This document shows, one piece after another, positions 1 to 64,000 of a stretch of 64,000 nucleotides of DNA (positions within the stretch are counted from its first letter, which is position 1; each line of letters begins with the position of its first letter). Source of the DNA: Pseudomonadota bacterium (GTDB taxonomy: Bacteria > Pseudomonadota > Gammaproteobacteria > Burkholderiales > Rhodocyclaceae); assembly GCA_018240785.1 (NCBI GenBank), contig JAFEFC010000039.1, positions 1 to 64,000 on the forward strand. Reading direction: 5' to 3'. A program made the translations under genes and the position numbers. The notes under the pieces were generated by a model. The model worked only from the letters and a program-made list of their open reading frames with translations, did not search any database and had not been told where the DNA came from.

Positions 1-107
1 TCATCGCCATGGCCTACCTGCGCATGTCCAAGCTCAAGCATCTACCGCAGAACCCTCTGGTGCCGGCCGTCGCCCGCGACTACGGGCGCTACCGTCATGT
101 TTGTTGA
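1..107 (+). CDS. C-terminal tail of an unidentified gene entering from the left
   Basis: An open frame runs from the left edge (first full codon at base 3) to a TGA at 105-107 and encodes 34 residues rich in Arg, Lys and Tyr. The position, upstream of the inserted defence genes and in the same direction as the conjugation operon, suggests the end of an ICE backbone gene. The tail matches no family I can name, and it could be chance. Confidence 0.35.
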   Translation, partial: IAMAYLRMSKLKHLPQNPLVPAVARDYGRYRHVC

Positions 108-215
108 GAGGTCAATTTCCACTGGAAACGGCATAGAGCCAAACCAATGCCGTCCCAGTGTGCCGCCTTCGTCGGGCCGGTGAACGGAATAGCGCGCCGG
201 GACAACCTTCGGCGC

Positions 216-2288
216 TCAGGACTCGCTCACAACCACGCCTTCGAGACGCCCCTTGTCGAGAATATCCAACAACACCACACTCTGCTTTTCTGTCGGGAGC
301 TTGGAGGGAATTTGCATGGCAACCCTGAGCACGCCGTCTTCCTTTGGCGTGAGCAGATCCTTCTCAAGCAGCAACTGATGGATGCGAGCCCATTCCGCAG
401 CGGGAACAGCCAGCACTTTTCGCTGCGCCTCGATGCCGTTGTCGATCCTCTGCGTCTGCTTCGCTGTCTTCACGATCGCTGCCTGATCATCCTGCGGAAC
501 AAGTCGATCGTAGAACTCGGACGGGAGGAGATTTGCAATGGCGTCGGCACGAGCCTGTATCCTCGTCCAGCACGCCTCCTTCTTGCACCACTCGGAAATG
601 TTGGAAATGCCTTGCGGCGGTCTGATGATGTCGTCGTTCACGACTCCCGACACGACAGCGATGGCACTTTCGAGCACTGGGTCGACCATCTGTGCGTTCC
701 AGATGCCCAGAAAGTCGATGCTCTCCTTCCTGCGTTTCGTGATGTCACCGAGTACCGCCAGCGTGTAGGCCACGATGTTTGCTCGGTACCCGCCGTTGTA
801 CCAAGGCTGTGCAGAAACGATGCGCTCCGTGGCGCGGAAGATCAGACCACGTGCGACAGCCCTCTTGAAATAGAACTCGTTGAACGCGTCGGATGATTTC
901 TCCCACTCGCTGCCGATTCGGGCGGCGTAGCGCGCAAAGTTCTTCTGGGAGCCAAGATTCACCCACCTGGGGTGGTCATCCCAGACATTCTCGAACTTCG
1001 CAAGGTCCGTCTTCGTGAACATCTGTGGCTTGGGATGCTCCGCCTTGAAGCGACGCTGCTCCGCAGGTGTGAGCTTCGACTGTGCATCGGCATACTGGCC
1101 GCGTGCGCGCTCATAGAACCACCGCGTCTCGCGCGGGGCGCCCTTCTGCGCCGGCGCCCAGATCCGCCGGGAAAACCCTTCCATCCGCACATGGAACGGG
1201 TGGTTCGAGAAGAAGTCGGCGGCATTCACCCGATTCTGGGTGTTCGCATACTCCGATATCCTTGGAACGACCGTTTCGCTCTGTTGGCTGTCGATGACGG
1301 ACAGCTTCAACTGGACGAATATCTGGGAAAGATCTGCCTTGTCCCGCTTCCGTGTATGGAACAGCGATGCTGTGGTCTGGCCCCCATTGACGATCTGAAG
1401 GTCGACAACCCTTGTGATCGCCAGACCGAAATCCGTCGTCGCGGTCTCGACACTCTGCGCAGTGGCCGTGATCCCGTTGTTGTAGGCAAAGAACATTCCC
1501 GGCTCGTTCAGGATCGTTGCCCTTATTCCCTGGTTCACATTGCCGCGCGCCTGCAGGAATGTTCGGACGTTCTGCTCAAGCAAACGAGCTCCGAATCTCT
1601 CGTACAGGGTCGCCAGTACGTCGGCAGGCATGACCATGAGATAGGATTGATAGGCATCGGTCCCCAGGTGTGCAGGAAGGCAGGCGATACCCTTGCCGAA
1701 CATCTGCTCGAAGTCGAGGTCGAGTGGCTCCTTGTGGCTGCGGGAGCTTCGCTGACGATGAAGTCGTGAGATGTCCCAGATGTGGTGAGCAGCCGGAACA
1801 CCTGCCACTTCCGTATCGGGAAGGGCCTGAATCTTCTCGCTGAGCGTGCGCTCGGAGAAGAGAACCAGGTTGACCTGCCGAATGGCGTCCTTGCGATCCG
1901 CAATCTGCCTGGCAAGGCCGTACTCCGGCGATGTGACCTCCAGTTCGCCGGCCAGGCCCTTGTTGGCACTGGCCTCGAAGAAGTTGGCAACACGCTTGAA
2001 TGCCGCGGCCACTTCCGTTCTGGTGAGCGATGCCAGCTCGTTTCGGGAGTCGAAGTCCGCGATGAAGAGGTCCAGAACTCCTTCGTCATTGAACCAGTAG
2101 CCGTCCACGCGCATACCACGCTGCGCCCGGAAATGGCAGAGTTCGAAACCTTCCGTGAAGCCTGTCTCGACTAGGTCGTTCGCGATGGCCTCCATGAATT
2201 CGGAGAGCTGGAAGCTGCCATTGGCTTCGGCGCCCGCCAACAGTTCCTGTCGGAAGTCGTGGAAGAAGTCTTCGTCGGTCTGCTCCAT
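216..2288 (-). CDS. AIPR family (abortive infection phage resistance) protein
   Basis: The 690-residue protein has hallmarks of the AIPR family (PF10592): an FAYNNGITA segment near residue 270, IVNGGQTTAS near 297, and a conserved asparagine-rich stretch (SEYANTQNRVNAADFFS) after it. AIPR proteins recur in phage-defence operons; their biochemical role is not established. The ATG at 2288 overlaps the TGA of the upstream gene (TGATG). A TTG one codon earlier is possible but less likely. It is the last gene of a four-gene leftward operon (GHKL ATPase, Z1 helicase, DUF4420, AIPR), a combination known from restriction-modification neighbourhoods with MORC-type ATPases. It is antisense to the conjugation genes, as expected for cargo. 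Confidence 0.85.
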   Translation of the reverse strand: MEQTDEDFFHDFRQELLAGAEANGSFQLSEFMEAIANDLVETGFTEGFELCHFRAQRGMRVDGYWFNDEGVLDLFIADFDSRNELASLTRTEVAAAFKRVANFFEASANKGLAGELEVTSPEYGLARQIADRKDAIRQVNLVLFSERTLSEKIQALPDTEVAGVPAAHHIWDISRLHRQRSSRSHKEPLDLDFEQMFGKGIACLPAHLGTDAYQSYLMVMPADVLATLYERFGARLLEQNVRTFLQARGNVNQGIRATILNEPGMFFAYNNGITATAQSVETATTDFGLAITRVVDLQIVNGGQTTASLFHTRKRDKADLSQIFVQLKLSVIDSQQSETVVPRISEYANTQNRVNAADFFSNHPFHVRMEGFSRRIWAPAQKGAPRETRWFYERARGQYADAQSKLTPAEQRRFKAEHPKPQMFTKTDLAKFENVWDDHPRWVNLGSQKNFARYAARIGSEWEKSSDAFNEFYFKRAVARGLIFRATERIVSAQPWYNGGYRANIVAYTLAVLGDITKRRKESIDFLGIWNAQMVDPVLESAIAVVSGVVNDDIIRPPQGISNISEWCKKEACWTRIQARADAIANLLPSEFYDRLVPQDDQAAIVKTAKQTQRIDNGIEAQRKVLAVPAAEWARIHQLLLEKDLLTPKEDGVLRVAMQIPSKLPTEKQSVVLLDILDKGRLEGVVVSES

Positions 2289-3253
2289 CAATCCTCCCCG
2301 AAGATGGCTGCTTCGTCACACTCGTAGGGAGCAATCGTTTCCAGCCTGATGTCGTAGGCCACGTTGGCAATCCCTGGCGGCAGTTGCGACCGCATCAGAC
2401 GCGGAAATCCGTCACCAACACGATAGCTGCGCACGTCGCTGACGACAAAGCGAGGCTCATCGTAGTCAGGGAGCGGCGCATAGCCGTGCGCAACCAGCTT
2501 CCGGTCAAAGGCCTCGACGGCGTCCGCCTCGCCGAGCCGTGCCTGGACTGCAGTGACGATCTCGTTGAGCGATCGAGCTCCTGCCGCGTCGGCCAGACTG
2601 CTCAGCCGGTACACGCGCAGGAACAGCGCATCGTTCAGGGATTCGAGCTGGTCTTCCGATGAAATGCGGACGCTGCTCCGCTCTGCGCCAGAGAGCGATT
2701 TGACCTCGACGGCTGTGTTGCCAAAGATGAAATCCTGATGTGATCGTTCCGGACCGAGCCAGGCTTCGACGGCGTCACTGCTCGACATCTGCCGATCGAT
2801 CAGTTCCGTCAGAAAGACGATCTCGGCAAAGAGACCGCGCACTTCCTCGATGGACAGACGTTGACTTCGGCCTGAAAGGAAGGTCTTCCAACGGCGGATA
2901 TGCGCCAAAGAGACTGCAAGAGAACTCGCCGAGTCGGTGGCGTGCTCCAGCGAGGATGCAAGGGTGCGGCACAGTCCTTCGAAAAGATCGCGGTCGACCT
3001 GCCTTTCAAGCGCGAGGATCAGGCGTTGCTGCCCCTGATCTCCGGCACGAAGATCGACATCAATGCCGTTCACCGTGACCGCGTTCTTCCGGTACTGGGC
3101 TGCGTGGTCGCCCTGAAGCTCCACGATGAACAGGCAGGCGCCACCGGCATCGCGTCCCCAGAAACAGGGCACGGCCGTTCCCACCGCAACCTGGCGGACA
3201 TTGAAGTCCGCTCCCGGAACGGCGATGTCATCCCACGGCGAGGACTCAGGCAT
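2288..3253 (-). CDS. PD-(D/E)XK motif protein (DUF4420)
   Basis: The 321-residue protein matches the DUF4420 (PF14390) PD-(D/E)XK family. A likely active site is visible: Glu144 in an LFAEIVFL helix, Asp174 in QDFIFG, and Glu183-Val-Lys185 in TAVEVKS. This is the E-D-ExK order of restriction-type nucleases. It is probably the DNA-cutting subunit of the operon. The ATG at 3253 overlaps the 3' end of the Z1 gene by 8 bp, and its own stop overlaps the AIPR start, so all three are translationally coupled. The nuclease role is inferred from the motif and from the MORC-Z1-DUF4420-AIPR neighbourhood; no target-recognition domain is evident. Confidence 0.85.
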   Translation of the reverse strand: MPESSPWDDIAVPGADFNVRQVAVGTAVPCFWGRDAGGACLFIVELQGDHAAQYRKNAVTVNGIDVDLRAGDQGQQRLILALERQVDRDLFEGLCRTLASSLEHATDSASSLAVSLAHIRRWKTFLSGRSQRLSIEEVRGLFAEIVFLTELIDRQMSSSDAVEAWLGPERSHQDFIFGNTAVEVKSLSGAERSSVRISSEDQLESLNDALFLRVYRLSSLADAAGARSLNEIVTAVQARLGEADAVEAFDRKLVAHGYAPLPDYDEPRFVVSDVRSYRVGDGFPRLMRSQLPPGIANVAYDIRLETIAPYECDEAAIFGED

Positions 3254-5906
3254 CGTAGTCCTCCTCCTCGTCAGGATCGTCGGCGTAACCCTGCATCTGC
3301 TGGAGCCAGACCTTGTTCACGACGACATTGATGGTCGTCGAATAGTCCCCGTAGGGAAAACTGACGCCGAAGGCGGCGATCGGTCCCGTCACGGCCTCGC
3401 CCTTGGGCTCCAGGCTGTGAATCATGAGGAGCGGCTTGTTCCGGACCATACGGTAATGCGTGTCGGATACCGCTCCTGAGCCATCTTCGCCGCCAGCCAG
3501 CGTCCTGGCCTCATTGCGTTGTGCGTCGCTGAGCCCGAGCTTCTCGTCGCCACGCGAGGCAACCCTGTCCTTGTTCAGGCGCCACGAAGTGCCGTTCGGC
3601 TGATCCTTCCCGACGACGCGCACCTGATTCCTCAGGGTGAACGGGTTTTCACCGCCGGAGCCACCCGAAGGGGAAATCAGCAGAACATCGGCCAGCGGGC
3701 GCTTCGTCGCAATCCGTTCGAGATAGCTGACCACGTCCGACTTCTGTCCGGCAAAGGTCGAATGGCATTCGAACCGGGTGAGGAAGTCGTCGATCACCTC
3801 GACGGGCACGTCCCTGAAGATGACGCCCTTTTCGGTGGACTCCTCCGGTCGCCCGCCGAATCCTTTTCGCCAGTGATCGGCGATCAGCACAAGGTTCCTG
3901 GCATTCACGCCAGGGTCGGTGGAGACAATGTAGCTCTCCCGCAATCGCCCACTGAAACTCTGCTCGACCGTGACCTCCTGGCCGGATCGCATCTTGTTCG
4001 CCGCCGTGATCAGCAGGCTGTCCGGATGCGAGCGGACGTACAGGCCAAAATCCTTCGGGCTAAGGCGATCGCGCCGCATGCGCTTGACCTGCTGTACAAG
4101 CTCTTCGGCGGCATCGGCGATGTGGGAGTACCAGTTGATCGAATCGCGCGAGAGATGGACGCGGCAGAGGTCCTCGAAGCCCGGCCGGTAACCGAACCAG
4201 CGGCCCATCTGCATGAGGGTGTCGTACATCTTCGTGTTGCGGTACATGTAGCTGACGGTCAACCCCTCGATGGTCAGGCCTCGGGAGAGGCTCAGACCAC
4301 CGACCGCGACCGCGGTCAACCCGACTCCTTCCTTCGCATAGCGGGCGTAGTCGAGCACCTCGTCACTCTTGCTGTTGATGACATAGAGGTGGAGGTGCTC
4401 GAAGACGCCGCTGAGGGCAGCCTTCACCTCCGCCCAGGTAAACCCAGCATCGGCGTACTCAGCATCGAAGGCGTGCTTCAGGCCCTGCATGTACGCGTTT
4501 CTTGCGGAAACCTCTTCCGGCATCGCGTAGTTGGCGAGAACCGCTTCCCTGATCTTCTTCTCCCTGAGACTCAGGAAGTCACGCACGGCCTTCTGAACGG
4601 GCACGAAGCGCGACACATTGACCATCATGGAGCAATGCTTGCCGGTCTGCCCACGCAGGTTCCGGATGGCGCGGGCGACGATGAATTCGTCGAGTGCGCG
4701 ATAGAGGCTGGGGGGCAACTCGGGGACAGGATCGTCACGCTTGTGGGCGTACGGGATGAGATTCTCGCAATCGTCGATCGACCTCACGATCGATTGACTG
4801 GTCGCCTCGTCGAGGAACACTTTCTCGGCACCGAAGTACGTCGTTGGCGCGTCCAGGCAATAGATGAAGTCGCGCGGGAACAGCTCCTCACGCACATCAT
4901 CGCCATAGGCGTCGGGGTTGATGAAGATGTTGGCGAACGGTGTCGCCGTATAGCCGACATAGCACGATTTCGCGAACAGCCCGAGGATGCGCCGGATCAT
5001 CGCATTCGTTCGGGTGGGATCCAGATCCTCCTTGTTCGTGTTGATCGACGCGTTGTCGGCCTCGTCGTCAATCAGCAGCATCGGCACGTCGGAAATCCGG
5101 CCATCGCCCTCGGCGTTCAGCTCCTTCAGCCACTTGTGAAGAGCCGTGAGCGTCGTGACGTTCTTCTTGATGACCAGAATGATCGGCTTGCTGAAGTCGT
5201 TGATCTTCCAGCCGCTCTTTTCCGCCGTGTTCTTGTTGAAGTCCTCGTTGATGTTGGTGAGGGTGGCCGGATGCGGATAGCCCGGCGCGAGGCCGACACC
5301 GATGTTGCGACGATCCTCGGGATCGCTGGACCGGCCGATGAAGGCCTCATCGATGCGCTGCTGCGTCTGCTTGCGCAGATTGTTGTGAATGCCGGCGACG
5401 ACGATGATGAACTTGTAGCCGGCGTCGGCGGCGCGTGCTATCAGGCCGGTGTAGTTGGCCGTCTTGCCCGACTGCACATGACCGATGACAAGGCCGCGAC
5501 GGTTCCAGGTTGTGCCCTCGCTCAACGGATCCTGCAGGTGGCCGAGAATGCGGGTCGTCACATCGCTCAGCGACTGGACCATCTGCGGTGGCCAACCTTC
5601 CTTGAGAAGAAAGTTTCCATAGGATTCCGCATACGTCCAGGCGACGTCCTCACGCTTGTGGACCCACTGATCGTCATGCTTCGCAGTGACATCCACCAGC
5701 GAAACACCGGCCCCCATGCGCGTGTCGACCGAGATCATCGCCTCGGTGACGATATTGCGGAGATCACCCGTATAGCCGAAGATCGCGGCGATCTGTCTCG
5801 CCTTCTCCTCCACCTGCTCGCGCGTCGGCGTCTCGGCCATGTTGGCAAGGCCTGAGATGAGCGCGTTGGCAATGTTTCGTTCTTCCGTGATGACTGTGAG
5901 GCTCAT
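3246..5906 (-). CDS. Z1 domain protein, superfamily II helicase-like ATPase
   Basis: The 886-residue protein carries the Z1 domain (PF10593). Visible motifs are a Walker A GHVQSGKTA at 142-150, a Walker B LLIDDEAD near 277, a TATPFAN motif III-like segment near 320, and QMGRWFGYR near 567, which resembles helicase motif VI. Z1 proteins are predicted superfamily II helicases found with MutL/MORC-type ATPases in restriction-like operons, so it probably translocates on or remodels DNA for the DUF4420 nuclease. The start overlaps the stop of the GHKL ATPase gene by 4 bp. No frameshift or missing motif is seen. Confidence 0.9.
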   Translation of the reverse strand: MSLTVITEERNIANALISGLANMAETPTREQVEEKARQIAAIFGYTGDLRNIVTEAMISVDTRMGAGVSLVDVTAKHDDQWVHKREDVAWTYAESYGNFLLKEGWPPQMVQSLSDVTTRILGHLQDPLSEGTTWNRRGLVIGHVQSGKTANYTGLIARAADAGYKFIIVVAGIHNNLRKQTQQRIDEAFIGRSSDPEDRRNIGVGLAPGYPHPATLTNINEDFNKNTAEKSGWKINDFSKPIILVIKKNVTTLTALHKWLKELNAEGDGRISDVPMLLIDDEADNASINTNKEDLDPTRTNAMIRRILGLFAKSCYVGYTATPFANIFINPDAYGDDVREELFPRDFIYCLDAPTTYFGAEKVFLDEATSQSIVRSIDDCENLIPYAHKRDDPVPELPPSLYRALDEFIVARAIRNLRGQTGKHCSMMVNVSRFVPVQKAVRDFLSLREKKIREAVLANYAMPEEVSARNAYMQGLKHAFDAEYADAGFTWAEVKAALSGVFEHLHLYVINSKSDEVLDYARYAKEGVGLTAVAVGGLSLSRGLTIEGLTVSYMYRNTKMYDTLMQMGRWFGYRPGFEDLCRVHLSRDSINWYSHIADAAEELVQQVKRMRRDRLSPKDFGLYVRSHPDSLLITAANKMRSGQEVTVEQSFSGRLRESYIVSTDPGVNARNLVLIADHWRKGFGGRPEESTEKGVIFRDVPVEVIDDFLTRFECHSTFAGQKSDVVSYLERIATKRPLADVLLISPSGGSGGENPFTLRNQVRVVGKDQPNGTSWRLNKDRVASRGDEKLGLSDAQRNEARTLAGGEDGSGAVSDTHYRMVRNKPLLMIHSLEPKGEAVTGPIAAFGVSFPYGDYSTTINVVVNKVWLQQMQGYADDPDEEEDYDA

Positions 5907-7381
5907 GCAAAGGTCTCGCTGATGAATTTTTCGGCCAGTTCGATCTGGCCATCGAAAAGGTGCGTCGAGCGCACGATCTGGAGAAAGGCATTCGGATCGC
6001 CCGGCCCGTCGCCGTAGAGCACCTTCCTGAGACTCTTCAGGCGCTCCAGAGTCTGGCTTTCATCCACCGCCCTCTGGTTGATCTCGCGTGGATGGGTCGA
6101 GTAATCCGAATAGATCATCTCCACCGGTAGGGAGGCGGCAATCGAATCCAGCAGGACACGAAGCAGATCCACATCCTCGGACGAAAGTCTTGTGCCCAGG
6201 GATGCGATGAGCGGGTGCTGCTCGTTGATTGCGAAACGGATGCCGCCGTGATCGGCGTAGCGCTCCCAGAACGGGGCTTGGCTCTCCTGAAAGAGCTTCT
6301 GCCCGCGCCCCCTATGCACCGTCACGCTGCGGGCAGTGATCCTGTTGAGGATCTGACGCAGCCGCTCCCGCACCCCATGCGGCGGGCGGGCACGCGATTT
6401 CTTGATGTCGATGGTCCAGGCTTCGTCCAGACTGTTGGGAAAGTCGATCTGTACCCGCGCCAACTTGGTGGCCTCACCCTTCGGCACGAGTCTGAACCAG
6501 TCGCCCCAGGCCATCAGGCGGCCATTTCGATAGACGTAGCCCCCCTGATTGGAGATGAAGTCACTGCGATCCTGGTAGTAGTCGTACTCGGACGCGGACA
6601 GACGACTGTGGTGTGGAAGCACGTAAGGCTGCAGGCGCACCTCGGCCTCGCCGATGCGGACGATCTCCTCCGGAAGCACCTGGGTGGCAGGATTCTTTCT
6701 GCAGAAGGGATCGAATGCCGTAATCGGACGACCATTGACGGTGAGAGAAATCCTGGCATGTCCCTTGATCTCACCCGAGAGAAACCGGTGGAAGACAAGT
6801 GACAGATGTCTGCCTACTGCCTCAAGCTTCTCATTGACGATCTCGTCTCGACGATCCCCGGCCTCGTCCTCCATCAATCGGTCGAGCTCTCGCCAGATAA
6901 CGGCCGTGCCCCGGGCGCCGAGCCGTTCGACATAAGGCAACCCATGGATGTCCGCATCGTCCAGGATGGAAAGAATCCAGTCGTCGGCAGCATCGATGCG
7001 ATCCAGATTCCATTCGGCTCCGCAGACAGTTCCATCGCGTGTGCTCACAACGGTCAGCGAGCGACATTGGGAAAACGAGGCTGTCTTCAGGCCAAGGCCG
7101 AAGCGCCCAAGATCCTTCGGCGACCGATGCTGCCTGGGGTTGCCGGTCCCATGACGCATCGCATCGAGCAGCTCGTCTTCCGTCATCCCCCTGCCGTTGT
7201 CGAGGATGACCATCACAGGATGCTCACCGGACACATCGCAGATGATGTCGATGGTGTCCGCGCCAGCGGAAATGCTGTTGTCGATCAGATCGGCAATCGC
7301 AGTTTCGAGCGAGTACCCAAGGTCCCGCATCGATTCGGAAAGGCAGGCCGCGCTCGGCGGATGGCTGCGATCACGAGCCAT
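5903..7381 (-). CDS. GHKL ATPase, MutL/MORC-like, first gene of defence operon
   Basis: The 492-residue protein has a complete GHKL (HSP90/MutL) ATP-binding fold. The N-box with Glu27, Asp31 and Asn35 lies in ETAIADLIDNS, the G1 box DNGRGM at 61-66, and the G2 box GRFGLGLKTASF at 92-103. Prokaryotic MORC-like ATPases of this kind are known next to Z1, DUF4420, AIPR, Vsr and cytosine methylase genes. They are thought to act as ATP-driven clamps that couple recognition to cleavage. It starts the leftward operon, and its promoter must lie in the 147-bp gap shared with the divergent vsr. The C-terminal half has no motif I can name. Confidence 0.85.
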   Translation of the reverse strand: MARDRSHPPSAACLSESMRDLGYSLETAIADLIDNSISAGADTIDIICDVSGEHPVMVILDNGRGMTEDELLDAMRHGTGNPRQHRSPKDLGRFGLGLKTASFSQCRSLTVVSTRDGTVCGAEWNLDRIDAADDWILSILDDADIHGLPYVERLGARGTAVIWRELDRLMEDEAGDRRDEIVNEKLEAVGRHLSLVFHRFLSGEIKGHARISLTVNGRPITAFDPFCRKNPATQVLPEEIVRIGEAEVRLQPYVLPHHSRLSASEYDYYQDRSDFISNQGGYVYRNGRLMAWGDWFRLVPKGEATKLARVQIDFPNSLDEAWTIDIKKSRARPPHGVRERLRQILNRITARSVTVHRGRGQKLFQESQAPFWERYADHGGIRFAINEQHPLIASLGTRLSSEDVDLLRVLLDSIAASLPVEMIYSDYSTHPREINQRAVDESQTLERLKSLRKVLYGDGPGDPNAFLQIVRSTHLFDGQIELAEKFISETFA

Positions 7382-7528
7382 CGGCTTCCCCTTGCGTCTT
7401 CCTGTGAGTCAAGCGCATGGTAGGCTCCAGATTTCTGCTTCGATCGTCGCCTTCATCCGTTCGCATTGCCAGACAGACGCGCGGAGCTGCCATTTCTGCA
7501 GACATTCAGGTGGAAGATATTCACGACC
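7382..7528. promoter_or_regulatory. Divergent control region between GHKL ATPase and vsr
   Basis: This 147-bp gap separates two divergent starts, so promoters for both the leftward four-gene operon and vsr must lie here or just inside vsr. No convincing -35/-10 pair or perfect palindrome could be picked by eye. A purine-rich GGTGGAAG about 12 bases before the vsr ATG is a plausible ribosome binding site. Confidence 0.5.
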
Positions 7529-7975
7529 ATGCGCGTTCCGACCACTCCGCAGCGCAGCCGCATGATGTCGAGTATTCGCGGAAAGAACACCCGGCCGGAA
7601 CGGATACTTCGCTCCCTTCTTTTCGCCAGGGGTTTTCGATATCGACTTCATGTGCGGGGGCTGCCCGGCTCCCCCGACCTTGTGTTCCCGAAGCGCAGAG
7701 CAGTGGTGTTCGTCCATGGCTGCTTCTGGCACCGACATGAAGGCTGCCGCTACACAACCACTCCCAGGACCAATGAAGATTTCTGGCGGCAGAAATTCCA
7801 GGGAAATGTCGCTCGCGACAGGCGCCATGCGGAGATGCTCCATGCCCTCGGCTGGCGCGTGGCGGTCGTCTGGGAGTGCGCCTTGAAGCACTCGGTCGAG
7901 GAGACTGCGCAAGCGGTTGAGGAGTGGCTGCATGGCGATGAGGATGTCCTGGTGATTGGTCAGAGCATTGACTAG
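7529..7975 (+). CDS. vsr: Very short patch repair (Vsr) endonuclease
   Basis: The 148-residue protein matches Vsr. It opens with RSRMMSSIRGKNTRPE, continues with LPGSPDLVFPKRRAVVFVHG, whose Asp aligns with the catalytic Asp, and has the HGCFWHRHEGC zinc/catalytic segment with paired His and Cys. Vsr nicks T:G mismatches made by deamination of 5-methylcytosine. In defence islands, Vsr-like nucleases may also be recruited as restriction enzymes. The frame stays open upstream, but the ATG at 7529 has a ribosome binding site and gives the normal family length. Its 3' end overlaps the convergent methyltransferase by 4 bp, linking the pair physically. Confidence 0.9.
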   Translation: MRVPTTPQRSRMMSSIRGKNTRPERILRSLLFARGFRYRLHVRGLPGSPDLVFPKRRAVVFVHGCFWHRHEGCRYTTTPRTNEDFWRQKFQGNVARDRRHAEMLHALGWRVAVVWECALKHSVEETAQAVEEWLHGDEDVLVIGQSID

Positions 7976-9591
7976 CCCGCTTCGGCAAGCACAGTAAGCT
8001 GTTCTGGCAGGTTTCGCGGCACGCTTCCCGCCGGCCTCTTCTGTACGGCATCACCAGCCTGCCTCCGCCTCCTCCTGCTCATCTCGTTCAGAAGGCTACG
8101 AACGATCTTGGCCAGTTTGTAGGCAAGCAACGGAGGCACCGCATTGCCGACCTGGGTGTACTGCTCCGTTCGGTTGCCAGCGAAGACGTAGTTGTCGGGA
8201 AACGTCTGGAGCCGCGCCGCTTCCCTGACCGTGAGACTTCTGCATTGGGAGGGGTCGTAGTGGATGTAGTAGTGCCCGTCCTTGGCAATGTGAGCCACCA
8301 CCGTGGTGGACGGTTCGTTCCTGCACTGCACGCGGAACCGATCCTTGAACGGGATCGCTTCGGATTCCCGATCGACATGCACATTGATGTGATCGGGAAG
8401 CAGCTTGGGAGGAAACACATCCAGCCGTGGGCAATACCCCCATAAATGAGCGAAGCTGGCTGAGAAAAGATAGCGAGCAAGATCGGATGCCATGTGCGCG
8501 CGCGCTTCATGCTGACAGACACCACCCAGGCTTCGGTCGTGAAGCCATTGCTGAAGCTCGGTCGGCTTCTTCGGCCTTCTGTAGCCTCGTGAAATGAAGG
8601 CGCCACCGGTCGTGGTGCTGGTTGCCGCAGCGGCAAAGGCACGCATTGTCCCGATCATGACGGACTCGTTTTCTGTTCTCCATCCCTTGACGTAAGAGGG
8701 GGCAGCCTGAACAGCCTTGCGCCATGCCTCCACTGAATCGCCACGCGACAGCTTGCTGCGGATTCGGGGAAGATCGTCAATGGCCTGTTTGACCGTGACA
8801 GGCCTTGCTACTGGTGCCAGCAACTGGTGTTGAGGCATGTCCAGCCCCTTCCTCACTCCGAGCAGAATCACGCGATGCCTGCTTTGCGGGATCCCATGGC
8901 GCTCAGAATGGATAAGGTAGTCGGTGGGTTCCAGCGAACTGCCGTCGCCCTTCTTGGTAAAGGATCGGATCTCATATTCGAGCCCATCGGTCGGCATCGA
9001 AAGATCCGCAATGATCTTCTCGAACATCGGGTCGCCGGAGTGCTTCGAGGAAAGCAGACCCTTGACATTCTCCATCACGAAGATGGTGGGCTTGTGCACC
9101 TGGATGATTCTCAGGTACTCCCTGTAGAGGAAGTGTTTTTCATCCTTGTGAAAGTCCTTGTCGTTGGCGCGTCTGGAGCGCCCCGCCAGCGAATACGCCT
9201 GGCAGGGCGGGCCGCCGATCAGCACCCAGGTTTCCTGCCCCTTCAGTGCAGCACGAATTTCCCTGTCGATACTGGCTTCGTCGGACTTGCCAAGCTCCAG
9301 GCACCTCGCCTCGGTGGCAGCATGCTCGAAGGCGCTGGCCACGGCAGGGATCCTGCGGAATGCGGCCTCATCGATCTCGCCCCGTATGTAGCTGTAGTAG
9401 TGCTTGACGTCCTTGGTGCCACGCAAACGCCTGAACACTGCCCTGAGCGTCAGCGTGCGATGTGCGACAGCATCCTTCTCAATGGAAAGGGCAATCTCGA
9501 AGAATGGCTGCCGCTTGTGGCCCTGCAGGGAAGCAAATCCTTCCCCGAGCCCTCCTGGGCCAGCAAAAAGATCAATTATGGGAACTGGCAC
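7972..9591 (-). CDS. DNA (cytosine-5) methyltransferase
   Basis: The 539-residue protein has ordered C5-methyltransferase motifs: motif I DLFAGPGG near residue 7, motif IV GGPPCQAYS with the catalytic Cys near 129, motif VI ENVKG near 173, motif VIII QSRHRVILLG, a target-recognition stretch, and motifs IX-X (SLTVREAARLQTFP ... QVGNAVPP). It methylates cytosine at an unknown site and presumably protects self DNA from the neighbouring nucleases. The frame is open about 77 codons further upstream. I chose the GTG at 9591 because GGGGAGG lies 9 bases before it and motif I follows directly. A long insertion between motifs I and IV may be specific to this family. Confidence 0.9.
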   Translation of the reverse strand: MPVPIIDLFAGPGGLGEGFASLQGHKRQPFFEIALSIEKDAVAHRTLTLRAVFRRLRGTKDVKHYYSYIRGEIDEAAFRRIPAVASAFEHAATEARCLELGKSDEASIDREIRAALKGQETWVLIGGPPCQAYSLAGRSRRANDKDFHKDEKHFLYREYLRIIQVHKPTIFVMENVKGLLSSKHSGDPMFEKIIADLSMPTDGLEYEIRSFTKKGDGSSLEPTDYLIHSERHGIPQSRHRVILLGVRKGLDMPQHQLLAPVARPVTVKQAIDDLPRIRSKLSRGDSVEAWRKAVQAAPSYVKGWRTENESVMIGTMRAFAAAATSTTTGGAFISRGYRRPKKPTELQQWLHDRSLGGVCQHEARAHMASDLARYLFSASFAHLWGYCPRLDVFPPKLLPDHINVHVDRESEAIPFKDRFRVQCRNEPSTTVVAHIAKDGHYYIHYDPSQCRSLTVREAARLQTFPDNYVFAGNRTEQYTQVGNAVPPLLAYKLAKIVRSLLNEMSRRRRRQAGDAVQKRPAGSVPRNLPEQLTVLAEAG

Positions 9592-9652
9592 GCCAGCAAT
9601 CCTCCCCTTGGTTCCTTCCCGAATGTGATTCGGTTGCCGATTTGGTGCACGC

Positions 9653-9853
9653 TCACTCTGCCTCCGGCTTCTTCTTGCTGATGCTTTCGGCGATCCACCG
9701 ATCCAGCTCCGAGCGGCGAAAGCGCCAGGTTCCCCCAAGCTTGAACGCCGGAATCTCTCCTTTCTGGGCAAGGCGATAAACCGTCCGTTTTCCGGCTTTG
9801 AGGTAGGCCGCGACCTCCTCAAGTGTGAGGATCTCGCTCTCGACTTCAGTCAT
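9653..9853 (-). CDS. Small excisionase-type helix-turn-helix DNA-binding protein
   Basis: The 66-residue protein has the compact winged-helix of the excisionase/MerR-like family (TIGR01764 type): LTLEEVAAYLKAGKRTVYRL, then IPAFKLGGTWRFRRSELD. It starts at an ATG at 9853. It lies 61 bp upstream of the methyltransferase in the same direction and probably forms an operon with it, as a controller-type regulator of the restriction genes. An alternative role as excisionase for the cargo block cannot be excluded. The basic C-terminus (SISKKKPEAE) is compatible with DNA binding. Confidence 0.8.
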   Translation of the reverse strand: MTEVESEILTLEEVAAYLKAGKRTVYRLAQKGEIPAFKLGGTWRFRRSELDRWIAESISKKKPEAE

Positions 9854-10077
9854 CCGGAAACCATCCGATCTGGCCTTTCGTAGATTTCGGTTGCCAAGTT
9901 TAGCCAATTCTACCAAGCCGCGGTAGGCGCTGGCCAACTCCGCAATGCGGGGAGCATTGCACGGTTGATCGCCAGCTCGACCTGGGAATCCGGTCATGCC
10001 GTAGTTCCCATTCCCTGCGGCGCAAAGCGAGAGCACGCCACAGCATCTGGCCATCCGCTTCAACGGGGAATGGCACG
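9854..10077. promoter_or_regulatory. Divergent region between HTH gene and conjugation operon
   Basis: The 224-bp gap must contain the promoter of the leftward HTH-methyltransferase pair and possibly the junction between cargo and the ICE backbone. Three CCAA elements begin at 9894, 9904 and 9913, about one helical turn apart. These could be operator repeats for the small HTH protein. Nothing else is recognisable. Confidence 0.35.
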
Positions 10078-10443
10078 ATGGGACAGACCAACCGCCGCAC
10101 ATCCGCATGGCCTGCGCTTGCCGTGGCGTTGGCTGTGTCGTTCTCGGCGCTGCAGCCTGCCGTCGCTGCCGACAGCCTCGCCTTGGAGCGTGAGCAGCTC
10201 GCCGCGCTCACCCGCCAACTCGACCTGATCGATCGCCTCGCCGAGCACGCCGCCAATACCGCTCCGCAGGAGCGCGCCCGCTACCACTTCGACCACGCCC
10301 GACTGCGTGCCGACCTGAAGCGCGTTCGCGCCGGCCTGCAGGACTACCTCGTGCCCCAGCGCGCCCAGCCGCGCGATCCCGTCCCGCTGGTCGGCGATTA
10401 CGTCCGCCGCGACCGCGCCGACGACGAGGAGCCGTCGCCATGA
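10078..10443 (+). CDS. RAQPRD family ICE protein (TIGR01690)
   Basis: The 121-residue protein has a cleavable signal peptide (hydrophobic segment ending in AVAADS near residue 31) and the family signature RAQPRDP near residue 97, preceded by the ARYHFDHARL segment. RAQPRD proteins are periplasmic, of unknown biochemical role, and occur only at the head of this type of ICE mating operon. Its stop overlaps the next start (ATGA), so translation is coupled. It is the first backbone gene right of the defence insertion. Confidence 0.95.
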   Translation: MGQTNRRTSAWPALAVALAVSFSALQPAVAADSLALEREQLAALTRQLDLIDRLAEHAANTAPQERARYHFDHARLRADLKRVRAGLQDYLVPQRAQPRDPVPLVGDYVRRDRADDEEPSP

Positions 10444-10679
10444 CGCCCTCCGCCGATCAGGTCGCCGCCTTCCAGGCCAACGGTGGCTTTGCGCCTTCGG
10501 CCGTCTCTGCCGTGGTGCTCGCTTTCGTGTTCGCCGTGTTGCTGCTGTGGGGCGTGTGGGCCATGCGCACCGCCTACGTCGGCTGGGCCGAGCACCGCAT
10601 CACTGAACGTCAGTTCCTCGGCGTCGTCGTGCGCTTCGTGGCGATGTACCTGGTGCTGACCTTCTTTCTCCTCTCCTGA
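10440..10679 (+). CDS. TIGR03758 family ICE membrane protein
   Basis: The 79-residue protein has two hydrophobic segments (about 24-45 and 61-79) flanking a short loop with a WAEHRIT motif, the pattern of the TIGR03758 (PFL_4701) family. It is probably an inner-membrane component of the conjugative type IV secretion apparatus, pilin-like or VirB2/3-like in size. It starts within the stop codon of the RAQPRD gene and is followed by TIGR03745, the standard order in this ICE family. Confidence 0.85.
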   Translation: MTPSADQVAAFQANGGFAPSAVSAVVLAFVFAVLLLWGVWAMRTAYVGWAEHRITERQFLGVVVRFVAMYLVLTFFLLS

Positions 10680-10701
10680 CCGTCACGAAGGGCCATACGC
10701 C

Positions 10702-11070
10702 ATGAACACTCCAACGACATCCCATCGCATTCCGTCCCGCATCGCCGCTCCGCTGCTGCCGCTGGCGCTCGCGGGCCTGCCGCTGTCGGCCTTCGCGCAG
10801 GGCCTGCCGACCATGGAAGACCCATCGCGCGGCCAGGGCAGCGGCATCCTGCAGACCTTGCAGAACTACGGCTACGACATCGTGCTGCTGATCGCGCTGC
10901 TCGTGGTCGCCTCGATGTTCGTCGGTGTCTGCTATCACGCCTACACACGCTATTCGGAGATCCACACCGGCCGCGCCACCTGGGGCCAGTTCGGCCTGAC
11001 GGTCGCCGTGGGCGCGATCCTGCTGGTGGTCGGCATCTGGCTGCTCACCAAGGCCACCGGCGTGCTGTGA
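10702..11070 (+). CDS. TIGR03745 family ICE membrane protein
   Basis: The 122-residue protein begins with an N-terminal signal or anchor (ending ALAGLPLSAFAQG). It then has two hydrophobic helices at about 56-77 and 97-120 joined by a short YSEIHTGRATW loop. Size, topology and position fit TIGR03745 (PFL_4702), a small two-helix protein that resembles VirB2-type pilins after signal removal. A pilin role is an inference. It sits 22 bp after the preceding gene. Confidence 0.85.
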   Translation: MNTPTTSHRIPSRIAAPLLPLALAGLPLSAFAQGLPTMEDPSRGQGSGILQTLQNYGYDIVLLIALLVVASMFVGVCYHAYTRYSEIHTGRATWGQFGLTVAVGAILLVVGIWLLTKATGVL

Positions 11071-11082
11071 GGGCGGCAAGCG

Positions 11083-11493
11083 ATGGCCGTCCCTTCGGAG
11101 ACCCCGCGCGACACGCTGGTGACCTTCCTGCCGCACCGGCTGAACCGCCAGCCGGTGGTCGTGCGCGGGCTGACCGCCGACGAGTTGTGGATCTGCACCG
11201 GCCTGTCGGCCGCCGCCGGGTTCGCGCTCGGCCTGCCGCTGGCCTGGCTCACGCACAGCATCGCCATGGTGCCCACGCTGATCGTCGCCGGCATCGCGCT
11301 GGGCGTCTTCGTCGGCGGTGGTTTCCTGCGCGCACAGAAGCGCGGCCGGCCCGACACCTGGCTGTACCGGCAGCTCCAGTGGCGGCTGGCCCTGCGGCAT
11401 CCGGCGCTGGCGGCGCTCCTGGGCGGGCAGCGCCTCATCACCCGCTCGGGCTGCTGGACTACCCGGCGCAGTGCCGATCGAGGGGCACCATGA
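11083..11493 (+). CDS. TIGR03750 family conjugal transfer protein (VirB3/TraL-like)
   Basis: The 136-residue protein carries the LPHRLNRQPVVVRGLTADEL opening and paired hydrophobic segments at about 42-59 and 64-82, as in TIGR03750. The topology is like VirB3/TraL, which helps assemble the pilus with the VirB4 ATPase. It follows the pilin-like gene by 12 bp and overlaps the next start by 4 bp (ATGA). Nothing unusual is seen. Confidence 0.88.
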   Translation: MAVPSETPRDTLVTFLPHRLNRQPVVVRGLTADELWICTGLSAAAGFALGLPLAWLTHSIAMVPTLIVAGIALGVFVGGGFLRAQKRGRPDTWLYRQLQWRLALRHPALAALLGGQRLITRSGCWTTRRSADRGAP

Positions 11494-12182
11494 GCCGCTT
11501 CAGGAACGAGGTGGCGCACCTGCAGGCCCACGTGAAGACGCTGCGCCTGGGGGCCGGCGCGTTGTTCGTGGTGGCGCTGTTGCTCGGCTTCGGTTGGTGG
11601 AGCGCGCCGAAGGATCTCACCATCCATGTGCCGCCGGATCTGCGCTCGGGCAGCACGCGCAAGTGGTGGGACGTGCCGCCCGAGAGTGTGTATGCCTTCA
11701 CGTTCTACATCTGGCAGCAGGTGCAGCGCTGGCCCACGAACGGCGAGGAGGACTATGCACGCAACCTGCGCGCGCTGTCGTCCTACCTGACGCCAGGCTG
11801 CCGGACCTTTCTGCAACAGGACTATGAGTACCGGCGCACCAGCGGTGAGCTGCGTCAGCGCGTGCGCGGCATCTACGAGATTCCCGGGCGCGGCTACGGC
11901 GAAGACCCGGCCGTGCGCGTCAAGGTGGTTTCCTCCCGGGACTGGATTGTCACGCTCGACGTGAGCGCAGACGAATACTACGGACCTGAGCAGATCAAGC
12001 GCGCCCTGGTGCGCTACCCCATCAAGGTCGTCCGGCTGGACATCGACCCCGAGCACAACCCTTTCGGCCTGGCGCTGGACTGCTACGCCAGCGCACCGCA
12101 GCGCATCGAAGCACCGCCGACGCCGACCCAGACCGGCGCACCCGCCAACGCTTCCGGCCACCTGCAGGGAGACGCTCCATGA
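11490..12182 (+). CDS. TIGR03746 family ICE protein (TraE/VirB5-like position)
   Basis: The 230-residue protein has one N-terminal membrane anchor (about 20-38) and a long periplasmic domain with WWDVPPESVYAFTFYIWQQ and LTPGCRTFLQQDYEYR segments typical of TIGR03746 (PFL_4703). Its single-anchor layout resembles TraE of F-type systems, a periplasmic scaffold component. The frame is open upstream, but the ATG at 11490 overlaps the preceding stop and gives family length. The tail after residue 205 is Pro/Ala-rich and low complexity. Confidence 0.88.
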   Translation: MSRFRNEVAHLQAHVKTLRLGAGALFVVALLLGFGWWSAPKDLTIHVPPDLRSGSTRKWWDVPPESVYAFTFYIWQQVQRWPTNGEEDYARNLRALSSYLTPGCRTFLQQDYEYRRTSGELRQRVRGIYEIPGRGYGEDPAVRVKVVSSRDWIVTLDVSADEYYGPEQIKRALVRYPIKVVRLDIDPEHNPFGLALDCYASAPQRIEAPPTPTQTGAPANASGHLQGDAP

Positions 12183-13093
12183 AGTCCGCTGCCTTGTCGG
12201 CCCTGGCCGGCATCTTGCTGATCCTCGGGTTCGTACCGGTCAGCCATGCCCTGGAAATCCTGCGCTGGGAGCGTCTGCCCCTGCCGGTGCCGCTGGTGGT
12301 CGGTGAGGAGCGCGTGGTCTTCATCGACCGCAATGTGCGCGTCGGCGTACCGGCCAGCGTCGGCGCCCACCTGCGCGTGCAGAGTGCGGGGGGTGCGATC
12401 TACCTGCGGGCAAGCGAGCCGATTCCGCCCACGCGGCTGCAACTGCAGGATGTTGAATCCGGTGCGATGATCCTGATCGACATCGCCGCCGAGCCGGCAA
12501 AGGAAGGCCAGGCGCCGCTCGAGCCGGTGCGCATCGTGGAAGCAGAGGCCCCAGCAAAGCGCTACGGTGGCGGTGCGGCACGCGGCGCAGACGAGCCGCC
12601 CGATGCGTCCGCGGACAAGACCGCTCCCTTGCGCGAAACGCCGGTCCCAGTTGTGCTGACACGCCATGCCGCGCAGAACCTGTATGCGCCGCTGCGCACC
12701 GTCGAGCCAGTCGCCGGCATCGGCCGCGTGAACCTGCGCCGCGACCTCGTGCTCGACACCTTGCTGCCAGCCCTGCCGGTGCGCGCGCGGGCGCTGGCCG
12801 CGTGGCGCCTGGAAGACCAGTGGGTGACTGCCGTTCGACTCATCAACACCTCGGCGCGCTGGTTCGACGTCGACCCGCGTGCCCTGCAGGGGAACTTCGT
12901 GGCGGCGACCTTCCAACATCCGAACCTGGGGCCGGCCGGCACTCCGTCCGACACCACGGTGCTCTACCTGGTTACGCGCGGCCACGGCCTGGCCGAGTCG
13001 CTGCTGCCGGCGCTGAGTCCGATCGACGCCACCGTGAACCTGCCGCCGGGCGCTGCGGCCGGCTCGACAGGAGGCGCGCGCGATGAGGAGTAA
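12179..13093 (+). CDS. TIGR03749 family ICE protein (TraK/VirB9-like)
   Basis: The 304-residue protein has a signal peptide (ending PVSHALEIL near residue 24). The mature domain begins with RWERLPLPVPLVVGEERVVF and is followed by beta-rich segments, matching TIGR03749 (PFL_4704). By position between TraE-like and TraB-like genes it is the counterpart of TraK/VirB9, the outer ring of the secretion core. A charged linker at about 120-160 splits the N- and C-terminal halves. Start and stop overlap both neighbours. Confidence 0.88.
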   Translation: MKSAALSALAGILLILGFVPVSHALEILRWERLPLPVPLVVGEERVVFIDRNVRVGVPASVGAHLRVQSAGGAIYLRASEPIPPTRLQLQDVESGAMILIDIAAEPAKEGQAPLEPVRIVEAEAPAKRYGGGAARGADEPPDASADKTAPLRETPVPVVLTRHAAQNLYAPLRTVEPVAGIGRVNLRRDLVLDTLLPALPVRARALAAWRLEDQWVTAVRLINTSARWFDVDPRALQGNFVAATFQHPNLGPAGTPSDTTVLYLVTRGHGLAESLLPALSPIDATVNLPPGAAAGSTGGARDEE

Positions 13094-14513
13094 TCCGCTG
13101 CTCAAGTGGCTGCTGATCCCGATGGCGCTGTTGCTGATGTTCGTCGGCATCAGACTGTTCTCTGGCGTCCCCAGTGGCCAGCCGGCCCCCATGGGCGCGG
13201 CCAGTACGCTCACGCCCGAGGAAATGAAAGCCTTGGGTATCGCAGGGGACACGCCGCGCGATACTGTCGCCACGCTGGTGGCTCAGGTGAAGCAGTTGCG
13301 CACCGAGCTGCAGAGCGCGCTTGGCGACAACAAGCAGCACAGGGCCGAGAACGAGCGCCTGCGCGCGCGGGAAAGCGCGATCGACCAGCGCATTCAGAAC
13401 GCGCTGGAAGGCGAGCGCAACCGCCTGGCGCAGGAGCGTGCCCAGGTGGCCAGCGACAGGCAGCAGACCCAGGGGCTGATGCAGGATCTGCAGCGGCAAC
13501 TGGACGGCCTCGCGGGCAAGGGCGGCCCGTCCGATCTGCCGGTCGGACTGGGGCTGGAGGAGGGTGACGGCCAGCGCTTCGACCGCGGCACCAGCGACAC
13601 ACAGTGGGTCGAGCCCGACGATGCCAAGGCCGACGCCAGGAGCGGCAGCAAGGCGCCGAGCTTTCCATCGAGCTTCGGGCCGGCCCAGAAAAGTCTGTCG
13701 ACCGCGGTGGAATCCGTAACTGACGTTGGCAGCCGCGCGGTGGGCGCATCCACGAAGGCCGTGTATACCGTGCCGTCGAACTCGACGCTCATGGGGTCGG
13801 TTGCCATGACGGCGCTGATCGGGCGTGTGCCGATCGATGGAACCGTCAACGACCCGTACCCGTTCAAGGTGCTGATCGGCCCGGACAACCTCACGGCCAA
13901 CGGCATCGACATCCCCGACGTGGCCGGCGCCGTGGTCAGCGGCACGGCCTCGGGCGACTGGACGCTCTCGTGCGTGCGCGGGCAGATCCGCTCGGTCACG
14001 TTCGTGTTCCAGGACGGCACCATCCGCACGCTGCCGCAGGACAGCAGCGAGGGCGGCAACAGCGGCGGCCGGGGCCAAGACGGGGCCAGCACCCAGGGCG
14101 GCCTGGGCTGGATCAGCGACCCCTACGGCATCCCCTGCGTCAGCGGCGAGCGGCGCAGCAACGCCCAGCAGTACCTGGGCAGCCAGGCGCTCATCACCGC
14201 GGCCGGCGCCGGTGCGGCCTCGCTCATCGACTCCGACAGCGGCAGCGTGGCCGTGGTCGCCAACAGCAACGGCTCGCTGGGCACTGTCGGCATCAGCGGC
14301 AATGAAGCGATGGGCCGCATCCTCGCGGGCGGCGTGCGCGACATGGCCGATTGGGTCAACAAGCTCTACGGCCAGGCTTTCGCGGCGGTCTACGTGCAGC
14401 CCGGCGCCAAGGTGGCCGTACATCTGGAACAGCCGCTCGAGATCGACTACGACGCCAAGGGGCGTCGGGTCCACCACCGCACCGGAGGATCCCATGCCTC
14501 GGATCTGGATTGA
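13083..14513 (+). CDS. TIGR03752 family ICE protein (TraB/VirB10-like)
   Basis: The 476-residue protein has one N-terminal membrane helix (about 9-24), a long coiled-coil-like charged region (about 65-140, many Glu/Arg/Gln), a flexible linker, and a C-terminal beta-barrel-like domain containing TAMTALIGRVPIDG. This is the layout of TraB/VirB10, the inner-to-outer membrane bridge of conjugative secretion. It overlaps TIGR03749 upstream by 11 bp and the lipoprotein gene downstream by 20 bp. Confidence 0.9.
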   Translation: MRSNPLLKWLLIPMALLLMFVGIRLFSGVPSGQPAPMGAASTLTPEEMKALGIAGDTPRDTVATLVAQVKQLRTELQSALGDNKQHRAENERLRARESAIDQRIQNALEGERNRLAQERAQVASDRQQTQGLMQDLQRQLDGLAGKGGPSDLPVGLGLEEGDGQRFDRGTSDTQWVEPDDAKADARSGSKAPSFPSSFGPAQKSLSTAVESVTDVGSRAVGASTKAVYTVPSNSTLMGSVAMTALIGRVPIDGTVNDPYPFKVLIGPDNLTANGIDIPDVAGAVVSGTASGDWTLSCVRGQIRSVTFVFQDGTIRTLPQDSSEGGNSGGRGQDGASTQGGLGWISDPYGIPCVSGERRSNAQQYLGSQALITAAGAGAASLIDSDSGSVAVVANSNGSLGTVGISGNEAMGRILAGGVRDMADWVNKLYGQAFAAVYVQPGAKVAVHLEQPLEIDYDAKGRRVHHRTGGSHASDLD

Positions 14514-14928
14514 CGCGGCCGCCGTGCTGCTGGCGGCCACCCTGCTCGGCGGCTGCGCCACCAGCAAGGAGAAGCTGCTGCCGCACGGCGACAACACCAT
14601 GCTCGACATCTGGCTGCAGGAGACCGGCGGCAACGCAGGCGGCGGCCCAGCCGCTCGGCAACTGCTCGATGCGCGCCAGGGACTGCGCCGGCCGCTGACC
14701 GAGGCCGATGTGCAGGCCGCGCCCGGCATGCAGGCGCGCTACACGCGTACCGCGCAGAACGAGATCTACCGCCAGTTCCACCGCCTGCCAAACCCCGACC
14801 TGGTGATGTACGTGTTCCCGCACCTGGCGGGCACCGACCCGGTGCCAGTGCCCGGCTACAGCACGGTGTTTCCGCTCTACCAGCGCGTGCAGTACGCGAT
14901 GCCGGGCGAGCGCGTGGAGGACTACTGA
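14494..14928 (+). CDS. TIGR03751 family conjugal transfer lipoprotein
   Basis: The 144-residue protein begins with a lipoprotein signal peptide: hydrophobic AAAVLLAATLLGGC gives a lipobox with Cys at about residue 20. The rest, including GDNTMLDIWLQ and YRQFHRLPNPDLVMYVFPHL, fits TIGR03751. It is likely the TraV/VirB7-type lipoprotein that anchors the outer core ring. The frame stays open upstream inside TIGR03752. The ATG at 14494 is chosen for its GGAGG Shine-Dalgarno at 14484 and for the signal peptide right after it. Confidence 0.9.
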   Translation: MPRIWIDAAAVLLAATLLGGCATSKEKLLPHGDNTMLDIWLQETGGNAGGGPAARQLLDARQGLRRPLTEADVQAAPGMQARYTRTAQNEIYRQFHRLPNPDLVMYVFPHLAGTDPVPVPGYSTVFPLYQRVQYAMPGERVEDY

Positions 14929-17816
14929 TGGGCTGGTCGCTGCCGTGGTCACGCAAGCCAGAGGCATCGCCTGCTGACGCCGTGGATGCGGCCGATGATG
15001 CCTGGGCGCGGCACGTCAGGGCGCTGGCGGCCGCGGGTGTCGCCGAACCGGGCAGGGCGCTCGGCCGGGGTCGGCGCGGGCCGGCCACCCAGGCCGACCA
15101 CGATGCACTCTATTGCGTCGCACCGTCATTCGCGGACCTGCTGCCCTGGGTCGAGTACCTGCCCGAAACCAAGTGCATGTTGCTGGAAGATGGCCAGTCG
15201 GTGGCGGCCTTCTTCGAGTTGGCGCCGGTCGGCACCGAGGGCCGCGAGATGGCCTGGCTGTGGCAGGCGCGCGATGCGCTGGAGAACGCGCTTCAGGATG
15301 CTTTTGATGAGTTGGACGACAACCCCTGGGTGGTGCAGCTCTATGCCCAGGACGAGGCCAACTGGGACAACTATCTGTGCTCGCTGGCGAACTATCTGCA
15401 GCCGCGTGCGCAAGGCAGCGCATTCAGCGACTTCTACCTGCGTTTCTTCGCCCATCACCTGCGGGCCATCGCCAAGCCGGGTGGCCTGTTCGAGGATACT
15501 GCCGTGACGCGCCTGCCTTGGCGCGGCCAGGTCCGGCGCGTGCGCATGGTCGTCTACCGCCGCACGTCCGCGACCCCGACCGCGCGGCGCGGCCAGTCGC
15601 CCGAGCAGGCGCTGACCACGATCTGCGACCGCCTCGCCGGCGGGCTGGTGAATGCCGGTGTGAAAGCGCGACGTCTCGCCGCGGCGGACATCCACGCCTG
15701 GCTGCTGCGCTGGTTCAACCCGAACCCCAGCGTGCTCGGCGCCACTGCCGAGGACCGCGAACGCTTCTACGCACTGACCCGCTATCCGGACGAGCGGGAG
15801 GAAGGCGAGATCGAACTCGCCAGCGGCACCGACTTCGCGCAGCGGCTGTTCTTCGGTCAGCCGCGCTCGGACGTGTCCAACGGTCTGTGGTTCTTCGATG
15901 GCATGCCGCATCGGGTGATCGTGATGGATCGTCTGCGCACGCCGCCGGCGACCGGCCATCTGACCGGCGAGACGCGCAAGGGCGGCGATGCCATGAACGC
16001 GCTGTTCGACCAGATGCCCGAGGACACGGTGATGTGCCTGACGCTGGTCGCCACGCCCCAGGACGTGCTGGAGGCGCACCTCAACCACCTCGCCCGGAAG
16101 GCCGTCGGCGAGACCCTGGCCTCGGAGCAGGCCCGGCAGGACGTGCAGCAGGCGCGCGGCCTGATCGGCAGCGCGCACAAGCTCTACCGTGGCGCGCTGG
16201 CGTTCTACCTGCGGGGCCGCGACCTGGAACAGCTCGATGCGCGCGGCCTGCAGCTCGTCAACGTGATGCTCAACGCCGGCCTGCAACCGGTGCGCGAAGA
16301 GGACGAGGTGGCGCCGCTGAACAGCTATCTGCGCTGGCTGCCGTGCGTGTTCGATCCGGCTGCCGACAAGCGCCAGTGGTACACCCAGCTCATGTTCGCG
16401 CAACATGCGGCGAACCTGGCGCCGGTCTGGGGCCGCAGCCAGGGCACAGGGCATCCGGGCATCACGTTCTTCAACCGCGGCGGCGGTCCGATCACCTTCG
16501 ATCCGTTGAACCGCCTCGACCGGCAGATGAACGCGCATCTGTTCCTGTTCGGCCCCACGGGTTCGGGCAAGAGCGCGACGCTCAACAACATCCTGAATCA
16601 GGTGACGGCGATCTATCGGCCACGCCTGTTCATCGTCGAGGCGGGCAACAGTTTCGGTCTGTTCGGCGACTTCGCGGCACGGTTGGGCCTCACCGTGCAT
16701 CGGGTGAAGCTCGCGCCGGGCGCGGGAGTCAGTCTGGCGCCGTTCGCCGATGCCTGGCGCCTGGTCGACACGCCGAGCGAGGTACAGACGCTGGACGCCG
16801 ATGCGCTCGACGACGACCGGACCGATGCCGGCAGGGCCATGGAAGGCGATGAGCAGCGCGACGTGCTCGGCGAGTTGGAGATCACAGCACGACTGATGAT
16901 CACCGGCGGCGAGGACAAGGAAGAAGCGCGCATGACACGCGCCGACCGCAGCCTGATCCGCCAGTGCATTCTCGATGCGGCACAGTGCTGCGCAGCGGAG
17001 AGGCGCACGGTGCTGACCCGCGATGTGCGCGACGCACTGCGCGAGCGCGCACGCGATGCCACGCTGCCGGAGATGCGGCGCGCACGGCTGCTGGAGATGG
17101 CTGACGCCATGGAGATGTTCTGTCAGGGCGTGGACGGCGAGATGTTCGACCGCGCCGGCACGCCGTGGCCCGAGGCGGACATCACCATCGTGGACCTGGC
17201 CACCTTCGCGCGCGAGGGCTACAACGCCCAACTCTCGATTGCCTATATCTCGCTCATCAACACGGTCAACAACATCGCCGAGCGCGACCAGTTCCTGGGT
17301 CGACCGATCATCAACGTGACGGACGAAGGTCACATCATCACGAAGAACCCGCTGCTCGCGCCCTACGTGGTCAAGATCACCAAGATGTGGCGCAAGCTGG
17401 GCGCCTGGTTCTGGCTCGCCACCCAGAACCTGGACGACCTGCCGAAGGCAGCCGAGCCCATGCTCAACATGATCGAGTGGTGGATCTGCCTGTCGATGCC
17501 GCCCGATGAAGTCGAAAAGATCGCGCGCTTTCGCGAGCTCAACGCATCGCAGAAGGCGCTGATGCTCTCGGCACGCAAGGAGGCCGGCAAGTTCAGCGAG
17601 GGCGTCATCCTGTCCAAGTCGATGGAGGTGCTGTTCCGCGCCGTGCCGCCCAGCCTCTACCTGGCGATGGCGATGACCGAGCCCGAGGAGAAGGCCGAAC
17701 GCTTCCAGTTGATGCAGCAGCACGGCATCAGCGAGCTGGATGCCGCCTTCCGCGTGGCCGAGAAGATCGACCGTGCGAGGGGCATCGAACCGCTGGTGCT
17801 GGACACCTTGGCCTGA
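14928..17816 (+). CDS. Conjugative transfer ATPase, VirB4/TraC-like (TIGR03744)
   Basis: The 962-residue protein is the large ATPase that powers pilus assembly in this ICE family. Walker A FGPTGSGKSATLNN is near residue 541 and a Walker B-like IINVTDEGHII near 795. The C-terminal RecA-like part continues with WFWLATQNLDDL. The N-terminal half, without motifs I can name, corresponds to the VirB4 N-domain that contacts the inner-membrane complex. Its ATG overlaps the lipoprotein stop (TGATG). It acts at the cytoplasmic face of the inner membrane. Confidence 0.95.
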   Translation: MGWSLPWSRKPEASPADAVDAADDAWARHVRALAAAGVAEPGRALGRGRRGPATQADHDALYCVAPSFADLLPWVEYLPETKCMLLEDGQSVAAFFELAPVGTEGREMAWLWQARDALENALQDAFDELDDNPWVVQLYAQDEANWDNYLCSLANYLQPRAQGSAFSDFYLRFFAHHLRAIAKPGGLFEDTAVTRLPWRGQVRRVRMVVYRRTSATPTARRGQSPEQALTTICDRLAGGLVNAGVKARRLAAADIHAWLLRWFNPNPSVLGATAEDRERFYALTRYPDEREEGEIELASGTDFAQRLFFGQPRSDVSNGLWFFDGMPHRVIVMDRLRTPPATGHLTGETRKGGDAMNALFDQMPEDTVMCLTLVATPQDVLEAHLNHLARKAVGETLASEQARQDVQQARGLIGSAHKLYRGALAFYLRGRDLEQLDARGLQLVNVMLNAGLQPVREEDEVAPLNSYLRWLPCVFDPAADKRQWYTQLMFAQHAANLAPVWGRSQGTGHPGITFFNRGGGPITFDPLNRLDRQMNAHLFLFGPTGSGKSATLNNILNQVTAIYRPRLFIVEAGNSFGLFGDFAARLGLTVHRVKLAPGAGVSLAPFADAWRLVDTPSEVQTLDADALDDDRTDAGRAMEGDEQRDVLGELEITARLMITGGEDKEEARMTRADRSLIRQCILDAAQCCAAERRTVLTRDVRDALRERARDATLPEMRRARLLEMADAMEMFCQGVDGEMFDRAGTPWPEADITIVDLATFAREGYNAQLSIAYISLINTVNNIAERDQFLGRPIINVTDEGHIITKNPLLAPYVVKITKMWRKLGAWFWLATQNLDDLPKAAEPMLNMIEWWICLSMPPDEVEKIARFRELNASQKALMLSARKEAGKFSEGVILSKSMEVLFRAVPPSLYLAMAMTEPEEKAERFQLMQQHGISELDAAFRVAEKIDRARGIEPLVLDTLA

Positions 17817-17829
17817 CGGGAGCAACACG

Positions 17830-18573
17830 ATGCGCGTGCCCTCATTCACCCGCCGTGGTCACTGGATCGGTCCGCTGATCGCGGTGACGATTGGGGGCGC
17901 CTCGTGGATGCTGCTGCGCGCGCCGCATCCGGCAACCGAGTCCATGCCCCTGGCCGCCGCCGGGTCCGAAGCGCCGAAAGCGGGCGGCCCGCCCTGGCTG
18001 TATGGCCGTGCCGATGCGCGCTTCACGGTGGTCGGGTACGCCGACCTGGAGTGTCCGTACTGCCGGGCCTACTTCCCCGCACTCAAGCGCTGGATCGACG
18101 CCCATCCCGAGGTGAACTGGCAGTGGCACCACCTGCCATTGTCCATGCACGAGCCGGCCGCGACGGCCGGGGCACGTCTGGCCGAGTGCGCGGGCGAGGC
18201 TGGCGGACATACCACGTTCTGGCGGGCCGTGGCGTGGCTCTACTCGAGCACCCGTGGCGACGGGCAGGGTCTGCCGGAGGGCCTGCACTATCCCGAGCTC
18301 ACGCCAGGCATGCAGGGCTGTCTCGACAGCGATCGCCCCGATGCCGTCATCCGTGCCCAGATGGTGGAGGCCGCAGAGCAGGGCATCTCGGCCACACCGG
18401 CCTTGCAGCTGCGCGACCGCGGGACCGGCAAGACGCTCCTGCTGAATGGTCCTGTCGAAGGTGATGCCTTGCTGTCGGCCATCGACCTGCTCGCCGCCGG
18501 CGCTAAGACCGTTGCCGAACCCGCACATTCCCCAGACATGCCCACCGGCGTTGCCGGTGACATGCCCAGGTAG
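17830..18573 (+). CDS. DsbA/DsbG-like thioredoxin-fold protein of the ICE operon
   Basis: The 247-residue protein has an N-terminal membrane anchor (about 11-29) and a thioredoxin fold with DLECPYCRAYFP, giving a Cys75-Pro-Tyr-Cys78 active site as in DsbC/DsbG. A thioredoxin-like cis-Pro segment follows (GISATPALQL). It probably forms or shuffles disulfides in Cys-containing secretion proteins such as the downstream TIGR03756/03755 products. The ATG at 17830 follows the ATPase gene by 13 bp. It ends the first mating block. Confidence 0.88.
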   Translation: MRVPSFTRRGHWIGPLIAVTIGGASWMLLRAPHPATESMPLAAAGSEAPKAGGPPWLYGRADARFTVVGYADLECPYCRAYFPALKRWIDAHPEVNWQWHHLPLSMHEPAATAGARLAECAGEAGGHTTFWRAVAWLYSSTRGDGQGLPEGLHYPELTPGMQGCLDSDRPDAVIRAQMVEAAEQGISATPALQLRDRGTGKTLLLNGPVEGDALLSAIDLLAAGAKTVAEPAHSPDMPTGVAGDMPR

Positions 18574-18706
18574 CCATCAATCCTCAAGGCTACGGCGCGG
18601 CTGGTCCGCGTTGATCGCAACCCGTTCGCATCGCATCCGTTGCCGCGAACAACCACTGCATTCGCGGTGGTGGATGCCCGCTCGTCACCTGTTCCATCCC
18701 CATCGT

Positions 18707-18732
18707 CCCCAGGAGGGTTTGCCCTCCAGGGG
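18707..18732 (+). promoter_or_regulatory. Stable hairpin upstream of radC
   Basis: A CCCC-A-GGAGGG arm (18707-18717), a TTTG loop and a CCCTCC-A-GGGG arm (18722-18732) form a strong stem with one A-A mismatch. It lies 36 bp before the radC ATG. No T-run follows, so it is not a classical terminator. It could shape the radC leader or protect the 3' end of the upstream transcript. Confidence 0.5.
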
Positions 18733-18768
18733 CAGGCGCCCTCCGATCTCATCCATTGGAGGTTCGCC

Positions 18769-19263
18769 ATGTCTCTCGTCATCGCCGACTCCCGCCCGGA
18801 GTCGCTCACCCTGATCGCCGCCCAGCACGAAGACTGGATCATCCGGCAGGCCATCACCCTGCTGGAGAACCGCGTGTTCAAGGCCGGTCCGGCGCTGGGC
18901 AGTCCCGCCGCCGTGCGCGACTACCTGCGCCTGAAACTGGTCGCGGAGCCGAACGAAATCTTCGCCGTCGTGTTTCTCGACAACCAGCACCAGGTGCTCG
19001 CCTACGAGCCGCTGTTCAAGGGCACGGTCGACCAGACTTCGGTGTATCCGAGGGTGGTGGTCCAGCGTGCGCTGGCGCTCAACGCTTCGGCGCTGATCCT
19101 GGCGCATCAGCATCCCTCGGGGAACACCGAGCCCTCGGCCGCTGATCGTGTGATCACCGAGCGGCTGAAGAGCGCCCTGGCCACCGTCGATGTCCGGGTG
19201 CTGGATCACTTCATCGTCGGCAAGGGCAGCCCCTACTCGTTCGCCGAAGCCGGCTTGTTGTAG
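18769..19263 (+). CDS. radC: RadC family JAB-domain protein
   Basis: The 164-residue protein has the RadC JAB/MPN metal-binding motif: [19 protein letters not shown], the H-x-H-P-S-G ... D pattern, with an upstream Glu in [10 protein letters not shown]. RadC homologues are very common in ICEs and genomic islands. They are not DNA-repair proteins as once thought, and their substrate is unknown. The ATG at 18769 is preceded by GGAGG. It stands alone between a hairpin and a terminator-like stem, as a separate transcription unit between the two mating blocks. Confidence 0.92.
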
Positions 19264-19268
19264 TCCGC

Positions 19269-19300
19269 AGGCGCCCCTTCCGGGGGCGCCTTGCGTCTTG
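19269..19300 (+). terminator. Terminator-like hairpin after radC
   Basis: A 9-bp perfect stem (19269-19277 with 19283-19291, AGGCGCCCC/GGGGCGCCT) with a 5-base loop begins 5 bases after the radC stop. It is followed by TTGCGTCTTG, which is only moderately T-rich. It is a plausible intrinsic terminator that isolates the following restriction cassette. Confidence 0.6.
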
Positions 19301-19394
19301 CCCCTATCCACACGTTCGCGATGCGCTCTGATGGTCGCGACTTTCGGAAGCTTGGAAGGCTTGTGGGATAGGCGGCTGAACCGGCCTTTACCTG

Positions 19395-19423
19395 TTGAGA
19401 AGCACACCTTTACATGGCAGAAT
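19395..19423 (+). promoter_or_regulatory. Possible sigma-70 promoter for the HTH-methyltransferase-nuclease cassette
   Basis: TTGAGA at 19395-19400 and CAGAAT at 19418-19423 are separated by 17 bases and lie about 30 bp before the ATG at 19454, in an AT-richer patch. The -10 match is weak. Confidence 0.35.
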
Positions 19424-19453
19424 GTGCATATTTTCTAGTTGCCAGCAACGCGA

Positions 19454-19930
19454 ATGTCTGCCGTCACCGCCATCCAGTACACTCAGGACCAGATGCGCAC
19501 GCTAACCGGCGTGTCCGTCGAAACGGTGCGGCATTGGCGCAAGACCGTGCCCTACTTGGCGTCCAAGACCGGGAAGGCTGCCCGATTCACCTTCGCGGAT
19601 CTCCTAGGCTTGGCCGTTACCAATGAGTTGGTCAGCTCGTTGGGAGTGCACATCGCCACCGTCAGCGTCGGCGTTGACGCGCTCTTTCGGTTGCTGGGCA
19701 CGAGTAGCGCATTGGCGCTGAATGGGTCCGTGGCGTTCGTGACGGCCACTTCGGCGACCCTGTGCGATATCGGCCCCGAGGGGATTGGACCGGCGCCGAC
19801 GCAACCGACTCTCGTCATCCCGCTCGATCCGTTGATCATGCGGCTTCAGCAGCACATGCTGCCGATCGTCCCGACGCCGAGCCAGGCAGCGTTGCCGTTT
19901 CCACCCGAAGCTATCCGGAGTAGGGCGTGA
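19454..19930 (+). CDS. MerR-like helix-turn-helix protein, cassette regulator or specificity factor
   Basis: The 158-residue protein opens with a MerR-type winged-helix: YTQDQMRTLTGVSVETVRHWRK, then AARFTFADLLGLAVTNELV, in which the second part resembles the wing and following helix. The rest (about 65-158) has a helical region and a Pro-rich tail with no family I recognise. The frame has an upstream TTG at 19439, but the ATG at 19454 is preferred. Its TGA overlaps the GTG start of the methyltransferase gene, so it is co-expressed with it. It may be a controller protein for the restriction-modification genes. Confidence 0.7.
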   Translation: MSAVTAIQYTQDQMRTLTGVSVETVRHWRKTVPYLASKTGKAARFTFADLLGLAVTNELVSSLGVHIATVSVGVDALFRLLGTSSALALNGSVAFVTATSATLCDIGPEGIGPAPTQPTLVIPLDPLIMRLQQHMLPIVPTPSQAALPFPPEAIRSRA

Positions 19931-22890
19931 ACACTGCCACGCTGGAACAGGTGCTCGCCGCAACCGGCTACCTGCCGGACGGGCAACCCGCGCCCGGTCT
20001 TCGGTTGGGGGCCGAGGCGCAGTCCTCGCGCCACGGCCGCGTTTTTGTTCCGGACGCATTGTGGCGCAGCGCGTCGTCGTTGACCGTCTACTTCAAGTTT
20101 GAGCAAAGCGCGCCTGCAGACGATCTGGTCAGCCAGTGGCGACGAGAGGTCTGGAACGAGGGGTTCGCGCCGTTGCTGTGGGTGATCTCGCCGCAGCGTA
20201 TCGACCTGTACAACGGTTTCGGCACACCCGCGAAAGAAGGCGATGCCCAGAGACATTTGATTCGGCGTTTCGAGAACATCGAAGGTTCGCTTCATGAACT
20301 GGACGAGTTGGCCGGCCGACTGGCGATCGAGACGGGCCAATTCTGGGCCCAGGTGCCGGCCATCGATCGCAAGACCAGCGTCGATCAGAAGCTCCTGTCT
20401 GACCTTGGATGTCTCGAACGCGATTTGGTCGCAGGCAATCTCGCGCGCGATGCGGCGCAGGCCTTGATTGGGCGCGTGATCTTCACCCAGTACCTGATTG
20501 ACCGCGAGATCGTCAGTGCGGCGCGGTTGAAGCGGGTATGCGGCCGCACGGCGTTGCCGGCGATCCTGCGCGACCGGCCAGCGACCAGCAAGCTGTTCGC
20601 ATGGCTGGCCCAGACCTTCAACGGCGATATGTTTCCGCCCTCGTCGGTGAAAACGACACCAGCAGCTCACCATTTGACGCGGGTTGCGGAGTTCCTGGAG
20701 GCTGTCGATCCTGAAAGCGGGCAACTCAGCTTCTTCCCGTACCAGTTCGACGTGATTCCGGTCGAGCTCATCAGCTCGATCTACGAGCAGTTTGCACATG
20801 CTGAGCCGCAGACTGGAGGAAAGCGCACAGAAGCGTTGCGAAACGGCGTGCACTACACGCGACTGTCCGTCGTCTCGCTGGTCCTCGATGAGGTCATGGA
20901 TGGTCTATCTGGACGGGAGTCGGTGCTGGATTTGACGTGCGGCTCCGGTGTCTTCCTGGTCGAAGCGCTGCGGCGCTTGGTTCATCTTCGCTCGCAAGGT
21001 CAGCCGCCCACGAGGGAGCTGATCCGCTCGACGCTCTACGGGCAGGTGTATGGCGTAGACATTAGCGAAGCCGCGATTCGCGTCGCTGCGTTCAGCCTGT
21101 ACCTGGCTGCGCTTGAGCTGGACCCTGACCCGCAACCACCGCAGTCCCTGAAGTTCCAGCCATTGATCGGCAGGACATTGCTCGTCGGTGACGCTCGTAC
21201 TGTCGAACGTGATGGAGATGGCAAGGCCGTGCTGGCGACGCCGACAGGGCTGAAGCAGTTCGACCTTATCGTGGGCAATCCCCCTTGGAGCTTTAGGGGG
21301 CAGACAGGAACCGAAGCGCGGCGCAAGACCAGGGTTGCGGGCGTACCTGCGCAACCGCGCGGTGAAGGCTTGGATTTCGTGTTGCGAGCGGCGGAGTTCT
21401 CACATGAGAAGACCCGTTTCGGCATCATTCTTAGCGCGATGCCGTTCTTCAGCCGCAGCGGCACCGGCATGGCAGCAGCTCAGCATGTGATGCGAGCCGT
21501 GGCTCCGATCACCTTGGTAAATCTGTCCAATTTGTGCAGTTGGCTCTTCGCGACAGCGGCCATGCCCGCAGTGGTTCTCTTTGCCCGTCATCGACCGAAG
21601 CAGCGAACGGATCAGGTCACGGTCGTTCAGATCCCGTGGACGCCCAGCGGTGCAAGGACTCATTCGTTCGAGGTGGCGCCGAGTGACGTCATCACTTTGA
21701 CACTCGACGAAATCCAAGAACAGCCGTTGAAGCTCAAGGCAGCAGCCGTTGGCCGGCGCCGTGACCTCCTATTGCTGGATGACTTGACTTCGGCCCACAG
21801 AAATCTGGGCGAGCAACTCTCATTACTCGACACTACCTTCCAGGTTGGATTGATTCGCGGGGCCCCAGAGAATCAGACGCGCGATGCTCGCCCGCTAAAA
21901 GGATTGGATGTACTGCAAGTCAAAGACATGCAGCACTTCAACATTCCCGATGATTTGCCGACTTTCAGCCAATCGAAGGCACAATGGCCACGATCGCGGG
22001 AGATATATCAAGCCCCGCTTCTCATCGTGAAGGAAATGCTTCTGGGGAGTCCACGCGTCTTGGCGGCCGTCTCCGAGCGGGATCTCGTCTTCACGAACTC
22101 ATACTTCGCAGTGTCTATTCCGAGAGGGCACACGCGGACGGCACATTTGCTTGCCACCGTGTTGAGTTCTGCTTTTGCGACATGGTTCTTCTATCTGACC
22201 GCTGCAGAGTTTGGAATCTACAAGAGGAAGCTGCTGGCTCGCGACCTCAGCTTCCTACCGGTGCCTAATTTCACGAGCGCAGTGAAATCTGAGGCTGGCC
22301 AGCGCCTGCTGCAGATTGAGAAGAATCTGCGCGCCAACGGCACCGACGAGAGGGGATGGGCTGAACTGGACGAAGCTGTCTTCGATCTGTACGAACTGAA
22401 CGATGCCGACCGAACTGTCATTCGAGACGGCCTCCTTCGCGCCGGGTGGCAATGGGAAACCGGCCGCGAATCATCCGTGGAGCCATCGGACAGTCGTACT
22501 GAGGTCACGGCGTATGCCAAGACGTTCCTGTCCGTTATCGAGGATTGGCTTTCCGTTCGCAATAAGCGGCACATGCGCGCCGAAGTGCTCGACTTGCCAA
22601 GCAGTTCGGCCTTGCGCGTCGTGCGCTTTGTCTTGGAAGAAGGGCCGGGTAATGCGAGCGTGAGCGTCGTGGCACCACAAGGCGAATTGGGTGAAGTACT
22701 GGCACGTATCGGCAGGCGCCTGAAAGTCAAGATTGCGACCGCGCTCAGTGCAGAGCGGGAATTGCGAGTACACGGACGCAACGAAGTCGTGATCATCAAG
22801 CCAGCAGCGCGGCGCTACTGGATGGGCATAGCGGCACTGGAAGATGCCGATGCAGTGGTCGCGGAGAGCTTTTCAGGGGGCAAAGTTTGA
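19927..22890 (+). CDS. Large N6-adenine DNA methyltransferase (Eco57I/PglX-like)
   Basis: The 987-residue protein has a gamma-type adenine methyltransferase core: GVHYT near 307, motif I DLTCGSGVFLVEA near 336, and the catalytic NPPW near 452. After the core comes a TaqI/Eco57I-type target-recognition region (about 620-780). The N-terminal 300 residues and the last 180 have no clear nuclease motif. It probably methylates adenine for self-recognition, with the separate downstream protein as nuclease. It starts at GTG 19927 inside the preceding stop codon and ends overlapping the next start. Base composition is visibly lower in GC than the flanking mating genes, a sign of separate origin. Confidence 0.85.
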   Translation: MNTATLEQVLAATGYLPDGQPAPGLRLGAEAQSSRHGRVFVPDALWRSASSLTVYFKFEQSAPADDLVSQWRREVWNEGFAPLLWVISPQRIDLYNGFGTPAKEGDAQRHLIRRFENIEGSLHELDELAGRLAIETGQFWAQVPAIDRKTSVDQKLLSDLGCLERDLVAGNLARDAAQALIGRVIFTQYLIDREIVSAARLKRVCGRTALPAILRDRPATSKLFAWLAQTFNGDMFPPSSVKTTPAAHHLTRVAEFLEAVDPESGQLSFFPYQFDVIPVELISSIYEQFAHAEPQTGGKRTEALRNGVHYTRLSVVSLVLDEVMDGLSGRESVLDLTCGSGVFLVEALRRLVHLRSQGQPPTRELIRSTLYGQVYGVDISEAAIRVAAFSLYLAALELDPDPQPPQSLKFQPLIGRTLLVGDARTVERDGDGKAVLATPTGLKQFDLIVGNPPWSFRGQTGTEARRKTRVAGVPAQPRGEGLDFVLRAAEFSHEKTRFGIILSAMPFFSRSGTGMAAAQHVMRAVAPITLVNLSNLCSWLFATAAMPAVVLFARHRPKQRTDQVTVVQIPWTPSGARTHSFEVAPSDVITLTLDEIQEQPLKLKAAAVGRRRDLLLLDDLTSAHRNLGEQLSLLDTTFQVGLIRGAPENQTRDARPLKGLDVLQVKDMQHFNIPDDLPTFSQSKAQWPRSREIYQAPLLIVKEMLLGSPRVLAAVSERDLVFTNSYFAVSIPRGHTRTAHLLATVLSSAFATWFFYLTAAEFGIYKRKLLARDLSFLPVPNFTSAVKSEAGQRLLQIEKNLRANGTDERGWAELDEAVFDLYELNDADRTVIRDGLLRAGWQWETGRESSVEPSDSRTEVTAYAKTFLSVIEDWLSVRNKRHMRAEVLDLPSSSALRVVRFVLEEGPGNASVSVVAPQGELGEVLARIGRRLKVKIATALSAERELRVHGRNEVVIIKPAARRYWMGIAALEDADAVVAESFSGGKV

Positions 22891-23558
22891 GGATCCCCTA
22901 TGAGGCACCTCCTGCACTGGGCAGAGAGTTCATTGAACTTGAGCCCGAGGTTGTGGCGGTCATTCTGCTGACACTGGCCGCAGGTTGGCAGCGAGCATGC
23001 GCAGCCGAGGACGTGAATGCCAACGCTGGAGAGGTAATCATGACCGAGCGCCTGCGGGACGGGATGCGCATTGCGCTGAAGAACTCCCCGTGGAAGCAGA
23101 TCATGGTGCTGCCTGGCACGGAATCGCGATCCAAAAGCAACGTGATGCTGCCAGACGGACGTACCGACATCCCGCTGGCGTTCGTCGAAATTTTCTTGCG
23201 CACGCAGGAGCATGATCCGCACGCGATCATCGAATGCAAACGAATCGCCGGGTCGGACACTCACTTGTGTCGAGAGTACGTCGTCGAGGGCATGGATCGA
23301 TTCATCCAGGAGAAGTACGGCGAGAACCATGCTATCGGCTTCATGGTGGGGTACGTTCTTGCCGGCGCTCCTTCGGAATCCGCGGATGGCGTCAACGCTT
23401 ACTTGAGAAGAGTTTCGCGCTCGGTAGATCGCCTCGCCCCGAGCGACATCAGTGACGGGACTTGGCAGAGCCTACATGCACGCTCCAAGCCGTCGATGCC
23501 GATTCGCTTACAGCATGCGTTTCTTGGGTTCGCGGGCACCTCAGCGTCCCGCACCTGA
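22887..23558 (+). CDS. Putative PD-(D/E)XK nuclease of the methyltransferase cassette
   Basis: The 223-residue protein matches no family I can name, but a PD-(D/E)XK-like signature is visible: Asp94 in PDGRTDIPLAF, then Glu116-Cys-Lys118 in HAIIECKRIAG, about 22 residues later, as in restriction nucleases. The start is an unusual TTG at 22887 overlapping the methyltransferase TGA; an in-frame ATG at 23040 (residue 52) would still keep the motif. Translational coupling to a methyltransferase suggests it is the cutting partner. The nuclease function is inferred from the motif only. Confidence 0.6.
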   Translation: MRIPYEAPPALGREFIELEPEVVAVILLTLAAGWQRACAAEDVNANAGEVIMTERLRDGMRIALKNSPWKQIMVLPGTESRSKSNVMLPDGRTDIPLAFVEIFLRTQEHDPHAIIECKRIAGSDTHLCREYVVEGMDRFIQEKYGENHAIGFMVGYVLAGAPSESADGVNAYLRRVSRSVDRLAPSDISDGTWQSLHARSKPSMPIRLQHAFLGFAGTSASRT

Positions 23559-23609
23559 TCTCCGCCTCCGACAGGAGGCAATCACAACGCTCACAACGGC
23601 ATAGGGTAT

Positions 23610-23640
23610 GAAACCGGCAGGGGCCGGATGCGGTTTCTTT
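23610..23640 (+). terminator. Intrinsic terminator after the methyltransferase-nuclease cassette
   Basis: GAAACCG (23610-23616) pairs with CGGTTTC (23631-23637). The interior GGCAGGGGCC can extend the stem, and the hairpin runs into TTT. It lies 52 bp after the cassette's last stop and 62 bp before the next mating gene, so it delimits the insert. Confidence 0.65.
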
Positions 23641-23701
23641 GTCGCGCTAGATCGGCACTTGAAGTCGACTGTGACTTTGATCGACTCCAAGGACGCCCGA
23701 T

Positions 23702-24145
23702 ATGCCGGCCCCCGTCTTCAAGGCTTCGCCCCGGCTGCCGACCATCAGCATTGCGCCCGGACTGTGGGCAGTGCTGTTCATGTTTACCCAGACTGCAGCA
23801 GCCGACGTGCTCGTCGTCACCGACAGCCGTCATCCGGTGCAGGCTCCAGCCGGCGTGCGGATCATCGAGCTGGACCAGGCCACGCGCATCGAGGTCGAAC
23901 TCGCCGCGCACCTACCGGCCGACCCGCAACAGGCTGCAGCCCTGGTGCGGCAGCGGTTGCATGACGGCGGCGAGGCCCTTCAACGCCGCATCGGCCACGC
24001 CTACCAAGGTGTCGCGGATGCCTGGGGACTGGGCATCGCCAAGATTCCCGCCGTGGTGGTCGATCGACGCTACGTGGTCTACGGCGAGCCCGACGTGCCC
24101 CGCGCCGTCGCGCGCATCAACGCCTACCGGAGCACGCAGCCATGA
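23702..24145 (+). CDS. TIGR03757 family ICE protein (TrbC/TraW-like)
   Basis: The 147-residue protein has a hydrophobic N-terminal signal (about 17-34, ending TAAADV). The mature domain ends in KIPAVVVDRRYVVYGEPDV, the hallmark of TIGR03757, where a thioredoxin-like strand precedes the C-terminus. By analogy with F-type systems it is a periplasmic pilus-assembly factor. Its stop overlaps the TIGR03756 start. It opens the second mating block, directly after the restriction cassette. Confidence 0.9.
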   Translation: MPAPVFKASPRLPTISIAPGLWAVLFMFTQTAAADVLVVTDSRHPVQAPAGVRIIELDQATRIEVELAAHLPADPQQAAALVRQRLHDGGEALQRRIGHAYQGVADAWGLGIAKIPAVVVDRRYVVYGEPDVPRAVARINAYRSTQP

Positions 24146-25086
24146 GCCTCCTGCTGGCATCCCGGCGCCTGCGCGCCACCGTCGCCTCGCTGCTGCTGAG
24201 CACGGCCACGTCGACGTTCGCCCTGGACACCGCCACCATCGTCTCGTCGGCGCTGTCCCCCGACTGCCTCGAATACCGCGTGGTCGGTATCTGCTACTGG
24301 CTGTACTGCACGCCCTTCGGCTGCTCGGTTCGCACTTCCGTCAAGGTGCGCCACTACGTCCCCGATGCGGTGGTGTCGAGCTACTCGAACACTGGCGAAA
24401 ACCCGTGGCTGGAGGTCAGGGCGATGAGCATACCCAACCCGACCGCCAAGGCTGGCGGTGACGGCACGACCAATCACGACAACGAGAACAACCTCGCCAA
24501 GTTCAAGAACGCCGATGTCATCGGCCATCCGGCCGGGCTGGTGTTCAGCCAGTTCGCCAGCGCCTCCGGCTACACCTGCGAAGGCGCTGGCACGGCCTTC
24601 ATGCCGTATCTGCTGAGCACGCTCGACACGATCGCCTGGCGCTACAACATCCCGGAAGCGTTCTACCCCGAAGCGCTCATCCCCGGCCGGCGCGAAATCG
24701 GTACGCGCACCGGCCTGAACCTCTGGGGCAACGTGTATCCCCGCGGTGGCTTCCTGCACCAGACCGACGACCACAAGAGCGGCGCCGTGGTCGCGCAGCG
24801 CGCGGGCGACATCGTGACGCGCCGCAACCAGATTCACGTGTATCAGCCCCTGCTGGCCAACGCCCGCGACGGCTACTGGCCGGCCGGCGCGCTGATGGAG
24901 ACCGACGCCTCGACGGGCAAGTGGCAGGAGCTGACGCCCACGCTCTCGAACAGTTGCGTGGTCTTCCCGCACAGCCGCACCCGCGTGCAGGCCCAGCAGG
25001 GCGACTACGCCTGGGCCTTGTGGCGGCCGTACTCCTGCTGCCGGCGCCGTGGCCAGGTCTTCCTCGGCAGCGTCGATTTCATGTGA
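24142..25086 (+). CDS. TIGR03756 family ICE protein (TraU-like)
   Basis: The 314-residue protein has a signal peptide (ending STFALD near residue 30) and a Cys-rich mature part. CLEYRVVGICYWLYCTPFGC near 38-57 and a C-terminal CCRRRGQVF place it with TraU-type periplasmic mating proteins (TIGR03756). The many cysteines explain why the operon carries its own DsbA/G-like gene. It overlaps TIGR03757 by 4 bp and is followed by TIGR03755 after 10 bp. Confidence 0.9.
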   Translation: MSLLLASRRLRATVASLLLSTATSTFALDTATIVSSALSPDCLEYRVVGICYWLYCTPFGCSVRTSVKVRHYVPDAVVSSYSNTGENPWLEVRAMSIPNPTAKAGGDGTTNHDNENNLAKFKNADVIGHPAGLVFSQFASASGYTCEGAGTAFMPYLLSTLDTIAWRYNIPEAFYPEALIPGRREIGTRTGLNLWGNVYPRGGFLHQTDDHKSGAVVAQRAGDIVTRRNQIHVYQPLLANARDGYWPAGALMETDASTGKWQELTPTLSNSCVVFPHSRTRVQAQQGDYAWALWRPYSCCRRRGQVFLGSVDFM

Positions 25087-25096
25087 GGAACCCACG

Positions 25097-26503
25097 ATGA
25101 ACGCCTCCCTCTCTGACTTCCTCCGCCGCGCGAAATCGCCCCTGGGGGCCACGCTGCTCGTGGCGGCCATCACGCTGGTCGTCGGCGTCGCCTGGGGGCA
25201 GACGCGCATCGATCCCAATGGCGTGAACGTCAGCGGCAGCGTGATCGGCGACGACGTGCTCTACAGCATCGGCGGCGGCCGGGCCGTGTCGATGGGTGGT
25301 GCCGGCAACATGCAGAGCATCGGCGTCGGCGTCGGCTGGAACAGCAACCTGATCTGCGGCGACATGAGCATCACCACGACGCTGCAGAACCAGCTCAACG
25401 GCATCACCAACGGCTTCCAAACGATCATGAGCAACGTGATCCAGAACGCCACCAGCGCCGTGGCCTCGCTGCCGGCCCTGATCATCCAGCGCGCCGACCC
25501 GGGCCTGTACAACCTGCTCACCAACGGCATCCTGCAGGCGCGCCTGGATTTCGACCGCTCGAAGATGACCTGCCGCGCCATCGCCAATCGTATGGCGGAC
25601 ATGGCCGGCGGCCAGGCCGGCTGGGACCAGCTCGCCGAAGGGATGGCGCTGCGGGATGCGGTCAGCAGCACCGATGCCGTCTCCGCCATCGAGCAGGCCG
25701 AGTCCAACAAAGGGAACAACGGCGTGCCCTGGGTCGGCGGCGGCAACGCGGGCGGCTCCGGCCAGAGTTCGATCAAGGTGGTCGGCGACGTGACGCGCGC
25801 GGGCTACAACCTGCTCAACGGGCGCAGCGCCACCGATACCTCGTCGATCGCGCGCAGCGCCTGCGGCAACCGCCTGACCTGCCAGACCTGGTCGTCGCCT
25901 GGCGCGGCCGCGGCCTTTGCGAACCGCGTGCTGGGCGAACGCGAGCAACGCACCTGCGAAAACTGCACGAAGACCCAGACCACGCCTGGCGTCGGGCTCA
26001 CGCCAGTGATCCAGGAAGAGTACGAGACCAAGCTGCAGGTGTTGCAGGAACTGGTGACGGGCGCCCGGCCGACGACACTGGCCAATCTCGACGCGGCCGG
26101 CAGCAGCTCGCTGCCGATCACCCGCGGCGTGATCGAGGCCCTGCGTGACGAGCCCGACCAGGACGTGCTGGGCCGGCGCCTCGCGTCCGAGGCTGCGCTG
26201 TCCAGCGTGCTGGAGAAGGCCTTGCTGCTGCAACGCACGTTGCTGACCGGCAAGAAGGAGCCGAACGTCGCCGCCAACGAGCTCGCCGTGCAGGCGGTGG
26301 ACCAGGAGAACAGCGCGCTGGAGCAGGAGATCAACAACCTCAAGACCGAGCTGGAGCTGCGCCGCACGCTGGCCGGCAACTCGGCGATGGCGATCATCCA
26401 GCGCCACAGTACCCGCGCTGCCGGCTCGCGCGGCGTCTTCGAGGGCGACACCACGCGCGACCGTCTGCGGGAAGTCCAGAAGCCGCGGAGCGGTACGCCA
26501 TGA
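25097..26503 (+). CDS. TIGR03755 family ICE protein (TraH-like)
   Basis: The 468-residue protein has an N-terminal signal or anchor (about 17-34, ending VAWGQTRID) and a helical mature region including paired cysteines (CGDMS, CRAIAN, CGNRLTCQTW, CENC). The C-terminal third is Glu/Leu-rich and coiled-coil-like. Size and position fit TIGR03755 (PFL_4711), the TraH counterpart of the outer assembly complex. The ATG at 25097 has GAGGAA upstream, though the frame is open earlier. It overlaps the next small gene by 4 bp. Confidence 0.9.
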   Translation: MNASLSDFLRRAKSPLGATLLVAAITLVVGVAWGQTRIDPNGVNVSGSVIGDDVLYSIGGGRAVSMGGAGNMQSIGVGVGWNSNLICGDMSITTTLQNQLNGITNGFQTIMSNVIQNATSAVASLPALIIQRADPGLYNLLTNGILQARLDFDRSKMTCRAIANRMADMAGGQAGWDQLAEGMALRDAVSSTDAVSAIEQAESNKGNNGVPWVGGGNAGGSGQSSIKVVGDVTRAGYNLLNGRSATDTSSIARSACGNRLTCQTWSSPGAAAAFANRVLGEREQRTCENCTKTQTTPGVGLTPVIQEEYETKLQVLQELVTGARPTTLANLDAAGSSSLPITRGVIEALRDEPDQDVLGRRLASEAALSSVLEKALLLQRTLLTGKKEPNVAANELAVQAVDQENSALEQEINNLKTELELRRTLAGNSAMAIIQRHSTRAAGSRGVFEGDTTRDRLREVQKPRSGTP

Positions 26504-26853
26504 GCCGGCTCGCCTGGCTGCGGCTGCCATGGCTGTTCAACCGCCGCGTCGGCGTGGCGCTGCTGTGGACCTTGCTGGTGGTCGCCGCCGCGGTGGCGGT
26601 GAACATCGCCGGCATCCACGTGGTCGGCGGCGTCGAGGGCTGGCAGCACTGGCTGCAGGCGCACGCCGGCCACTTCTTAGTGTGGCGTCTGTGCCTCTAC
26701 GGAGCGACGGCTTACGGCTGGTGGTGGATGCGTCGGCGCCTGTTGCGGCGGGAGCCGTCCCGCGAGACGCATCAGCGCCTGCTGCGCACGGAGATCGCGG
26801 CCGTCATCGCCGTGGTCGCGCTGGAAGCCAGCCAGCTGCTGCGGCACGGCTGA
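26500..26853 (+). CDS. Small ICE membrane protein between TIGR03755 and TraG-N genes
   Basis: The 117-residue protein has three hydrophobic stretches (about 17-38, 58-72 and 95-112) separated by Arg-rich loops. A gene of this size regularly lies between the TraH-like and TraG-N genes in these ICEs. No motif beyond the membrane helices is visible. It is translationally coupled to TIGR03755 by an ATGA overlap and probably contributes to the inner-membrane part of the mating apparatus. Confidence 0.75.
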   Translation: MSRLAWLRLPWLFNRRVGVALLWTLLVVAAAVAVNIAGIHVVGGVEGWQHWLQAHAGHFLVWRLCLYGATAYGWWWMRRRLLRREPSRETHQRLLRTEIAAVIAVVALEASQLLRHG

Positions 26854-26868
26854 GACCGGGAGGCAGGC

Positions 26869-28401
26869 ATGACGCTCTACACCACGGACTACTTGGAGTA
26901 TTACCTGACCCTGGTGGCTTGGGTGGTCAACAACGGCATCTGGAGCATCCTCGTGGCCAGCGGCGTGTTCGCGCTGCCGTTCGTGGCCATCGTGATCCAG
27001 GAGTGGCTCAAGGCCCGCAGCGAAGGTGCGGACGAAGGCAACAAGGGCGTGCTGTCGTCGATGCGCATCGAGAACCGGGTGTGGGTGGCGATCGTGGTCA
27101 TCATGTTCGCCGGCATCCCGTTCATCCCGGTGGATCTCGCCACGATCAGGTTCGACACCACGCGCTCCGCGCAATGCCAGGTCAGTGTCCCGCTGCCCAA
27201 CGACACGGGCTGGTCCAACGTCTACACGGCGCTCAACGACCAGAGCGCGCTGGTGCCGGTGTGGTGGTTCTTCATGCACGCGCTGTCGAAAGCCGTGACG
27301 GGCTCCGCGGTGGCGGCGATTCCCTGCGGCACGGACCTGCGTCAGATTCGCATGGATGTGGATGCCACGCGCATCGACGATCCGGTGCTGGCACAGGAGG
27401 TCGCCGACTTCACGCACGACTGCTACGGGCCGTCGCGCGCCAAGCTGTTCATGAACCGGCCGACGCTCTCCGACGAGCAGATGAACGACGTCACCTGGAT
27501 CGGATCGAGTTACTTCCTCGACACGCCCGGCTTCTATGACACCTATCGCGCCAAGACCCCACGCACGGCCTGGCCCTACGACGCGACCCGCGATGCGGGG
27601 CTGGCACAGGTGGGCAGCGGCGGCGGCTATCCATCCTGCCGGCAGTGGTGGGCCGATGGCGGCCAGGGACTGCGCAGCCGGCTGCTGGCACAGGTCGACC
27701 CGGACCTGCTGACCCGCATCGGGCGCTGGGTGGGATTCCTGTCGCAGAGCGAGGTCAATGACTCGGTGATCCGCGCCGTGGTCTCACCGAGGCAGCAGAA
27801 GATGAACCAGGGCGCCGTCTACACCGACTACGGCGGCCAGATCGACAAGACGCTGCCGAACGTCGTCACGCGCGGCGCGAGCGACCTGGGGTTGACCGTC
27901 GGCTCGCTGGGCTTTTTTCCGGCAATGGACGTGGTGCGCCAGGCGCTGCCGATGGTGCTGACCATGCTCAAGATGGCGCTCGTCATCTGCATCCCACTGG
28001 TGCTGCTGATCGGCACCTACGACCTGAAGACGGTGGTGACGGTGAGCTGCGTCCAGTTCGCGCTGTTCTTCGTGGACTTCTGGTTCCAGCTCGCGCGCTG
28101 GATCGACAGCACGATCCTGGATGCGCTCTACGGCTGGGGGTTTGGCGCGGACAGGCCGCACGCCAACTTCGACCCATTGATCGGCCTGAACAATGCGTTC
28201 GGTGACATGCTGCTGAACTTCGTCATGGCAACGATGTTCATCGTGTTGCCGACGTTCTGGGTCATGGCACTCGGATGGGCAGGCGTTCGCGCCGGAAACT
28301 TCCTGGGCGGTCTTATCACTGGCACGTCCGATGCGAAGTCGGCTGGGGGTAGTGGCTCTCGCCTTGCGATGACGGCTGTATCGAAAGGTGCTGCGAAGTA
28401 A
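26869..28401 (+). CDS. Conjugal transfer protein, TraG N-terminal domain family
   Basis: The 510-residue protein is an inner-membrane protein of the TraG-N family. It has hydrophobic segments near 20-41 and 65-85, a long periplasmic domain (about 90-350), then three or four helices at about 355-390, 395-415 and 450-480. This matches the N-terminal half of F-plasmid TraG, which stabilises mating pairs, without the C-terminal exclusion domain. GGGAGG precedes the ATG. It is the last gene of the rightward mating block and converges with DUF3742. Confidence 0.88.
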   Translation: MTLYTTDYLEYYLTLVAWVVNNGIWSILVASGVFALPFVAIVIQEWLKARSEGADEGNKGVLSSMRIENRVWVAIVVIMFAGIPFIPVDLATIRFDTTRSAQCQVSVPLPNDTGWSNVYTALNDQSALVPVWWFFMHALSKAVTGSAVAAIPCGTDLRQIRMDVDATRIDDPVLAQEVADFTHDCYGPSRAKLFMNRPTLSDEQMNDVTWIGSSYFLDTPGFYDTYRAKTPRTAWPYDATRDAGLAQVGSGGGYPSCRQWWADGGQGLRSRLLAQVDPDLLTRIGRWVGFLSQSEVNDSVIRAVVSPRQQKMNQGAVYTDYGGQIDKTLPNVVTRGASDLGLTVGSLGFFPAMDVVRQALPMVLTMLKMALVICIPLVLLIGTYDLKTVVTVSCVQFALFFVDFWFQLARWIDSTILDALYGWGFGADRPHANFDPLIGLNNAFGDMLLNFVMATMFIVLPTFWVMALGWAGVRAGNFLGGLITGTSDAKSAGGSGSRLAMTAVSKGAAK

Positions 28402-28429
28402 GGAGCACTCTCTCGCGTTGATGCGGCAG

Positions 28430-28798
28430 CTACGGCTCGTCGGGATCGCCCATGTCGATCCGCCAGTCATCTTTGTCGTACAGGCCGACGCCCGAGTGTC
28501 CGTCTCTAAGTTCCGGCTGCTTCTCGTCGTCCTCGTCGGCGTTCCGCGCGAGCCATGCGGCGACCACCGCAAAGGCCAGCAGCAGGACGAGCCAGGATAC
28601 GGTGTATAGCAGCATGCCAAGTACGGCCAGCTTGACGATCCAGAGCACCGCCGTCGCCGCGCCCGCGGGTACCCCGCGCGTCACCAGCCAGCCGGCGACA
28701 CGCTGCTCGCGGCGGAGGTATCCACGCCAGGCACGGCCAGCCCCCCGGCCCAGCCGGTGGCTCCAGCGCCCGTTGTGCGTGTTGGTGCTCATGCTCAT
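28430..28798 (-). CDS. DUF3742 family ICE protein
   Basis: The 122-residue protein has a basic N-terminus (RLGRGAGRAWRGYLRRE), two adjacent hydrophobic segments (about 49-62 and 64-88), and an acidic tail ending DKDDWRIDMGDPDEP. This is typical of DUF3742, a small membrane protein at the end of ICE mating operons. Two ATG codons in frame (28798 and 28792) are equally possible. It is transcribed toward the TraG-N gene with only 28 bp between the stops. Its function is unknown. Confidence 0.85.
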   Translation of the reverse strand: MSMSTNTHNGRWSHRLGRGAGRAWRGYLRREQRVAGWLVTRGVPAGAATAVLWIVKLAVLGMLLYTVSWLVLLLAFAVVAAWLARNADEDDEKQPELRDGHSGVGLYDKDDWRIDMGDPDEP

Positions 28799-28919
28799 AT
28801 GCCTCGGCTTCAGTGGTGCCTCACCTCGCGGAGCGGCCGGTCGTGGCCTGCCCTCCAGCATAGACCGCGATCAGGAGGGCGGGTTGCGGCCGGCAGAGCC
28901 GGGTTGGCTCGGGCCGCAG

Positions 28920-29005
28920 GTCGATTAGATTCTGAGCGATAAATCAAACCTTATGCTACTTTCCCTGCACGTTCTTGCAATGGCTCTAGGGTCGATTGGA
29001 TTCTG
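28920..29005 (+). promoter_or_regulatory. Paired 15-bp direct repeats upstream of abiEi
   Basis: GTCGATTAGATTCTG (28920-28934) and GTCGATTGGATTCTG (28991-29005) match at 14 of 15 positions, in the AT-rich leader of the AbiE operon. AbiEi antitoxins autorepress by binding repeats in their promoter, so these are good operator candidates. The downstream copy lies 15 bp before the abiEi ATG. Confidence 0.55.
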
Positions 29006-29020
29006 TGTTATTTTTATAGC

Positions 29021-29779
29021 ATGAATGGAAATTCTCGGCACCAGGTAATCAAGCGACTGCAGGCGGGACTCCCCCGTGGGGCGCCGTTCGACCTTGCCAC
29101 CCTGAGCCAGTTCGGGGTGTCGCCCCAGCTCGCCGCCCACTATGCCGACGGCGGGTGGCTCGTGCGCCTGGCCCATGGCGTCTATGCCTTCCCGAACGAT
29201 GAGTTCGGGGTCTACGGTGCGCTGAAGTTCCTGCAACAGCGCGTGCCCGGCCTGCACGTCGGCGGCAAGAGCGCCCTGGCCCTGCAGGGGGTGCGGCACA
29301 ACCTGGGCAGCCGGGAGGCGCTGGTGCTGTGGGGCGACGGTCGCTTCGCGTTGCCGGCCTGGTTCACTTCGCGCTTTCCGGCCCGCTATGTCCACGCCCG
29401 CCTGTTCGACTGGCCGGACACGGCGCTGGCCGGCAAGACCCTGACCACGCCGCCTGGCCTGCCCGAGGATCTGCGGGTGGCAGCCCCCGAGCGTGCCGTT
29501 CTGGAGCTGCTGTACGAAGCCGGCGTCAAGCAGAGCCTCGAAGAGGCCCGCAACCTATTCGATGGACTGCGTTCCCCCCGCAAGGACTTGCTCGGGCAAC
29601 TGCTGTCTTGCTGCGCCAGCGTGAAGGCCGTGCGCCTGTTCCTCACCTGGGCGCGCGAGACCAGCCTCGTGGATGTCGATGCCCTGCTGGAGCAGTACCC
29701 GGTTCGCACCGGCAGCAACACGCGCTGGATGAGCCGGCTCGATGACGGCACCTTGCTGAGCCTGAGACCTCATGGATAA
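29021..29779 (+). CDS. abiEi: Type IV toxin-antitoxin system AbiEi family antitoxin
   Basis: The 252-residue protein matches AbiEi antitoxins. An N-terminal winged-helix (DLATLSQFGVSPQLAAHYADGGWLVRLAHGVYAF) binds DNA. The C-terminal domain includes SALALQGVRHNLG and the PERAVLELLYEAG segment. It counters AbiEii without direct contact and represses its own operon. There is no visible Shine-Dalgarno before the ATG at 29021; the leader is AT-rich up to the start. It overlaps the toxin gene by 8 bp. In an ICE, the pair probably stabilises the element and limits phages. Confidence 0.9.
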   Translation: MNGNSRHQVIKRLQAGLPRGAPFDLATLSQFGVSPQLAAHYADGGWLVRLAHGVYAFPNDEFGVYGALKFLQQRVPGLHVGGKSALALQGVRHNLGSREALVLWGDGRFALPAWFTSRFPARYVHARLFDWPDTALAGKTLTTPPGLPEDLRVAAPERAVLELLYEAGVKQSLEEARNLFDGLRSPRKDLLGQLLSCCASVKAVRLFLTWARETSLVDVDALLEQYPVRTGSNTRWMSRLDDGTLLSLRPHG

Positions 29780-30692
29780 GACCTACGCGGACACCGTTCG
29801 CCTGCTGCTGGCCGTCGCGCCCGACGTGTTCGCCAACGACATCTTCGCCATGAAGGGCGGCACGGCCATCAACCTCTTCGTGCGGGACATGCCGCGTCTG
29901 TCGGTGGACATCGACGTGGTGTACCTCCCGTGGCAGACGCCGCGCGACGAAGCGCTGCAAGCCATCAACCAGGAGCTGGCCGCCATCGCCACGCGCGTTG
30001 CACCACTGGGCGTGCAGACACGCCTGGTTCGCGCCAAGGACCTTGGGGACACCAAGCTGATCGTCGAGAACGACGCCGGCCAGGTGAAGATCGAGGTCAA
30101 CGTCGTGTTCCGAGGCAGCGTGCTGCCCGTCGAGCGGCGGCCGCTGAGTGCCAAGACCAGCGATCTGTTCGGCGTCGAGTTCGAGCTGCCGGTTCTGGCA
30201 CCGGACGAGCTGTACGCCAGCAAGCTGGTGGCCGCGCTGGATCGGCAGCACCCCCGCGACCTGTTCGACGTGTGGCAGCTCTACGAATCGGGCGACATCG
30301 GCGACGGCATGGTCGAGTGCTTCGTGCTCTATCTGGCGGGCCACAACCGACCGCCCCACGAAGTTTTGTTCGGCAACGACAAGGACATCGCCGGCGAGTA
30401 CGAGCGGGCCTTTGTCGGCATGACCGAAGTGGACTGCTCCCTGGAGACACTGCTTGATGCTCGCGCCAGGGTGCGGCGCGAGCTGCCACAGCGACTGAGC
30501 ACCGCGCACAAGCAGTTTCTGAGCGGGCTGGCGCGCGCAGAACCAGACTGGTCGCTGGTGCAGTGCCAGCACGCCGCGCAACTGCCGGCACTGCGCTGGA
30601 AGCTCGCCAATCTCGAAACCTTCCGCAAGCGCCGTCCCGACGACTTCGCAGCGCAATCCGCCGCCCTCGACACCGGCTTGGGCCAGAGCTGA
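29772..30692 (+). CDS. abiEii: Type IV toxin-antitoxin system AbiEii toxin (nucleotidyltransferase)
   Basis: The 306-residue protein has the AbiEii nucleotidyltransferase signature: KGGTAINLF at 28-36, the metal-binding Asp46-x-Asp48 in LSVDIDVVY, and the downstream motif SKLVAALDRQHPRDLFDV near 149-166. Toxins of this family (DUF1814) transfer nucleotides to targets such as tRNA acceptor ends and stop growth. All catalytic residues are present, so it should be active. It starts inside the end of abiEi, so the antitoxin is made first. Confidence 0.92.
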   Translation: MDKTYADTVRLLLAVAPDVFANDIFAMKGGTAINLFVRDMPRLSVDIDVVYLPWQTPRDEALQAINQELAAIATRVAPLGVQTRLVRAKDLGDTKLIVENDAGQVKIEVNVVFRGSVLPVERRPLSAKTSDLFGVEFELPVLAPDELYASKLVAALDRQHPRDLFDVWQLYESGDIGDGMVECFVLYLAGHNRPPHEVLFGNDKDIAGEYERAFVGMTEVDCSLETLLDARARVRRELPQRLSTAHKQFLSGLARAEPDWSLVQCQHAAQLPALRWKLANLETFRKRRPDDFAAQSAALDTGLGQS

Positions 30693-30894
30693 CGAACATC
30701 CCGCAGCGCCCCACTTGCCGGGATTGCCCCATGCCGCATTCATCGTGGCATCCACGAAGCAGCGGCCCTATACCCAAAGGCTTCCGACAAAGGCCAAAGG
30801 GCTGGGAAGGGGCAAAGGAAGGGCGCCAAGGGGAAAGGCCCTATCCTGAAAAGGCCAAAAGGCGCCCCGAGCAGCCCGTCATCCGGGGTTCGCC
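30693..30894 (+). other. Candidate origin of transfer (oriT) upstream of the relaxase
   Basis: The 202-bp gap before the relaxase gene has a distinctive purine-rich tract (about 30,770-30,870) built of repeated AAAGGC/AAAGGG units. AAAGGCCAAA recurs at about 30,789 and 30,850, and GGGCGCC (30821-30827) faces GGCGCCC (30861-30867). ICEclc has oriT sites flanking its relaxase gene. Position and repeats make this the likeliest oriT in the window, though no nick site can be assigned. Confidence 0.4.
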
Positions 30895-32730
30895 ATGCTC
30901 TCGCTGTTCCAGCGCAAACGGGTGCCACCCGCCGCCGGCACACCGCCCACATCCGCCATCGAAACTCCGAAAGGGGCGATGCGGCCGGAGTCGGCCGCAT
31001 CGCTGCTGACCACGCCGCGTCGGCAGAAACTGCTGGAACACATCTGGCAGCGCACATCGCTCTCGCGCCGGCAGTTCGCCACGCTCTACCTCGCCCCACT
31101 GGAGCGCTACGCCGAATTGGTCCAGCAGTTCCCGGCCTCCGAGAACCACCACCACGCCTATCCGGGCGGCATGCTGGACCACGGCCTGGAGATCGTCGCC
31201 TATGCGCTGAAACTGCGGCAGTCATACCTGCTGCCTGCGGGCGTCACGCCGGAGGCACAGGCGGCCCAGGCCGAAGCCTGGACTGCAGGCACGGCCTACG
31301 CGGCCCTGCTGCACGACATCGGCAAGATTGCGGTCGATCTGCACGTCGAGCATGCCGACGGCAGCGTCTGGCATCCCTGGCACGGCCCGCTGCGAAAGCC
31401 CTACCGCTTCCGTTACCGAAAGGAGCGCGAGTACCGCCTGCACAGCGCCGCCACCGGGCTGCTCTACGCGCGCCTTCTCGATCGGGACATCTTCGACTGG
31501 CTCAGCGGCTATCCCGACCTCTGGGCCGCGCTGCTGTACGTGCTGGCCGGCCAGTACGAGCACGCCGGCACGCTCGGCGAGCTGGTCGTGCAGGCCGACC
31601 AGGCATCGGTCGCCCAGGAACTCGGCGGCGATCCCAGCAAGGCGCTGGTGGCGCCCAAGCATGCTCTGCAACGCAAATTGCTCGACGGCTTGCGCTACCT
31701 GCTCAAGGAAGCGTTCAAGCTGAACCAGGCCGGCCCGGCGGACGGTTGGCTGACCCAGGACGCCTTGTGGCTGGTGAGCAAGACCGTCTCCGACAAGCTG
31801 CGCGCACATCTGCTATCGCAAGGCATCGACGGCATTCCGGCGAGCAATACGGCGGTGTTCAACGTGCTGCAGGATCACGGCATCGTGCAGCCAACGCCGG
31901 ATGGCAAGGCGATCTGGAAGGCTACTGTCACCAGCGACGCCGGCTGGTCGCACGCCTTCACCTTCCTGAAACTCTCGCCGGCGATGATCTGGGATGCCGC
32001 CGACCGGCCGGCGCCGTTCGCAGGCCGTGTGCAGGTCGAAGAGGAACAGGCGGAGCCGACGCCGCAGGCGACAACGGTGGCCGATGGGCCGCGCGCCGAA
32101 GGCATCGAAGCTGCATCCGCGAGCACGGCGCCGATCGCATCCGCAGCCATGGACACCGGCGTGGCCGCGCTGCTCGACCTGCTGGGCGACACCGCTCTAC
32201 CCACAGCGCCGGAGATCGCCGAGGCCGAGCCGACCCCTTCGACCGTGCCCCCGCCGCAGATGAGCCTCGCGCCTTCCCAGGATCGCGCGGAGCCCTCCGG
32301 GGCGCACTTCATGGCCTGGCTGCGTCAGAGCATCCAGACGCGCAAGCTCATCATCAACGACGCCAAGGCCCTGGTGCATACCGTCGTCGGTACGACCTAC
32401 CTCGTCAGCCCCGGCGTGTTCCAGCGCTACGCGCAGGAGTACCTTCAAGTCGCCGCGCTGGCCAAGCAGGAGAAGCTGGAGGGGTGGCAGTGGGTACAGA
32501 AGCGCTTCGAGAAGCTGGGACAGCACCGCAAGCAGCCGAGCGGGCTGAACATCTGGACCTGCGAAGTCACGGGGCCGCGCAAGTCGCGCCGGCTGCACGG
32601 CTACCTGCTCGCCAGCCCGGATGCGCTGTTCCAGGAGACGCCGCCAGACAACCCATACCTGCGGCTCGTCAACGAGGCCGCAAAGCGCGAAGATTCAGCC
32701 CTTGGGGGCAAGGACGACGATCAGGCGTAG
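30895..32730 (+). CDS. MobH family relaxase (TraI_2, HD-type)
   Basis: The 611-residue protein matches the TraI_2 domain of MobH relaxases. It has a three-histidine cluster at 85-87 in NHHHAYPGG, His96 in LDHGLE, and His140-Asp141 in LLHDIGK, the combined HHH and HD motifs of this class. A C-terminal winged-helix-like domain (about 470-590) follows an Ala/Pro-rich linker (about 375-460). It nicks oriT and leads the single strand into the recipient. The ATG at 30895 lies right after the candidate oriT. It is monocistronic, separated from AbiE by 202 bp. Confidence 0.93.
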   Translation: MLSLFQRKRVPPAAGTPPTSAIETPKGAMRPESAASLLTTPRRQKLLEHIWQRTSLSRRQFATLYLAPLERYAELVQQFPASENHHHAYPGGMLDHGLEIVAYALKLRQSYLLPAGVTPEAQAAQAEAWTAGTAYAALLHDIGKIAVDLHVEHADGSVWHPWHGPLRKPYRFRYRKEREYRLHSAATGLLYARLLDRDIFDWLSGYPDLWAALLYVLAGQYEHAGTLGELVVQADQASVAQELGGDPSKALVAPKHALQRKLLDGLRYLLKEAFKLNQAGPADGWLTQDALWLVSKTVSDKLRAHLLSQGIDGIPASNTAVFNVLQDHGIVQPTPDGKAIWKATVTSDAGWSHAFTFLKLSPAMIWDAADRPAPFAGRVQVEEEQAEPTPQATTVADGPRAEGIEAASASTAPIASAAMDTGVAALLDLLGDTALPTAPEIAEAEPTPSTVPPPQMSLAPSQDRAEPSGAHFMAWLRQSIQTRKLIINDAKALVHTVVGTTYLVSPGVFQRYAQEYLQVAALAKQEKLEGWQWVQKRFEKLGQHRKQPSGLNIWTCEVTGPRKSRRLHGYLLASPDALFQETPPDNPYLRLVNEAAKREDSALGGKDDDQA

Positions 32731-32756
32731 TCATGCGACCGCTGTGCGGGCCGGCT

Positions 32757-33062
32757 TCAATCTGCGGATGGGGCCGACTCTGCCAGCTTGGCTTCGGTCA
32801 GAGTCATCAAGTGGGCGGAACTGCATTTCAGCGCACGGGCAATCTTGAGGATGAGAGGGAGCGTGGGGACATGCTCGCCGCGCTCGATCTTGCCCATGTG
32901 CGACCGTTCGATGCCGGCCATGTGGGCCAGCGTTTCCTGAGCGATGCCCTGGTTGGTTCTTTCTTCCCGCACGGCAGCCCCAAACGCGATGGCTGGTTCC
33001 GCTTCGTAGGTAGTGGTGCCGGTGGGGCGGCCCCTTTGGATCGAACGCTTTGGCATTGCCAA
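32757..33062 (-). CDS. XRE-family HTH transcriptional regulator
   Basis: The 101-residue protein has a standard Cro/CI helix-turn-helix at about 27-83: FGAAVREERTNQGIAQETLA, then IERSHMGKIERGEHVPTLPL. The N-terminal 25 residues are basic and Thr-rich and may be an extension. It converges on the relaxase gene and diverges from the LysR fragment, so it likely binds the 99-bp gap that separates them. Regulators at this position in ICEs control excision or integrase expression; that role is inferred. Confidence 0.9.
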   Translation of the reverse strand: MAMPKRSIQRGRPTGTTTYEAEPAIAFGAAVREERTNQGIAQETLAHMAGIERSHMGKIERGEHVPTLPLILKIARALKCSSAHLMTLTEAKLAESAPSAD

Positions 33063-33161
33063 GAGCGTCGAACACGGTCACGATTTAAACCACGTTAAAC
33101 TTAACTCATCCAACGGCTTCGAGATCAGTTGCCACGAGTTCACCGCTTGGGGGAGCTGGAC
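33063..33161. promoter_or_regulatory. Divergent region with phased TTAAAC repeats
   Basis: TTAAAC occurs at 33085-33090 and 33095-33100, exactly one helical turn apart, followed directly by TTAAC at 33101. The AT-rich repeats lie 23-43 bp upstream of the XRE gene start and are likely an operator for it. A GGGAG upstream of the GTG at 33162 serves the LysR fragment. Confidence 0.5.
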
Positions 33162-33788
33162 GTGGAATCGAGTGACATCACCGCCGAAATTCGCATGGCC
33201 GTCCTCGGCGAATGGGTGCCTCCCCAGCTCGCCGACGTGCTCGCCCTGCAGCGTGCCGAAGAGCCGGAGACCCATGCCGTCCTGGCCGGCTGGACAGATC
33301 CCGGTCGAGGCTCGGAGCTGCCGGACGACGGCTTCGACTTCGCCTTGTCTGCGGTTGCCCGGCAGTGGCCTGGCTGGGTATGCGAACCGCTGTGGCATGA
33401 CACGCTGGCGGTCGCCGTGGCCAAGCGCTCCCACCTGCTGGCCCACCGTGAAGTGCCGTGCGGGGAAGTGCTCAAGCAGCCCTTGATCTGCTCGCAGTCC
33501 ACGGCCGATGAACCATGGCGCATGACCGTGCAGCGTGTGTTCGAGAACGCGCTGCAAGAGCGAGAGCAAACGGTGGAGACATTCGATGTGGCGATGACGC
33601 TGGTTGCCGCCGGGTACGGGATCGCCATTGCGCCTGCCGCGAGACTGGCGAGCTACCTACGCCGAGGCATCGCCGTGCGGCCGCTGGCCGGCGCACCAAC
33701 GATCGTGATGGCTTACCTGCTCCGCCGCGATGCTTCCTTGTCGGACACCCAGGCAAGATTCGCCCGCCGCGCGCGCTTGGTGTCCTGA
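33162..33788 (+). CDS. LysR-type substrate-binding domain without HTH
   Basis: The 208-residue protein corresponds to the effector-binding domain of LysR regulators. It starts ITAEIRMAVLGEW and contains the conserved late segments VETFDVAMTLVAAGYGIAIAP and RGIAVRPLAG. The DNA-binding helix-turn-helix and linker helix (about 90 residues) are missing. The frame can start at a TTG at 33129, but the GTG at 33162 has GGGAG 8-9 bases before it. It may be a truncated remnant or a free-standing co-inducer-binding modulator. Similar headless LysR genes are known beside ICE integrases. Confidence 0.75.
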   Translation: MESSDITAEIRMAVLGEWVPPQLADVLALQRAEEPETHAVLAGWTDPGRGSELPDDGFDFALSAVARQWPGWVCEPLWHDTLAVAVAKRSHLLAHREVPCGEVLKQPLICSQSTADEPWRMTVQRVFENALQEREQTVETFDVAMTLVAAGYGIAIAPAARLASYLRRGIAVRPLAGAPTIVMAYLLRRDASLSDTQARFARRARLVS

Positions 33789-33835
33789 CAGACGCGCGGG
33801 GATCGCGGTTTCGCCACGATCCCGCATTCCTGCTG

Positions 33836-35689
33836 CTAGGCGACTCCGACTCGCAGCGGGGTCCATTCGCTTTCCTTCACGGCTGTGCTCACTGCCATGA
33901 CGAGCTTGTCGAGATTGCCGGCCGTCACGCCCTCCAGTGCCGAACACCCCCGCAGCATCGAGCGCGGTTGCAGTAGTGCATGGTAGATCTGCCAAGGGTC
34001 CGCACCCCTGGTCAGCTTCAGGACGGACTGGATCAGCTCGTGCTTGAGTGGGTCGAGGTGCCAGTCCGGCACGCGCTGGCCGCGGTTGCCTACGTTCAAC
34101 GCCAGCAAGTTGCCCGCCTTGATCTCGTAGCTGATCCACCTGCGGGACTTGCCCGCCATCTTGGCAAACGCCGCGACGGGAAGGTTGTGCGGCGCTTCGA
34201 AGACATCGAACAGCTCCATCCTCTCGCGCTGAATGTCCGAAGGCACCAGCGGCGCGGCCGATCGAGGGGGCGGAACCGCCGGCAGCCGATGTGCGGCGGC
34301 AGAAACCAACGGCATGGCGTCACCCGGCTTCGTCACCAGCAGGATTGGCGAAGCGGCAACCGGCGTGGAGGGTGCGCTTGCGGTTTGCTCACTCGGGAAT
34401 GCGGGCACGCCTTCCAGATGCACGGTGAGCGGCATGCTGGCCGCCTCGACCTGGTTCTGCTCGAAGAGGTCGAGCCGATCGGCCCAGTCCTGCATCATGC
34501 GGCGACGCTGCTCCACGTACTCGGCATGGTTGTAGGTCGCGCTGACCTTGTTGGGATCGACATGCGAGAGCTGTGCATCCACCCAGACCTTCGGGTAGCC
34601 GATCTCGTTGAGCGCAGTGGACATCGTGCCGCGGATGCCGTGCCCCGTCAGGCGTTCCTGATAGCCCATGCGCTTGAGGGCACCATTGAGCGTGTTCTCG
34701 CTGATGCGCTTCTTCAAGTCGCTGTCGTGCCGGAACAGGTAGCGCTGGGCCGGCTTGAACTCATCGAGCAGGTGCCGGACGATCTCCATGGCCTGAATCG
34801 ACAGCGGCACGATGTAGGGCGGGATGTCCTTCGCCTGCTGCCGCTTCTTGCGCATATCCAACTGGAGTTGCTTCACGACGTCGGGCGGGATGATCCACAG
34901 CCCACGGTCCAGATCGAATTGATCCGGCATCGCCTGTCGCAGCTCGCCGGTTCGCACGCCGGTCAGCACCAATAGCCGCAGCCCGAGCTGGGTCTGCCGC
35001 CTGCCGCGATAGCTGCGCAGCCGCTGCAACAGCTTCGGCAGCTCGGCCATGCGCAGGAACGGGTTGTGGTTGACGGGCGGCAGCGGCAGCGCCACCACAT
35101 CGAGATCGGAGGCAGGGTTCTGCTCCAGGCCCGGCACGATCACCAGCGCGTAGCGGAACAGTTGGTTGAACCACGTCCTGACTTTCTCGGCGACGGAGAG
35201 CGCCCTGCGCTTCTCGATCTTGGCGATCACCTCCAAGAGGTCGGGACGCTTGATCTCATAGATCGACCGCTTGCCCAAGGCGGGTAGCACATCCTTGTCG
35301 AAGATGCGCGGAAGTATCGAGAGGGTCGTCTGCCGGCCTTCCTTGAGGCTGAGCCCGCGATGCTTGAGCCACTTGCGATACACCGCCTCGAAGGTGTTTT
35401 CGTCGGCGAGCCGGACAGCGGTGCGCTTCTGCTTGCGGTGAACGCGAGGATTGGTGCCTTTGGCCAGCAGGGCGCGCGCTTCGTCGCGCAGGCTGCGGGC
35501 CTCGCGAAGCGTCACCTCTGGGTAGGTGCCGAGCGACATCCGCTTCTGCTTGCCCGCCCAGTAGTAGCGGAAGTGCCAAGTCCGGCCCCCTGCAGCCGTG
35601 ACGGCCAGGGAGAGGCCATCCAAGTCAGGGAGGGTGTATGCCTTGCCAGTTGCCTTGGCCTGCCGAACGGCCAGGTCTGAGAGTGCCAT
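33836..35689 (-). CDS. int: P4-type tyrosine integrase of the ICE
   Basis: The 617-residue protein has the N-terminal DUF4102 arm-binding domain (MALSDLAVRQAKATGKAYTL onward), a core-binding domain, and a catalytic domain with Arg in LTGVRTGELR (about 244), His-x-x-Arg in GHGIRGTMS (about 350) and Tyr in the ATYNHAEY segment (about 387). It cuts and joins the tRNA-Gly att sites. About 220 residues follow the catalytic Tyr; the last part (IYHALLQPRSMLRG...) resembles no known domain, but such extended integrases occur in ICEclc-like elements. The ATG at 35689 is preferred over one six codons upstream. It reads inward, away from the tRNA. Confidence 0.95.
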   Translation of the reverse strand: MALSDLAVRQAKATGKAYTLPDLDGLSLAVTAAGGRTWHFRYYWAGKQKRMSLGTYPEVTLREARSLRDEARALLAKGTNPRVHRKQKRTAVRLADENTFEAVYRKWLKHRGLSLKEGRQTTLSILPRIFDKDVLPALGKRSIYEIKRPDLLEVIAKIEKRRALSVAEKVRTWFNQLFRYALVIVPGLEQNPASDLDVVALPLPPVNHNPFLRMAELPKLLQRLRSYRGRRQTQLGLRLLVLTGVRTGELRQAMPDQFDLDRGLWIIPPDVVKQLQLDMRKKRQQAKDIPPYIVPLSIQAMEIVRHLLDEFKPAQRYLFRHDSDLKKRISENTLNGALKRMGYQERLTGHGIRGTMSTALNEIGYPKVWVDAQLSHVDPNKVSATYNHAEYVEQRRRMMQDWADRLDLFEQNQVEAASMPLTVHLEGVPAFPSEQTASAPSTPVAASPILLVTKPGDAMPLVSAAAHRLPAVPPPRSAAPLVPSDIQRERMELFDVFEAPHNLPVAAFAKMAGKSRRWISYEIKAGNLLALNVGNRGQRVPDWHLDPLKHELIQSVLKLTRGADPWQIYHALLQPRSMLRGCSALEGVTAGNLDKLVMAVSTAVKESEWTPLRVGVA

Positions 35690-35895
35690 GCTCTTGCTCC
35701 TGAACATGAGTCAGGAACCAGATGCTGGTCACGTCGACCTCGCCCCTCCATCAACAATCCGGAATCAGCCGCGCCCGCAAAAATGGACTTGTTTGTGGAC
35801 TTAAAAGTCCCGGCTGTAGATGGATCGCAGTGGACCACGGCAGAACGTCAAAGAGAGGAAAAGTCCTTGTGTGGCAACGACTTGCAGACTCTCTT

Positions 35896-35917
35896 GGACT
35901 TCTGCGGAAGTCCGCAG
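35896..35917. repeat. Overlapping palindromes next to the ICE attachment site
   Basis: GGACTT (35896-35901) pairs with AAGTCC (35908-35913), and overlapping it CTGCGGA (35902-35908) pairs with TCCGCAG (35911-35917). They lie 11 bp from the tRNA-Gly CCA. They may form a tRNA terminator stem or be arm sites for the integrase or an excisionase. The motif GGACTT recurs at about 35,784 and 35,796 in the same gap. Confidence 0.55.
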
Positions 35918-35927
35918 AATGATGCGG

Positions 35928-35945
35928 TGGAGCGGGTGAAGGGAA
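35928..35945 (-). other. ICE attachment site, 3' end of tRNA-Gly
   Basis: The last 18 bases of the tRNA gene, ending in CCCGCTCCA, resemble the 18-bp att core of ICEclc, which also ends in CCCGCTCCA and is likewise the 3' end of tRNA-Gly. The integrase gene begins 239 bp away. The exact core length is inferred from that comparison; the partner copy is outside the window. Confidence 0.65.
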
Positions 35946-36002
35946 TCGAACCCTCGTCATCAGCTTGGGAAGCTGAGGTAATAGCCATTATACGACACCC
36001 GC
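35928..36002 (-). tRNA. tRNA-Gly (anticodon CCC)
   Basis: On the minus strand a 75-base cloverleaf can be folded: acceptor stem GCGGGTG/CACCCGC, an anticodon arm TCAGC-TTCCCAA-GCTGA giving anticodon CCC, a T-arm GAGGG-TTCGATT-CCCTT, discriminator T and an encoded CCA at 35928-35930. The D-arm is GTAT-AATGGCTA-TTAC. It lies between the integrase and ptsI and remains intact, since the ICE is inserted at its 3' end. Confidence 0.93.
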
Positions 36003-36081
36003 TCGACGGCTCCGTCGGCCAGGGCCGACACGAAACAGGCCGCCATTCTAATGGCCGGGCTGTGGCGATGCAATGCGGCTG

Positions 36082-37812
36082 TCAGAGCGCCAGCCGCTCC
36101 ACCGCCTCGCGCACGCGCGCCTGCTCGTCCATCTTCAGGATGCGCTGCACGCGCGGCGCGAGTTCGCCGAGGTCGGCGCGCAGCACCTGCTGCTTGATCT
36201 CGAGAATGTTCGACGGGTGCATCGAGAAGTTGCGCAAGCCCATGCCCAGCAGCAGCAGCGTGTATTCGGGGTCGCCGGCCATCTCGCCACACACCGATAC
36301 CGGCATGCCGAAGCGCGCGCCGGCCGAGATGGTGCCGGCGACGAGCTTGAGCACCGCCGGATGCAGCGGGTCATAGAGGTGCACCACCGCCTCGTCGGTG
36401 CGGTCGATGGCCAGCGTGTATTGGATCAGGTCGTTGGTGCCGATCGACAGGAAGGACAGGCGGCGGATGAACATGCCCAGCGCGAGCGCTGCGGCGGGGA
36501 TCTCGATCATGCCGCCCACCGGCACCGACTCGTTGAACTTCACCTTGTCGGCGCGCAGCTCGGCCTTCGCTTTCTCGATGAGCTTCAGCGTCTGGTCGAT
36601 CTCCTGCGCGTGCGCCAGCATCGGCACCATGATCTGCAACTGGCCATGTACCGAGGCGCGCAGCAGGGCGCGCAACTGGGTCAGGAACATCTTCGGCTCG
36701 GCGAGCGAGAAGCGTACGGCGCGCAGGCCCAGCGCCGGGTTCGGCTCGACGCGCGAGTGCGCGCGGTCCAGCGCCTTGTCGGCGCCCAGGTCGAAGGTGC
36801 GGATGGTGACGGGCTTGTCCGGCATCGCCTTCACCACTGTGCGGTAGGCCTCGTATTGCTCGTCCTCGTCGGGCAGCGCGTCGCGGCCCATGAACAGGAA
36901 CTCGGTGCGGTACAGGCCGATGCCGTCGGCCTTGACCGTCTTCACCGCCGCCATGTCCTTGGGCGTCTCGATGTTGCACAGCAGGTTGATGACCTCGCCG
37001 TCCAGCGTCGTCGCGCGCGTGTCGCGCAGGCGGTTGAGCTTGGAGCGCTCGATCTCCAGCTCGCTGCGGCGCAGGCGGTACTCCTCGACGATGTGCTCGT
37101 CGGGGGCGACGATGATGATGCCGCGCGTGCCGTCGACGATGATGAGCTCGTCGTCCTCGACCAGATCGCGCACATGGTGCAGGCCGACCACCGCGGGAAT
37201 CTTCAGGCTGCGCGCGACGATCGCGGTGTGGCTGGTCGGTCCGCCGACGTCGGTGACGAAGCCGGAAATGTTGTGGTCGCGGAAACCGATGGTGTCCGAG
37301 GGCGACAGGTCGTGGGCGACGATGATCGTGCCCAGGCCATCGCGGCGCTTGGGTGGCAGGTGGCCTGGGTGGCCCAGCAGCACCTTCACCAGGCGTTCCA
37401 CCACCTGCACCACGTCTGCCTGGCGTTCGCGCAGGTAGGGGTCTTCGATCTGGCGGAACTGGTCCACCAGGAGCTCCATCTGCTGCACCAGGGCCCACTC
37501 CGCATTGCAGCCGCGGGACTGGATGAGCTCGCGTGCCGTATCGGTCAGCATCGGGTCGGCCAGCATCATCATCTGCAGGTCGACGAAGGCGCCGACCTCC
37601 GAATGGGCCTGGCCCGACGTGGTGGCCGCCTTCAGGCCGACGAGCTCGCCCTGCACCGTCGCAATCGCGCCATCGAGGCGCTCGATCTCGTCCTTCAGGT
37701 GCTTGGGGGCAACGTGGTAGTGGTTGACCTCGAGCAGCGCGTGCGACACGAGGTGGACGTGGCCGATCGCGATCCCCTGGGAAACGGGCAGGCCGTGCAG
37801 GGTGAAAGGCAT
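36082..37812 (-). CDS. ptsI: PTS enzyme I (phosphoenolpyruvate-protein phosphotransferase)
   Basis: The 576-residue protein is a full-length enzyme I. It has the phosphohistidine site in GGPTSHTAIVARSL near residue 192, the HPr-binding N-terminal domain, and the PEP-binding C-terminal barrel with EFLFMGRDALP and the catalytic Cys in PVSVCGEMAGDP. It moves phosphate from PEP to HPr in the cytoplasm. It follows ptsH by only 4 bp. There are no sugar-specific EIIB/EIIC genes nearby, which points to a regulatory PTS, as usual in betaproteobacteria. Confidence 0.96.
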   Translation of the reverse strand: MPFTLHGLPVSQGIAIGHVHLVSHALLEVNHYHVAPKHLKDEIERLDGAIATVQGELVGLKAATTSGQAHSEVGAFVDLQMMMLADPMLTDTARELIQSRGCNAEWALVQQMELLVDQFRQIEDPYLRERQADVVQVVERLVKVLLGHPGHLPPKRRDGLGTIIVAHDLSPSDTIGFRDHNISGFVTDVGGPTSHTAIVARSLKIPAVVGLHHVRDLVEDDELIIVDGTRGIIIVAPDEHIVEEYRLRRSELEIERSKLNRLRDTRATTLDGEVINLLCNIETPKDMAAVKTVKADGIGLYRTEFLFMGRDALPDEDEQYEAYRTVVKAMPDKPVTIRTFDLGADKALDRAHSRVEPNPALGLRAVRFSLAEPKMFLTQLRALLRASVHGQLQIMVPMLAHAQEIDQTLKLIEKAKAELRADKVKFNESVPVGGMIEIPAAALALGMFIRRLSFLSIGTNDLIQYTLAIDRTDEAVVHLYDPLHPAVLKLVAGTISAGARFGMPVSVCGEMAGDPEYTLLLLGMGLRNFSMHPSNILEIKQQVLRADLGELAPRVQRILKMDEQARVREAVERLAL

Positions 37813-37816
37813 GGCG

Positions 37817-38086
37817 TCACTCTCCCTCGCCGAACTTGTCCGCGATCAGCGCAAGGATGGACTGCAGCGCCTGGTCGGCGTCGCCGCCTTCGGTTTCCAC
37901 GCTGATCGTGGCGCCGCGCGCTGCCGCCAGCATCATCACGCCCATGATGCTTTTGGCATTGACCCTGCGTCCGTTGCGCTCGAGCCAGACGTCGGAGGCG
38001 AAGCTGCTCGCCAGTTGTGTCAGCTTGGCCGAGGCGCGCGCGTGCAGGCCCAGTTTGTTGACGATTTCGGCTTCCGCCTTGGGCAT
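37817..38086 (-). CDS. ptsH: PTS phosphocarrier protein HPr
   Basis: The 89-residue protein has the HPr active-site His15 in NKLGLHARASAKL and the regulatory Ser46 in RVNAKSIMGVM. It receives phosphate from EI and passes it to the EIIA encoded upstream. Ser46 suggests control by an HPr kinase, which is not in this window. The gene sits in the order EIIA-ptsH-ptsI, 40 bp after the EIIA gene. The frame is open further upstream, but the ATG at 38086 gives exact HPr length. Confidence 0.96.
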   Translation of the reverse strand: MPKAEAEIVNKLGLHARASAKLTQLASSFASDVWLERNGRRVNAKSIMGVMMLAAARGATISVETEGGDADQALQSILALIADKFGEGE

Positions 38087-38126
38087 GTCCCGTTCTCCCC
38101 CTGTCTTATGTCGTTCTAGCCAGCTC

Positions 38127-38516
38127 TCAGCCTTGCTTGATGTGCAGCACGCCGTCACAGCCCCCCGACACCGCACGCTGCAGCAAGGTGGGCATGTCGC
38201 GATCGCGGTAGGTGAGCACGCGCAGCAGCATCGGCAGGTTGACGCCGGCGATGCCCTCGACATGCCCGGGCTGCAGCAGCTTGGCGGCGACGTTGCAGGG
38301 CGTGGCGCCATAGATGTCGGTCAGCACCAGCACACCCTGGCCGCTGTCGGCCCAGCTCAGCATCTGCCGCGCGGTGGGCAGGATGTCGAGCGGATCATCC
38401 TGCGCCGCGAGCCCGAGCTGCGCGATCTGCGGCGGGCGCTTGTTGAGCACGTGGCAGGCACACTGGATCAGCGATTCGCCGAGCGTGCCGTGGGTCACCA
38501 GGAAAATGCCGATCAT
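38127..38516 (-). CDS. PTS EIIA component, mannose family (regulatory PTS)
   Basis: The 129-residue protein is an EIIA-Man domain: His9 in IFLVTHGTLGESL is the phosphoacceptor, and TDIYGATPCNVAAKLL is the conserved core. Without EIIB, EIIC or EIID partners it should act as a sensor, reporting PEP/nitrogen status through its phosphorylation. In many betaproteobacteria this gene, ptsH and ptsI form the same trio after rapZ/hprK. It is the first of three leftward genes here. Confidence 0.92.
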   Translation of the reverse strand: MIGIFLVTHGTLGESLIQCACHVLNKRPPQIAQLGLAAQDDPLDILPTARQMLSWADSGQGVLVLTDIYGATPCNVAAKLLQPGHVEGIAGVNLPMLLRVLTYRDRDMPTLLQRAVSGGCDGVLHIKQG

Positions 38517-38832
38517 CTCGCCTCTCTCATCGTTGCCGCTGATTCTAGCCGATGGGGGGCGGCCCCGGGTTCGTCAGCACATCCGAACCGCCGCGGCTCG
38601 CGCGCGCTGCGTCTCGATCGCTCCAGCCGAGACGGCGGCGATCGGCTTGTGCGTCGATGCCGATGACAATGGCGCGCAAGAGAAGGCAGAATCCGCTCAC
38701 ATCCTGCCCCGATGCGCGCCGTAGCGTTGGCTCCGACGTCCGTGCGCCCGTGCCGTTGCTGTCTGCCGGCTGCCCGAGGGCGTTCCGCATCGCGGCAGCG
38801 CGCGTGGTCCACGCCTGCCATGGAAGGAGAGA
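38517..38832. promoter_or_regulatory. Intergenic region between EIIA and the RND operon
   Basis: The 316-bp gap separates two divergent operons and should hold promoters for both. The sequence is uniformly GC-rich, and no -35/-10 pair, palindrome or small gene could be supported. The only clear signal is AAGGAGA at about 38,824, the Shine-Dalgarno of the right-hand gene. The open frames here are shadows. Confidence 0.4.
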
Positions 38833-40251
38833 ATGATTCGCGCGTCGAATGTCTTCATGTGCGCCGCGTTGCTGGCCGCGGGCTGCGCCACCTATACGGC
38901 GAAGCCGATCGATCCCGGCGCCCAGCAGGCGGCGCTGGAGAGCCGTCGGCTGGACGCACCGGAACTTGCCGGCTTCATCGAGCGCGCAACGGGCAGGCAG
39001 CCCGATGCATGGCCGCCGAGGGCTTGGGGGCTCGATCCGCTCACGATGGCCGCCTTCCACTTCCAGCCCGATCTGGATCGCGCGCAGGCGCAGCGAAGGG
39101 CGGCAGAGGCTGCTGCCATCACGGCGGGCAAATGGCCGAATCCCACCGCCGGCCTCTCGTTCGAGCGCAACATGGACGCCCCGACGGGCCAATCGGCATG
39201 GACGCGGGGCTTCGCGCTCGGCGTTCCGCTGGAGACCGCCGGCAGGCGCGATATCCGCATCGAGCAGGCGCGCCAGAGCGCGCAGGCTGCACATTGGCGC
39301 GAAGCCGAGGCAGTGTGGCAGGTGCGCAGCCGCGTGCGCGCGGCGCTGCTGGCGGCCTATCCCATCGACGAGCCGCTGCGCCTGCAACGCGACCTGCAGC
39401 AGGACATCGCGCGCATCGTCGAGCGCCGCTTCGCCGCCGGCCTCGCGTCGCAGCCGGACCTCACGCAGGCGCGCCTCACGCTCGACCGTGCGGCGCTGGC
39501 CTTGAGCGAGAACGCGCAGCACGCAGCCGAGAGCCGGGCGCGGCTCGCCGCCGTGGTGGGCGTGCCGGCCACCGCGCTGCAGGGGGTGAAGCTCGACTTC
39601 GACGCCTTCGATCGCCTGCCGCCGGTCGCCGACCTGCCGTCGGTCGAGTTGCGGCGCGCAGCTCTCCTCAGCCGCGCCGACGTGCTCGCGGCGCTCGCCG
39701 ACTACGAAGTCGCCCAGGCAGCGCTGCAACGCGAAGTCGCCCGGCAGTACCCCGACATTTCGCTGGGGCCCGGTTACACCTGGGACGCCGGTCAGGTGAA
39801 ATGGTCGCTCGGACTTTCCCTGGTGCTGCCCCTGTTCGACCGCAACGAGGGGCCCATCGCCGAGGCGAAGGCGCGGCGGGAGGCGGCGGCAGCGAGTTTC
39901 CGCGCCGTGCAGGCCCGGGCCATCGCAGAGCTCGATGAGGCGCTCGCCGGTTATGGCCATGCGCTGGCCACGGTGGAGACGGCCGATGCCCTGCTGCGCG
40001 GCCAGCGCCGGACGGAGCGCGCGGCCGCTGCCGCCTTCCGCGCCGGCGAAGCCGATCGCCTGGCGTGGATGTCCGCACGCTATGAAACCGCCGTGGGCGA
40101 ACTCGCCGCCATCCAGGCGCGCATGCGCGCGCAGCAGAGCCTGGGGCGCGTGGAAGATGCCCTGCACCGGCCGCTGGCGGGCGGCGTGCCGGCGTTCGAG
40201 ACCGAGCGGATCACGTCGTCGAGACGGCAGCCTTCAGTGGAGTCGAGATGA
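38833..40251 (+). CDS. TolC/CzcC-family outer-membrane efflux lipoprotein
   Basis: The 472-residue protein has a lipoprotein signal (MIRASNVFMCAALLAAGC, Cys18) and the two repeated helical halves of outer-membrane efflux factors, with long Ala/Arg/Glu-rich helices and LGPGYTWDAGQVKWSLGLSL in the second half. It forms the outer-membrane channel of a tripartite pump with the next two genes. AAGGAGA lies just before the ATG. Its stop overlaps the adaptor start by 4 bp. The order is CzcC-CzcB-CzcA, which suggests metal export. Confidence 0.88.
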   Translation: MIRASNVFMCAALLAAGCATYTAKPIDPGAQQAALESRRLDAPELAGFIERATGRQPDAWPPRAWGLDPLTMAAFHFQPDLDRAQAQRRAAEAAAITAGKWPNPTAGLSFERNMDAPTGQSAWTRGFALGVPLETAGRRDIRIEQARQSAQAAHWREAEAVWQVRSRVRAALLAAYPIDEPLRLQRDLQQDIARIVERRFAAGLASQPDLTQARLTLDRAALALSENAQHAAESRARLAAVVGVPATALQGVKLDFDAFDRLPPVADLPSVELRRAALLSRADVLAALADYEVAQAALQREVARQYPDISLGPGYTWDAGQVKWSLGLSLVLPLFDRNEGPIAEAKARREAAAASFRAVQARAIAELDEALAGYGHALATVETADALLRGQRRTERAAAAAFRAGEADRLAWMSARYETAVGELAAIQARMRAQQSLGRVEDALHRPLAGGVPAFETERITSSRRQPSVESR

Positions 40252-41285
40252 AGAAAGGATTGTTCCTGCTGTTCGCCGCGGGTCTCGTCGCCGGCCTGGC
40301 CATCTGGGGCTTCGTCGAGGGACGCGAGGAAGTCGCTGCCGAGGCCGAGGTAGAGGGCGCGATCCCGATGCGGTCGCGCGTGCTCGTCCAGGTGGATGGC
40401 ATCGCGGTGGAGCTGGATGAGGAAGCCCGCAAACGTGCCGGCATCCGCGTCGCGAGCGTAAGGCTGGCGCACCGCAGCGGCGAGGTCGAGGCGCTGGCGA
40501 CGGTGCTGTCGCCGCAGGAGCTGATCGACCTGCGCAAGGCCGGTGCCGCCGCCCGTGCCGAGGTCGAGCGCGCGCGCGCGGCAGCGCGCGCCTCCCGGCG
40601 CGAATACGAGCGCATGAAGGCCTTGCACGGCGACGATTTCAACGTCTCGACCAAGGCTCTGGATGCCGCGCAGGCCCAATGGCAGGCCGACGAGGCGGCA
40701 GCGCAGGGCGCGGTCGTGGCCCAGGATGCGGTGACGCTCGGGGCGCGGCAGCGATGGGGCGCGGCGCTGGCTGCAGCGGTCGCGGATGACGCTGCGCGTT
40801 TCCGCCGCCTTGCCGACGGGCGGGAGGTGCTGCTGCGCGTGGCGGTGCCGGCCGGCGCGGCGCTGTCCGTGCCGCCGGCCACCGTGGGGGTGGTGGCCGG
40901 CGATGGCCAGCTACGCGATGCGGTCCTGATTTCGCCCGCACCGCAGGCCGATCCGCGCATCCAGGGGCCGACCTTCTTCTATGCCGCCGCGGCTGGGGGG
41001 CTGCTGCCCGGCACCACGCTTCCCGCCCGCCTGTTGGTCGGCGCCGAACGCAGCGGCGGCATCGTCCCTGCCGATGCGGTGGTGTGGTGGCAGGGCAAGG
41101 CCTGGTACTACGTGCAGGGCGACGCCGACCGCTTCGTGCGGCGCGAGCTGGTCGATGCGCAGCCGGTGGCTGAAGGCTGGTTCGTCGCGGCGCTGGAGGC
41201 GGTGCAGGTGGCGGTCGGTGGCGCGCAGATGCTGCTGTCCGAGGAGTTGCGCAGCCAGATCCAGGTCGGCGAGGAAGGCACATGA
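40248..41285 (+). CDS. RND efflux periplasmic adaptor (CzcB-like)
   Basis: The 345-residue protein has an N-terminal anchor (about 4-23), a lipoyl/hairpin region with a long Ala/Arg/Glu coiled-coil (about 100-170), and a beta-barrel and membrane-proximal domain (VVWWQGKAWYYVQGD). It bridges the inner-membrane pump and the outer channel. Histidine- or methionine-rich metal-binding segments are not obvious, so the substrate cannot be read from this subunit. It is coupled to both neighbours by 4-bp overlaps. Confidence 0.86.
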   Translation: MKKGLFLLFAAGLVAGLAIWGFVEGREEVAAEAEVEGAIPMRSRVLVQVDGIAVELDEEARKRAGIRVASVRLAHRSGEVEALATVLSPQELIDLRKAGAAARAEVERARAAARASRREYERMKALHGDDFNVSTKALDAAQAQWQADEAAAQGAVVAQDAVTLGARQRWGAALAAAVADDAARFRRLADGREVLLRVAVPAGAALSVPPATVGVVAGDGQLRDAVLISPAPQADPRIQGPTFFYAAAAGGLLPGTTLPARLLVGAERSGGIVPADAVVWWQGKAWYYVQGDADRFVRRELVDAQPVAEGWFVAALEAVQVAVGGAQMLLSEELRSQIQVGEEGT

Positions 41286-44200
41286 GGGACGGCCTGCACG
41301 CCGGCTGGCTTGCCGCCATCGTCGGCTTCTCGCTGCGCCATCGCGGCGTGGTGATGACGCTGGCTGTGCTGCTGGCCGCCTATGGCCTGTACATGCTCGG
41401 CGGCGCCCGCTATGACGTCTTTCCGGAGTTCGCGCCGCCCCAGGTCAATATCCAGACCGAGGCGCCGGGCCTGGCGCCGGAGCAGGTCGAAGTGCTGGTG
41501 ACCCAACCCATCGAGAACGCCATCAGCGGCGTGGCCGGCATCGCGGCGCTGCGCTCGCAGTCCGTCCAGGGGCTGTCGGTCATCACGATCACCTTCGATC
41601 CGGACAGCGACATCTGGCGCGACCGCCAGACGGTGAACGAGCGTCTGGCGGCGCTGGCGACGCAGTTGCCGCGCGGCGTGCAGGTGCCGGCCATGTCGCC
41701 GCTGACCTCATCGAGCAGCGTGGTGCTGACGATAGGCCTCACGTCGACGCGGCGCTCGCAGATGGACCTGCGCACCCTGGCCGACTGGACGCTGAAACCG
41801 CGCCTGCTGGCGGTGCCCGGCGTCGCCAAGGTGGCCATTTTCGGCGGCGAGGTCAGGGAGTTCCAGATCCAGGTCAGGCCCGAACGCCTGGTCAAGTACG
41901 ACCTGGCGCTGTCCGAGGTGCTGGACGTCGCGCGGCGTGCCATCGGCGTGCGCGGCGCAGGTTTCATCGACACCGCCAATCAGCGCATCGTCCTGCGCAC
42001 CCGCCTCCGCGCCGGTTCGACGGACGACCTGGCCCGCACCGTGCTGCGCCAGCAGGACGGCGCCAACCTCACGCTGGGCGATGTGGCCGACGTGCGCGAA
42101 GCGCCGGAGCCGCCCATCGGCGCCGCGCTGATCGGCGGCACGCCGGGCGTGCAGGTGATGATTTCGGGGCAGTATGGCGCCAACACGCGTGAAGTCGCCG
42201 AGGCGGTGGAGCAGGCGCTGGCCGGACTGCGCCCCAGCCTCGAGGGCCAGGGCGTCGAACTGCACGAGGATGTATTCCGGCCGGCGGACTTCATCGCCGT
42301 CGCCACCCGCAACGTCGCGCATTCGCTGCTCTTCGGCGGGATCCTGGTGGTCGTGGTGGTGGTGCTCTTCCTCTTCAACTGGCGCACCTCCGTCATCGCC
42401 CTCAGCGCCATTCCGCTCTCCCTGCTGGCGGCGACCACGGTGATGGCGCAGTGGGGCATCAGCCTCAACACCATGACCCTGGGCGGGCTCGCGATCGCCA
42501 TCGGCCTGCTGGTGGACGACGCCATCATCGTCGTGGAAAACGTCTACCGGCGCCTGCGCGAGCATCGCCACCGGGCGGACGGCACCCCGGCGCCGCAGGT
42601 GGTGCTGGCGGCGGTGCTGGAAGTGCGCAGCGCCGTCGTCTATGCGACCTTCATCATCGCCGTGGTGTTCCTGCCGGTGCTCACGATGCCCGGGCTCGCC
42701 GGGCGCCTGTTCTCGCCGCTGGGCACGGCCTACCTGCTGGCGACGCTGGCGTCGCTGCTGGTCGCCATCACCGTCACGCCGGCGCTGTGCCTCGCGCTGC
42801 TGCCGCGCAGCGCGCTGCCGGAGCGCGATGCCGCGCTCGCCGGCTGGCTCAAGGCGCGCTACGGCAGCCTCATCGCCGGCGTCGAGCGCCGCTATCGTGC
42901 GGTGATGGCGGCTGTCGCGCTGCTGACGCTGGCCGGGCTGGCGATGTCGCCCTTCTTCGGCGGCAGCTTCCTGCCCGAGCTCAAGGAGGGGCATTACATC
43001 CTGCACATGTCCGCGGTACCGGGCACGTCGATCGCCGAGTCGCTGCGCATCGGCCGCCTGGTGACGGACGAGCTCATGCGCGTGCCGGCGGTGCGTGCGG
43101 TCTCCCAGCGCGTGGGGCGCGCCGAGAAGGCCGACGACACCAACGGCACCCATTACAGCGAGATCGACGTCGCGCTGAAGCCCCTGTCGGGAGAGGAGAC
43201 CGAGCGTGCGCAGGCGGACATCCGCGCCGCCCTGGCCGGCATCCCTGGCGTGGGCTTCGCGCTCAAGACCTTCCTGACCGAGCGTGTCGAGGAAACGCTG
43301 TCCGGCTACACCGCAGCGGTGGTCGTCAACCTCTATGGCAACGATCTCGACACGCTCGACGCCGAGGCGCAGCACGTGGCCCGGGCGCTGGGCCAGGTCG
43401 CCGGCGCGGCCGAGGTGCAGCTGCAGTCGCCGCCCGGTTCGCCCGAGCTGGCCGTGCGCCTGCGCCCTGAGGCGCTGGCGCGCTGGGGATTCGATCCCGG
43501 AGAGGTGCTGGAGGCGGTGGAGACGGCCTTCCAGGGATCGGTGGCGGGCCAGGTGTACGACGGCAACCGCGTCTTCAACATCAACGTGATCCTGCCGCCC
43601 GCGGCGCGGCGCTCCATCGCCGACGTGCGCGCCCTGCCGCTGCGCAGCCCGGCCGGCGCCTACGTGCGCCTCGACCAGCTCGCCGACGTGTATGCCACAG
43701 CCGGCCGTTACGCGGTGCTGCACAACGGCGCCCGCCGGGTGCAGACCGTCACCTGCAACGTCGCCGGCCGCGACGTGGCGTCGTTCGTCGCCGAGGCCAG
43801 GACGCATCTGGCGAAGCTGAACCTGAGCCCGGGCAGCTACATCGAGTTCGGCGGCACGGCCGGTGCGCAGGCGGCCGCGATGCGCACGCTGCTCGTGCAT
43901 GCGCTGCTGGCGGCCGCCGCCATCGGGCTGATGCTGTGGATCGTGCTGGGCCGGCTGCGCAACCTCGCCCTCGTCCTGCTCAACCTGCCGTTCGCCCTCG
44001 CCGGCGGCGTGGTCGCGGTGTTCGCCAGCGGCGGCGGCATCTCGCTCGGCTCGCTGGTGGGCTTCGTCACGCTGTTCGGCATCACCCTGCGCAACTCGGT
44101 GATGCTGTTCTCACACTACGAGCACCTGGTGACTGTGGAAGGCATGGCCTGGAGCTGGGAAGCGGCCGCACGCGGTGCCATGGAGCGCCTGACGCCGATC

Positions 44201-44398
44201 CTGATGACCGCGCTCGCCACTGCGCTGGGCCTGCTGCCGCTGGCGATCGGCGGCGGCGACCCTGGTCGCGAGATCGAGGGGCCGATGGCGCTGGTGATCC
44301 TCGGCGGACTGTTCACCTCGACGGCGCTCAACCTGCTGGTGATGCCCAGCCTGGCCCTGCGCTTCGGGTGGTTTGCGCGCGACGGGCAGGCCGGATAG
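41282..44398 (+). CDS. RND transporter permease, CzcA/CusA-like
   Basis: The 1038-residue protein is a full RND pump: a first helix at about 20-38, two large periplasmic loops, and twelve predicted helices. Helix 4 contains GGLAIAIGLLVDDAIIVVENV near 400-420, with the paired Asp of the proton relay. This segment resembles the CusA/CzcA (HME) branch more than drug pumps, so heavy-metal efflux is likely but not proved. A late GSLVGFVTLFGITLRNSVML is typical of this branch. It ends the operon and converges with ybiT. Confidence 0.88.
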   Translation: MRDGLHAGWLAAIVGFSLRHRGVVMTLAVLLAAYGLYMLGGARYDVFPEFAPPQVNIQTEAPGLAPEQVEVLVTQPIENAISGVAGIAALRSQSVQGLSVITITFDPDSDIWRDRQTVNERLAALATQLPRGVQVPAMSPLTSSSSVVLTIGLTSTRRSQMDLRTLADWTLKPRLLAVPGVAKVAIFGGEVREFQIQVRPERLVKYDLALSEVLDVARRAIGVRGAGFIDTANQRIVLRTRLRAGSTDDLARTVLRQQDGANLTLGDVADVREAPEPPIGAALIGGTPGVQVMISGQYGANTREVAEAVEQALAGLRPSLEGQGVELHEDVFRPADFIAVATRNVAHSLLFGGILVVVVVVLFLFNWRTSVIALSAIPLSLLAATTVMAQWGISLNTMTLGGLAIAIGLLVDDAIIVVENVYRRLREHRHRADGTPAPQVVLAAVLEVRSAVVYATFIIAVVFLPVLTMPGLAGRLFSPLGTAYLLATLASLLVAITVTPALCLALLPRSALPERDAALAGWLKARYGSLIAGVERRYRAVMAAVALLTLAGLAMSPFFGGSFLPELKEGHYILHMSAVPGTSIAESLRIGRLVTDELMRVPAVRAVSQRVGRAEKADDTNGTHYSEIDVALKPLSGEETERAQADIRAALAGIPGVGFALKTFLTERVEETLSGYTAAVVVNLYGNDLDTLDAEAQHVARALGQVAGAAEVQLQSPPGSPELAVRLRPEALARWGFDPGEVLEAVETAFQGSVAGQVYDGNRVFNINVILPPAARRSIADVRALPLRSPAGAYVRLDQLADVYATAGRYAVLHNGARRVQTVTCNVAGRDVASFVAEARTHLAKLNLSPGSYIEFGGTAGAQAAAMRTLLVHALLAAAAIGLMLWIVLGRLRNLALVLLNLPFALAGGVVAVFASGGGISLGSLVGFVTLFGITLRNSVMLFSHYEHLVTVEGMAWSWEAAARGAMERLTPILMTALATALGLLPLAIGGGDPGREIEGPMALVILGGLFTSTALNLLVMPSLALRFGWFARDGQAG

Positions 44399-44441
44399 CG
44401 AGTGTGTGGAGCCTGGCCCCGCCGCGTTGCGGGCGCCCCGG

Positions 44442-46067
<1,626 letters not shown>

Positions 46068-46185
46068 GGAAGATCCTGTTTCTGCTAGAAAATCAAGCGC
46101 GGGATTATAGCTCAGAAGGGGGGTGGTTCTTGCCCTCGTTACGCTCGAGGTGCTAATCCGCGCCGGGCGGGACATTCCTTCCGCC

Positions 46186-46395
46186 GGCTGCGGAACTCGC
46201 CTTCGCTGCGCTCGGCTCAGACAGTCCTCGCTGGCTCCAGGAACATCCCACCCGTCGCTCAGGCCTGATGGTTTTCAGGCCGTCGAGAACCTCGGTCGTT
46301 GCGCCATGCGGGGTATTCGTGGAGGGGGCGAGGACTGTCTGAGCCCGAAGGGCGAGTTCCGCAGCCCCTGGAGCGAATACCCCGCATGGCGCAAC
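46186..46395. repeat. REP-like composite of inverted repeats
   Basis: GGCTGCGGAACTCGCC...GGCTCAGACAGTCCTCG (46186-46230) has a shorter inverted copy at 46329-46366. A second perfect 22-bp inverted pair, starting GTTGCGCCATGCGG, lies at 46298-46319 and 46374-46395 around copy two. The unit looks like a dispersed intergenic REP/MITE element. It fills most of the 366-bp gap between ybiT and trhP. No transposase gene is present. Confidence 0.8.
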
Positions 46396-46433
46396 TGAAG
46401 CACGAATCCACTGAAGGGACCGAACAAAATGAA

Positions 46434-47837
46434 TCAGACGAAGCGAGCAATGTAGCAAGGCTCGCCCGGCGACGCGCCCTCCGGCAGCGGCAGCCACACC
46501 CGGCGCCCGCTGCCCGGCACCAGCGCGACCGCTTCGCCCTCCGCGTTCTCGATCCGCTCCGCCACTGTTTCCCGATTCCCTCCCGGCAGCACGAATTCCA
46601 GCCGGTCGCCCTGGGCGAAGCGGTTCTTCACCTCCACCTCCGCCAGCCCGCGCTCCGCATCGAACCCCACCACCTCGCCCACCAGCAGGCTGCGGCCCGA
46701 TTCGGAATGGCCGCGCAGGTAGTTCTGGTGCTCGGGCGTCGAATGGCGCTGGTAGAAACCGTCGGTGTAGCCGCGGTTGGCCAGCCCTTCCAGCTCGCCC
46801 AGCAGACGGGTGTCGAACCTGCGGCCGGCCACCGCGTCGTCGATCGCGCGGCGGTAGCTCTGGCTGGCGCGGGCGGCGTAGTACGGACTCTTGGTGCGAC
46901 CCTCGATCTTCAGCGAATCGACGCCGATCTCCACCAGCCGCTGCACATGCTCGATCGCGCGCAGGTCGCGCGAGTTCAGGATGTAGGTGCCGTGCTCGTC
47001 CTCCTCGATCGGCATCAGCTCGCCCGGGCGCGTGCCCTCCTCCAGCAGCCACACCTTGCTGCCGCCGATGTGGCGCGGGCCGCCGCCGAGGCCGGTGCCG
47101 AGGTCGTTCCGCGTGGCGGTGCCCACCGTGCCCGCATCCAGCGGATTGCCGATCGGCGCGGCGCCACAGGTCTGCACGTCGCCGGCGCCATTCTCGCTTG
47201 CCTCGTGCAGCTTGTAGTCCCAGCGGCACGAATTCGTGCAACTGCCCTGGTTCGGGTCACGGTGGTTGAAGTAGCCCGACAGCAGGCAGCGGCCGGAATA
47301 GGCGATGCACAAGGCGCCGTGCACGAAAACTTCCAGCTCCATCTCCGGGCAGGCGTCGCGGATTTCGGCCACTTCGTCCAGCGACAGCTCGCGCGACAGG
47401 ATGATGCGTTTCACCCCCACCGACTGCCAGAAGCGCACCGAAGCGTAGTTGGTGGTGTTCGCCTGCACCGAAAGGTGGATGTCCACCTCGGGCCAGCGCT
47501 CGCGCACCATCATGATCAGCCCGGGGTCGGCCATGATCAGCGCATCCGGCTGCATGTCGATCACTGGCGCCATGTCCTCGTCGAAAGTGCGCACCTTGGC
47601 GTTGTGCGGATAGATGTTGGCCACCAGGTAAAAGGCCTTGCCGGCTGCGTGCGCTTCGGCGATACCCGCGGCGAGGACGTCGAGCTTGCCGAAGCTGTTG
47701 TTGCGCACGCGCAGCGAATAGCGTGGCTGGCCGGCATACACCGCGTCGGCGCCGAAGGCGAAGGCGATGCGCATCATGTCGAGCGAGCCGGCGGGGGCGA
47801 GCAGTTCGGGGCGGCGGGGGAGGCGGAGTGCGGACAT
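46434..47837 (-). CDS. trhP: U32-family tRNA 5-hydroxyuridine synthase TrhP (YegQ)
   Basis: The 467-residue protein matches the U32 peptidase-like family: PELLAPAGSLDMMRIAFAFGADAVYAG at the start, then the cysteine motif LEVFVHGALCIAYSGRCLLS, and GSCTNSCRWDYKL. YegQ/TrhP uses prephenate to hydroxylate U34 of several tRNAs. The cysteines fit an iron-sulfur cluster. The ATG at 47837 lies just before the conserved N-terminus, though the frame is open further. It stands alone between two REP-like clusters. Confidence 0.9.
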   Translation of the reverse strand: MSALRLPRRPELLAPAGSLDMMRIAFAFGADAVYAGQPRYSLRVRNNSFGKLDVLAAGIAEAHAAGKAFYLVANIYPHNAKVRTFDEDMAPVIDMQPDALIMADPGLIMMVRERWPEVDIHLSVQANTTNYASVRFWQSVGVKRIILSRELSLDEVAEIRDACPEMELEVFVHGALCIAYSGRCLLSGYFNHRDPNQGSCTNSCRWDYKLHEASENGAGDVQTCGAAPIGNPLDAGTVGTATRNDLGTGLGGGPRHIGGSKVWLLEEGTRPGELMPIEEDEHGTYILNSRDLRAIEHVQRLVEIGVDSLKIEGRTKSPYYAARASQSYRRAIDDAVAGRRFDTRLLGELEGLANRGYTDGFYQRHSTPEHQNYLRGHSESGRSLLVGEVVGFDAERGLAEVEVKNRFAQGDRLEFVLPGGNRETVAERIENAEGEAVALVPGSGRRVWLPLPEGASPGEPCYIARFV

Positions 47838-47931
47838 CGGGCAGGTGAGGCGGAGAGGGGAGCGGGATTGTACCCCTCGGGTCGCCGGGCGCCCCGCAGA
47901 TGCGTCCGCTGGGCTTGGGGGAGAAGCCGCG

Positions 47932-47983
47932 GGAGCGGACCTGGCCGCGATTGCCGCCGCCTGATCGCGGCCAGGTCCGCTCC
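47932..47983. repeat. REP-type palindrome
   Basis: A perfect 20-bp inverted repeat, GGAGCGGACCTGGCCGCGAT at 47932-47951 with its complement at 47964-47983, has a 12-base loop. The right arm continues as TAGGAGCGG-type sequence on the minus strand, the conserved start of REP elements mobilised by RAYT transposases in Pseudomonas and relatives. It lies in the 324-bp gap between trhP and amt. Confidence 0.8.
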
Positions 47984-48047
47984 TACGCGTCCAATTCAGA
48001 CTGCGTTCCCGCTTCGCGCGCCATCGTGGGGCATCAGCAATCCGGAA

Positions 48048-48064
48048 GGCACCGTTATGGTGCA
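48048..48064 (+). promoter_or_regulatory. NtrC-binding-site-like palindrome upstream of amt
   Basis: GGCACCGTTATGGTGCA matches the enteric NtrC consensus TGCACCANNNTGGTGCA at 12 of 14 fixed positions. Its centre lies about 87 bp before the start expected from the sigma-54 promoter at 48118, a usual enhancer distance. Confidence 0.7.
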
Positions 48065-48117
48065 AAAAAATGCCCGTTTGTGGACGTGGGTGCCAGATTC
48101 AGCAGGGATCTCCGCAC

Positions 48118-48133
48118 TGGAACAGTGCTTGCT
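48118..48133 (+). promoter_or_regulatory. Sigma-54 promoter of amt
   Basis: TGGAACAGTGCTTGCT fits the sigma-54 consensus TGGCACGNNNNTTGCW with two mismatches. The invariant GG and GC are at the required spacing (48119-48120 and 48131-48132). Transcription should begin near 48,143, 19 bp before the amt start codon. Confidence 0.75.
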
Positions 48134-48161
48134 AATGCGCAGCATCCCTTCTGGAGGTCTC

Positions 48162-49364
48162 ATGGAAGCATACAAATCGAGCAGCGACGTGCTCTTCATC
48201 CTGCTGGGCGCCATCATGGTGCTCGCCATGCACGCTGGCTTCGCCTTTCTCGAGGTGGGCACGGTGCGCAAGAAGAACCAGGTCAATGCGCTGGTGAAGA
48301 TCCTCACCGACTTCGCGGTGTCCACGCTGGCCTATTTCTTCATCGGCTACGGCATCGCCTATGGCGTGCATTTCTTCACCGGCGCCGACACGCTGCTGGA
48401 AAAAAGCGGCTACGAGCTGACGAAGTTCTTCTTCCTGCTCACTTTCGCGGCGGCGATTCCGGCCATCATCTCCGGCGGCATCGCCGAGCGTGCACGCTTT
48501 CAGCCGCAACTGGCCGCCACCTTCTTCATCGTCGGCTTCGTCTACCCCTTCTTCGAGGGCATCGCCTGGAACCAGGCCTTCGGCATCCAGGCCTGGCTCA
48601 AGGCCACCTTCGGCGCCGAATTCCACGACTTCGCCGGCTCCATCGTGGTGCATGCCATGGGCGGCTGGATCGCGCTGCCGGCGGTGCTGCTGCTGGGCGC
48701 GCGCCACGGGCGCTATTCGCGTACCGGCGCCATCTCCGCGCACCCGCCGTCGTCCATCCCCTTCCTCGCGCTCGGTGCCTGGATCCTGATCGTCGGCTGG
48801 TTCGGCTTCAACGTGATGTCGGCGCAGACGCTGGACAAGGTGTCGGGCCTGGTGGCGCTGAACTCGCTGATGGCCATGGTCGGCGGCACGCTGGCGGCGC
48901 TCGCCGCGGGCAGGAACGACCCCGGCTTCGTGCATAACGGCCCGCTCGCCGGCCTGGTGGCGGTGTGCGCCGGCTCCGACCTGATGCACCCGCTTGGTGC
49001 GCTCGTCGTCGGCGGCGTCGCCGGTGCGCTGTTCGTGGTGATGTTCACGCTGACGCAGAACCGCTGGAAGATCGACGACGTGCTCGGCGTGTGGCCGCTG
49101 CACGGCCTGTGCGGCACCTGGGGCGGGCTCGCCGCCGGCATCTTCGGCAGCCATGCGCTGGGCGGGCTGGGCGGCGTCGCCTTCATGTCGCAGCTCGTCA
49201 TGACGCTGATCGCCATCGCCATCGCGGTGGTCGGCGGTGGCGTGGTCTATGGCGCGCTGAAGGCTTTCGTCGGACTGCGGCTCGACCAGGAGGAGGAATA
49301 CAACGGCGCCGACCTGTCCATTCACCGCATCACGTCCACGCCGGAGCGGGAGCCGAACTGGTGA
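48162..49364 (+). CDS. amt: Ammonium transporter (Amt/Mep family)
   Basis: The 400-residue protein has about eleven membrane helices and the twin-histidine pore: His in GSIVVHAMGGWIAL (about 164) and WPLHGLCGTWGG (about 311). It conducts ammonium across the inner membrane. GGAGG precedes the ATG at 48162. The frame is open far upstream, but those codons run through repeats. The short polar C-terminus (YNGADLSIHRI) is where GlnK would dock, yet no glnK/glnB gene is adjacent. The sigma-54 promoter and NtrC site indicate nitrogen-starvation control. Confidence 0.94.
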   Translation: MEAYKSSSDVLFILLGAIMVLAMHAGFAFLEVGTVRKKNQVNALVKILTDFAVSTLAYFFIGYGIAYGVHFFTGADTLLEKSGYELTKFFFLLTFAAAIPAIISGGIAERARFQPQLAATFFIVGFVYPFFEGIAWNQAFGIQAWLKATFGAEFHDFAGSIVVHAMGGWIALPAVLLLGARHGRYSRTGAISAHPPSSIPFLALGAWILIVGWFGFNVMSAQTLDKVSGLVALNSLMAMVGGTLAALAAGRNDPGFVHNGPLAGLVAVCAGSDLMHPLGALVVGGVAGALFVVMFTLTQNRWKIDDVLGVWPLHGLCGTWGGLAAGIFGSHALGGLGGVAFMSQLVMTLIAIAIAVVGGGVVYGALKAFVGLRLDQEEEYNGADLSIHRITSTPEREPNW

Positions 49365-49541
49365 TGCAATGCAACGGATCGAAAAAGGCGGATCGCACTG
49401 GTGCGCAATGATGCTTCCGCTTCCCGGCTGATGGAACTTCGGGCGGATCTGTTCAGCCGGCAATCCCTTCGATCGGCGGCGAGATGCCAGCGGACGGGGC
49501 CTGCCAATGCCACTGCTGTCCGCCCGCGACGGCGCTGGCAG

Positions 49542-49814
49542 TCACGATTTCCGGCCCACCAGATAACGCACGCCTGCCGGCCCGTAGCGCTCCGCATGGC
49601 GGAGGTGCGCCGGCAGGTGGAAGACCTGGCCGGCGGCGTAGCGCTTTTCCTCGCCGCCGGCCGCCTGGATGTGGATTTCCCCGTCCAGGATCAACGCCTT
49701 CGCCTCGAAGGGGTGCGCGTGCTCGTCGAGCGCGCCGCCGGGCGCGCGTTCGACGAGCACGATTTCCGCATAGCCTTCCGCCCTCAGGCGCTCGGCGAAC
49801 TCGTCCGGGCTCAT
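49542..49814 (-). CDS. Small cupin-domain protein
   Basis: The 90-residue protein is a single-domain cupin. Motif 1 is visible as GGALDEHAHPFEAKALILDGEI (His residues and Glu as metal ligands) and motif 2 as YAAGQVFHLPAHLRHAERYG. It probably binds a metal and a small ligand or acts as an enzyme; the substrate is unknown. The ATG at 49814 overlaps the stop of ohr by 4 bp, so the pair is co-expressed and it may respond to the same peroxide signal. Confidence 0.85.
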   Translation of the reverse strand: MSPDEFAERLRAEGYAEIVLVERAPGGALDEHAHPFEAKALILDGEIHIQAAGGEEKRYAAGQVFHLPAHLRHAERYGPAGVRYLVGRKS

Positions 49815-50245
49815 GCAGCGCCGATCTCCAGATCGACATCGATATTGCCGCGGGTGGCGTTCGAATACGGGCACACCTGATGGGCCGCATCGACCAGTTC
49901 CCGGGCCGCGTCGCGGCCCATGCCGGGCAGGTTGATGACGAGCTTCACGGCGAGGCCGAAGCCCTGCGGTATCGGCCCGATCGCGACGCTGGCGTCGATC
50001 GAGGCGTCGGCCGGCACCACGACCTTCTTCATGCCTGCGACGTGCTTCATCGCGCTCATGAAGCAGGCCGAATAACCCGCGGCGAAGAGCTGCTCGGGAT
50101 TGGTGGCGGTTTCGGCGCCACCCAGGGCCTTGGGCGGGGTCAGCCTGACGTCCAGCAGGCCGTCGTTGGTGACCGAGCGGCCGTCGCGGCCGCCGGTGGT
50201 GTGGGCGTGCGCCGTGTAGAGGATCTTGTCGAGCTTGATGGCCAT
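49811..50245 (-). CDS. ohr: Organic hydroperoxide resistance protein (OsmC/Ohr family)
   Basis: The 144-residue protein has the Ohr signatures: LYTAHAHTTGGRDGRS with Arg20, the active Cys61 in AAGYSACFMSAM, and Cys125 in HQVCPYSNATRGN. It reduces organic hydroperoxides with a thiol cycle, using lipoylated partners. Length and spacing of the two cysteines fit Ohr rather than OsmC. No ohrR gene is next to it. The gap upstream (50,246-50,429) contains the paired ATATGCA/TGCATAT half-sites that may serve a regulator. Confidence 0.93.
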   Translation of the reverse strand: MAIKLDKILYTAHAHTTGGRDGRSVTNDGLLDVRLTPPKALGGAETATNPEQLFAAGYSACFMSAMKHVAGMKKVVVPADASIDASVAIGPIPQGFGLAVKLVINLPGMGRDAARELVDAAHQVCPYSNATRGNIDVDLEIGAA

Positions 50246-50392
50246 GGGTTTTCCTTTCGCTGTTGGGGGGCGTGCGTTTCTTCGAGCATTACGTTCTTCG
50301 CACCGCCAGCCGCTCTCGCGACGGCGATTCCAGGTCAGAGGCGACTTGGTGCTTGCAGTTTAGGAAGCCACCCGCGGACAATCCAATGGACC

Positions 50393-50429
50393 ATATGCAT
50401 CTGCGTAATTGGCGTCTGCTATTGCATAT
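50393..50429. promoter_or_regulatory. Paired half-sites in the ohr upstream region
   Basis: ATATGCA (50393-50399) and TGCATAT (50423-50429) form a 7-bp inverted repeat with a 23-base spacer, in an AT-rich patch. A near-palindrome CTATAAATTGATAG (50430-50443) follows immediately and overlaps the end of the ABC ATPase gene. They may bind a MarR/OhrR-type repressor. The typical OhrR box is absent, so this is tentative. Confidence 0.3.
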
Positions 50430-51161
50430 CTATAAATTGATAGAGTTCGCGGATTGAGCAGGTGCGCCGCGGCCTGGCTCTTCGTCGGTTCGCCCGTCGC
50501 GGATGTGGTACAGGCGGCGGAAGGTGGGGATGATCTTCTCGTCGTGGGTGACGACGACGATGGCGGTGGCGAACTGCTGCGCCATCTGGTTGAGGATGCG
50601 GATGACGGCCAGCGCGCGTTCGCTGTCGAGCGGCGCGGTGGGCTCGTCGGCGAGGATGACCGGCGGCTGGTTGGCGAGCGCGCGGGCGATCGCCACACGC
50701 TGCTGCTCGCCGCCCGACAGTTGCGAAGGCTGCGCCCTGGCGCGGTGGCCGATGTCCAGCGCCTCGAGCAGTTCGAGCGCGCGCCGGCGCGCCTCGCCGT
50801 TCGGCCGCCCGGCGAGCATGGGCAGCAGGGCGACGTTGTCGGTGACGTCGAGGAAGGGGATCAGGTAGGGCGCCTGGAACACGAAGCCGATGCGGTCGCG
50901 GCGCAGCGCGCGCAGGTCGGGGAGCTTCCAGCCGTTGTCGTAGATCACCTCGCTGCCCAGGGTCATGCGCCCGGCGCTGGGCTCGATCACGGCGCCCAGG
51001 CATTTCAGCAGCGTGCTCTTGCCCGAACCGGAGGGGCCGATGAGGCCCACCACCTCGCCCGGCGCCACGGTCATGTTCACGTCCTTCAGCGCGTCGACCG
51101 CGGTGTCGCCCTCGCCGTAGCGCTTGCGCAGGCCTTCGATGCGGATGCCGTAGCCGTCCAT
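50430..51161 (-). CDS. ABC transporter ATP-binding protein (MacB/LolD-like)
   Basis: The 243-residue protein is a full ABC ATPase. Walker A is GPSGSGKST (about 41-49), the signature LSGGEQQRVAIARAL, and Walker B VILADEPTAPLDSE. It resembles LolD/MacB/DevA, which drive MacB-type permeases rather than classical importers. It is the last gene of a four-gene leftward operon (TetR, MFP, permease, ATPase), 1 bp after the permease stop. It should provide energy for export through the permease. Confidence 0.9.
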   Translation of the reverse strand: MDGYGIRIEGLRKRYGEGDTAVDALKDVNMTVAPGEVVGLIGPSGSGKSTLLKCLGAVIEPSAGRMTLGSEVIYDNGWKLPDLRALRRDRIGFVFQAPYLIPFLDVTDNVALLPMLAGRPNGEARRRALELLEALDIGHRARAQPSQLSGGEQQRVAIARALANQPPVILADEPTAPLDSERALAVIRILNQMAQQFATAIVVVTHDEKIIPTFRRLYHIRDGRTDEEPGRGAPAQSANSINL

Positions 51162-51162
51162 G

Positions 51163-52356
51163 TCAGCCTCCGATCGCCGTCGCCGGGTCGACGCGCAGTG
51201 CGGCGCGGATGGCCAGCGTGCTGGCGATGGCGCAGATCAGCATCACCGCGACGAAGCCGCGCAGCGCGTCGCCCGGCTCCAGCAGCACGTACTTCGGGAA
51301 GGCCGGCGCCCACCAGGTCGCCACGGTCTTGCCCACCAGGAAGCCGATCAGCCCCAGCCCCAGCGCCTGCTGCAGGATCATGCCGGCGATGGTGCGGTTG
51401 CGCGTGCCGATCAGCTTCAGCACCGCGATCTCGCGGATCTTGCCCAATGTCATCGTGTAGATGATGAAGGCGACGATGGCGGCGCTGACGATGGCGAGGA
51501 TGACGAGGAACATGCCGATCTGCTTCGCCGAGGTGGCGATCAGCTTGGCCACCAGGATTTCTTCCATCTGCTCGCGGGTGTAGGCCTGCAGGTGCTTCCA
51601 GCGCTGCACCGTGTCGGCCACCGCGGCGGGTGCGCTGCCCGGCGCGACCTGCACCAGCACCGCATTGACGTTGCGGCTGCTCGCCTGGCTGGCCTGCAGC
51701 GCATCGAGCAGGCCGGGCACGCCGGGGCGATTGAGCGCCGGGTTGGCGGCGGTGCGCGCGCGCTCGTTGAGGATGGCGTCGTTGTCCTTGAGGAACTGCG
51801 CCTCCTGCGCGTCCTTCAGCGGGATGAATACCATCGGGTCGCCGCCCGACGACACCATGCGCCGGGTGAGCCCCACCACGCTGTAGTCGTGGCGGCGGAT
51901 GCGGATCTGCTCGCCGAGCCGGAAGCCGGTCTTCACGTCGGCCACCGCCTCGTAGTGGTTGCGCGTGACCTGGCGGCCGGCCACCAGGTACTCGGGCTCG
52001 CCCGGCTGGCCCGGCTCGAAGCCCACCACCATCGCCCGCACGTCGCTGTCGCCCTTGCGCACCTGCATGGTCAGGTAGGTCACGTTGGCCGCCCGCGCCA
52101 CGCCGGGCAGGCCGAGCACGCTGCGATACACGTCGTCGCGCAGGCTGGACGACTCGGCATACGGCCCCAGCGTGTCCTTCTGCACCACCCACAGGTCGGC
52201 GTCGCTGTTGTTGAGCAGCACCCTGGCGTCGTCGACCATGCCGCGATACACGCCCGCCATCGTCAGCGTGACGCCGATCAGCAGCCCCAGGCCGATGCCG
52301 GTGAGCACGAACTTCGACCACGCATGCAGGATGTCGCGGCCGGCGAGGCTGATCAC
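51163..52356 (-). CDS. ABC transporter permease (MacB/DevC/FtsX-type)
   Basis: The 397-residue protein has the MacB/FtsX layout: a first helix at about 18-38, a large periplasmic domain (about 40-270), then three helices at about 275-300, 320-340 and 360-385. Segments LGKIREIAVLKLIGTRN and LRVDPATAIGG are typical of this family. The GTG at 52356 overlaps the adaptor's stop (GTGA). With the MFP and ATPase it forms an exporter. The substrate is not shown by the sequence. Confidence 0.87.
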   Translation of the reverse strand: MISLAGRDILHAWSKFVLTGIGLGLLIGVTLTMAGVYRGMVDDARVLLNNSDADLWVVQKDTLGPYAESSSLRDDVYRSVLGLPGVARAANVTYLTMQVRKGDSDVRAMVVGFEPGQPGEPEYLVAGRQVTRNHYEAVADVKTGFRLGEQIRIRRHDYSVVGLTRRMVSSGGDPMVFIPLKDAQEAQFLKDNDAILNERARTAANPALNRPGVPGLLDALQASQASSRNVNAVLVQVAPGSAPAAVADTVQRWKHLQAYTREQMEEILVAKLIATSAKQIGMFLVILAIVSAAIVAFIIYTMTLGKIREIAVLKLIGTRNRTIAGMILQQALGLGLIGFLVGKTVATWWAPAFPKYVLLEPGDALRGFVAVMLICAIASTLAIRAALRVDPATAIGG

Positions 52357-53540
52357 GAGCGGCCTCCGGCGAGCTGGTCGACGATGCGGATGCGGGTGTC
52401 GGGCGTCATTTCGCGTTCGCTGTACGCGATCACCACATCGCCTTCGCGCAGGGTGTCGCGGATCTGCACGCGGCCGTCGAGGCTGCTGTCGCCGACCGTC
52501 ACCGTGGCGAAGGCCGGCTTGCCGTCGCGCAGCAGCCACACGCCGGTGCCCGCCACCGTGTGCTTGATGGCGGCATTGGGCAGCACCAGCGAAGGCGCCG
52601 CGGGCGCGGCGTGCAGCGTGACTTCGGCCAGTTCACCGACGGTCAGATGGGCCGGCGCCGCATCCAGCGCGACATAGGCGAGGCGCTCCTCGGTCACGCT
52701 GTCGCTCACCGGCTCGACGCGCACCACCTTGCCGGCGAGGCGCTGCGACGGGTCGGAGCGCAGCGCCACTTCGGCCGCCATGCCGTGTGCCAGGCCGCGC
52801 GAGCGGCCCTGATCCAGCCTCACCTTGACCCACAGGCTGTCCGGTTCGATGAGGCGCAGCACCGACTGGCCGGCGACCACGGTCGACCCCGGCTCGGCGT
52901 CGCGGCTGGTGACGATCCCATCGCGCGGCGCGATCAAGCGCAGGTTGCGCTGCTGCTCGCCCAGCGCCTGCTGGTCGGCCTGCAGCCGCACGAGTTCCTG
53001 GCGCGCACCGAGCAGGTTGGCCTCCGCCGCATCGGTGGCCGCTTGCGCCGACACCAGCTCCTGCTGCTTGCCCTCGACGGCGCTGGCACTGACGAAATGC
53101 CTGCTGCCCAGCTCGACGTAGCGCCGGCTGTTGATCGCCGCCACCTCGCGCCGTGCGCGGGCGTCCTGGCGCTGCGCCTGCGCGGCGGCGACCGCGCTCT
53201 GCGCGCGCGCATGCGAGGCCTGCAGCGAGCGCAGGCGCTCGTCCAGGTCCACCGGATCCATTTCCGCCAGCACCTGGCCGGCGCGCACCGCCTCGCCCAC
53301 GTCGACCCTCACCGAAAGAACGCGCCCCGCCGCCGTCGGGCCGACGAAGTAGCTGCGCCGCGCCTCCACCGTGCCGATGCCGAACAGCGAGGCGGCGATG
53401 CTGCCGGTTTCGACTTTCGCCACCGTCACCTTCACCGGCGCCAGCGGCCCGGAACGCGACACGACCATGCCGAAGCCCGACAGCAGCACGACACCGGCCA
53501 GCGCCAGGCCGATGTGCCGCACAGGGAATCTGCTCTTCAT
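52353..53540 (-). CDS. Membrane fusion protein (HlyD/MacA-like adaptor)
   Basis: The 395-residue protein has an N-terminal membrane anchor (about 10-28) and a barrel-hairpin-barrel adaptor fold. The lipoyl half VGPTAAGRVLSVRVDVGEAV is followed by a long coiled-coil (about 100-205, Ala/Gln/Glu/Arg-rich) and LRLIAPRDGIVTSRDAEPG. It links the permease to the outer membrane. The TetR gene overlaps its start by 4 bp. No TolC-type outer-membrane gene is in this operon, so it may share one encoded elsewhere. Confidence 0.9.
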   Translation of the reverse strand: MKSRFPVRHIGLALAGVVLLSGFGMVVSRSGPLAPVKVTVAKVETGSIAASLFGIGTVEARRSYFVGPTAAGRVLSVRVDVGEAVRAGQVLAEMDPVDLDERLRSLQASHARAQSAVAAAQAQRQDARARREVAAINSRRYVELGSRHFVSASAVEGKQQELVSAQAATDAAEANLLGARQELVRLQADQQALGEQQRNLRLIAPRDGIVTSRDAEPGSTVVAGQSVLRLIEPDSLWVKVRLDQGRSRGLAHGMAAEVALRSDPSQRLAGKVVRVEPVSDSVTEERLAYVALDAAPAHLTVGELAEVTLHAAPAAPSLVLPNAAIKHTVAGTGVWLLRDGKPAFATVTVGDSSLDGRVQIRDTLREGDVVIAYSEREMTPDTRIRIVDQLAGGRS

Positions 53541-54145
53541 GGCTGCGCCTCCAGTCCTTGCACATACAGCCCGAACACCGCCTCCGCCTGCGCGCGCATG
53601 CCGTCCACGCTGCCGCTCACCATGGACTGGATCACCAGGCCCTGGATGGCGCCGAGGAACAGCGCGGCGGCGGCTGCGTGGTCGGTTCCGGGGCGGATCA
53701 AACCGGCAGCGGATGCCGCATCCAGCACTGCCGCCAGGCGTTCGCGGTAGCGCGCCATCAGCTCGCGCACCCGTTCCTTCAGCGGCGTGCGGTCGGCCTG
53801 CTGCAACTCGCCGAAGATGAAGCGAGGTACGCCCGGGTGAGCAATGAAGAAGTCGACATGGGCGAGGAACATGGCACGCAGCGCGTCCACCGGCGAGCTG
53901 GCGGACGCGCGCGCCGCATCGAGCCGTTGCAGCAGCTCGGTCTCGATCCAGGCGACGACCGCCAGCCGCATCGCCTCCTTGGTCGGAAAGTGGCGGAACA
54001 GCGCGCCCTGCGACAGGTTCATCGCCTGCGCGATGTCGCTCGTGGTGATGTCCAGCGCGCTGCGCCCGGCGGCCAGGCGCAGCAGGGTCAGCACGATCTC
54101 GGCCTGGCGGTCTTCGGTGGGCTGGCGGGAAGGTTTCGCGGTCAT
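53537..54145 (-). CDS. TetR family transcriptional regulator
   Basis: The 202-residue protein has a TetR N-terminal helix-turn-helix: ITTSDIAQAMNLSQGALFRHFPTKEAMRLAV at about 35-65. The C-terminal helical ligand-binding domain begins with HVDFFIAHPG. It likely represses its own operon, which encodes the exporter, until an inducer binds. The ATG at 54145 is 3 bp from a clear 9-bp inverted repeat. A TTG three codons upstream would lie inside that operator and is less likely. It overlaps the adaptor gene by 4 bp. Confidence 0.92.
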   Translation of the reverse strand: MTAKPSRQPTEDRQAEIVLTLLRLAAGRSALDITTSDIAQAMNLSQGALFRHFPTKEAMRLAVVAWIETELLQRLDAARASASSPVDALRAMFLAHVDFFIAHPGVPRFIFGELQQADRTPLKERVRELMARYRERLAAVLDAASAAGLIRPGTDHAAAAALFLGAIQGLVIQSMVSGSVDGMRAQAEAVFGLYVQGLEAQP

Positions 54146-54147
54146 GT

Positions 54148-54177
54148 CTTGCAAGTGAGTGATTACTTACTTGCAAG
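54148..54177. promoter_or_regulatory. TetR operator palindrome
   Basis: CTTGCAAGT (54148-54156) and ACTTGCAAG (54169-54177) form a perfect 9-bp inverted repeat with a 12-base spacer. The spacer repeats the ACTTAC/GTGAGT theme. The site lies immediately upstream of the regulator's start codon, so binding would block transcription of the exporter operon. Confidence 0.8.
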
Positions 54178-54276
54178 TCTAGATCGCCATTTCAGTTTTG
54201 TCTAATGCAGCGGGAGGTGCTTGCGGCGGCGCAAATCGTGCGAACATCCGCCGTTCGCCTTACATGGAAACCTCGA

Positions 54277-54684
54277 ATGCTGAAGAACACCGCCCTGGCC
54301 CTGCTCGCCGGCCTTTTCCTGACCACTGCCGCCGTCGCGGCCGAAGCGGACGTCGAGACCCTGCCTTCCGGCGTGCGCGTCGAACACCTGCAGCGCGGCG
54401 ACGGCGCACGACCCGGCGCCTCCAGCACCGTCCTCGTCCATTACCAGGGCACGCTGGACAACGGCAAGGTGTTCGACAGCTCGATCGCGCGCAACCAGCC
54501 CATCGCCTTTCCGCTCAACGGCGTGATCCCGTGCTGGACGCAGGGGCTGCAGCGCATGCGCGTGGGCGGCAAGGCCAAGCTCACCTGCCCGTCGCGCACC
54601 GCCTACGGCGAAGCGGGCGCCGGCAGCTCCGTGCCGCCGAACGCCACGCTCACTTTCGAAGTGCAGTTGCTCAAGGTGGATTGA
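54277..54684 (+). CDS. FKBP-type peptidyl-prolyl isomerase, periplasmic
   Basis: The 135-residue protein has a signal peptide (MLKNTALALLAGLFLTTAAVAAEA) and one FKBP domain: STVLVHYQGTLDNGKVFDSS, then GVIPCWTQGLQRMRVGGKAKL and VPPNATLTFEVQLL. The active-site Tyr, Asp and Trp are present. It speeds prolyl isomerisation in periplasmic folding and is a single domain without the dimerisation helices of FkpA. The frame opens 24 codons upstream, but the ATG at 54277 gives a clean signal peptide. Confidence 0.92.
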   Translation: MLKNTALALLAGLFLTTAAVAAEADVETLPSGVRVEHLQRGDGARPGASSTVLVHYQGTLDNGKVFDSSIARNQPIAFPLNGVIPCWTQGLQRMRVGGKAKLTCPSRTAYGEAGAGSSVPPNATLTFEVQLLKVD

Positions 54685-54718
54685 AATAGGGTGGACCGAG
54701 CGGCGGGCCGCTTCCGCC

Positions 54719-56041
54719 TCAGGGCTGGCCGAGGTAGTCCAGCGCCATCGCCGTCATCGCCTTCGCGCCAACCGCCAGCGAGGCCTCGTCGATCTCGAAC
54801 TTCGGCGAGTGGTTGGGCGCAGCCGTCTTTTCCTTGCCCGGCGTGCTCGAGCCGAGGAAGAAGAACACGCCCGGCACCTTCTTCGAGAACTCGGAGAAAT
54901 CCTCCGACGCGGTCAGCTTGGGCGTGATCACCGCCTTGCCGCCGGTCACCTGCTGCATCGTCGGCAGCATGCGGGTGCTCAGATCGGCATTATTGACGGT
55001 GGTCGAGTAGCCGGGCTTCATGAAGGTGACTTCTGCCTTCGCGCCGCTCGCCTGGGCGATGGACTCCGCCGTGGCGCGCATGCGCGCCAGCGTGTCGTCG
55101 CGCATGCCATCGTCGAAGGTGCGCACCGTGCCCAGCAGGTCCACGCTCTCGGGGATGATGTTCTCGCGGTTGCCGCCGTGGATGGAGCCGATCGAGATCA
55201 CCGCCGGCTCCTTCGTCAGGTTGAGCTGGCGGCTGACGATGGTCTGCAGGCCCATGACGATCTGCGCGGTGCTGACGATCGGGTCCACGCCGTTCCACGG
55301 AAAGCCGCCGTGCGTCTGCTTGCCGCTGACCTTGATCGCGAACGAATCGCCCGAGGCCAGGATCGGACCCGAGCGGTAGCCGATGGTGCCCACCGGGAAG
55401 GCCGGGATCATGTGCAGGCCGAACACCGCGTCGACCTTGGGGTTGTCGAGCGCGCCGGCATCCACCATGGCCAGCGCGCCGATGTGGTCATGCTCGTCCT
55501 TGAGCGCCTCGGACGGGCCTTCCTCCGCGGGCTGGAACAGGAACTTCACCGTGCCCGGAATCTGCTCGCGCATGCCGGCCAGCACTTCCGCGGTGGCCAT
55601 CAGGATGGCGGTGTGCGCGTCGTGGCCGCAGGCGTGCATCACGTCGACTTCCTTGCCCATGTGCTTGCCCTTGGCCTTGGAGGCGAACGGCAGATCCACC
55701 AGCTCCTTGACCGGCAGCGCGTCCATGTCGGCACGCAGCGCCACCACCTTGCCCGGCTTGCCGCCCTTCAGGATGCCCACCACGCCAGTGCCGCCCACGC
55801 CGGTCTTCACTTCCAGGCCCAGGCTACGCAGGTGATCGGCCACCAGCTTGGCGGTGCGCACTTCCTGGTTCGACAGCTCGGGGTGCTGGTGGATGTCGCG
55901 CCGCCAGCCGACCAGCTTGCTTTCGATCGCGCCGACGCGGGTCTCGATGTTCTTCAGCACGCTGTCTTCGACGGCATGCGCGGACGACACCGCGCCCACC
56001 AGCAGGGCGCCCAGGGCCAGGCTCAGGGTCTTGGTCTTCAT
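54719..56041 (-). CDS. M20 family amidohydrolase, exported
   Basis: The 440-residue protein has a signal peptide (MKTKTLSLALGALLVGAVSSAHAVED) and a full M20 (hippurate/IAA-amino acid hydrolase) catalytic domain: DIHQHPELS, ALRADMDALPV, the metal site VMHACGHDAHTAILM and FQPAEEGP with the catalytic Glu. It should cleave N-acyl amino acids or short amides in the periplasm. The LysR regulator is divergent, with a shared 134-bp region, and is its probable regulator. Confidence 0.92.
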   Translation of the reverse strand: MKTKTLSLALGALLVGAVSSAHAVEDSVLKNIETRVGAIESKLVGWRRDIHQHPELSNQEVRTAKLVADHLRSLGLEVKTGVGGTGVVGILKGGKPGKVVALRADMDALPVKELVDLPFASKAKGKHMGKEVDVMHACGHDAHTAILMATAEVLAGMREQIPGTVKFLFQPAEEGPSEALKDEHDHIGALAMVDAGALDNPKVDAVFGLHMIPAFPVGTIGYRSGPILASGDSFAIKVSGKQTHGGFPWNGVDPIVSTAQIVMGLQTIVSRQLNLTKEPAVISIGSIHGGNRENIIPESVDLLGTVRTFDDGMRDDTLARMRATAESIAQASGAKAEVTFMKPGYSTTVNNADLSTRMLPTMQQVTGGKAVITPKLTASEDFSEFSKKVPGVFFFLGSSTPGKEKTAAPNHSPKFEIDEASLAVGAKAMTAMALDYLGQP

Positions 56042-56157
56042 GGATTGTCTCCTCGTTGGATTCTTGTGATTCGCGCGCCGGCCGGCACACGACGTCAGCC
56101 GGCGCGCAGCTTACGAACGGGAGTACGATGCGTCCAATGCGAATTTCTCGTCAGTTC

Positions 56158-56174
56158 GATTACCAGTTGTAATC
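56158..56174. promoter_or_regulatory. LysR-box at the start of the LysR gene
   Basis: GATTAC (56158-56163) and GTAATC (56169-56174) form a perfect palindrome with a 5-base spacer, the T-N11-A pattern ATTAC-N5-GTAAT of LysR binding sites. It ends 1 base before the LysR ATG, in the gap with the divergent M20 gene. Confidence 0.7.
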
Positions 56175-56175
56175 A

Positions 56176-57075
56176 ATGAATCTCGCCCAACTGCGGCACC
56201 TGATCGCGATCGCCGAACACCAGTCCTTCCGCAAGGCAGCCGACGCATTGTGCCTGACGCAGCCCGCGCTGAGCCGCAGCATCCAGGCGCTGGAGGACGA
56301 ACTGGAAGTCAGGCTCATCGACCGCGTCGGCCGGCGCAACACGCTCACCGCCTACGGCCGCCAGGTGGTCGATAGCGCCCGGCGCATCCTCGCCGAGACG
56401 GCCGAATTGAAGCGCAGCGTGTCCTTGCTGCGCGAGGGCCGCATCGGCGACATCGCCATCGGCCTCGGCCCCACGCCGGCCTCGATCCTGATGGTGCCCT
56501 TCCTCGCTGAAATGGCGACGCACCACCCCGGCGTGAAGGTCAGGATCGCGCGCGGCGCGGTCGACATGCTGGTGCAGTCCCTGCGCAGTGAAACGGTCGA
56601 AGTCATCGCCGTCGACCGCCGCGCGCTGTCGCCCGCCGACGACCTGCGTGTCGAGCCGCTTACCCCGCTGCGCGGCGGCTTCCTGTGCCGCAGCGGCCAC
56701 CCGCTGCTCGGCCTGCCACACATCGATCTCGCCGAACTGCGCCGCTACCCGGTGGCCTCGATGCCGCTCAGCGACGAGCTCGCCCGCATCCTCGTCGCCG
56801 AGCTCGGCCCCGATGCCCACCCCGAGCGCATGGTCACGATCAACAGCGAGGATGTCAGTGCGCTGCTCGACGTGGTCGAAGCCACCGACGCCGTGTTCTT
56901 CGGCATCTTCGCCAGCGCCCGCGCCCGCATCGCCGCTGGCCGGGTGCAGGAGATCCGCGTCGAGCCGCACGCGGAGCGGGTCGGGCACTATGCGCTGGTG
57001 AGCCTGGCGAGGCGGAGCGAATCGCCGGCGGTGGAACTGTTCAGGCAGTTCGCGCGCGAGCAGTTCCGCGAGTGA
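56176..57075 (+). CDS. LysR family transcriptional regulator
   Basis: The 299-residue protein has the N-terminal LysR helix-turn-helix (MNLAQLRHLIAIAEHQSFRKAADALCLTQ... PALSRSIQALEDELEVRLIDR) and a complete effector-binding domain with GDIAIGLGPTPASI. It is a typical full-length regulator. A LysR-box palindrome lies directly before its ATG, so autoregulation is likely. The divergent M20 amidohydrolase is the probable target. No Shine-Dalgarno is visible because the box occupies that position. Confidence 0.92.
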   Translation: MNLAQLRHLIAIAEHQSFRKAADALCLTQPALSRSIQALEDELEVRLIDRVGRRNTLTAYGRQVVDSARRILAETAELKRSVSLLREGRIGDIAIGLGPTPASILMVPFLAEMATHHPGVKVRIARGAVDMLVQSLRSETVEVIAVDRRALSPADDLRVEPLTPLRGGFLCRSGHPLLGLPHIDLAELRRYPVASMPLSDELARILVAELGPDAHPERMVTINSEDVSALLDVVEATDAVFFGIFASARARIAAGRVQEIRVEPHAERVGHYALVSLARRSESPAVELFRQFAREQFRE

Positions 57076-57103
57076 GCGGGATGTCGGCGCAGGCGCGCCG
57101 CGA

Positions 57104-57769
57104 TCAGCCTTGCGCCGGCTCCGCCCCTGCGTCCGGGGCGGGAGGGTTCAGCCGCTCCATCATGCGCACGAGGTCGGGCAGCGTCTTCGCGCCCATCTTG
57201 TTCATGATGTTGTGGCGATGCACCTTGATCGTCATCTCCGAGATGCCGAGGTCCGCCGCCGCCTGCTTGTTCAACGCCCCCTTCACGATGTAGGCGATGA
57301 CTTCCCTTTCGCGGGCGGTCAGCAGCTCGTAGCGGCGCCGGATCTCGCCGATTTCGCGCGCTTCGCGCTGGCTGCCGTGCGAGCGCGCCAGGGCGGAGCG
57401 GATGGCGGCGAGCAGTTCCTCGTCGCGGAAGGGCTTGGGGAGAAATTCGATGGCCCCCTTCTTCATCGCCCGCACCGCCATCGGCACGTCGCCGTGGGCG
57501 GTGATGAAGATGATTGGCAGCGGCGGATCGAGGTCGGCGAGCTGCGCCTGCAGTTCGAGCCCGCTGAGGCCCGGCATGCGCACGTCCAGGATCAGGCAGG
57601 CCGCGCCGGCATGGCGTGGTGCCGCGAGGAAGGCCGCAGCCGACGGATGGGTGTCGACGGACAGGCCGACGGAACGGATCAGGCTGCTGAGCGCCTCCCG
57701 TACCGAGAGATCGTCATCGACCACATACACCCATTCGGACTCCGCCGCGGCGGCCTTGCCCGTGCTCAT
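57104..57769 (-). CDS. tmoT: TodT/TmoT-like response regulator (FixJ/LuxR family)
   Basis: The 221-residue protein has a receiver domain (VYVVDDDLSVREAL; phospho-acceptor Asp62 in LILDVRMPG; Lys in FLPKPF near 112) and a LuxR-type output domain with LTAREREVIAYIVKGALNKQAAADLGISEM. This is the FixJ/TodT architecture. It follows the TodS-like double kinase by 26 bp in the same direction. In TodST/TmoST it activates toluene catabolic promoters. A GTG four codons upstream is an alternative start. Confidence 0.85.
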   Translation of the reverse strand: MSTGKAAAAESEWVYVVDDDLSVREALSSLIRSVGLSVDTHPSAAAFLAAPRHAGAACLILDVRMPGLSGLELQAQLADLDPPLPIIFITAHGDVPMAVRAMKKGAIEFLPKPFRDEELLAAIRSALARSHGSQREAREIGEIRRRYELLTAREREVIAYIVKGALNKQAAADLGISEMTIKVHRHNIMNKMGAKTLPDLVRMMERLNPPAPDAGAEPAQG

Positions 57770-57795
57770 CGTCGTCGTCACCGTCGCACCCGTTC

Positions 57796-60702
57796 TCAGT
57801 TGTCCGGAATGGTGAACGAAAAGCACGCGCCGGGGCCCCTGCTCCTGTCCAGCCACAGGCGGCCGCCATGGTTCTCGACGATGCTGCGACTGATCGCCAG
57901 CCCCATTCCCAGTCCCTCCGGCTTGGTGGAGAAGAAGGCCTCGAAGAGCCGTTCCTCCGATTCCTCTGCGATGCCCGGGCCGCTGTCATGCACCGAGAAC
58001 TGCAAGCCTCCCGCGGGACCCCTCGTCACCGCAATGCGCAGCGAGCGCTTGCCTTCCGGCTGGTCGCGCATCGCATCCACCGCATTCACGATCAGGTTGA
58101 GGATCACCTGCTGCAGTTGAACCGGATCCGCCATCAGCCAGGGCCGGGGCTCGGCGAGTTCCACCGTCGCCCGCACACCGGCTTCCGCGAGCAGCGCCTG
58201 CAGCATCTGCAGCAACTCGTCGAGCAGGTGCGCCACGTCGACGCGCTCGCGATGGATGTCGCCCGCCCGCAGGAAACCGCGGATGCGCGCGATCACCGAA
58301 CTGGCCAGGCTGGCGTCGCGGTTGAGCCGCTTGAGCGCTGCGGCCACCTCGACGAGGTTGGGCGAGTCATGCGCGAGCCAGCGCAGCGCGGCCTCGCTGT
58401 TGGTGATCACCGCCGCCAGCGGCTGGTTGATCTCGTGCGCGATCGTGGCCACGAGTTCGCCCATCGCGGTGTAGCGCGCCACCCGTGCCAGTTCGTTGCG
58501 CGTGGCCGTCAGCGAGCGCTCGGCTTCCATGCGCTGGGTGATGTCCTCGACGATCACCGCCAGCATCGGGCCGTCCTCCTCGAGGGCCGGAATGCGTGAC
58601 ACGCACACGTTGGCCCACAGGTGGCCGCCGCCCTTCTTCTCGTAACGCTTCTGCAGCGTGTAGCTGGGGAATTCGCCGTCGAACAGTCCGTCCACGTTGC
58701 GCCGCGTCATGGCCTGCTGCGAAGGATCGGTGATCTCCATCAGGGAGACACCGGAGAGCTCCTCGGCGCCATAGCCCAGCATGCGCCGCAGCGCCGGATT
58801 GGCGGAAAGGATCCTGCCTTCACGGTCCGCGAGCGCGATGCCCACCGCGGTGTTCTCGTACAGCCCGAGCCAGCGGCGGTCCATCACCTGCAGCGCGGTC
58901 AGGCTCTGCTGCAGGGATTTGCGGCTCGCCACGAGGCCCGCCGTGAGCTCCAGGATGTCCGAGGCCTGCGAATTGAGTTCCTTCTGCAGGATGTCCACGG
59001 TGCGTTTCACCGTCACCAGGTTGCGCGCCCGGGCACGCAGTTCCTGCGCCGAGAAGGGCTTGGTGAGGAAGTCCTGCACCAGATGTTCGAGCAGGTTCTC
59101 GCGCAGCGCGTCATCGGCCCGCGCCGACAGCACCAGCACCGGCACCTTGGGGAAGTCCTGCCGCGCGGCCAGGGCGCGCACGAAGCGTTCGCCGTCCCAG
59201 CGCGGCATCATCAGGTCGGCGATGATCAGGTCCGGCGGATCGGCGATGGCGGCCTGGAAGGCCGACGCGCCGTCCTCGCGCAGCAGCACGTTGTATTCGT
59301 CGGAGAGCACGTCGTACAGGAACAGGCGGAGATCGGCATTGTCCTCGGCCACCAGCACCCTCGGCTTGCCCGGCTGCCTTGCCGCCTCCGCGAGTGGCGG
59401 CAAGGCAGCCGGCGCCAGCGGCCCGAGGAGTTCCTGCGACAGGGGCGCATCGGCCGCGCTGCCGCTGCGCACGAAGCTGCCTTCGGGCGCCCGCGCCGGA
59501 AACTCCACCTGGAAGATCGCTCCCCCGCCGGGCGCATCGACCACCACCACCGTGCCTCGATGCAGCTCCACGAACTCCCTGACGATGCTCAGCCCCAGCC
59601 CGCTGCCGCTGGCGCCGAGGCCTTCGCTTCCCTGGGTGAAACGTTCGAAGATGTGCCGCTTCAGCGCATCGGGTACGCCAGGGCCGCTGTCCTGCACGCT
59701 GATCAGCACCCGGCCCCGCCGCACGCGTTCCACCGCGCACACGATGCGTCCCCCCGCCGGCGTGAACTTGAAGGCGTTCGACAGCAGGTTGCTCAGCACG
59801 CGCACGAACTTGGCCCGGTCCACGTCGGCGTAAAGCTCGTCCTCGCCACGCAGCGTCAGGGTGATGCCGTGGTCCTCGGCGGCAGCATCGAATCCGGCCG
59901 CCGTCTCGCGCACGAGGGCGGCCACGTTGGCGTGCACATAGGCCATCGGCATGCGCTCGGCATCGATGCGGGCCAGGTCGAGCAGGTTGTTCACCTGTTG
60001 CAGCAGGGAGCGGGCATTGCGCTGGATGGTGGCGAGGCGGAATCGCTCCCGTTCGTCGAATCGCGCCCCTTCCTTGATGAGCTGGTCGACCGGGCCGAGG
60101 ATGAGGGTGAGCGGCGTGCGCAATTCGTGGCTCACGTTGGCGAAGAATCGCGTCTTGTAGCCATCGAGCTCCTTCAGCCGCTCCAGCGCCACCTGCAGTT
60201 CGCTGTTCTTGCGTGACAGTTCGGCGCTGCTGGCGATCTTCTCGGTGATGTTGCGCCCTTCGGGCAGCAGGAAGGCCACCTTGCCGTCGTCGTCGAGGAT
60301 GGGCTTGAGCGAGAAATCGATGACGATCGTGCGGTTGCCCTGGAGATCGCCGAACACCTCGAAGTCGCAGCGCACGAAACGGCCGGTTCCGGCCTCGGCG
60401 ATCATCTGCCGCACCCGCTCACGCACTTCTTCCGACACCGCCCACCAGCGCGCCTGCCAGAAGGGCTTGCCGATCACGTCCTCCAGGCAGAGTCCGGCGC
60501 CGTCGAGGGCCGCCCGGTTGATTTCCAGCAGGGTCCCGTCCAGGTCGAGCAGGCCGAGGAACTCGTACATGGCGTCGAGGATGATGCGCGCCATCTTCTG
60601 CCGCCGCACATCCCGCGCGTCGGCGGCGTCGATCACCACGCCGCGCACCGAGGTGCGCCCGGCCACCCTGCAGATGTCGTCGTCCGGATTCACGTCCACC
60701 AT
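57796..60702 (-). CDS. tmoS: TodS/TmoS-like hybrid sensor kinase with two kinase modules
   Basis: The 968-residue protein has the rare TodS layout: PAS (about 40-160), kinase 1 with His191 in FFANVSHELRTPLT and an ATPase domain (SNAFKFTPAGG), a receiver with Asp496 in LIIADLMMPRWDG, PAS 2 (about 610-720), and kinase 2 with His756 in ATIAHEINQPLAAV and GLGMGLAISRS. There are no membrane helices, so it is cytoplasmic. TodS/TmoS/TutC sense toluene and related aromatics through PAS 1. The neighbouring toluene monooxygenase and response regulator genes support the same role. Confidence 0.88.
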   Translation of the reverse strand: MVDVNPDDDICRVAGRTSVRGVVIDAADARDVRRQKMARIILDAMYEFLGLLDLDGTLLEINRAALDGAGLCLEDVIGKPFWQARWWAVSEEVRERVRQMIAEAGTGRFVRCDFEVFGDLQGNRTIVIDFSLKPILDDDGKVAFLLPEGRNITEKIASSAELSRKNSELQVALERLKELDGYKTRFFANVSHELRTPLTLILGPVDQLIKEGARFDERERFRLATIQRNARSLLQQVNNLLDLARIDAERMPMAYVHANVAALVRETAAGFDAAAEDHGITLTLRGEDELYADVDRAKFVRVLSNLLSNAFKFTPAGGRIVCAVERVRRGRVLISVQDSGPGVPDALKRHIFERFTQGSEGLGASGSGLGLSIVREFVELHRGTVVVVDAPGGGAIFQVEFPARAPEGSFVRSGSAADAPLSQELLGPLAPAALPPLAEAARQPGKPRVLVAEDNADLRLFLYDVLSDEYNVLLREDGASAFQAAIADPPDLIIADLMMPRWDGERFVRALAARQDFPKVPVLVLSARADDALRENLLEHLVQDFLTKPFSAQELRARARNLVTVKRTVDILQKELNSQASDILELTAGLVASRKSLQQSLTALQVMDRRWLGLYENTAVGIALADREGRILSANPALRRMLGYGAEELSGVSLMEITDPSQQAMTRRNVDGLFDGEFPSYTLQKRYEKKGGGHLWANVCVSRIPALEEDGPMLAVIVEDITQRMEAERSLTATRNELARVARYTAMGELVATIAHEINQPLAAVITNSEAALRWLAHDSPNLVEVAAALKRLNRDASLASSVIARIRGFLRAGDIHRERVDVAHLLDELLQMLQALLAEAGVRATVELAEPRPWLMADPVQLQQVILNLIVNAVDAMRDQPEGKRSLRIAVTRGPAGGLQFSVHDSGPGIAEESEERLFEAFFSTKPEGLGMGLAISRSIVENHGGRLWLDRSRGPGACFSFTIPDN

Positions 60703-60801
60703 CGCCTCGCCCCTCGCCTGGTCTGCCGCCCGCTTACGCACGTGCGGCGGCCCGACGCACGAGATCCGCGCATCGGGCCCGTCTTCCGCAAGAGTGCGCG
60801 C

Positions 60802-62208
60802 TCAGAAGCGATAGGTGTAGACCAGCGTCGCATTGTCCTGGGCGTGGCTCACCCGTATCGGGGCCGAGGTATTCGGCAAACCGTCGTTGTCCATGGACTC
60901 CTGGAAAGCGTGGGACCAGGCGAAGTCCACGCTCGAGGCGGGCGACAGGGCGTAGCCGAAGCCGGCCGACAGGTGCTTGCGCGGAATCGCCGGGATCACG
61001 GCGAGCAGCGTCGATGAGCGCAGCGCCTGTTGCGCCAGCCGCAGGCCGCCGCGCAGCGTCCAGTGCGAATCCACCTGCCAGGCCGCGCCGAGCGCCAGGA
61101 TGGTCTGGTCCCGGTAGTCCTGGGGCAGCCGGACGTTCAGCTCGCCGCCGCCATCCGCGGCAAATCCCACCTTGATGTCCTTCATCGTGTCGGACCAGAA
61201 CACCCGCGACACGTCGGCCGCAACGGTAAGTTGCTCGTTCACCCGCTGGCTCAGCCCGAGGTTGAGCACGGCCGGCATCTGGAAGTCGCGGATGCGCAAC
61301 CTGCCCTGCAGCGGAATCTGTCCGGCGACGCCGTCCACCGCGGTGAGGGTGGCGCGGCCGTCCATGTCGGACATCTGGCTGCGCGTGGTGTAGGCGGCGC
61401 CGATCCGGGTGTCGGCCGACAGGGCGTAGGTCATGCCGACGCGGGCGGTGTAGCCCCAGGCGTTGACCCCGCTCGCCAGCGGGGCATTGCGCGTCAGGCT
61501 GAAGTGGGCGCCGCGCAGGTCCGGCAGGCCGCCCAGCACCGGCAGCAGGCTGCCCGACACGCGTCCGGCGCCGATCAGGCTGCCCACCTGGTCGGCGCCC
61601 TGCAGCAGGTCGAGGTTCAGGCCCTGCCACACCGCATCGACGCCGCCACCGACGGTCAGGGCATCCGACACGCGGAAGCTGGCGGCCAGCGGAATGTTCA
61701 GCACCAGCAGCCGGCTGGAGTTCTCCAGCCCGGTGTCGAGTCCGCCGTTCGCCCGCGACAGGAAGCTGCGGCGGCCGAACTCGGTCCCCAGCCCGCCCTG
61801 GGCGAAGGCGCCGAGCCCCAGGGTCCAGTCGCCGACCCGCTGCGCATAGGCCAGTTGCGGCGCGTAGTAAGGCCCGCGGTTGCTGCCGTGGTCATGCGAA
61901 TGCACGCTTTCGCCGCTGTCGCGGTTGCGCACGTCGATGTCGGTGGTGACGAGATCCAGCCCCACCATCGCGGCGTGATCCGCCGACATCAGCGACAGGG
62001 TGGCCGGATTGGTCATCATGCCGGCCGGGCCGACATCGTAGGCGGTGGCCACGCCGCCCATGGCGCGCGACACGGCGCCGAAGCCTTCGAGGCGGAAGAC
62101 GTCGGTGGCGTGCGCAGCGCCGGTCGCCGCAGCGACGGTGAGGGCGACGGTCGCCAGCTTCATGCCGCGACGGCCGGTGTGCTGCCGCTTCCGTTGTTCT
62201 GCTTTCAT
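60802..62208 (-). CDS. tmoX: FadL/TodX/TmoX-family hydrocarbon outer-membrane channel
   Basis: The 468-residue protein has a signal peptide (basic start, then MKLATVALTVAAATGAAHA, cleavage near 34). The FadL hallmark NPA follows (TNPATLSL, Asn67), then repeated beta-strands and a C-terminal Phe (TLVYTYRF), typical of outer-membrane barrels. TodX/TmoX/XylN let toluene cross the outer membrane. The ATG at 62208 has AGGGA before it; an internal ATG at 62163 is possible. It follows the reductase by 32 bp, consistent with one catabolic operon. Confidence 0.87.
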   Translation of the reverse strand: MKAEQRKRQHTGRRGMKLATVALTVAAATGAAHATDVFRLEGFGAVSRAMGGVATAYDVGPAGMMTNPATLSLMSADHAAMVGLDLVTTDIDVRNRDSGESVHSHDHGSNRGPYYAPQLAYAQRVGDWTLGLGAFAQGGLGTEFGRRSFLSRANGGLDTGLENSSRLLVLNIPLAASFRVSDALTVGGGVDAVWQGLNLDLLQGADQVGSLIGAGRVSGSLLPVLGGLPDLRGAHFSLTRNAPLASGVNAWGYTARVGMTYALSADTRIGAAYTTRSQMSDMDGRATLTAVDGVAGQIPLQGRLRIRDFQMPAVLNLGLSQRVNEQLTVAADVSRVFWSDTMKDIKVGFAADGGGELNVRLPQDYRDQTILALGAAWQVDSHWTLRGGLRLAQQALRSSTLLAVIPAIPRKHLSAGFGYALSPASSVDFAWSHAFQESMDNDGLPNTSAPIRVSHAQDNATLVYTYRF

Positions 62209-62240
62209 TCTTGTCCCTGCATCGGTCCCTGGGCGGGACA

Positions 62241-63254
62241 TCAGAAGAATCGGTCGAAGTGGATCTGATCGAACGGCACGCTGTGGCCCACCATCAGCAT
62301 TTCCTGGAGGGCCTGGGTCATCGGCGGCGGTCCGGCGAAGTAGAACTCGTAGTTCGCGAGGGACGCCGGCAGGACCTGGGGCAGGTGGGTGTGCACGAAG
62401 CCGGTGGCACCTGCCCAGCCGTCTGCGCCCGGGGTGGAAACCACCGGGCAGTAGACGATCCGTTCGCCGAAGCCCGCGAGCTCGGCGAGCATGGCCTCGC
62501 CGCACACGTCGCGGGGCTCGCGCGCGCCGTAGAAGAAGTACAGCTTGCGCGATTCGAGCATTCCCGCTTGCGCCGCGCCGCGCGCGATCGAGATCATCGG
62601 CGCGAGGCCGGAGCCGCCCGCCACGCACACCAGGTCGCGCGGCGACGTCTCGCGCAGGTAGGCGACGCCGTAGGGCCCGTCCAGCCCGATCTCCGCACCG
62701 GGCCGCAGGTCGTCGAACAGCACCGCGGTGCCTTGTCCCTGCGCCACGCGGCGGATCTGGAAATGCCATTCGCCGTCCGCGTTGGGGAGGTTGGACAGCG
62801 AGTAGGCGCGCGAGGCCCCGACGCCGGGCAGGTCCAGCATGGCGAACTGGCCGGGCAGGAAGTCGGCCGGGCCGTCGGCGCGAAAGCGGAATTCGCGCAG
62901 GTCGTGGGTGAGGGCGGTGCTGCCGGTCAGCACCGCGCGACGCCGCCGCGGCCGGATTGGCGGCAGGTATTCCGGGCCGGTCGCGGCCTTGATGCGCACG
63001 TCGCCCACGGCGCGGCACTGGCACGCGAGGTGGCGGCCGCGCCGGCGGTCGCGCTCGACCAGGCCCGGGGCGTCCGGCCACAGGGTCTCGATCTCGCCCT
63101 GCAGCAGCTCGAACTTGCAGCCGCCGCACCCGCCCGAATTGCACTCGTAGGACAGCCCGACGCCGGCACGCAGGGCAGCCCGCAACAGGGTGTCGCCGGG
63201 TGCCTGCTCGAAGCGGGTGCCGTCCCGCTCATTGACGATCACTGGATGGCTCAT
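62241..63254 (-). CDS. tmoF: Toluene/phenol monooxygenase reductase (TmoF-like)
   Basis: The 337-residue protein is an electron-transfer reductase. A plant-type [2Fe-2S] ferredoxin domain has Cys38, Cys43, Cys46 and Cys78 (ECNSGGCGGCKFEL ... ACQC). An FAD domain has RAYSLSN near 166 and an NAD domain has GGSGLAP near 210. It moves electrons from NADH to the ferredoxin or hydroxylase of the monooxygenase. GGGGAGA precedes the ATG. It lies 62 bp after the hydroxylase beta subunit gene, as in tmoABCDEF operons. Confidence 0.88.
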   Translation of the reverse strand: MSHPVIVNERDGTRFEQAPGDTLLRAALRAGVGLSYECNSGGCGGCKFELLQGEIETLWPDAPGLVERDRRRGRHLACQCRAVGDVRIKAATGPEYLPPIRPRRRRAVLTGSTALTHDLREFRFRADGPADFLPGQFAMLDLPGVGASRAYSLSNLPNADGEWHFQIRRVAQGQGTAVLFDDLRPGAEIGLDGPYGVAYLRETSPRDLVCVAGGSGLAPMISIARGAAQAGMLESRKLYFFYGAREPRDVCGEAMLAELAGFGERIVYCPVVSTPGADGWAGATGFVHTHLPQVLPASLANYEFYFAGPPPMTQALQEMLMVGHSVPFDQIHFDRFF

Positions 63255-63316
63255 GGTGTCTCCCCGGCGCGCGCCGCCTCCCCGCAGGGCCGCGGCGCGC
63301 GCACGGTGTCGAGGAA

Positions 63317-64000
63317 TCAGAGACCCAGGCCGCGACGCAGGTCGCGGGTGGCCGCCCTGGCGGACTCGGCCGCACCCGGCACGTCGGGCAGGGCTGCGCA
63401 GTAGGCGTCGATGGCACGGTCGGCCAGCGGCTCCCACTTGGCGATCCACGACTTCATCAGCTCCAGGTTGCCCGGCGTCTGCAGGGCCATGGCGACGAAG
63501 GCGGCGGCCCAGCGGCGATGGCGCGCGACGTCGATCAACTGGGCGTCGGTGATCAGGCCCAGCAGCGTGTCGCCGTTGTGGCGGGCGGATTCGCCGAGGC
63601 GGCGCAGCACGGTCTCCTCGATCGCCGGCTTCACCACCAGGGTCAGGACGGTGATGGCCTCGCCCCAGTCCCACACGGTGAGCGCCTTCTCCATCAGCTC
63701 GCGGAAGCCCTGCCAGGCGGGGTCTTCCTCCCAGTAGCGCCGCTCGTCCTCGCCGAAGCCCTTGTCGGCGAAGGACCGGGACAGCTCCCGGGTGCGATAG
63801 GCGGTGTGGCTCAGCCAGCGCAGGCTGTCGGCCATCTGGAAATAGTTGCAGTTGGTCAGCGTGCTCGCCGGCGACACCTGGCCGACGTAGGCGGAGGCCA
63901 TCTGCAGGGTGTGGAAGAGATAGCGGGCCGGGGTGTACAGGCGAGCCAGGGTGCCGGCCCAGCGCGGGTCGAGGGCCTTGTCGTGCTCGCGCTCGTTGAA
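63317..64000 (-). CDS. tmoE: Toluene/phenol monooxygenase hydroxylase beta subunit (TmoE-like), 5' end outside window
   Basis: About 226 C-terminal residues are visible and the frame is open to the window edge, so the start lies beyond 64,000. Segments FHTLQMASAYVGQVSPASTLTN, LRWLSHTAYRTREL and KALTVWDWGEAITVLTLVVKP are typical of the beta subunit of soluble diiron monooxygenases. This subunit is non-catalytic but builds the hydroxylase with the alpha subunit. Followed by a TmoF-like reductase and TmoX/S/T, it belongs to the toluene-4-monooxygenase type. An internal ATG at 63901 is not the real start. Confidence 0.87.
   Translation of the reverse strand, partial: FNEREHDKALDPRWAGTLARLYTPARYLFHTLQMASAYVGQVSPASTLTNCNYFQMADSLRWLSHTAYRTRELSRSFADKGFGEDERRYWEEDPAWQGFRELMEKALTVWDWGEAITVLTLVVKPAIEETVLRRLGESARHNGDTLLGLITDAQLIDVARHRRWAAAFVAMALQTPGNLELMKSWIAKWEPLADRAIDAYCAALPDVPGAAESARAATRDLRRGLGL

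Follow-up and report, generated by a model that had tools for sequence, protein, structure and literature searches.

A three-gene cassette of a PAGI-2/clc-type ICE as a candidate split type IIG-like restriction-modification system

What kind of system is encoded by an HTH gene, a large adenine methyltransferase gene and a small nuclease-like gene that overlap one another within the backbone of a conjugative element, and which of the proteins would choose the DNA site and which would cut it? The question is raised by a stretch of 64,000 nucleotides (hereafter the window) from a bacterium of the Rhodocyclaceae (GenBank assembly GCA_018240785.1, contig JAFEFC010000039.1), in which the original prediction had seen a regulated restriction-modification or BREX-like defence unit. 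The first part of that description finds support, and the HTH gene, the methyltransferase gene and the nuclease-like gene are conserved as a unit. The BREX identity was rejected, the best PglX model reaching 33.7 bits against a cut-off of 400 and a search of the window's own genome (99.99% complete) finding no PglZ. The interpretation favoured here, with a probability of roughly 0.6, is that the cassette is a split type IIG-like restriction-modification system, with the two activities placed in two proteins and gene 3 docking on gene 2.

The host element is a PAGI-2/clc-type ICE, with TIGR03744, 03745, 03746 and 03756 among its mating genes. All three cassette genes occupy the positions originally given for them (Table 1), with the expected overlaps of 4 bases per gene pair at the stop and start codons (GTGA and TTGA) and with GTG and TTG starts. 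The lower G+C content claimed for the cassette is likewise present, its 1-kb blocks having 58-64% against 66-70% in the adjoining conjugation genes, and insertion into the ICE backbone is borne out by five close sister ICEs without the insert, to which homology ends at 19263 and restarts at 23610. The cassette had also been placed between two terminator-like hairpins, and this part is not supported. Hairpins can be read by eye at 19270-19290 (after radC) and at 23564-23579 (after gene 3), neither with a T-tract, and a scan for terminators found 4 sites against 4.0 expected, all intragenic and none at the cassette ends.

The presence of the cassette varies among related elements. From 46 other places with TIGR03757 a sample of 20 was taken, including the three further copies in the window's genome, which has four in all. 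The cassette was present at one of these 20 places (L082), 16 had radC close to TIGR03757 and no match to the cassette, and at the other three (L080, L083, L086) both radC and the cassette went undetected. Its absence from most sister junctions, together with the sharp breakpoints, marks the cassette as optional cargo at a backbone junction, and the radC-TIGR03757 junction is a variable insertion site. The four TIGR03757-bearing ICE copies of the window's genome lie on contigs C9, C20, C29 and C32 of G000, and one alone carries the cassette.

Table 1. Positions in the window of the cassette, its flanks and the elements discussed in the text.
Feature	Position	Strand	Basis or remark
radC, left flank, ICE backbone	18640..19263	+	Pfam RadC 8.9e-43
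Cargo insert between radC and TIGR03757	about 19264..23609		breakpoints against empty-site ICEs L078, L087, L089, L090, L092
Operator-like dyad 1, GTTG-N4-GCAC, 60 bases before ATG, overlaps -35 hexamer	19394..19405		weak here, 6/8 half-site bases
Sigma-70-like promoter: TTGAGA, 17, CAGAAT, TG before -10	19395..19423	+	observed 1, chance expectation 1.1
Operator-like dyad 2, GTTGCCAGCAAC, 16 bases before ATG	19438..19449		same dyad pattern at -16 in 8/8 clade loci
Gene 1: MerR-like HTH protein, 158 aa, proposed autoregulator	19454..19930	+	Pfam MerR_1 5.8e-6, above cut-off
Gene 2: N6-adenine DNA methyltransferase, type IIG-like layout, 987 aa, GTG start	19927..22890	+	N6_Mtase 2e-13; PADLOC REase_MTase_IIG 1.4e-43; Foldseek
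Gene 2 residues 1-140: N-terminal, nuclease-like in position, no conserved (D/E)xK	19927..20346	+	30-protein alignment
Motif I, DLTCGSG, residues 335-341	20929..20949	+	D-x-x-(C/A)-G-(S/A)-G in 30/30 proteins
Motif IV, NPPW, residues 451-454	21277..21288	+	NPPW 20, NPPF 9, NAPW 1 of 30
Presumed target recognition region, residues 601-800, analyst-chosen boundaries	21727..22326	+	least identical segment; swapped between sister cassettes
Gene 3: proposed PD-(D/E)XK nuclease subunit, 223 aa, TTG start	22887..23558	+	E49, D94, E116, K118 invariant 30/30; AlphaFold2 mean pLDDT 79.8
E49 codon, start of predicted helix 49-65	23031..23033	+	model and alignment
D94 codon, just ahead of strand 95-99	23166..23168	+	model and alignment
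E116-C117-K118 codons, within strand 113-121	23232..23240	+	model and alignment
TIGR03757 ICE protein, right flank, ICE backbone	23702..24145	+	9.8e-43, above cut-off

Gene 2 resembles the type IIG enzymes (BpuSI, DrdV; PADLOC PDLC03623 and PDLC03603) in its layout, in which an N-terminal nuclease-like region is followed by a helical connector, an N6-adenine methyltransferase and a recognition region. Its identification as an N6-adenine methyltransferase is upheld by the Pfam match and by the retention of motifs I and IV. The best Foldseek match is BpuSI (3s1s, 6.6e-16, 982 columns), for which there is no single rigid fit (TM 0.31-0.34, rmsd 15.4), and the next ranks are taken by CamA (target TM up to 0.68), M.BseCI, BrxX and DrdV, with the AlphaFold2 model of gene 2 itself being middling (pLDDT 67.1, pTM 0.59). 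A more distant type IIG likeness, to MmeI, is visible by sequence only. The non-rigid BpuSI match, the motifs and the variable region 601-800 together give gene 2 the methyltransferase domain order and downstream recognition region of a type IIG enzyme. Residues 601-800 are the least identical of five gene 2 segments in 37 of 67 pairs, and in 38 of the 67 gene 3 is more conserved than this region.

In type IIG enzymes both activities reside in one polypeptide. Here, by contrast, the nuclease-like residues are found in a separate gene, which follows the methyltransferase in the intact cases inspected, and the N-terminus of gene 2 has no conserved catalytic residues. Among 30 aligned proteins there is no conserved N-terminal triad: columns 43, 55 and 57 are variable, and within residues 1-150 conservation of at least 80% is reached at A44, W76, G79 and G137 only. 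A (D/E)xK does occur somewhere in residues 1-140 of nine of the 30, in differing places, the window protein having none; where the predicted strand order would place the ExK there is Y-F-K in the window and other residues elsewhere. In one clade three of nine members (L109, L110, L116) carry FDAK at the place of a possible ExK, and in L107 and L108 an IExK lies on a later strand-like stretch, so that loss of the N-terminal site need not hold for every clade. Judged from the alignment, the N-terminal region is nuclease-like but probably dead, and it may have descended from a nuclease domain.

Where, then, would the catalytic centre be? The D94 and E116-C-K118 residues of gene 3 are as the original prediction described them, and its impression of a PD-(D/E)XK-like signature in a protein of no recognised family agrees with Pfam, NCBIfam and PADLOC, which gave no credible match to gene 3. 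Ten residues (E49, T53, D94, E116, K118, Y131, F139, M153, H197 and H210) are invariant in 30 of 30 gene 3 proteins, among which identity reaches down to about 20%. The set of 30 gene pairs left out shortened or split members (L033, L101, L104, L106), incomplete ones (L019, L036, L041) and near-identical copies. In an alternative alignment (A3) D94 is conserved at at least 90% and is not invariant, L109 and L110 being misaligned by eye and carrying the D. The PD-(D/E)XK core has the order helix-strand-strand-helix-strand. The AlphaFold2 model of gene 3, the best of five with pLDDT from 60.5 to 79.8, predicts a helix from E49, a strand just after D94, a strand with E116-C-K118, a helix and a strand, which places the acidic residue, the D and the E-x-K (30/30) on successive core elements in the predicted order; pLDDT falls below 50 in the loop that immediately precedes D94 (78-91).

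Whether the signature belongs to a nuclease was a matter for the structure search, which pointed neither for nor against: no Foldseek match to gene 3 was found at E<=0.001 in PDB or BFVD. Among the weak rows were BglI (rank 17, E 1.2, PDB) and an Mrr-domain protein (rank 13, E 0.66, BFVD). Nucleotidyltransferase folds (NF45/NF90, OAS1, cGAS, Pol beta) stood among the top PDB rows at E 0.27 or worse and were judged to be noise. A comparison of the gene 3 profile with PDB sequences and scans of members against Pfam and PADLOC gave nothing usable, the best PDDEXK sequence match being that of one of 26 members at E 0.16. With the invariant residues and the strand order on one side, yet no confirmation from Foldseek on the other, a nuclease is the best reading of gene 3 rather than a demonstrated activity. 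The TTG start is backed by conserved residues just after it in close relatives; across the 30 proteins the starts are ATG in 16, TTG in 8 and GTG in 6, the 4-base overlap with gene 2 is found in 15, and a C-terminal KP..R.W motif is present in 22 by a strict pattern.

The expectation that the genes would be conserved together in other genomes proved correct, the methyltransferase lying directly upstream of gene 3 in 16 of 18 genomes with gene 3 and the pair being found in 21 of 22 plasmid regions. The 18 distinct genomes, the window's own included, come from gene-3-first searches of overlapping sets (5 of 398, 6 of 399, 3 of 369 and 9 of 318 genomes), and the two without an upstream methyltransferase are fragments: in G475 gene 3 stands at the contig end, with no methyltransferase match in its 7.7 kb, and G082 has an 80-codon remnant of gene 3. 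For L133 the methyltransferase assignment comes from a profile comparison (E 7e-5, probability 63%). At L133:1345-3286 (- strand) a 259 aa gene 3 relative (profile E 7.7e-8) directly follows a methyltransferase-like C-terminal part, a very distant pair hinting at a much wider gene 3 family. The reverse search, with PADLOC PDLC03623 at E<=1e-20, matched 5 of 299 genomes with gene 3 downstream in all five, in samples overlapping those above, four being already known and only G193 new. The distance matrices of gene 2 and gene 3 (30 pairs) correlate at r=0.98 (0 of 9999 permutations), a value that is largely shared ancestry, since r drops to 0.46 for pairs with methyltransferase identity below 50%.

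Scanning 84,980 species genomes brought up 23 loci. Gene 3 is full-length at 18 of them; each of these has gene 2 sequence ahead of it, and gene 1 is present as well at 16, the two exceptions (L015, L019) having too little upstream sequence; the gene 2 match of L019 starts only at residue 599, with other sequence ahead of it. Fourteen adjoin TIGR03757 in a PAGI-2/clc-type ICE, and gene 3 is 99-100% identical among several loci across Thiobacillus, Stutzerimonas, Dyella, Thauera and Rhodanobacter. Matches to TIGR03757 and radC are absent from L019-L022. At five loci (L024-L028) only residues 144-222 of gene 3 are left, beside TIGR03757, a remnant left where other cargo entered. At L024:6489-8237 the other cargo precedes the remnant of about 80 codons and includes a fragment that by eye is like thymidylate synthase. 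Gene 2 is about 25% identical at L031:5094-12884 and L032:1632-9499, where the cassette lies, in either orientation, among genes that by eye resemble traG and trbB and belong to another family of conjugative elements.

The unit also occurs on plasmids. Gene 2 was matched by 54 plasmid records, from which 22 regions were inspected (H3, H4, H1 (the record of H6), H7-H10, H12-H15, H17-H22, H29, H31-H33, H40), and in 21 of them a gene of 214-253 aa with the ExK signature follows the methyltransferase; the remaining one, L115, has a methyltransferase fragment, and no gene 3 was noted there. The methyltransferase is split in the plasmid relatives L101, L104 and L106 and shortened in L033, and the gene 3 of L104 has no clear E49 region. 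Some plasmid relatives (L097, L098, L116, L117) have SIR2, TIR, Shedu, VapC or PIN genes in their neighbourhood, a setting like that of defence islands. The insert had no near match in the E. coli genomes searched, and gene 3 had no match in the phages searched; IMG/VR yielded two loci, one with gene 2 and gene 3 side by side (L096) and one beginning with gene 3 at the contig end (L095). The three genes are under purifying selection, with dN/dS of 0.09-0.17 in two of four comparisons with computable dS (L018, and L029, where dS of 1.4-1.9 is near saturation).

Which of the two proteins holds the site choice is addressed by sister cassettes that have exchanged alleles. The cassettes of the window, L018 (with L082) and L124, compared at the DNA level in 200-base blocks, are mostly 89-99% identical. 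L018 departs from the window and L124 over 21254-21653 (82-90%) and over 21654-22453 (68-74%), the latter inside the recognition region, and the window departs from the other two in the gene 3 segment 23054-23253 (78-79%), in which L018 and L124 are 98% identical to each other. This two-allele segment corresponds to about residues 57-122 of gene 3, spanning D94 and the ExK. L018 and L124 have gene 3 sequences that are 97.7% identical and recognition regions that are 70% identical, whereas for the window and L124 the values are 89.6% and 93%. By the block identities, L124 has a recognition allele of the window type together with a gene 3 allele of the L018 type. Such exchanges would be harmful if gene 3 read its own site and free if it follows gene 2, which would place recognition in gene 2. 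The recognition alleles are still 70% identical and might read one site, so the swap is no proof that gene 3 lacks specificity.

These exchanges bear directly on the rival possibility of an ordinary two-enzyme type II system, in which gene 3 would be an independent endonuclease recognising the site of gene 2 by itself. Linked separate genes for a methyltransferase and a nuclease-like protein are indeed present, with the latter assigned from its motif and predicted topology only, a controller-like gene stands upstream, and the divergent segment 23054-23253 of gene 3 could hold specificity. However, the occurrence of gene 3 and recognition alleles in differing combinations would be dangerous if a match were required, unless both alleles read one site, gene 3 has only about 220 residues, and gene 2 has a type IIG-like layout, all of which makes this explanation an unlikely one.

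How would the cassette be controlled? The MerR-like nature of gene 1 is confirmed by its above-cut-off Pfam match (Table 1). Upstream of it a GTTG-N4-YAAC dyad is fixed at position -16 in 8 of 8 clade loci (7 distinct sequences) despite much otherwise differing upstream sequence. The pattern itself is not particularly rare: it occurs at 2 places in the window, and its 4 strand matches, where 1.41 were expected, are reached by 9 of 100 shuffles and so go only slightly beyond chance. Its support is the fixed position. At -60/-61, the position of dyad 1, a site with at least 6 of 8 half-site bases is found in 7 of 8 clade loci, and it is weaker evidence, as sites scoring 6-7 occur elsewhere upstream in 4 of 8 loci (window, L018, L082, L020). 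The promoter-like site sits between dyads 1 and 2; such a site is no rarer than chance, so its support too is positional only.

Head genes vary more widely than this clade would suggest. Ten others were scanned, giving three MerR_1 matches (two above cut-off), one HTH_11 match above cut-off, four weak matches below cut-off (two Xre-like, HTH_3 and HTH_26, and two ribbon-helix-helix-like) and two genes with no match; the head genes of two plasmid relatives carry an XRE family annotation. Where a head gene can be recognised, it encodes a DNA-binding protein, and several classes are represented. Palindromes upstream of seven more distant head genes were compared with 300 shuffles each: those of L031, L030 and L107 were reached by 0, 2 and 1 shuffles and that of L039 by 16, and those of L102, L099 and L100 were ordinary (38, 51 and 79). 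With head genes that vary in class and have palindromes, the regulator and its dyad may switch jointly, as for an autoregulated controller. In having a small DNA-binding protein and operator-like dyads at the promoter, the cassette resembles C-protein systems such as PvuII, as outlined in PMC3695507, but its head gene is MerR-like and not Xre-like, and all three genes, the methyltransferase included, run in the same direction and presumably form a single operon.

Other known systems share parts of this plan. In type IIB and type I enzymes the nuclease and the methyltransferase share one recognition unit. The methyltransferases of such enzymes (BsaXI, EcoR124II) are similar in sequence to gene 2, and their shared recognition unit resembles what is proposed here for gene 2 and gene 3, although the cassette has neither a separate S subunit nor a translocase and its recognition region is presumed to lie inside gene 2. 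The PglX/BrxX protein of BREX has its methyltransferase fold in common with gene 2. With MADS the cassette shares the order of an HTH gene and then an N6 methyltransferase gene, with weak mad1 and mad2 matches; MADS identity was rejected, as the MAD2 equivalog reaches 13.9 bits against a cut-off of 720 and there are three genes only. A methylation-linked, non-classical defence (BREX-, MADS- or Pgl-like), in which gene 3 would cut or nick on a further trigger or act suicidally upon loss of methylation, could draw on the BrxX/PglX-like fold of gene 2, on the weak mad2 similarity and on the several plasmid relatives near SIR2, TIR, Shedu or toxin-antitoxin genes, a proximity noted with no background control. 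It is improbable when set against the lack of further BREX or MADS genes between radC and TIGR03757, the search of the genome that found no PglZ and the PglX and MAD2 models falling far under their cut-offs. That gene 2 is instead an orphan methyltransferase serving ICE regulation or escape from host restriction, with gene 3 as its accessory or specificity factor and not a nuclease, would suit the lack of a significant fold or family match for gene 3, but is very improbable given E49, D94 and E-x-K among ten invariant residues in predicted PD-(D/E)XK core order and given the gene 2/gene 3 unit outside PAGI-2/clc-type ICE, on plasmids and elsewhere.

In the split type IIG-like system favoured here, gene 2 would bind its DNA site via the C-terminal recognition region and methylate adenine, keeping the one-piece type IIG body plan with a probably inactive N-terminal nuclease-like region. 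Gene 3 would supply the catalytic PD-(D/E)XK centre, probably with no site choice of its own, and, docked on gene 2, would cut the DNA recognised by gene 2 when it is unmethylated. Autoregulation by gene 1 would take place at the dyads around the promoter. With the methyltransferase translated before the nuclease, cutting would begin with a delay once the ICE has reached a new cell. In the window cassette the nuclease has a weak TTG start that is coupled to the stop of the methyltransferase gene, which fits such a delay, although this start is not general in the family. For PvuII, PMC3695507 sets out a delay of restriction upon arrival in a new cell, and by analogy the cassette may work likewise. 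The cassette would guard its host against phages and competing elements, and it may help to stabilise the ICE.

The ICE of the window carries a further defence system, of Mza type, at 216-9822, with a RAQPRD gene as its neighbour. For PAGI-2-like islands, PMC12629846 describes a GI-Hotspot 8 that is flanked by traD and RAQPRD and contains Mza among others; the main text of that paper does not contain the word radC, and the titles and abstract beginnings listed in literature searches gave no mention of a radC-TIGR03757 cargo site. This junction looks like a second cargo site of the ICE. The Mza operon is headed by a protein with a mad1 match (9653-10108, - strand, 1.3e-9). A tyrosine integrase gene (33836-35707, - strand) lies next to tRNA-Gly(CCC) (35928-36002, - strand), and the region is likely to be the ICE end and attachment site.

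What does this mean for the wider family? A broader proposal, put forward tentatively and at somewhat less than even odds, is that of a two-protein class derived from type IIG, with a dead nuclease-like scaffold in the methyltransferase and a PD-(D/E)XK protein of about 210-255 residues guided by the recognition region. New in this system would be the nuclease family and the guidance model; the titles and abstract beginnings listed in literature searches included no title on the HTH-methyltransferase-gene 3 trio, and REBASE, outside that search, may name members. PDLC03623 matches all 11 methyltransferases of alignment A2 at <=1e-10 (best 6.7e-181), and no PADLOC model matched gene 3. As this is a methyltransferase family with gene 3 alongside, the 'type IIG' label of PDLC03623 probably hides a second subunit. 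If so, a one-piece type IIG family of PADLOC would be a two-component system with an unrecognised nuclease, and its loci would be counted and cloned differently. The radC-TIGR03757 junction would be a second cargo site beside the known defence hotspot of the PAGI-2-like ICE family. If the guided-nuclease reading is true, new specificities would arise by exchange of one gene 2 segment with the nuclease unchanged, and the cassette would be a natural example of a nuclease directed to its sites by a recognition region that can be exchanged.
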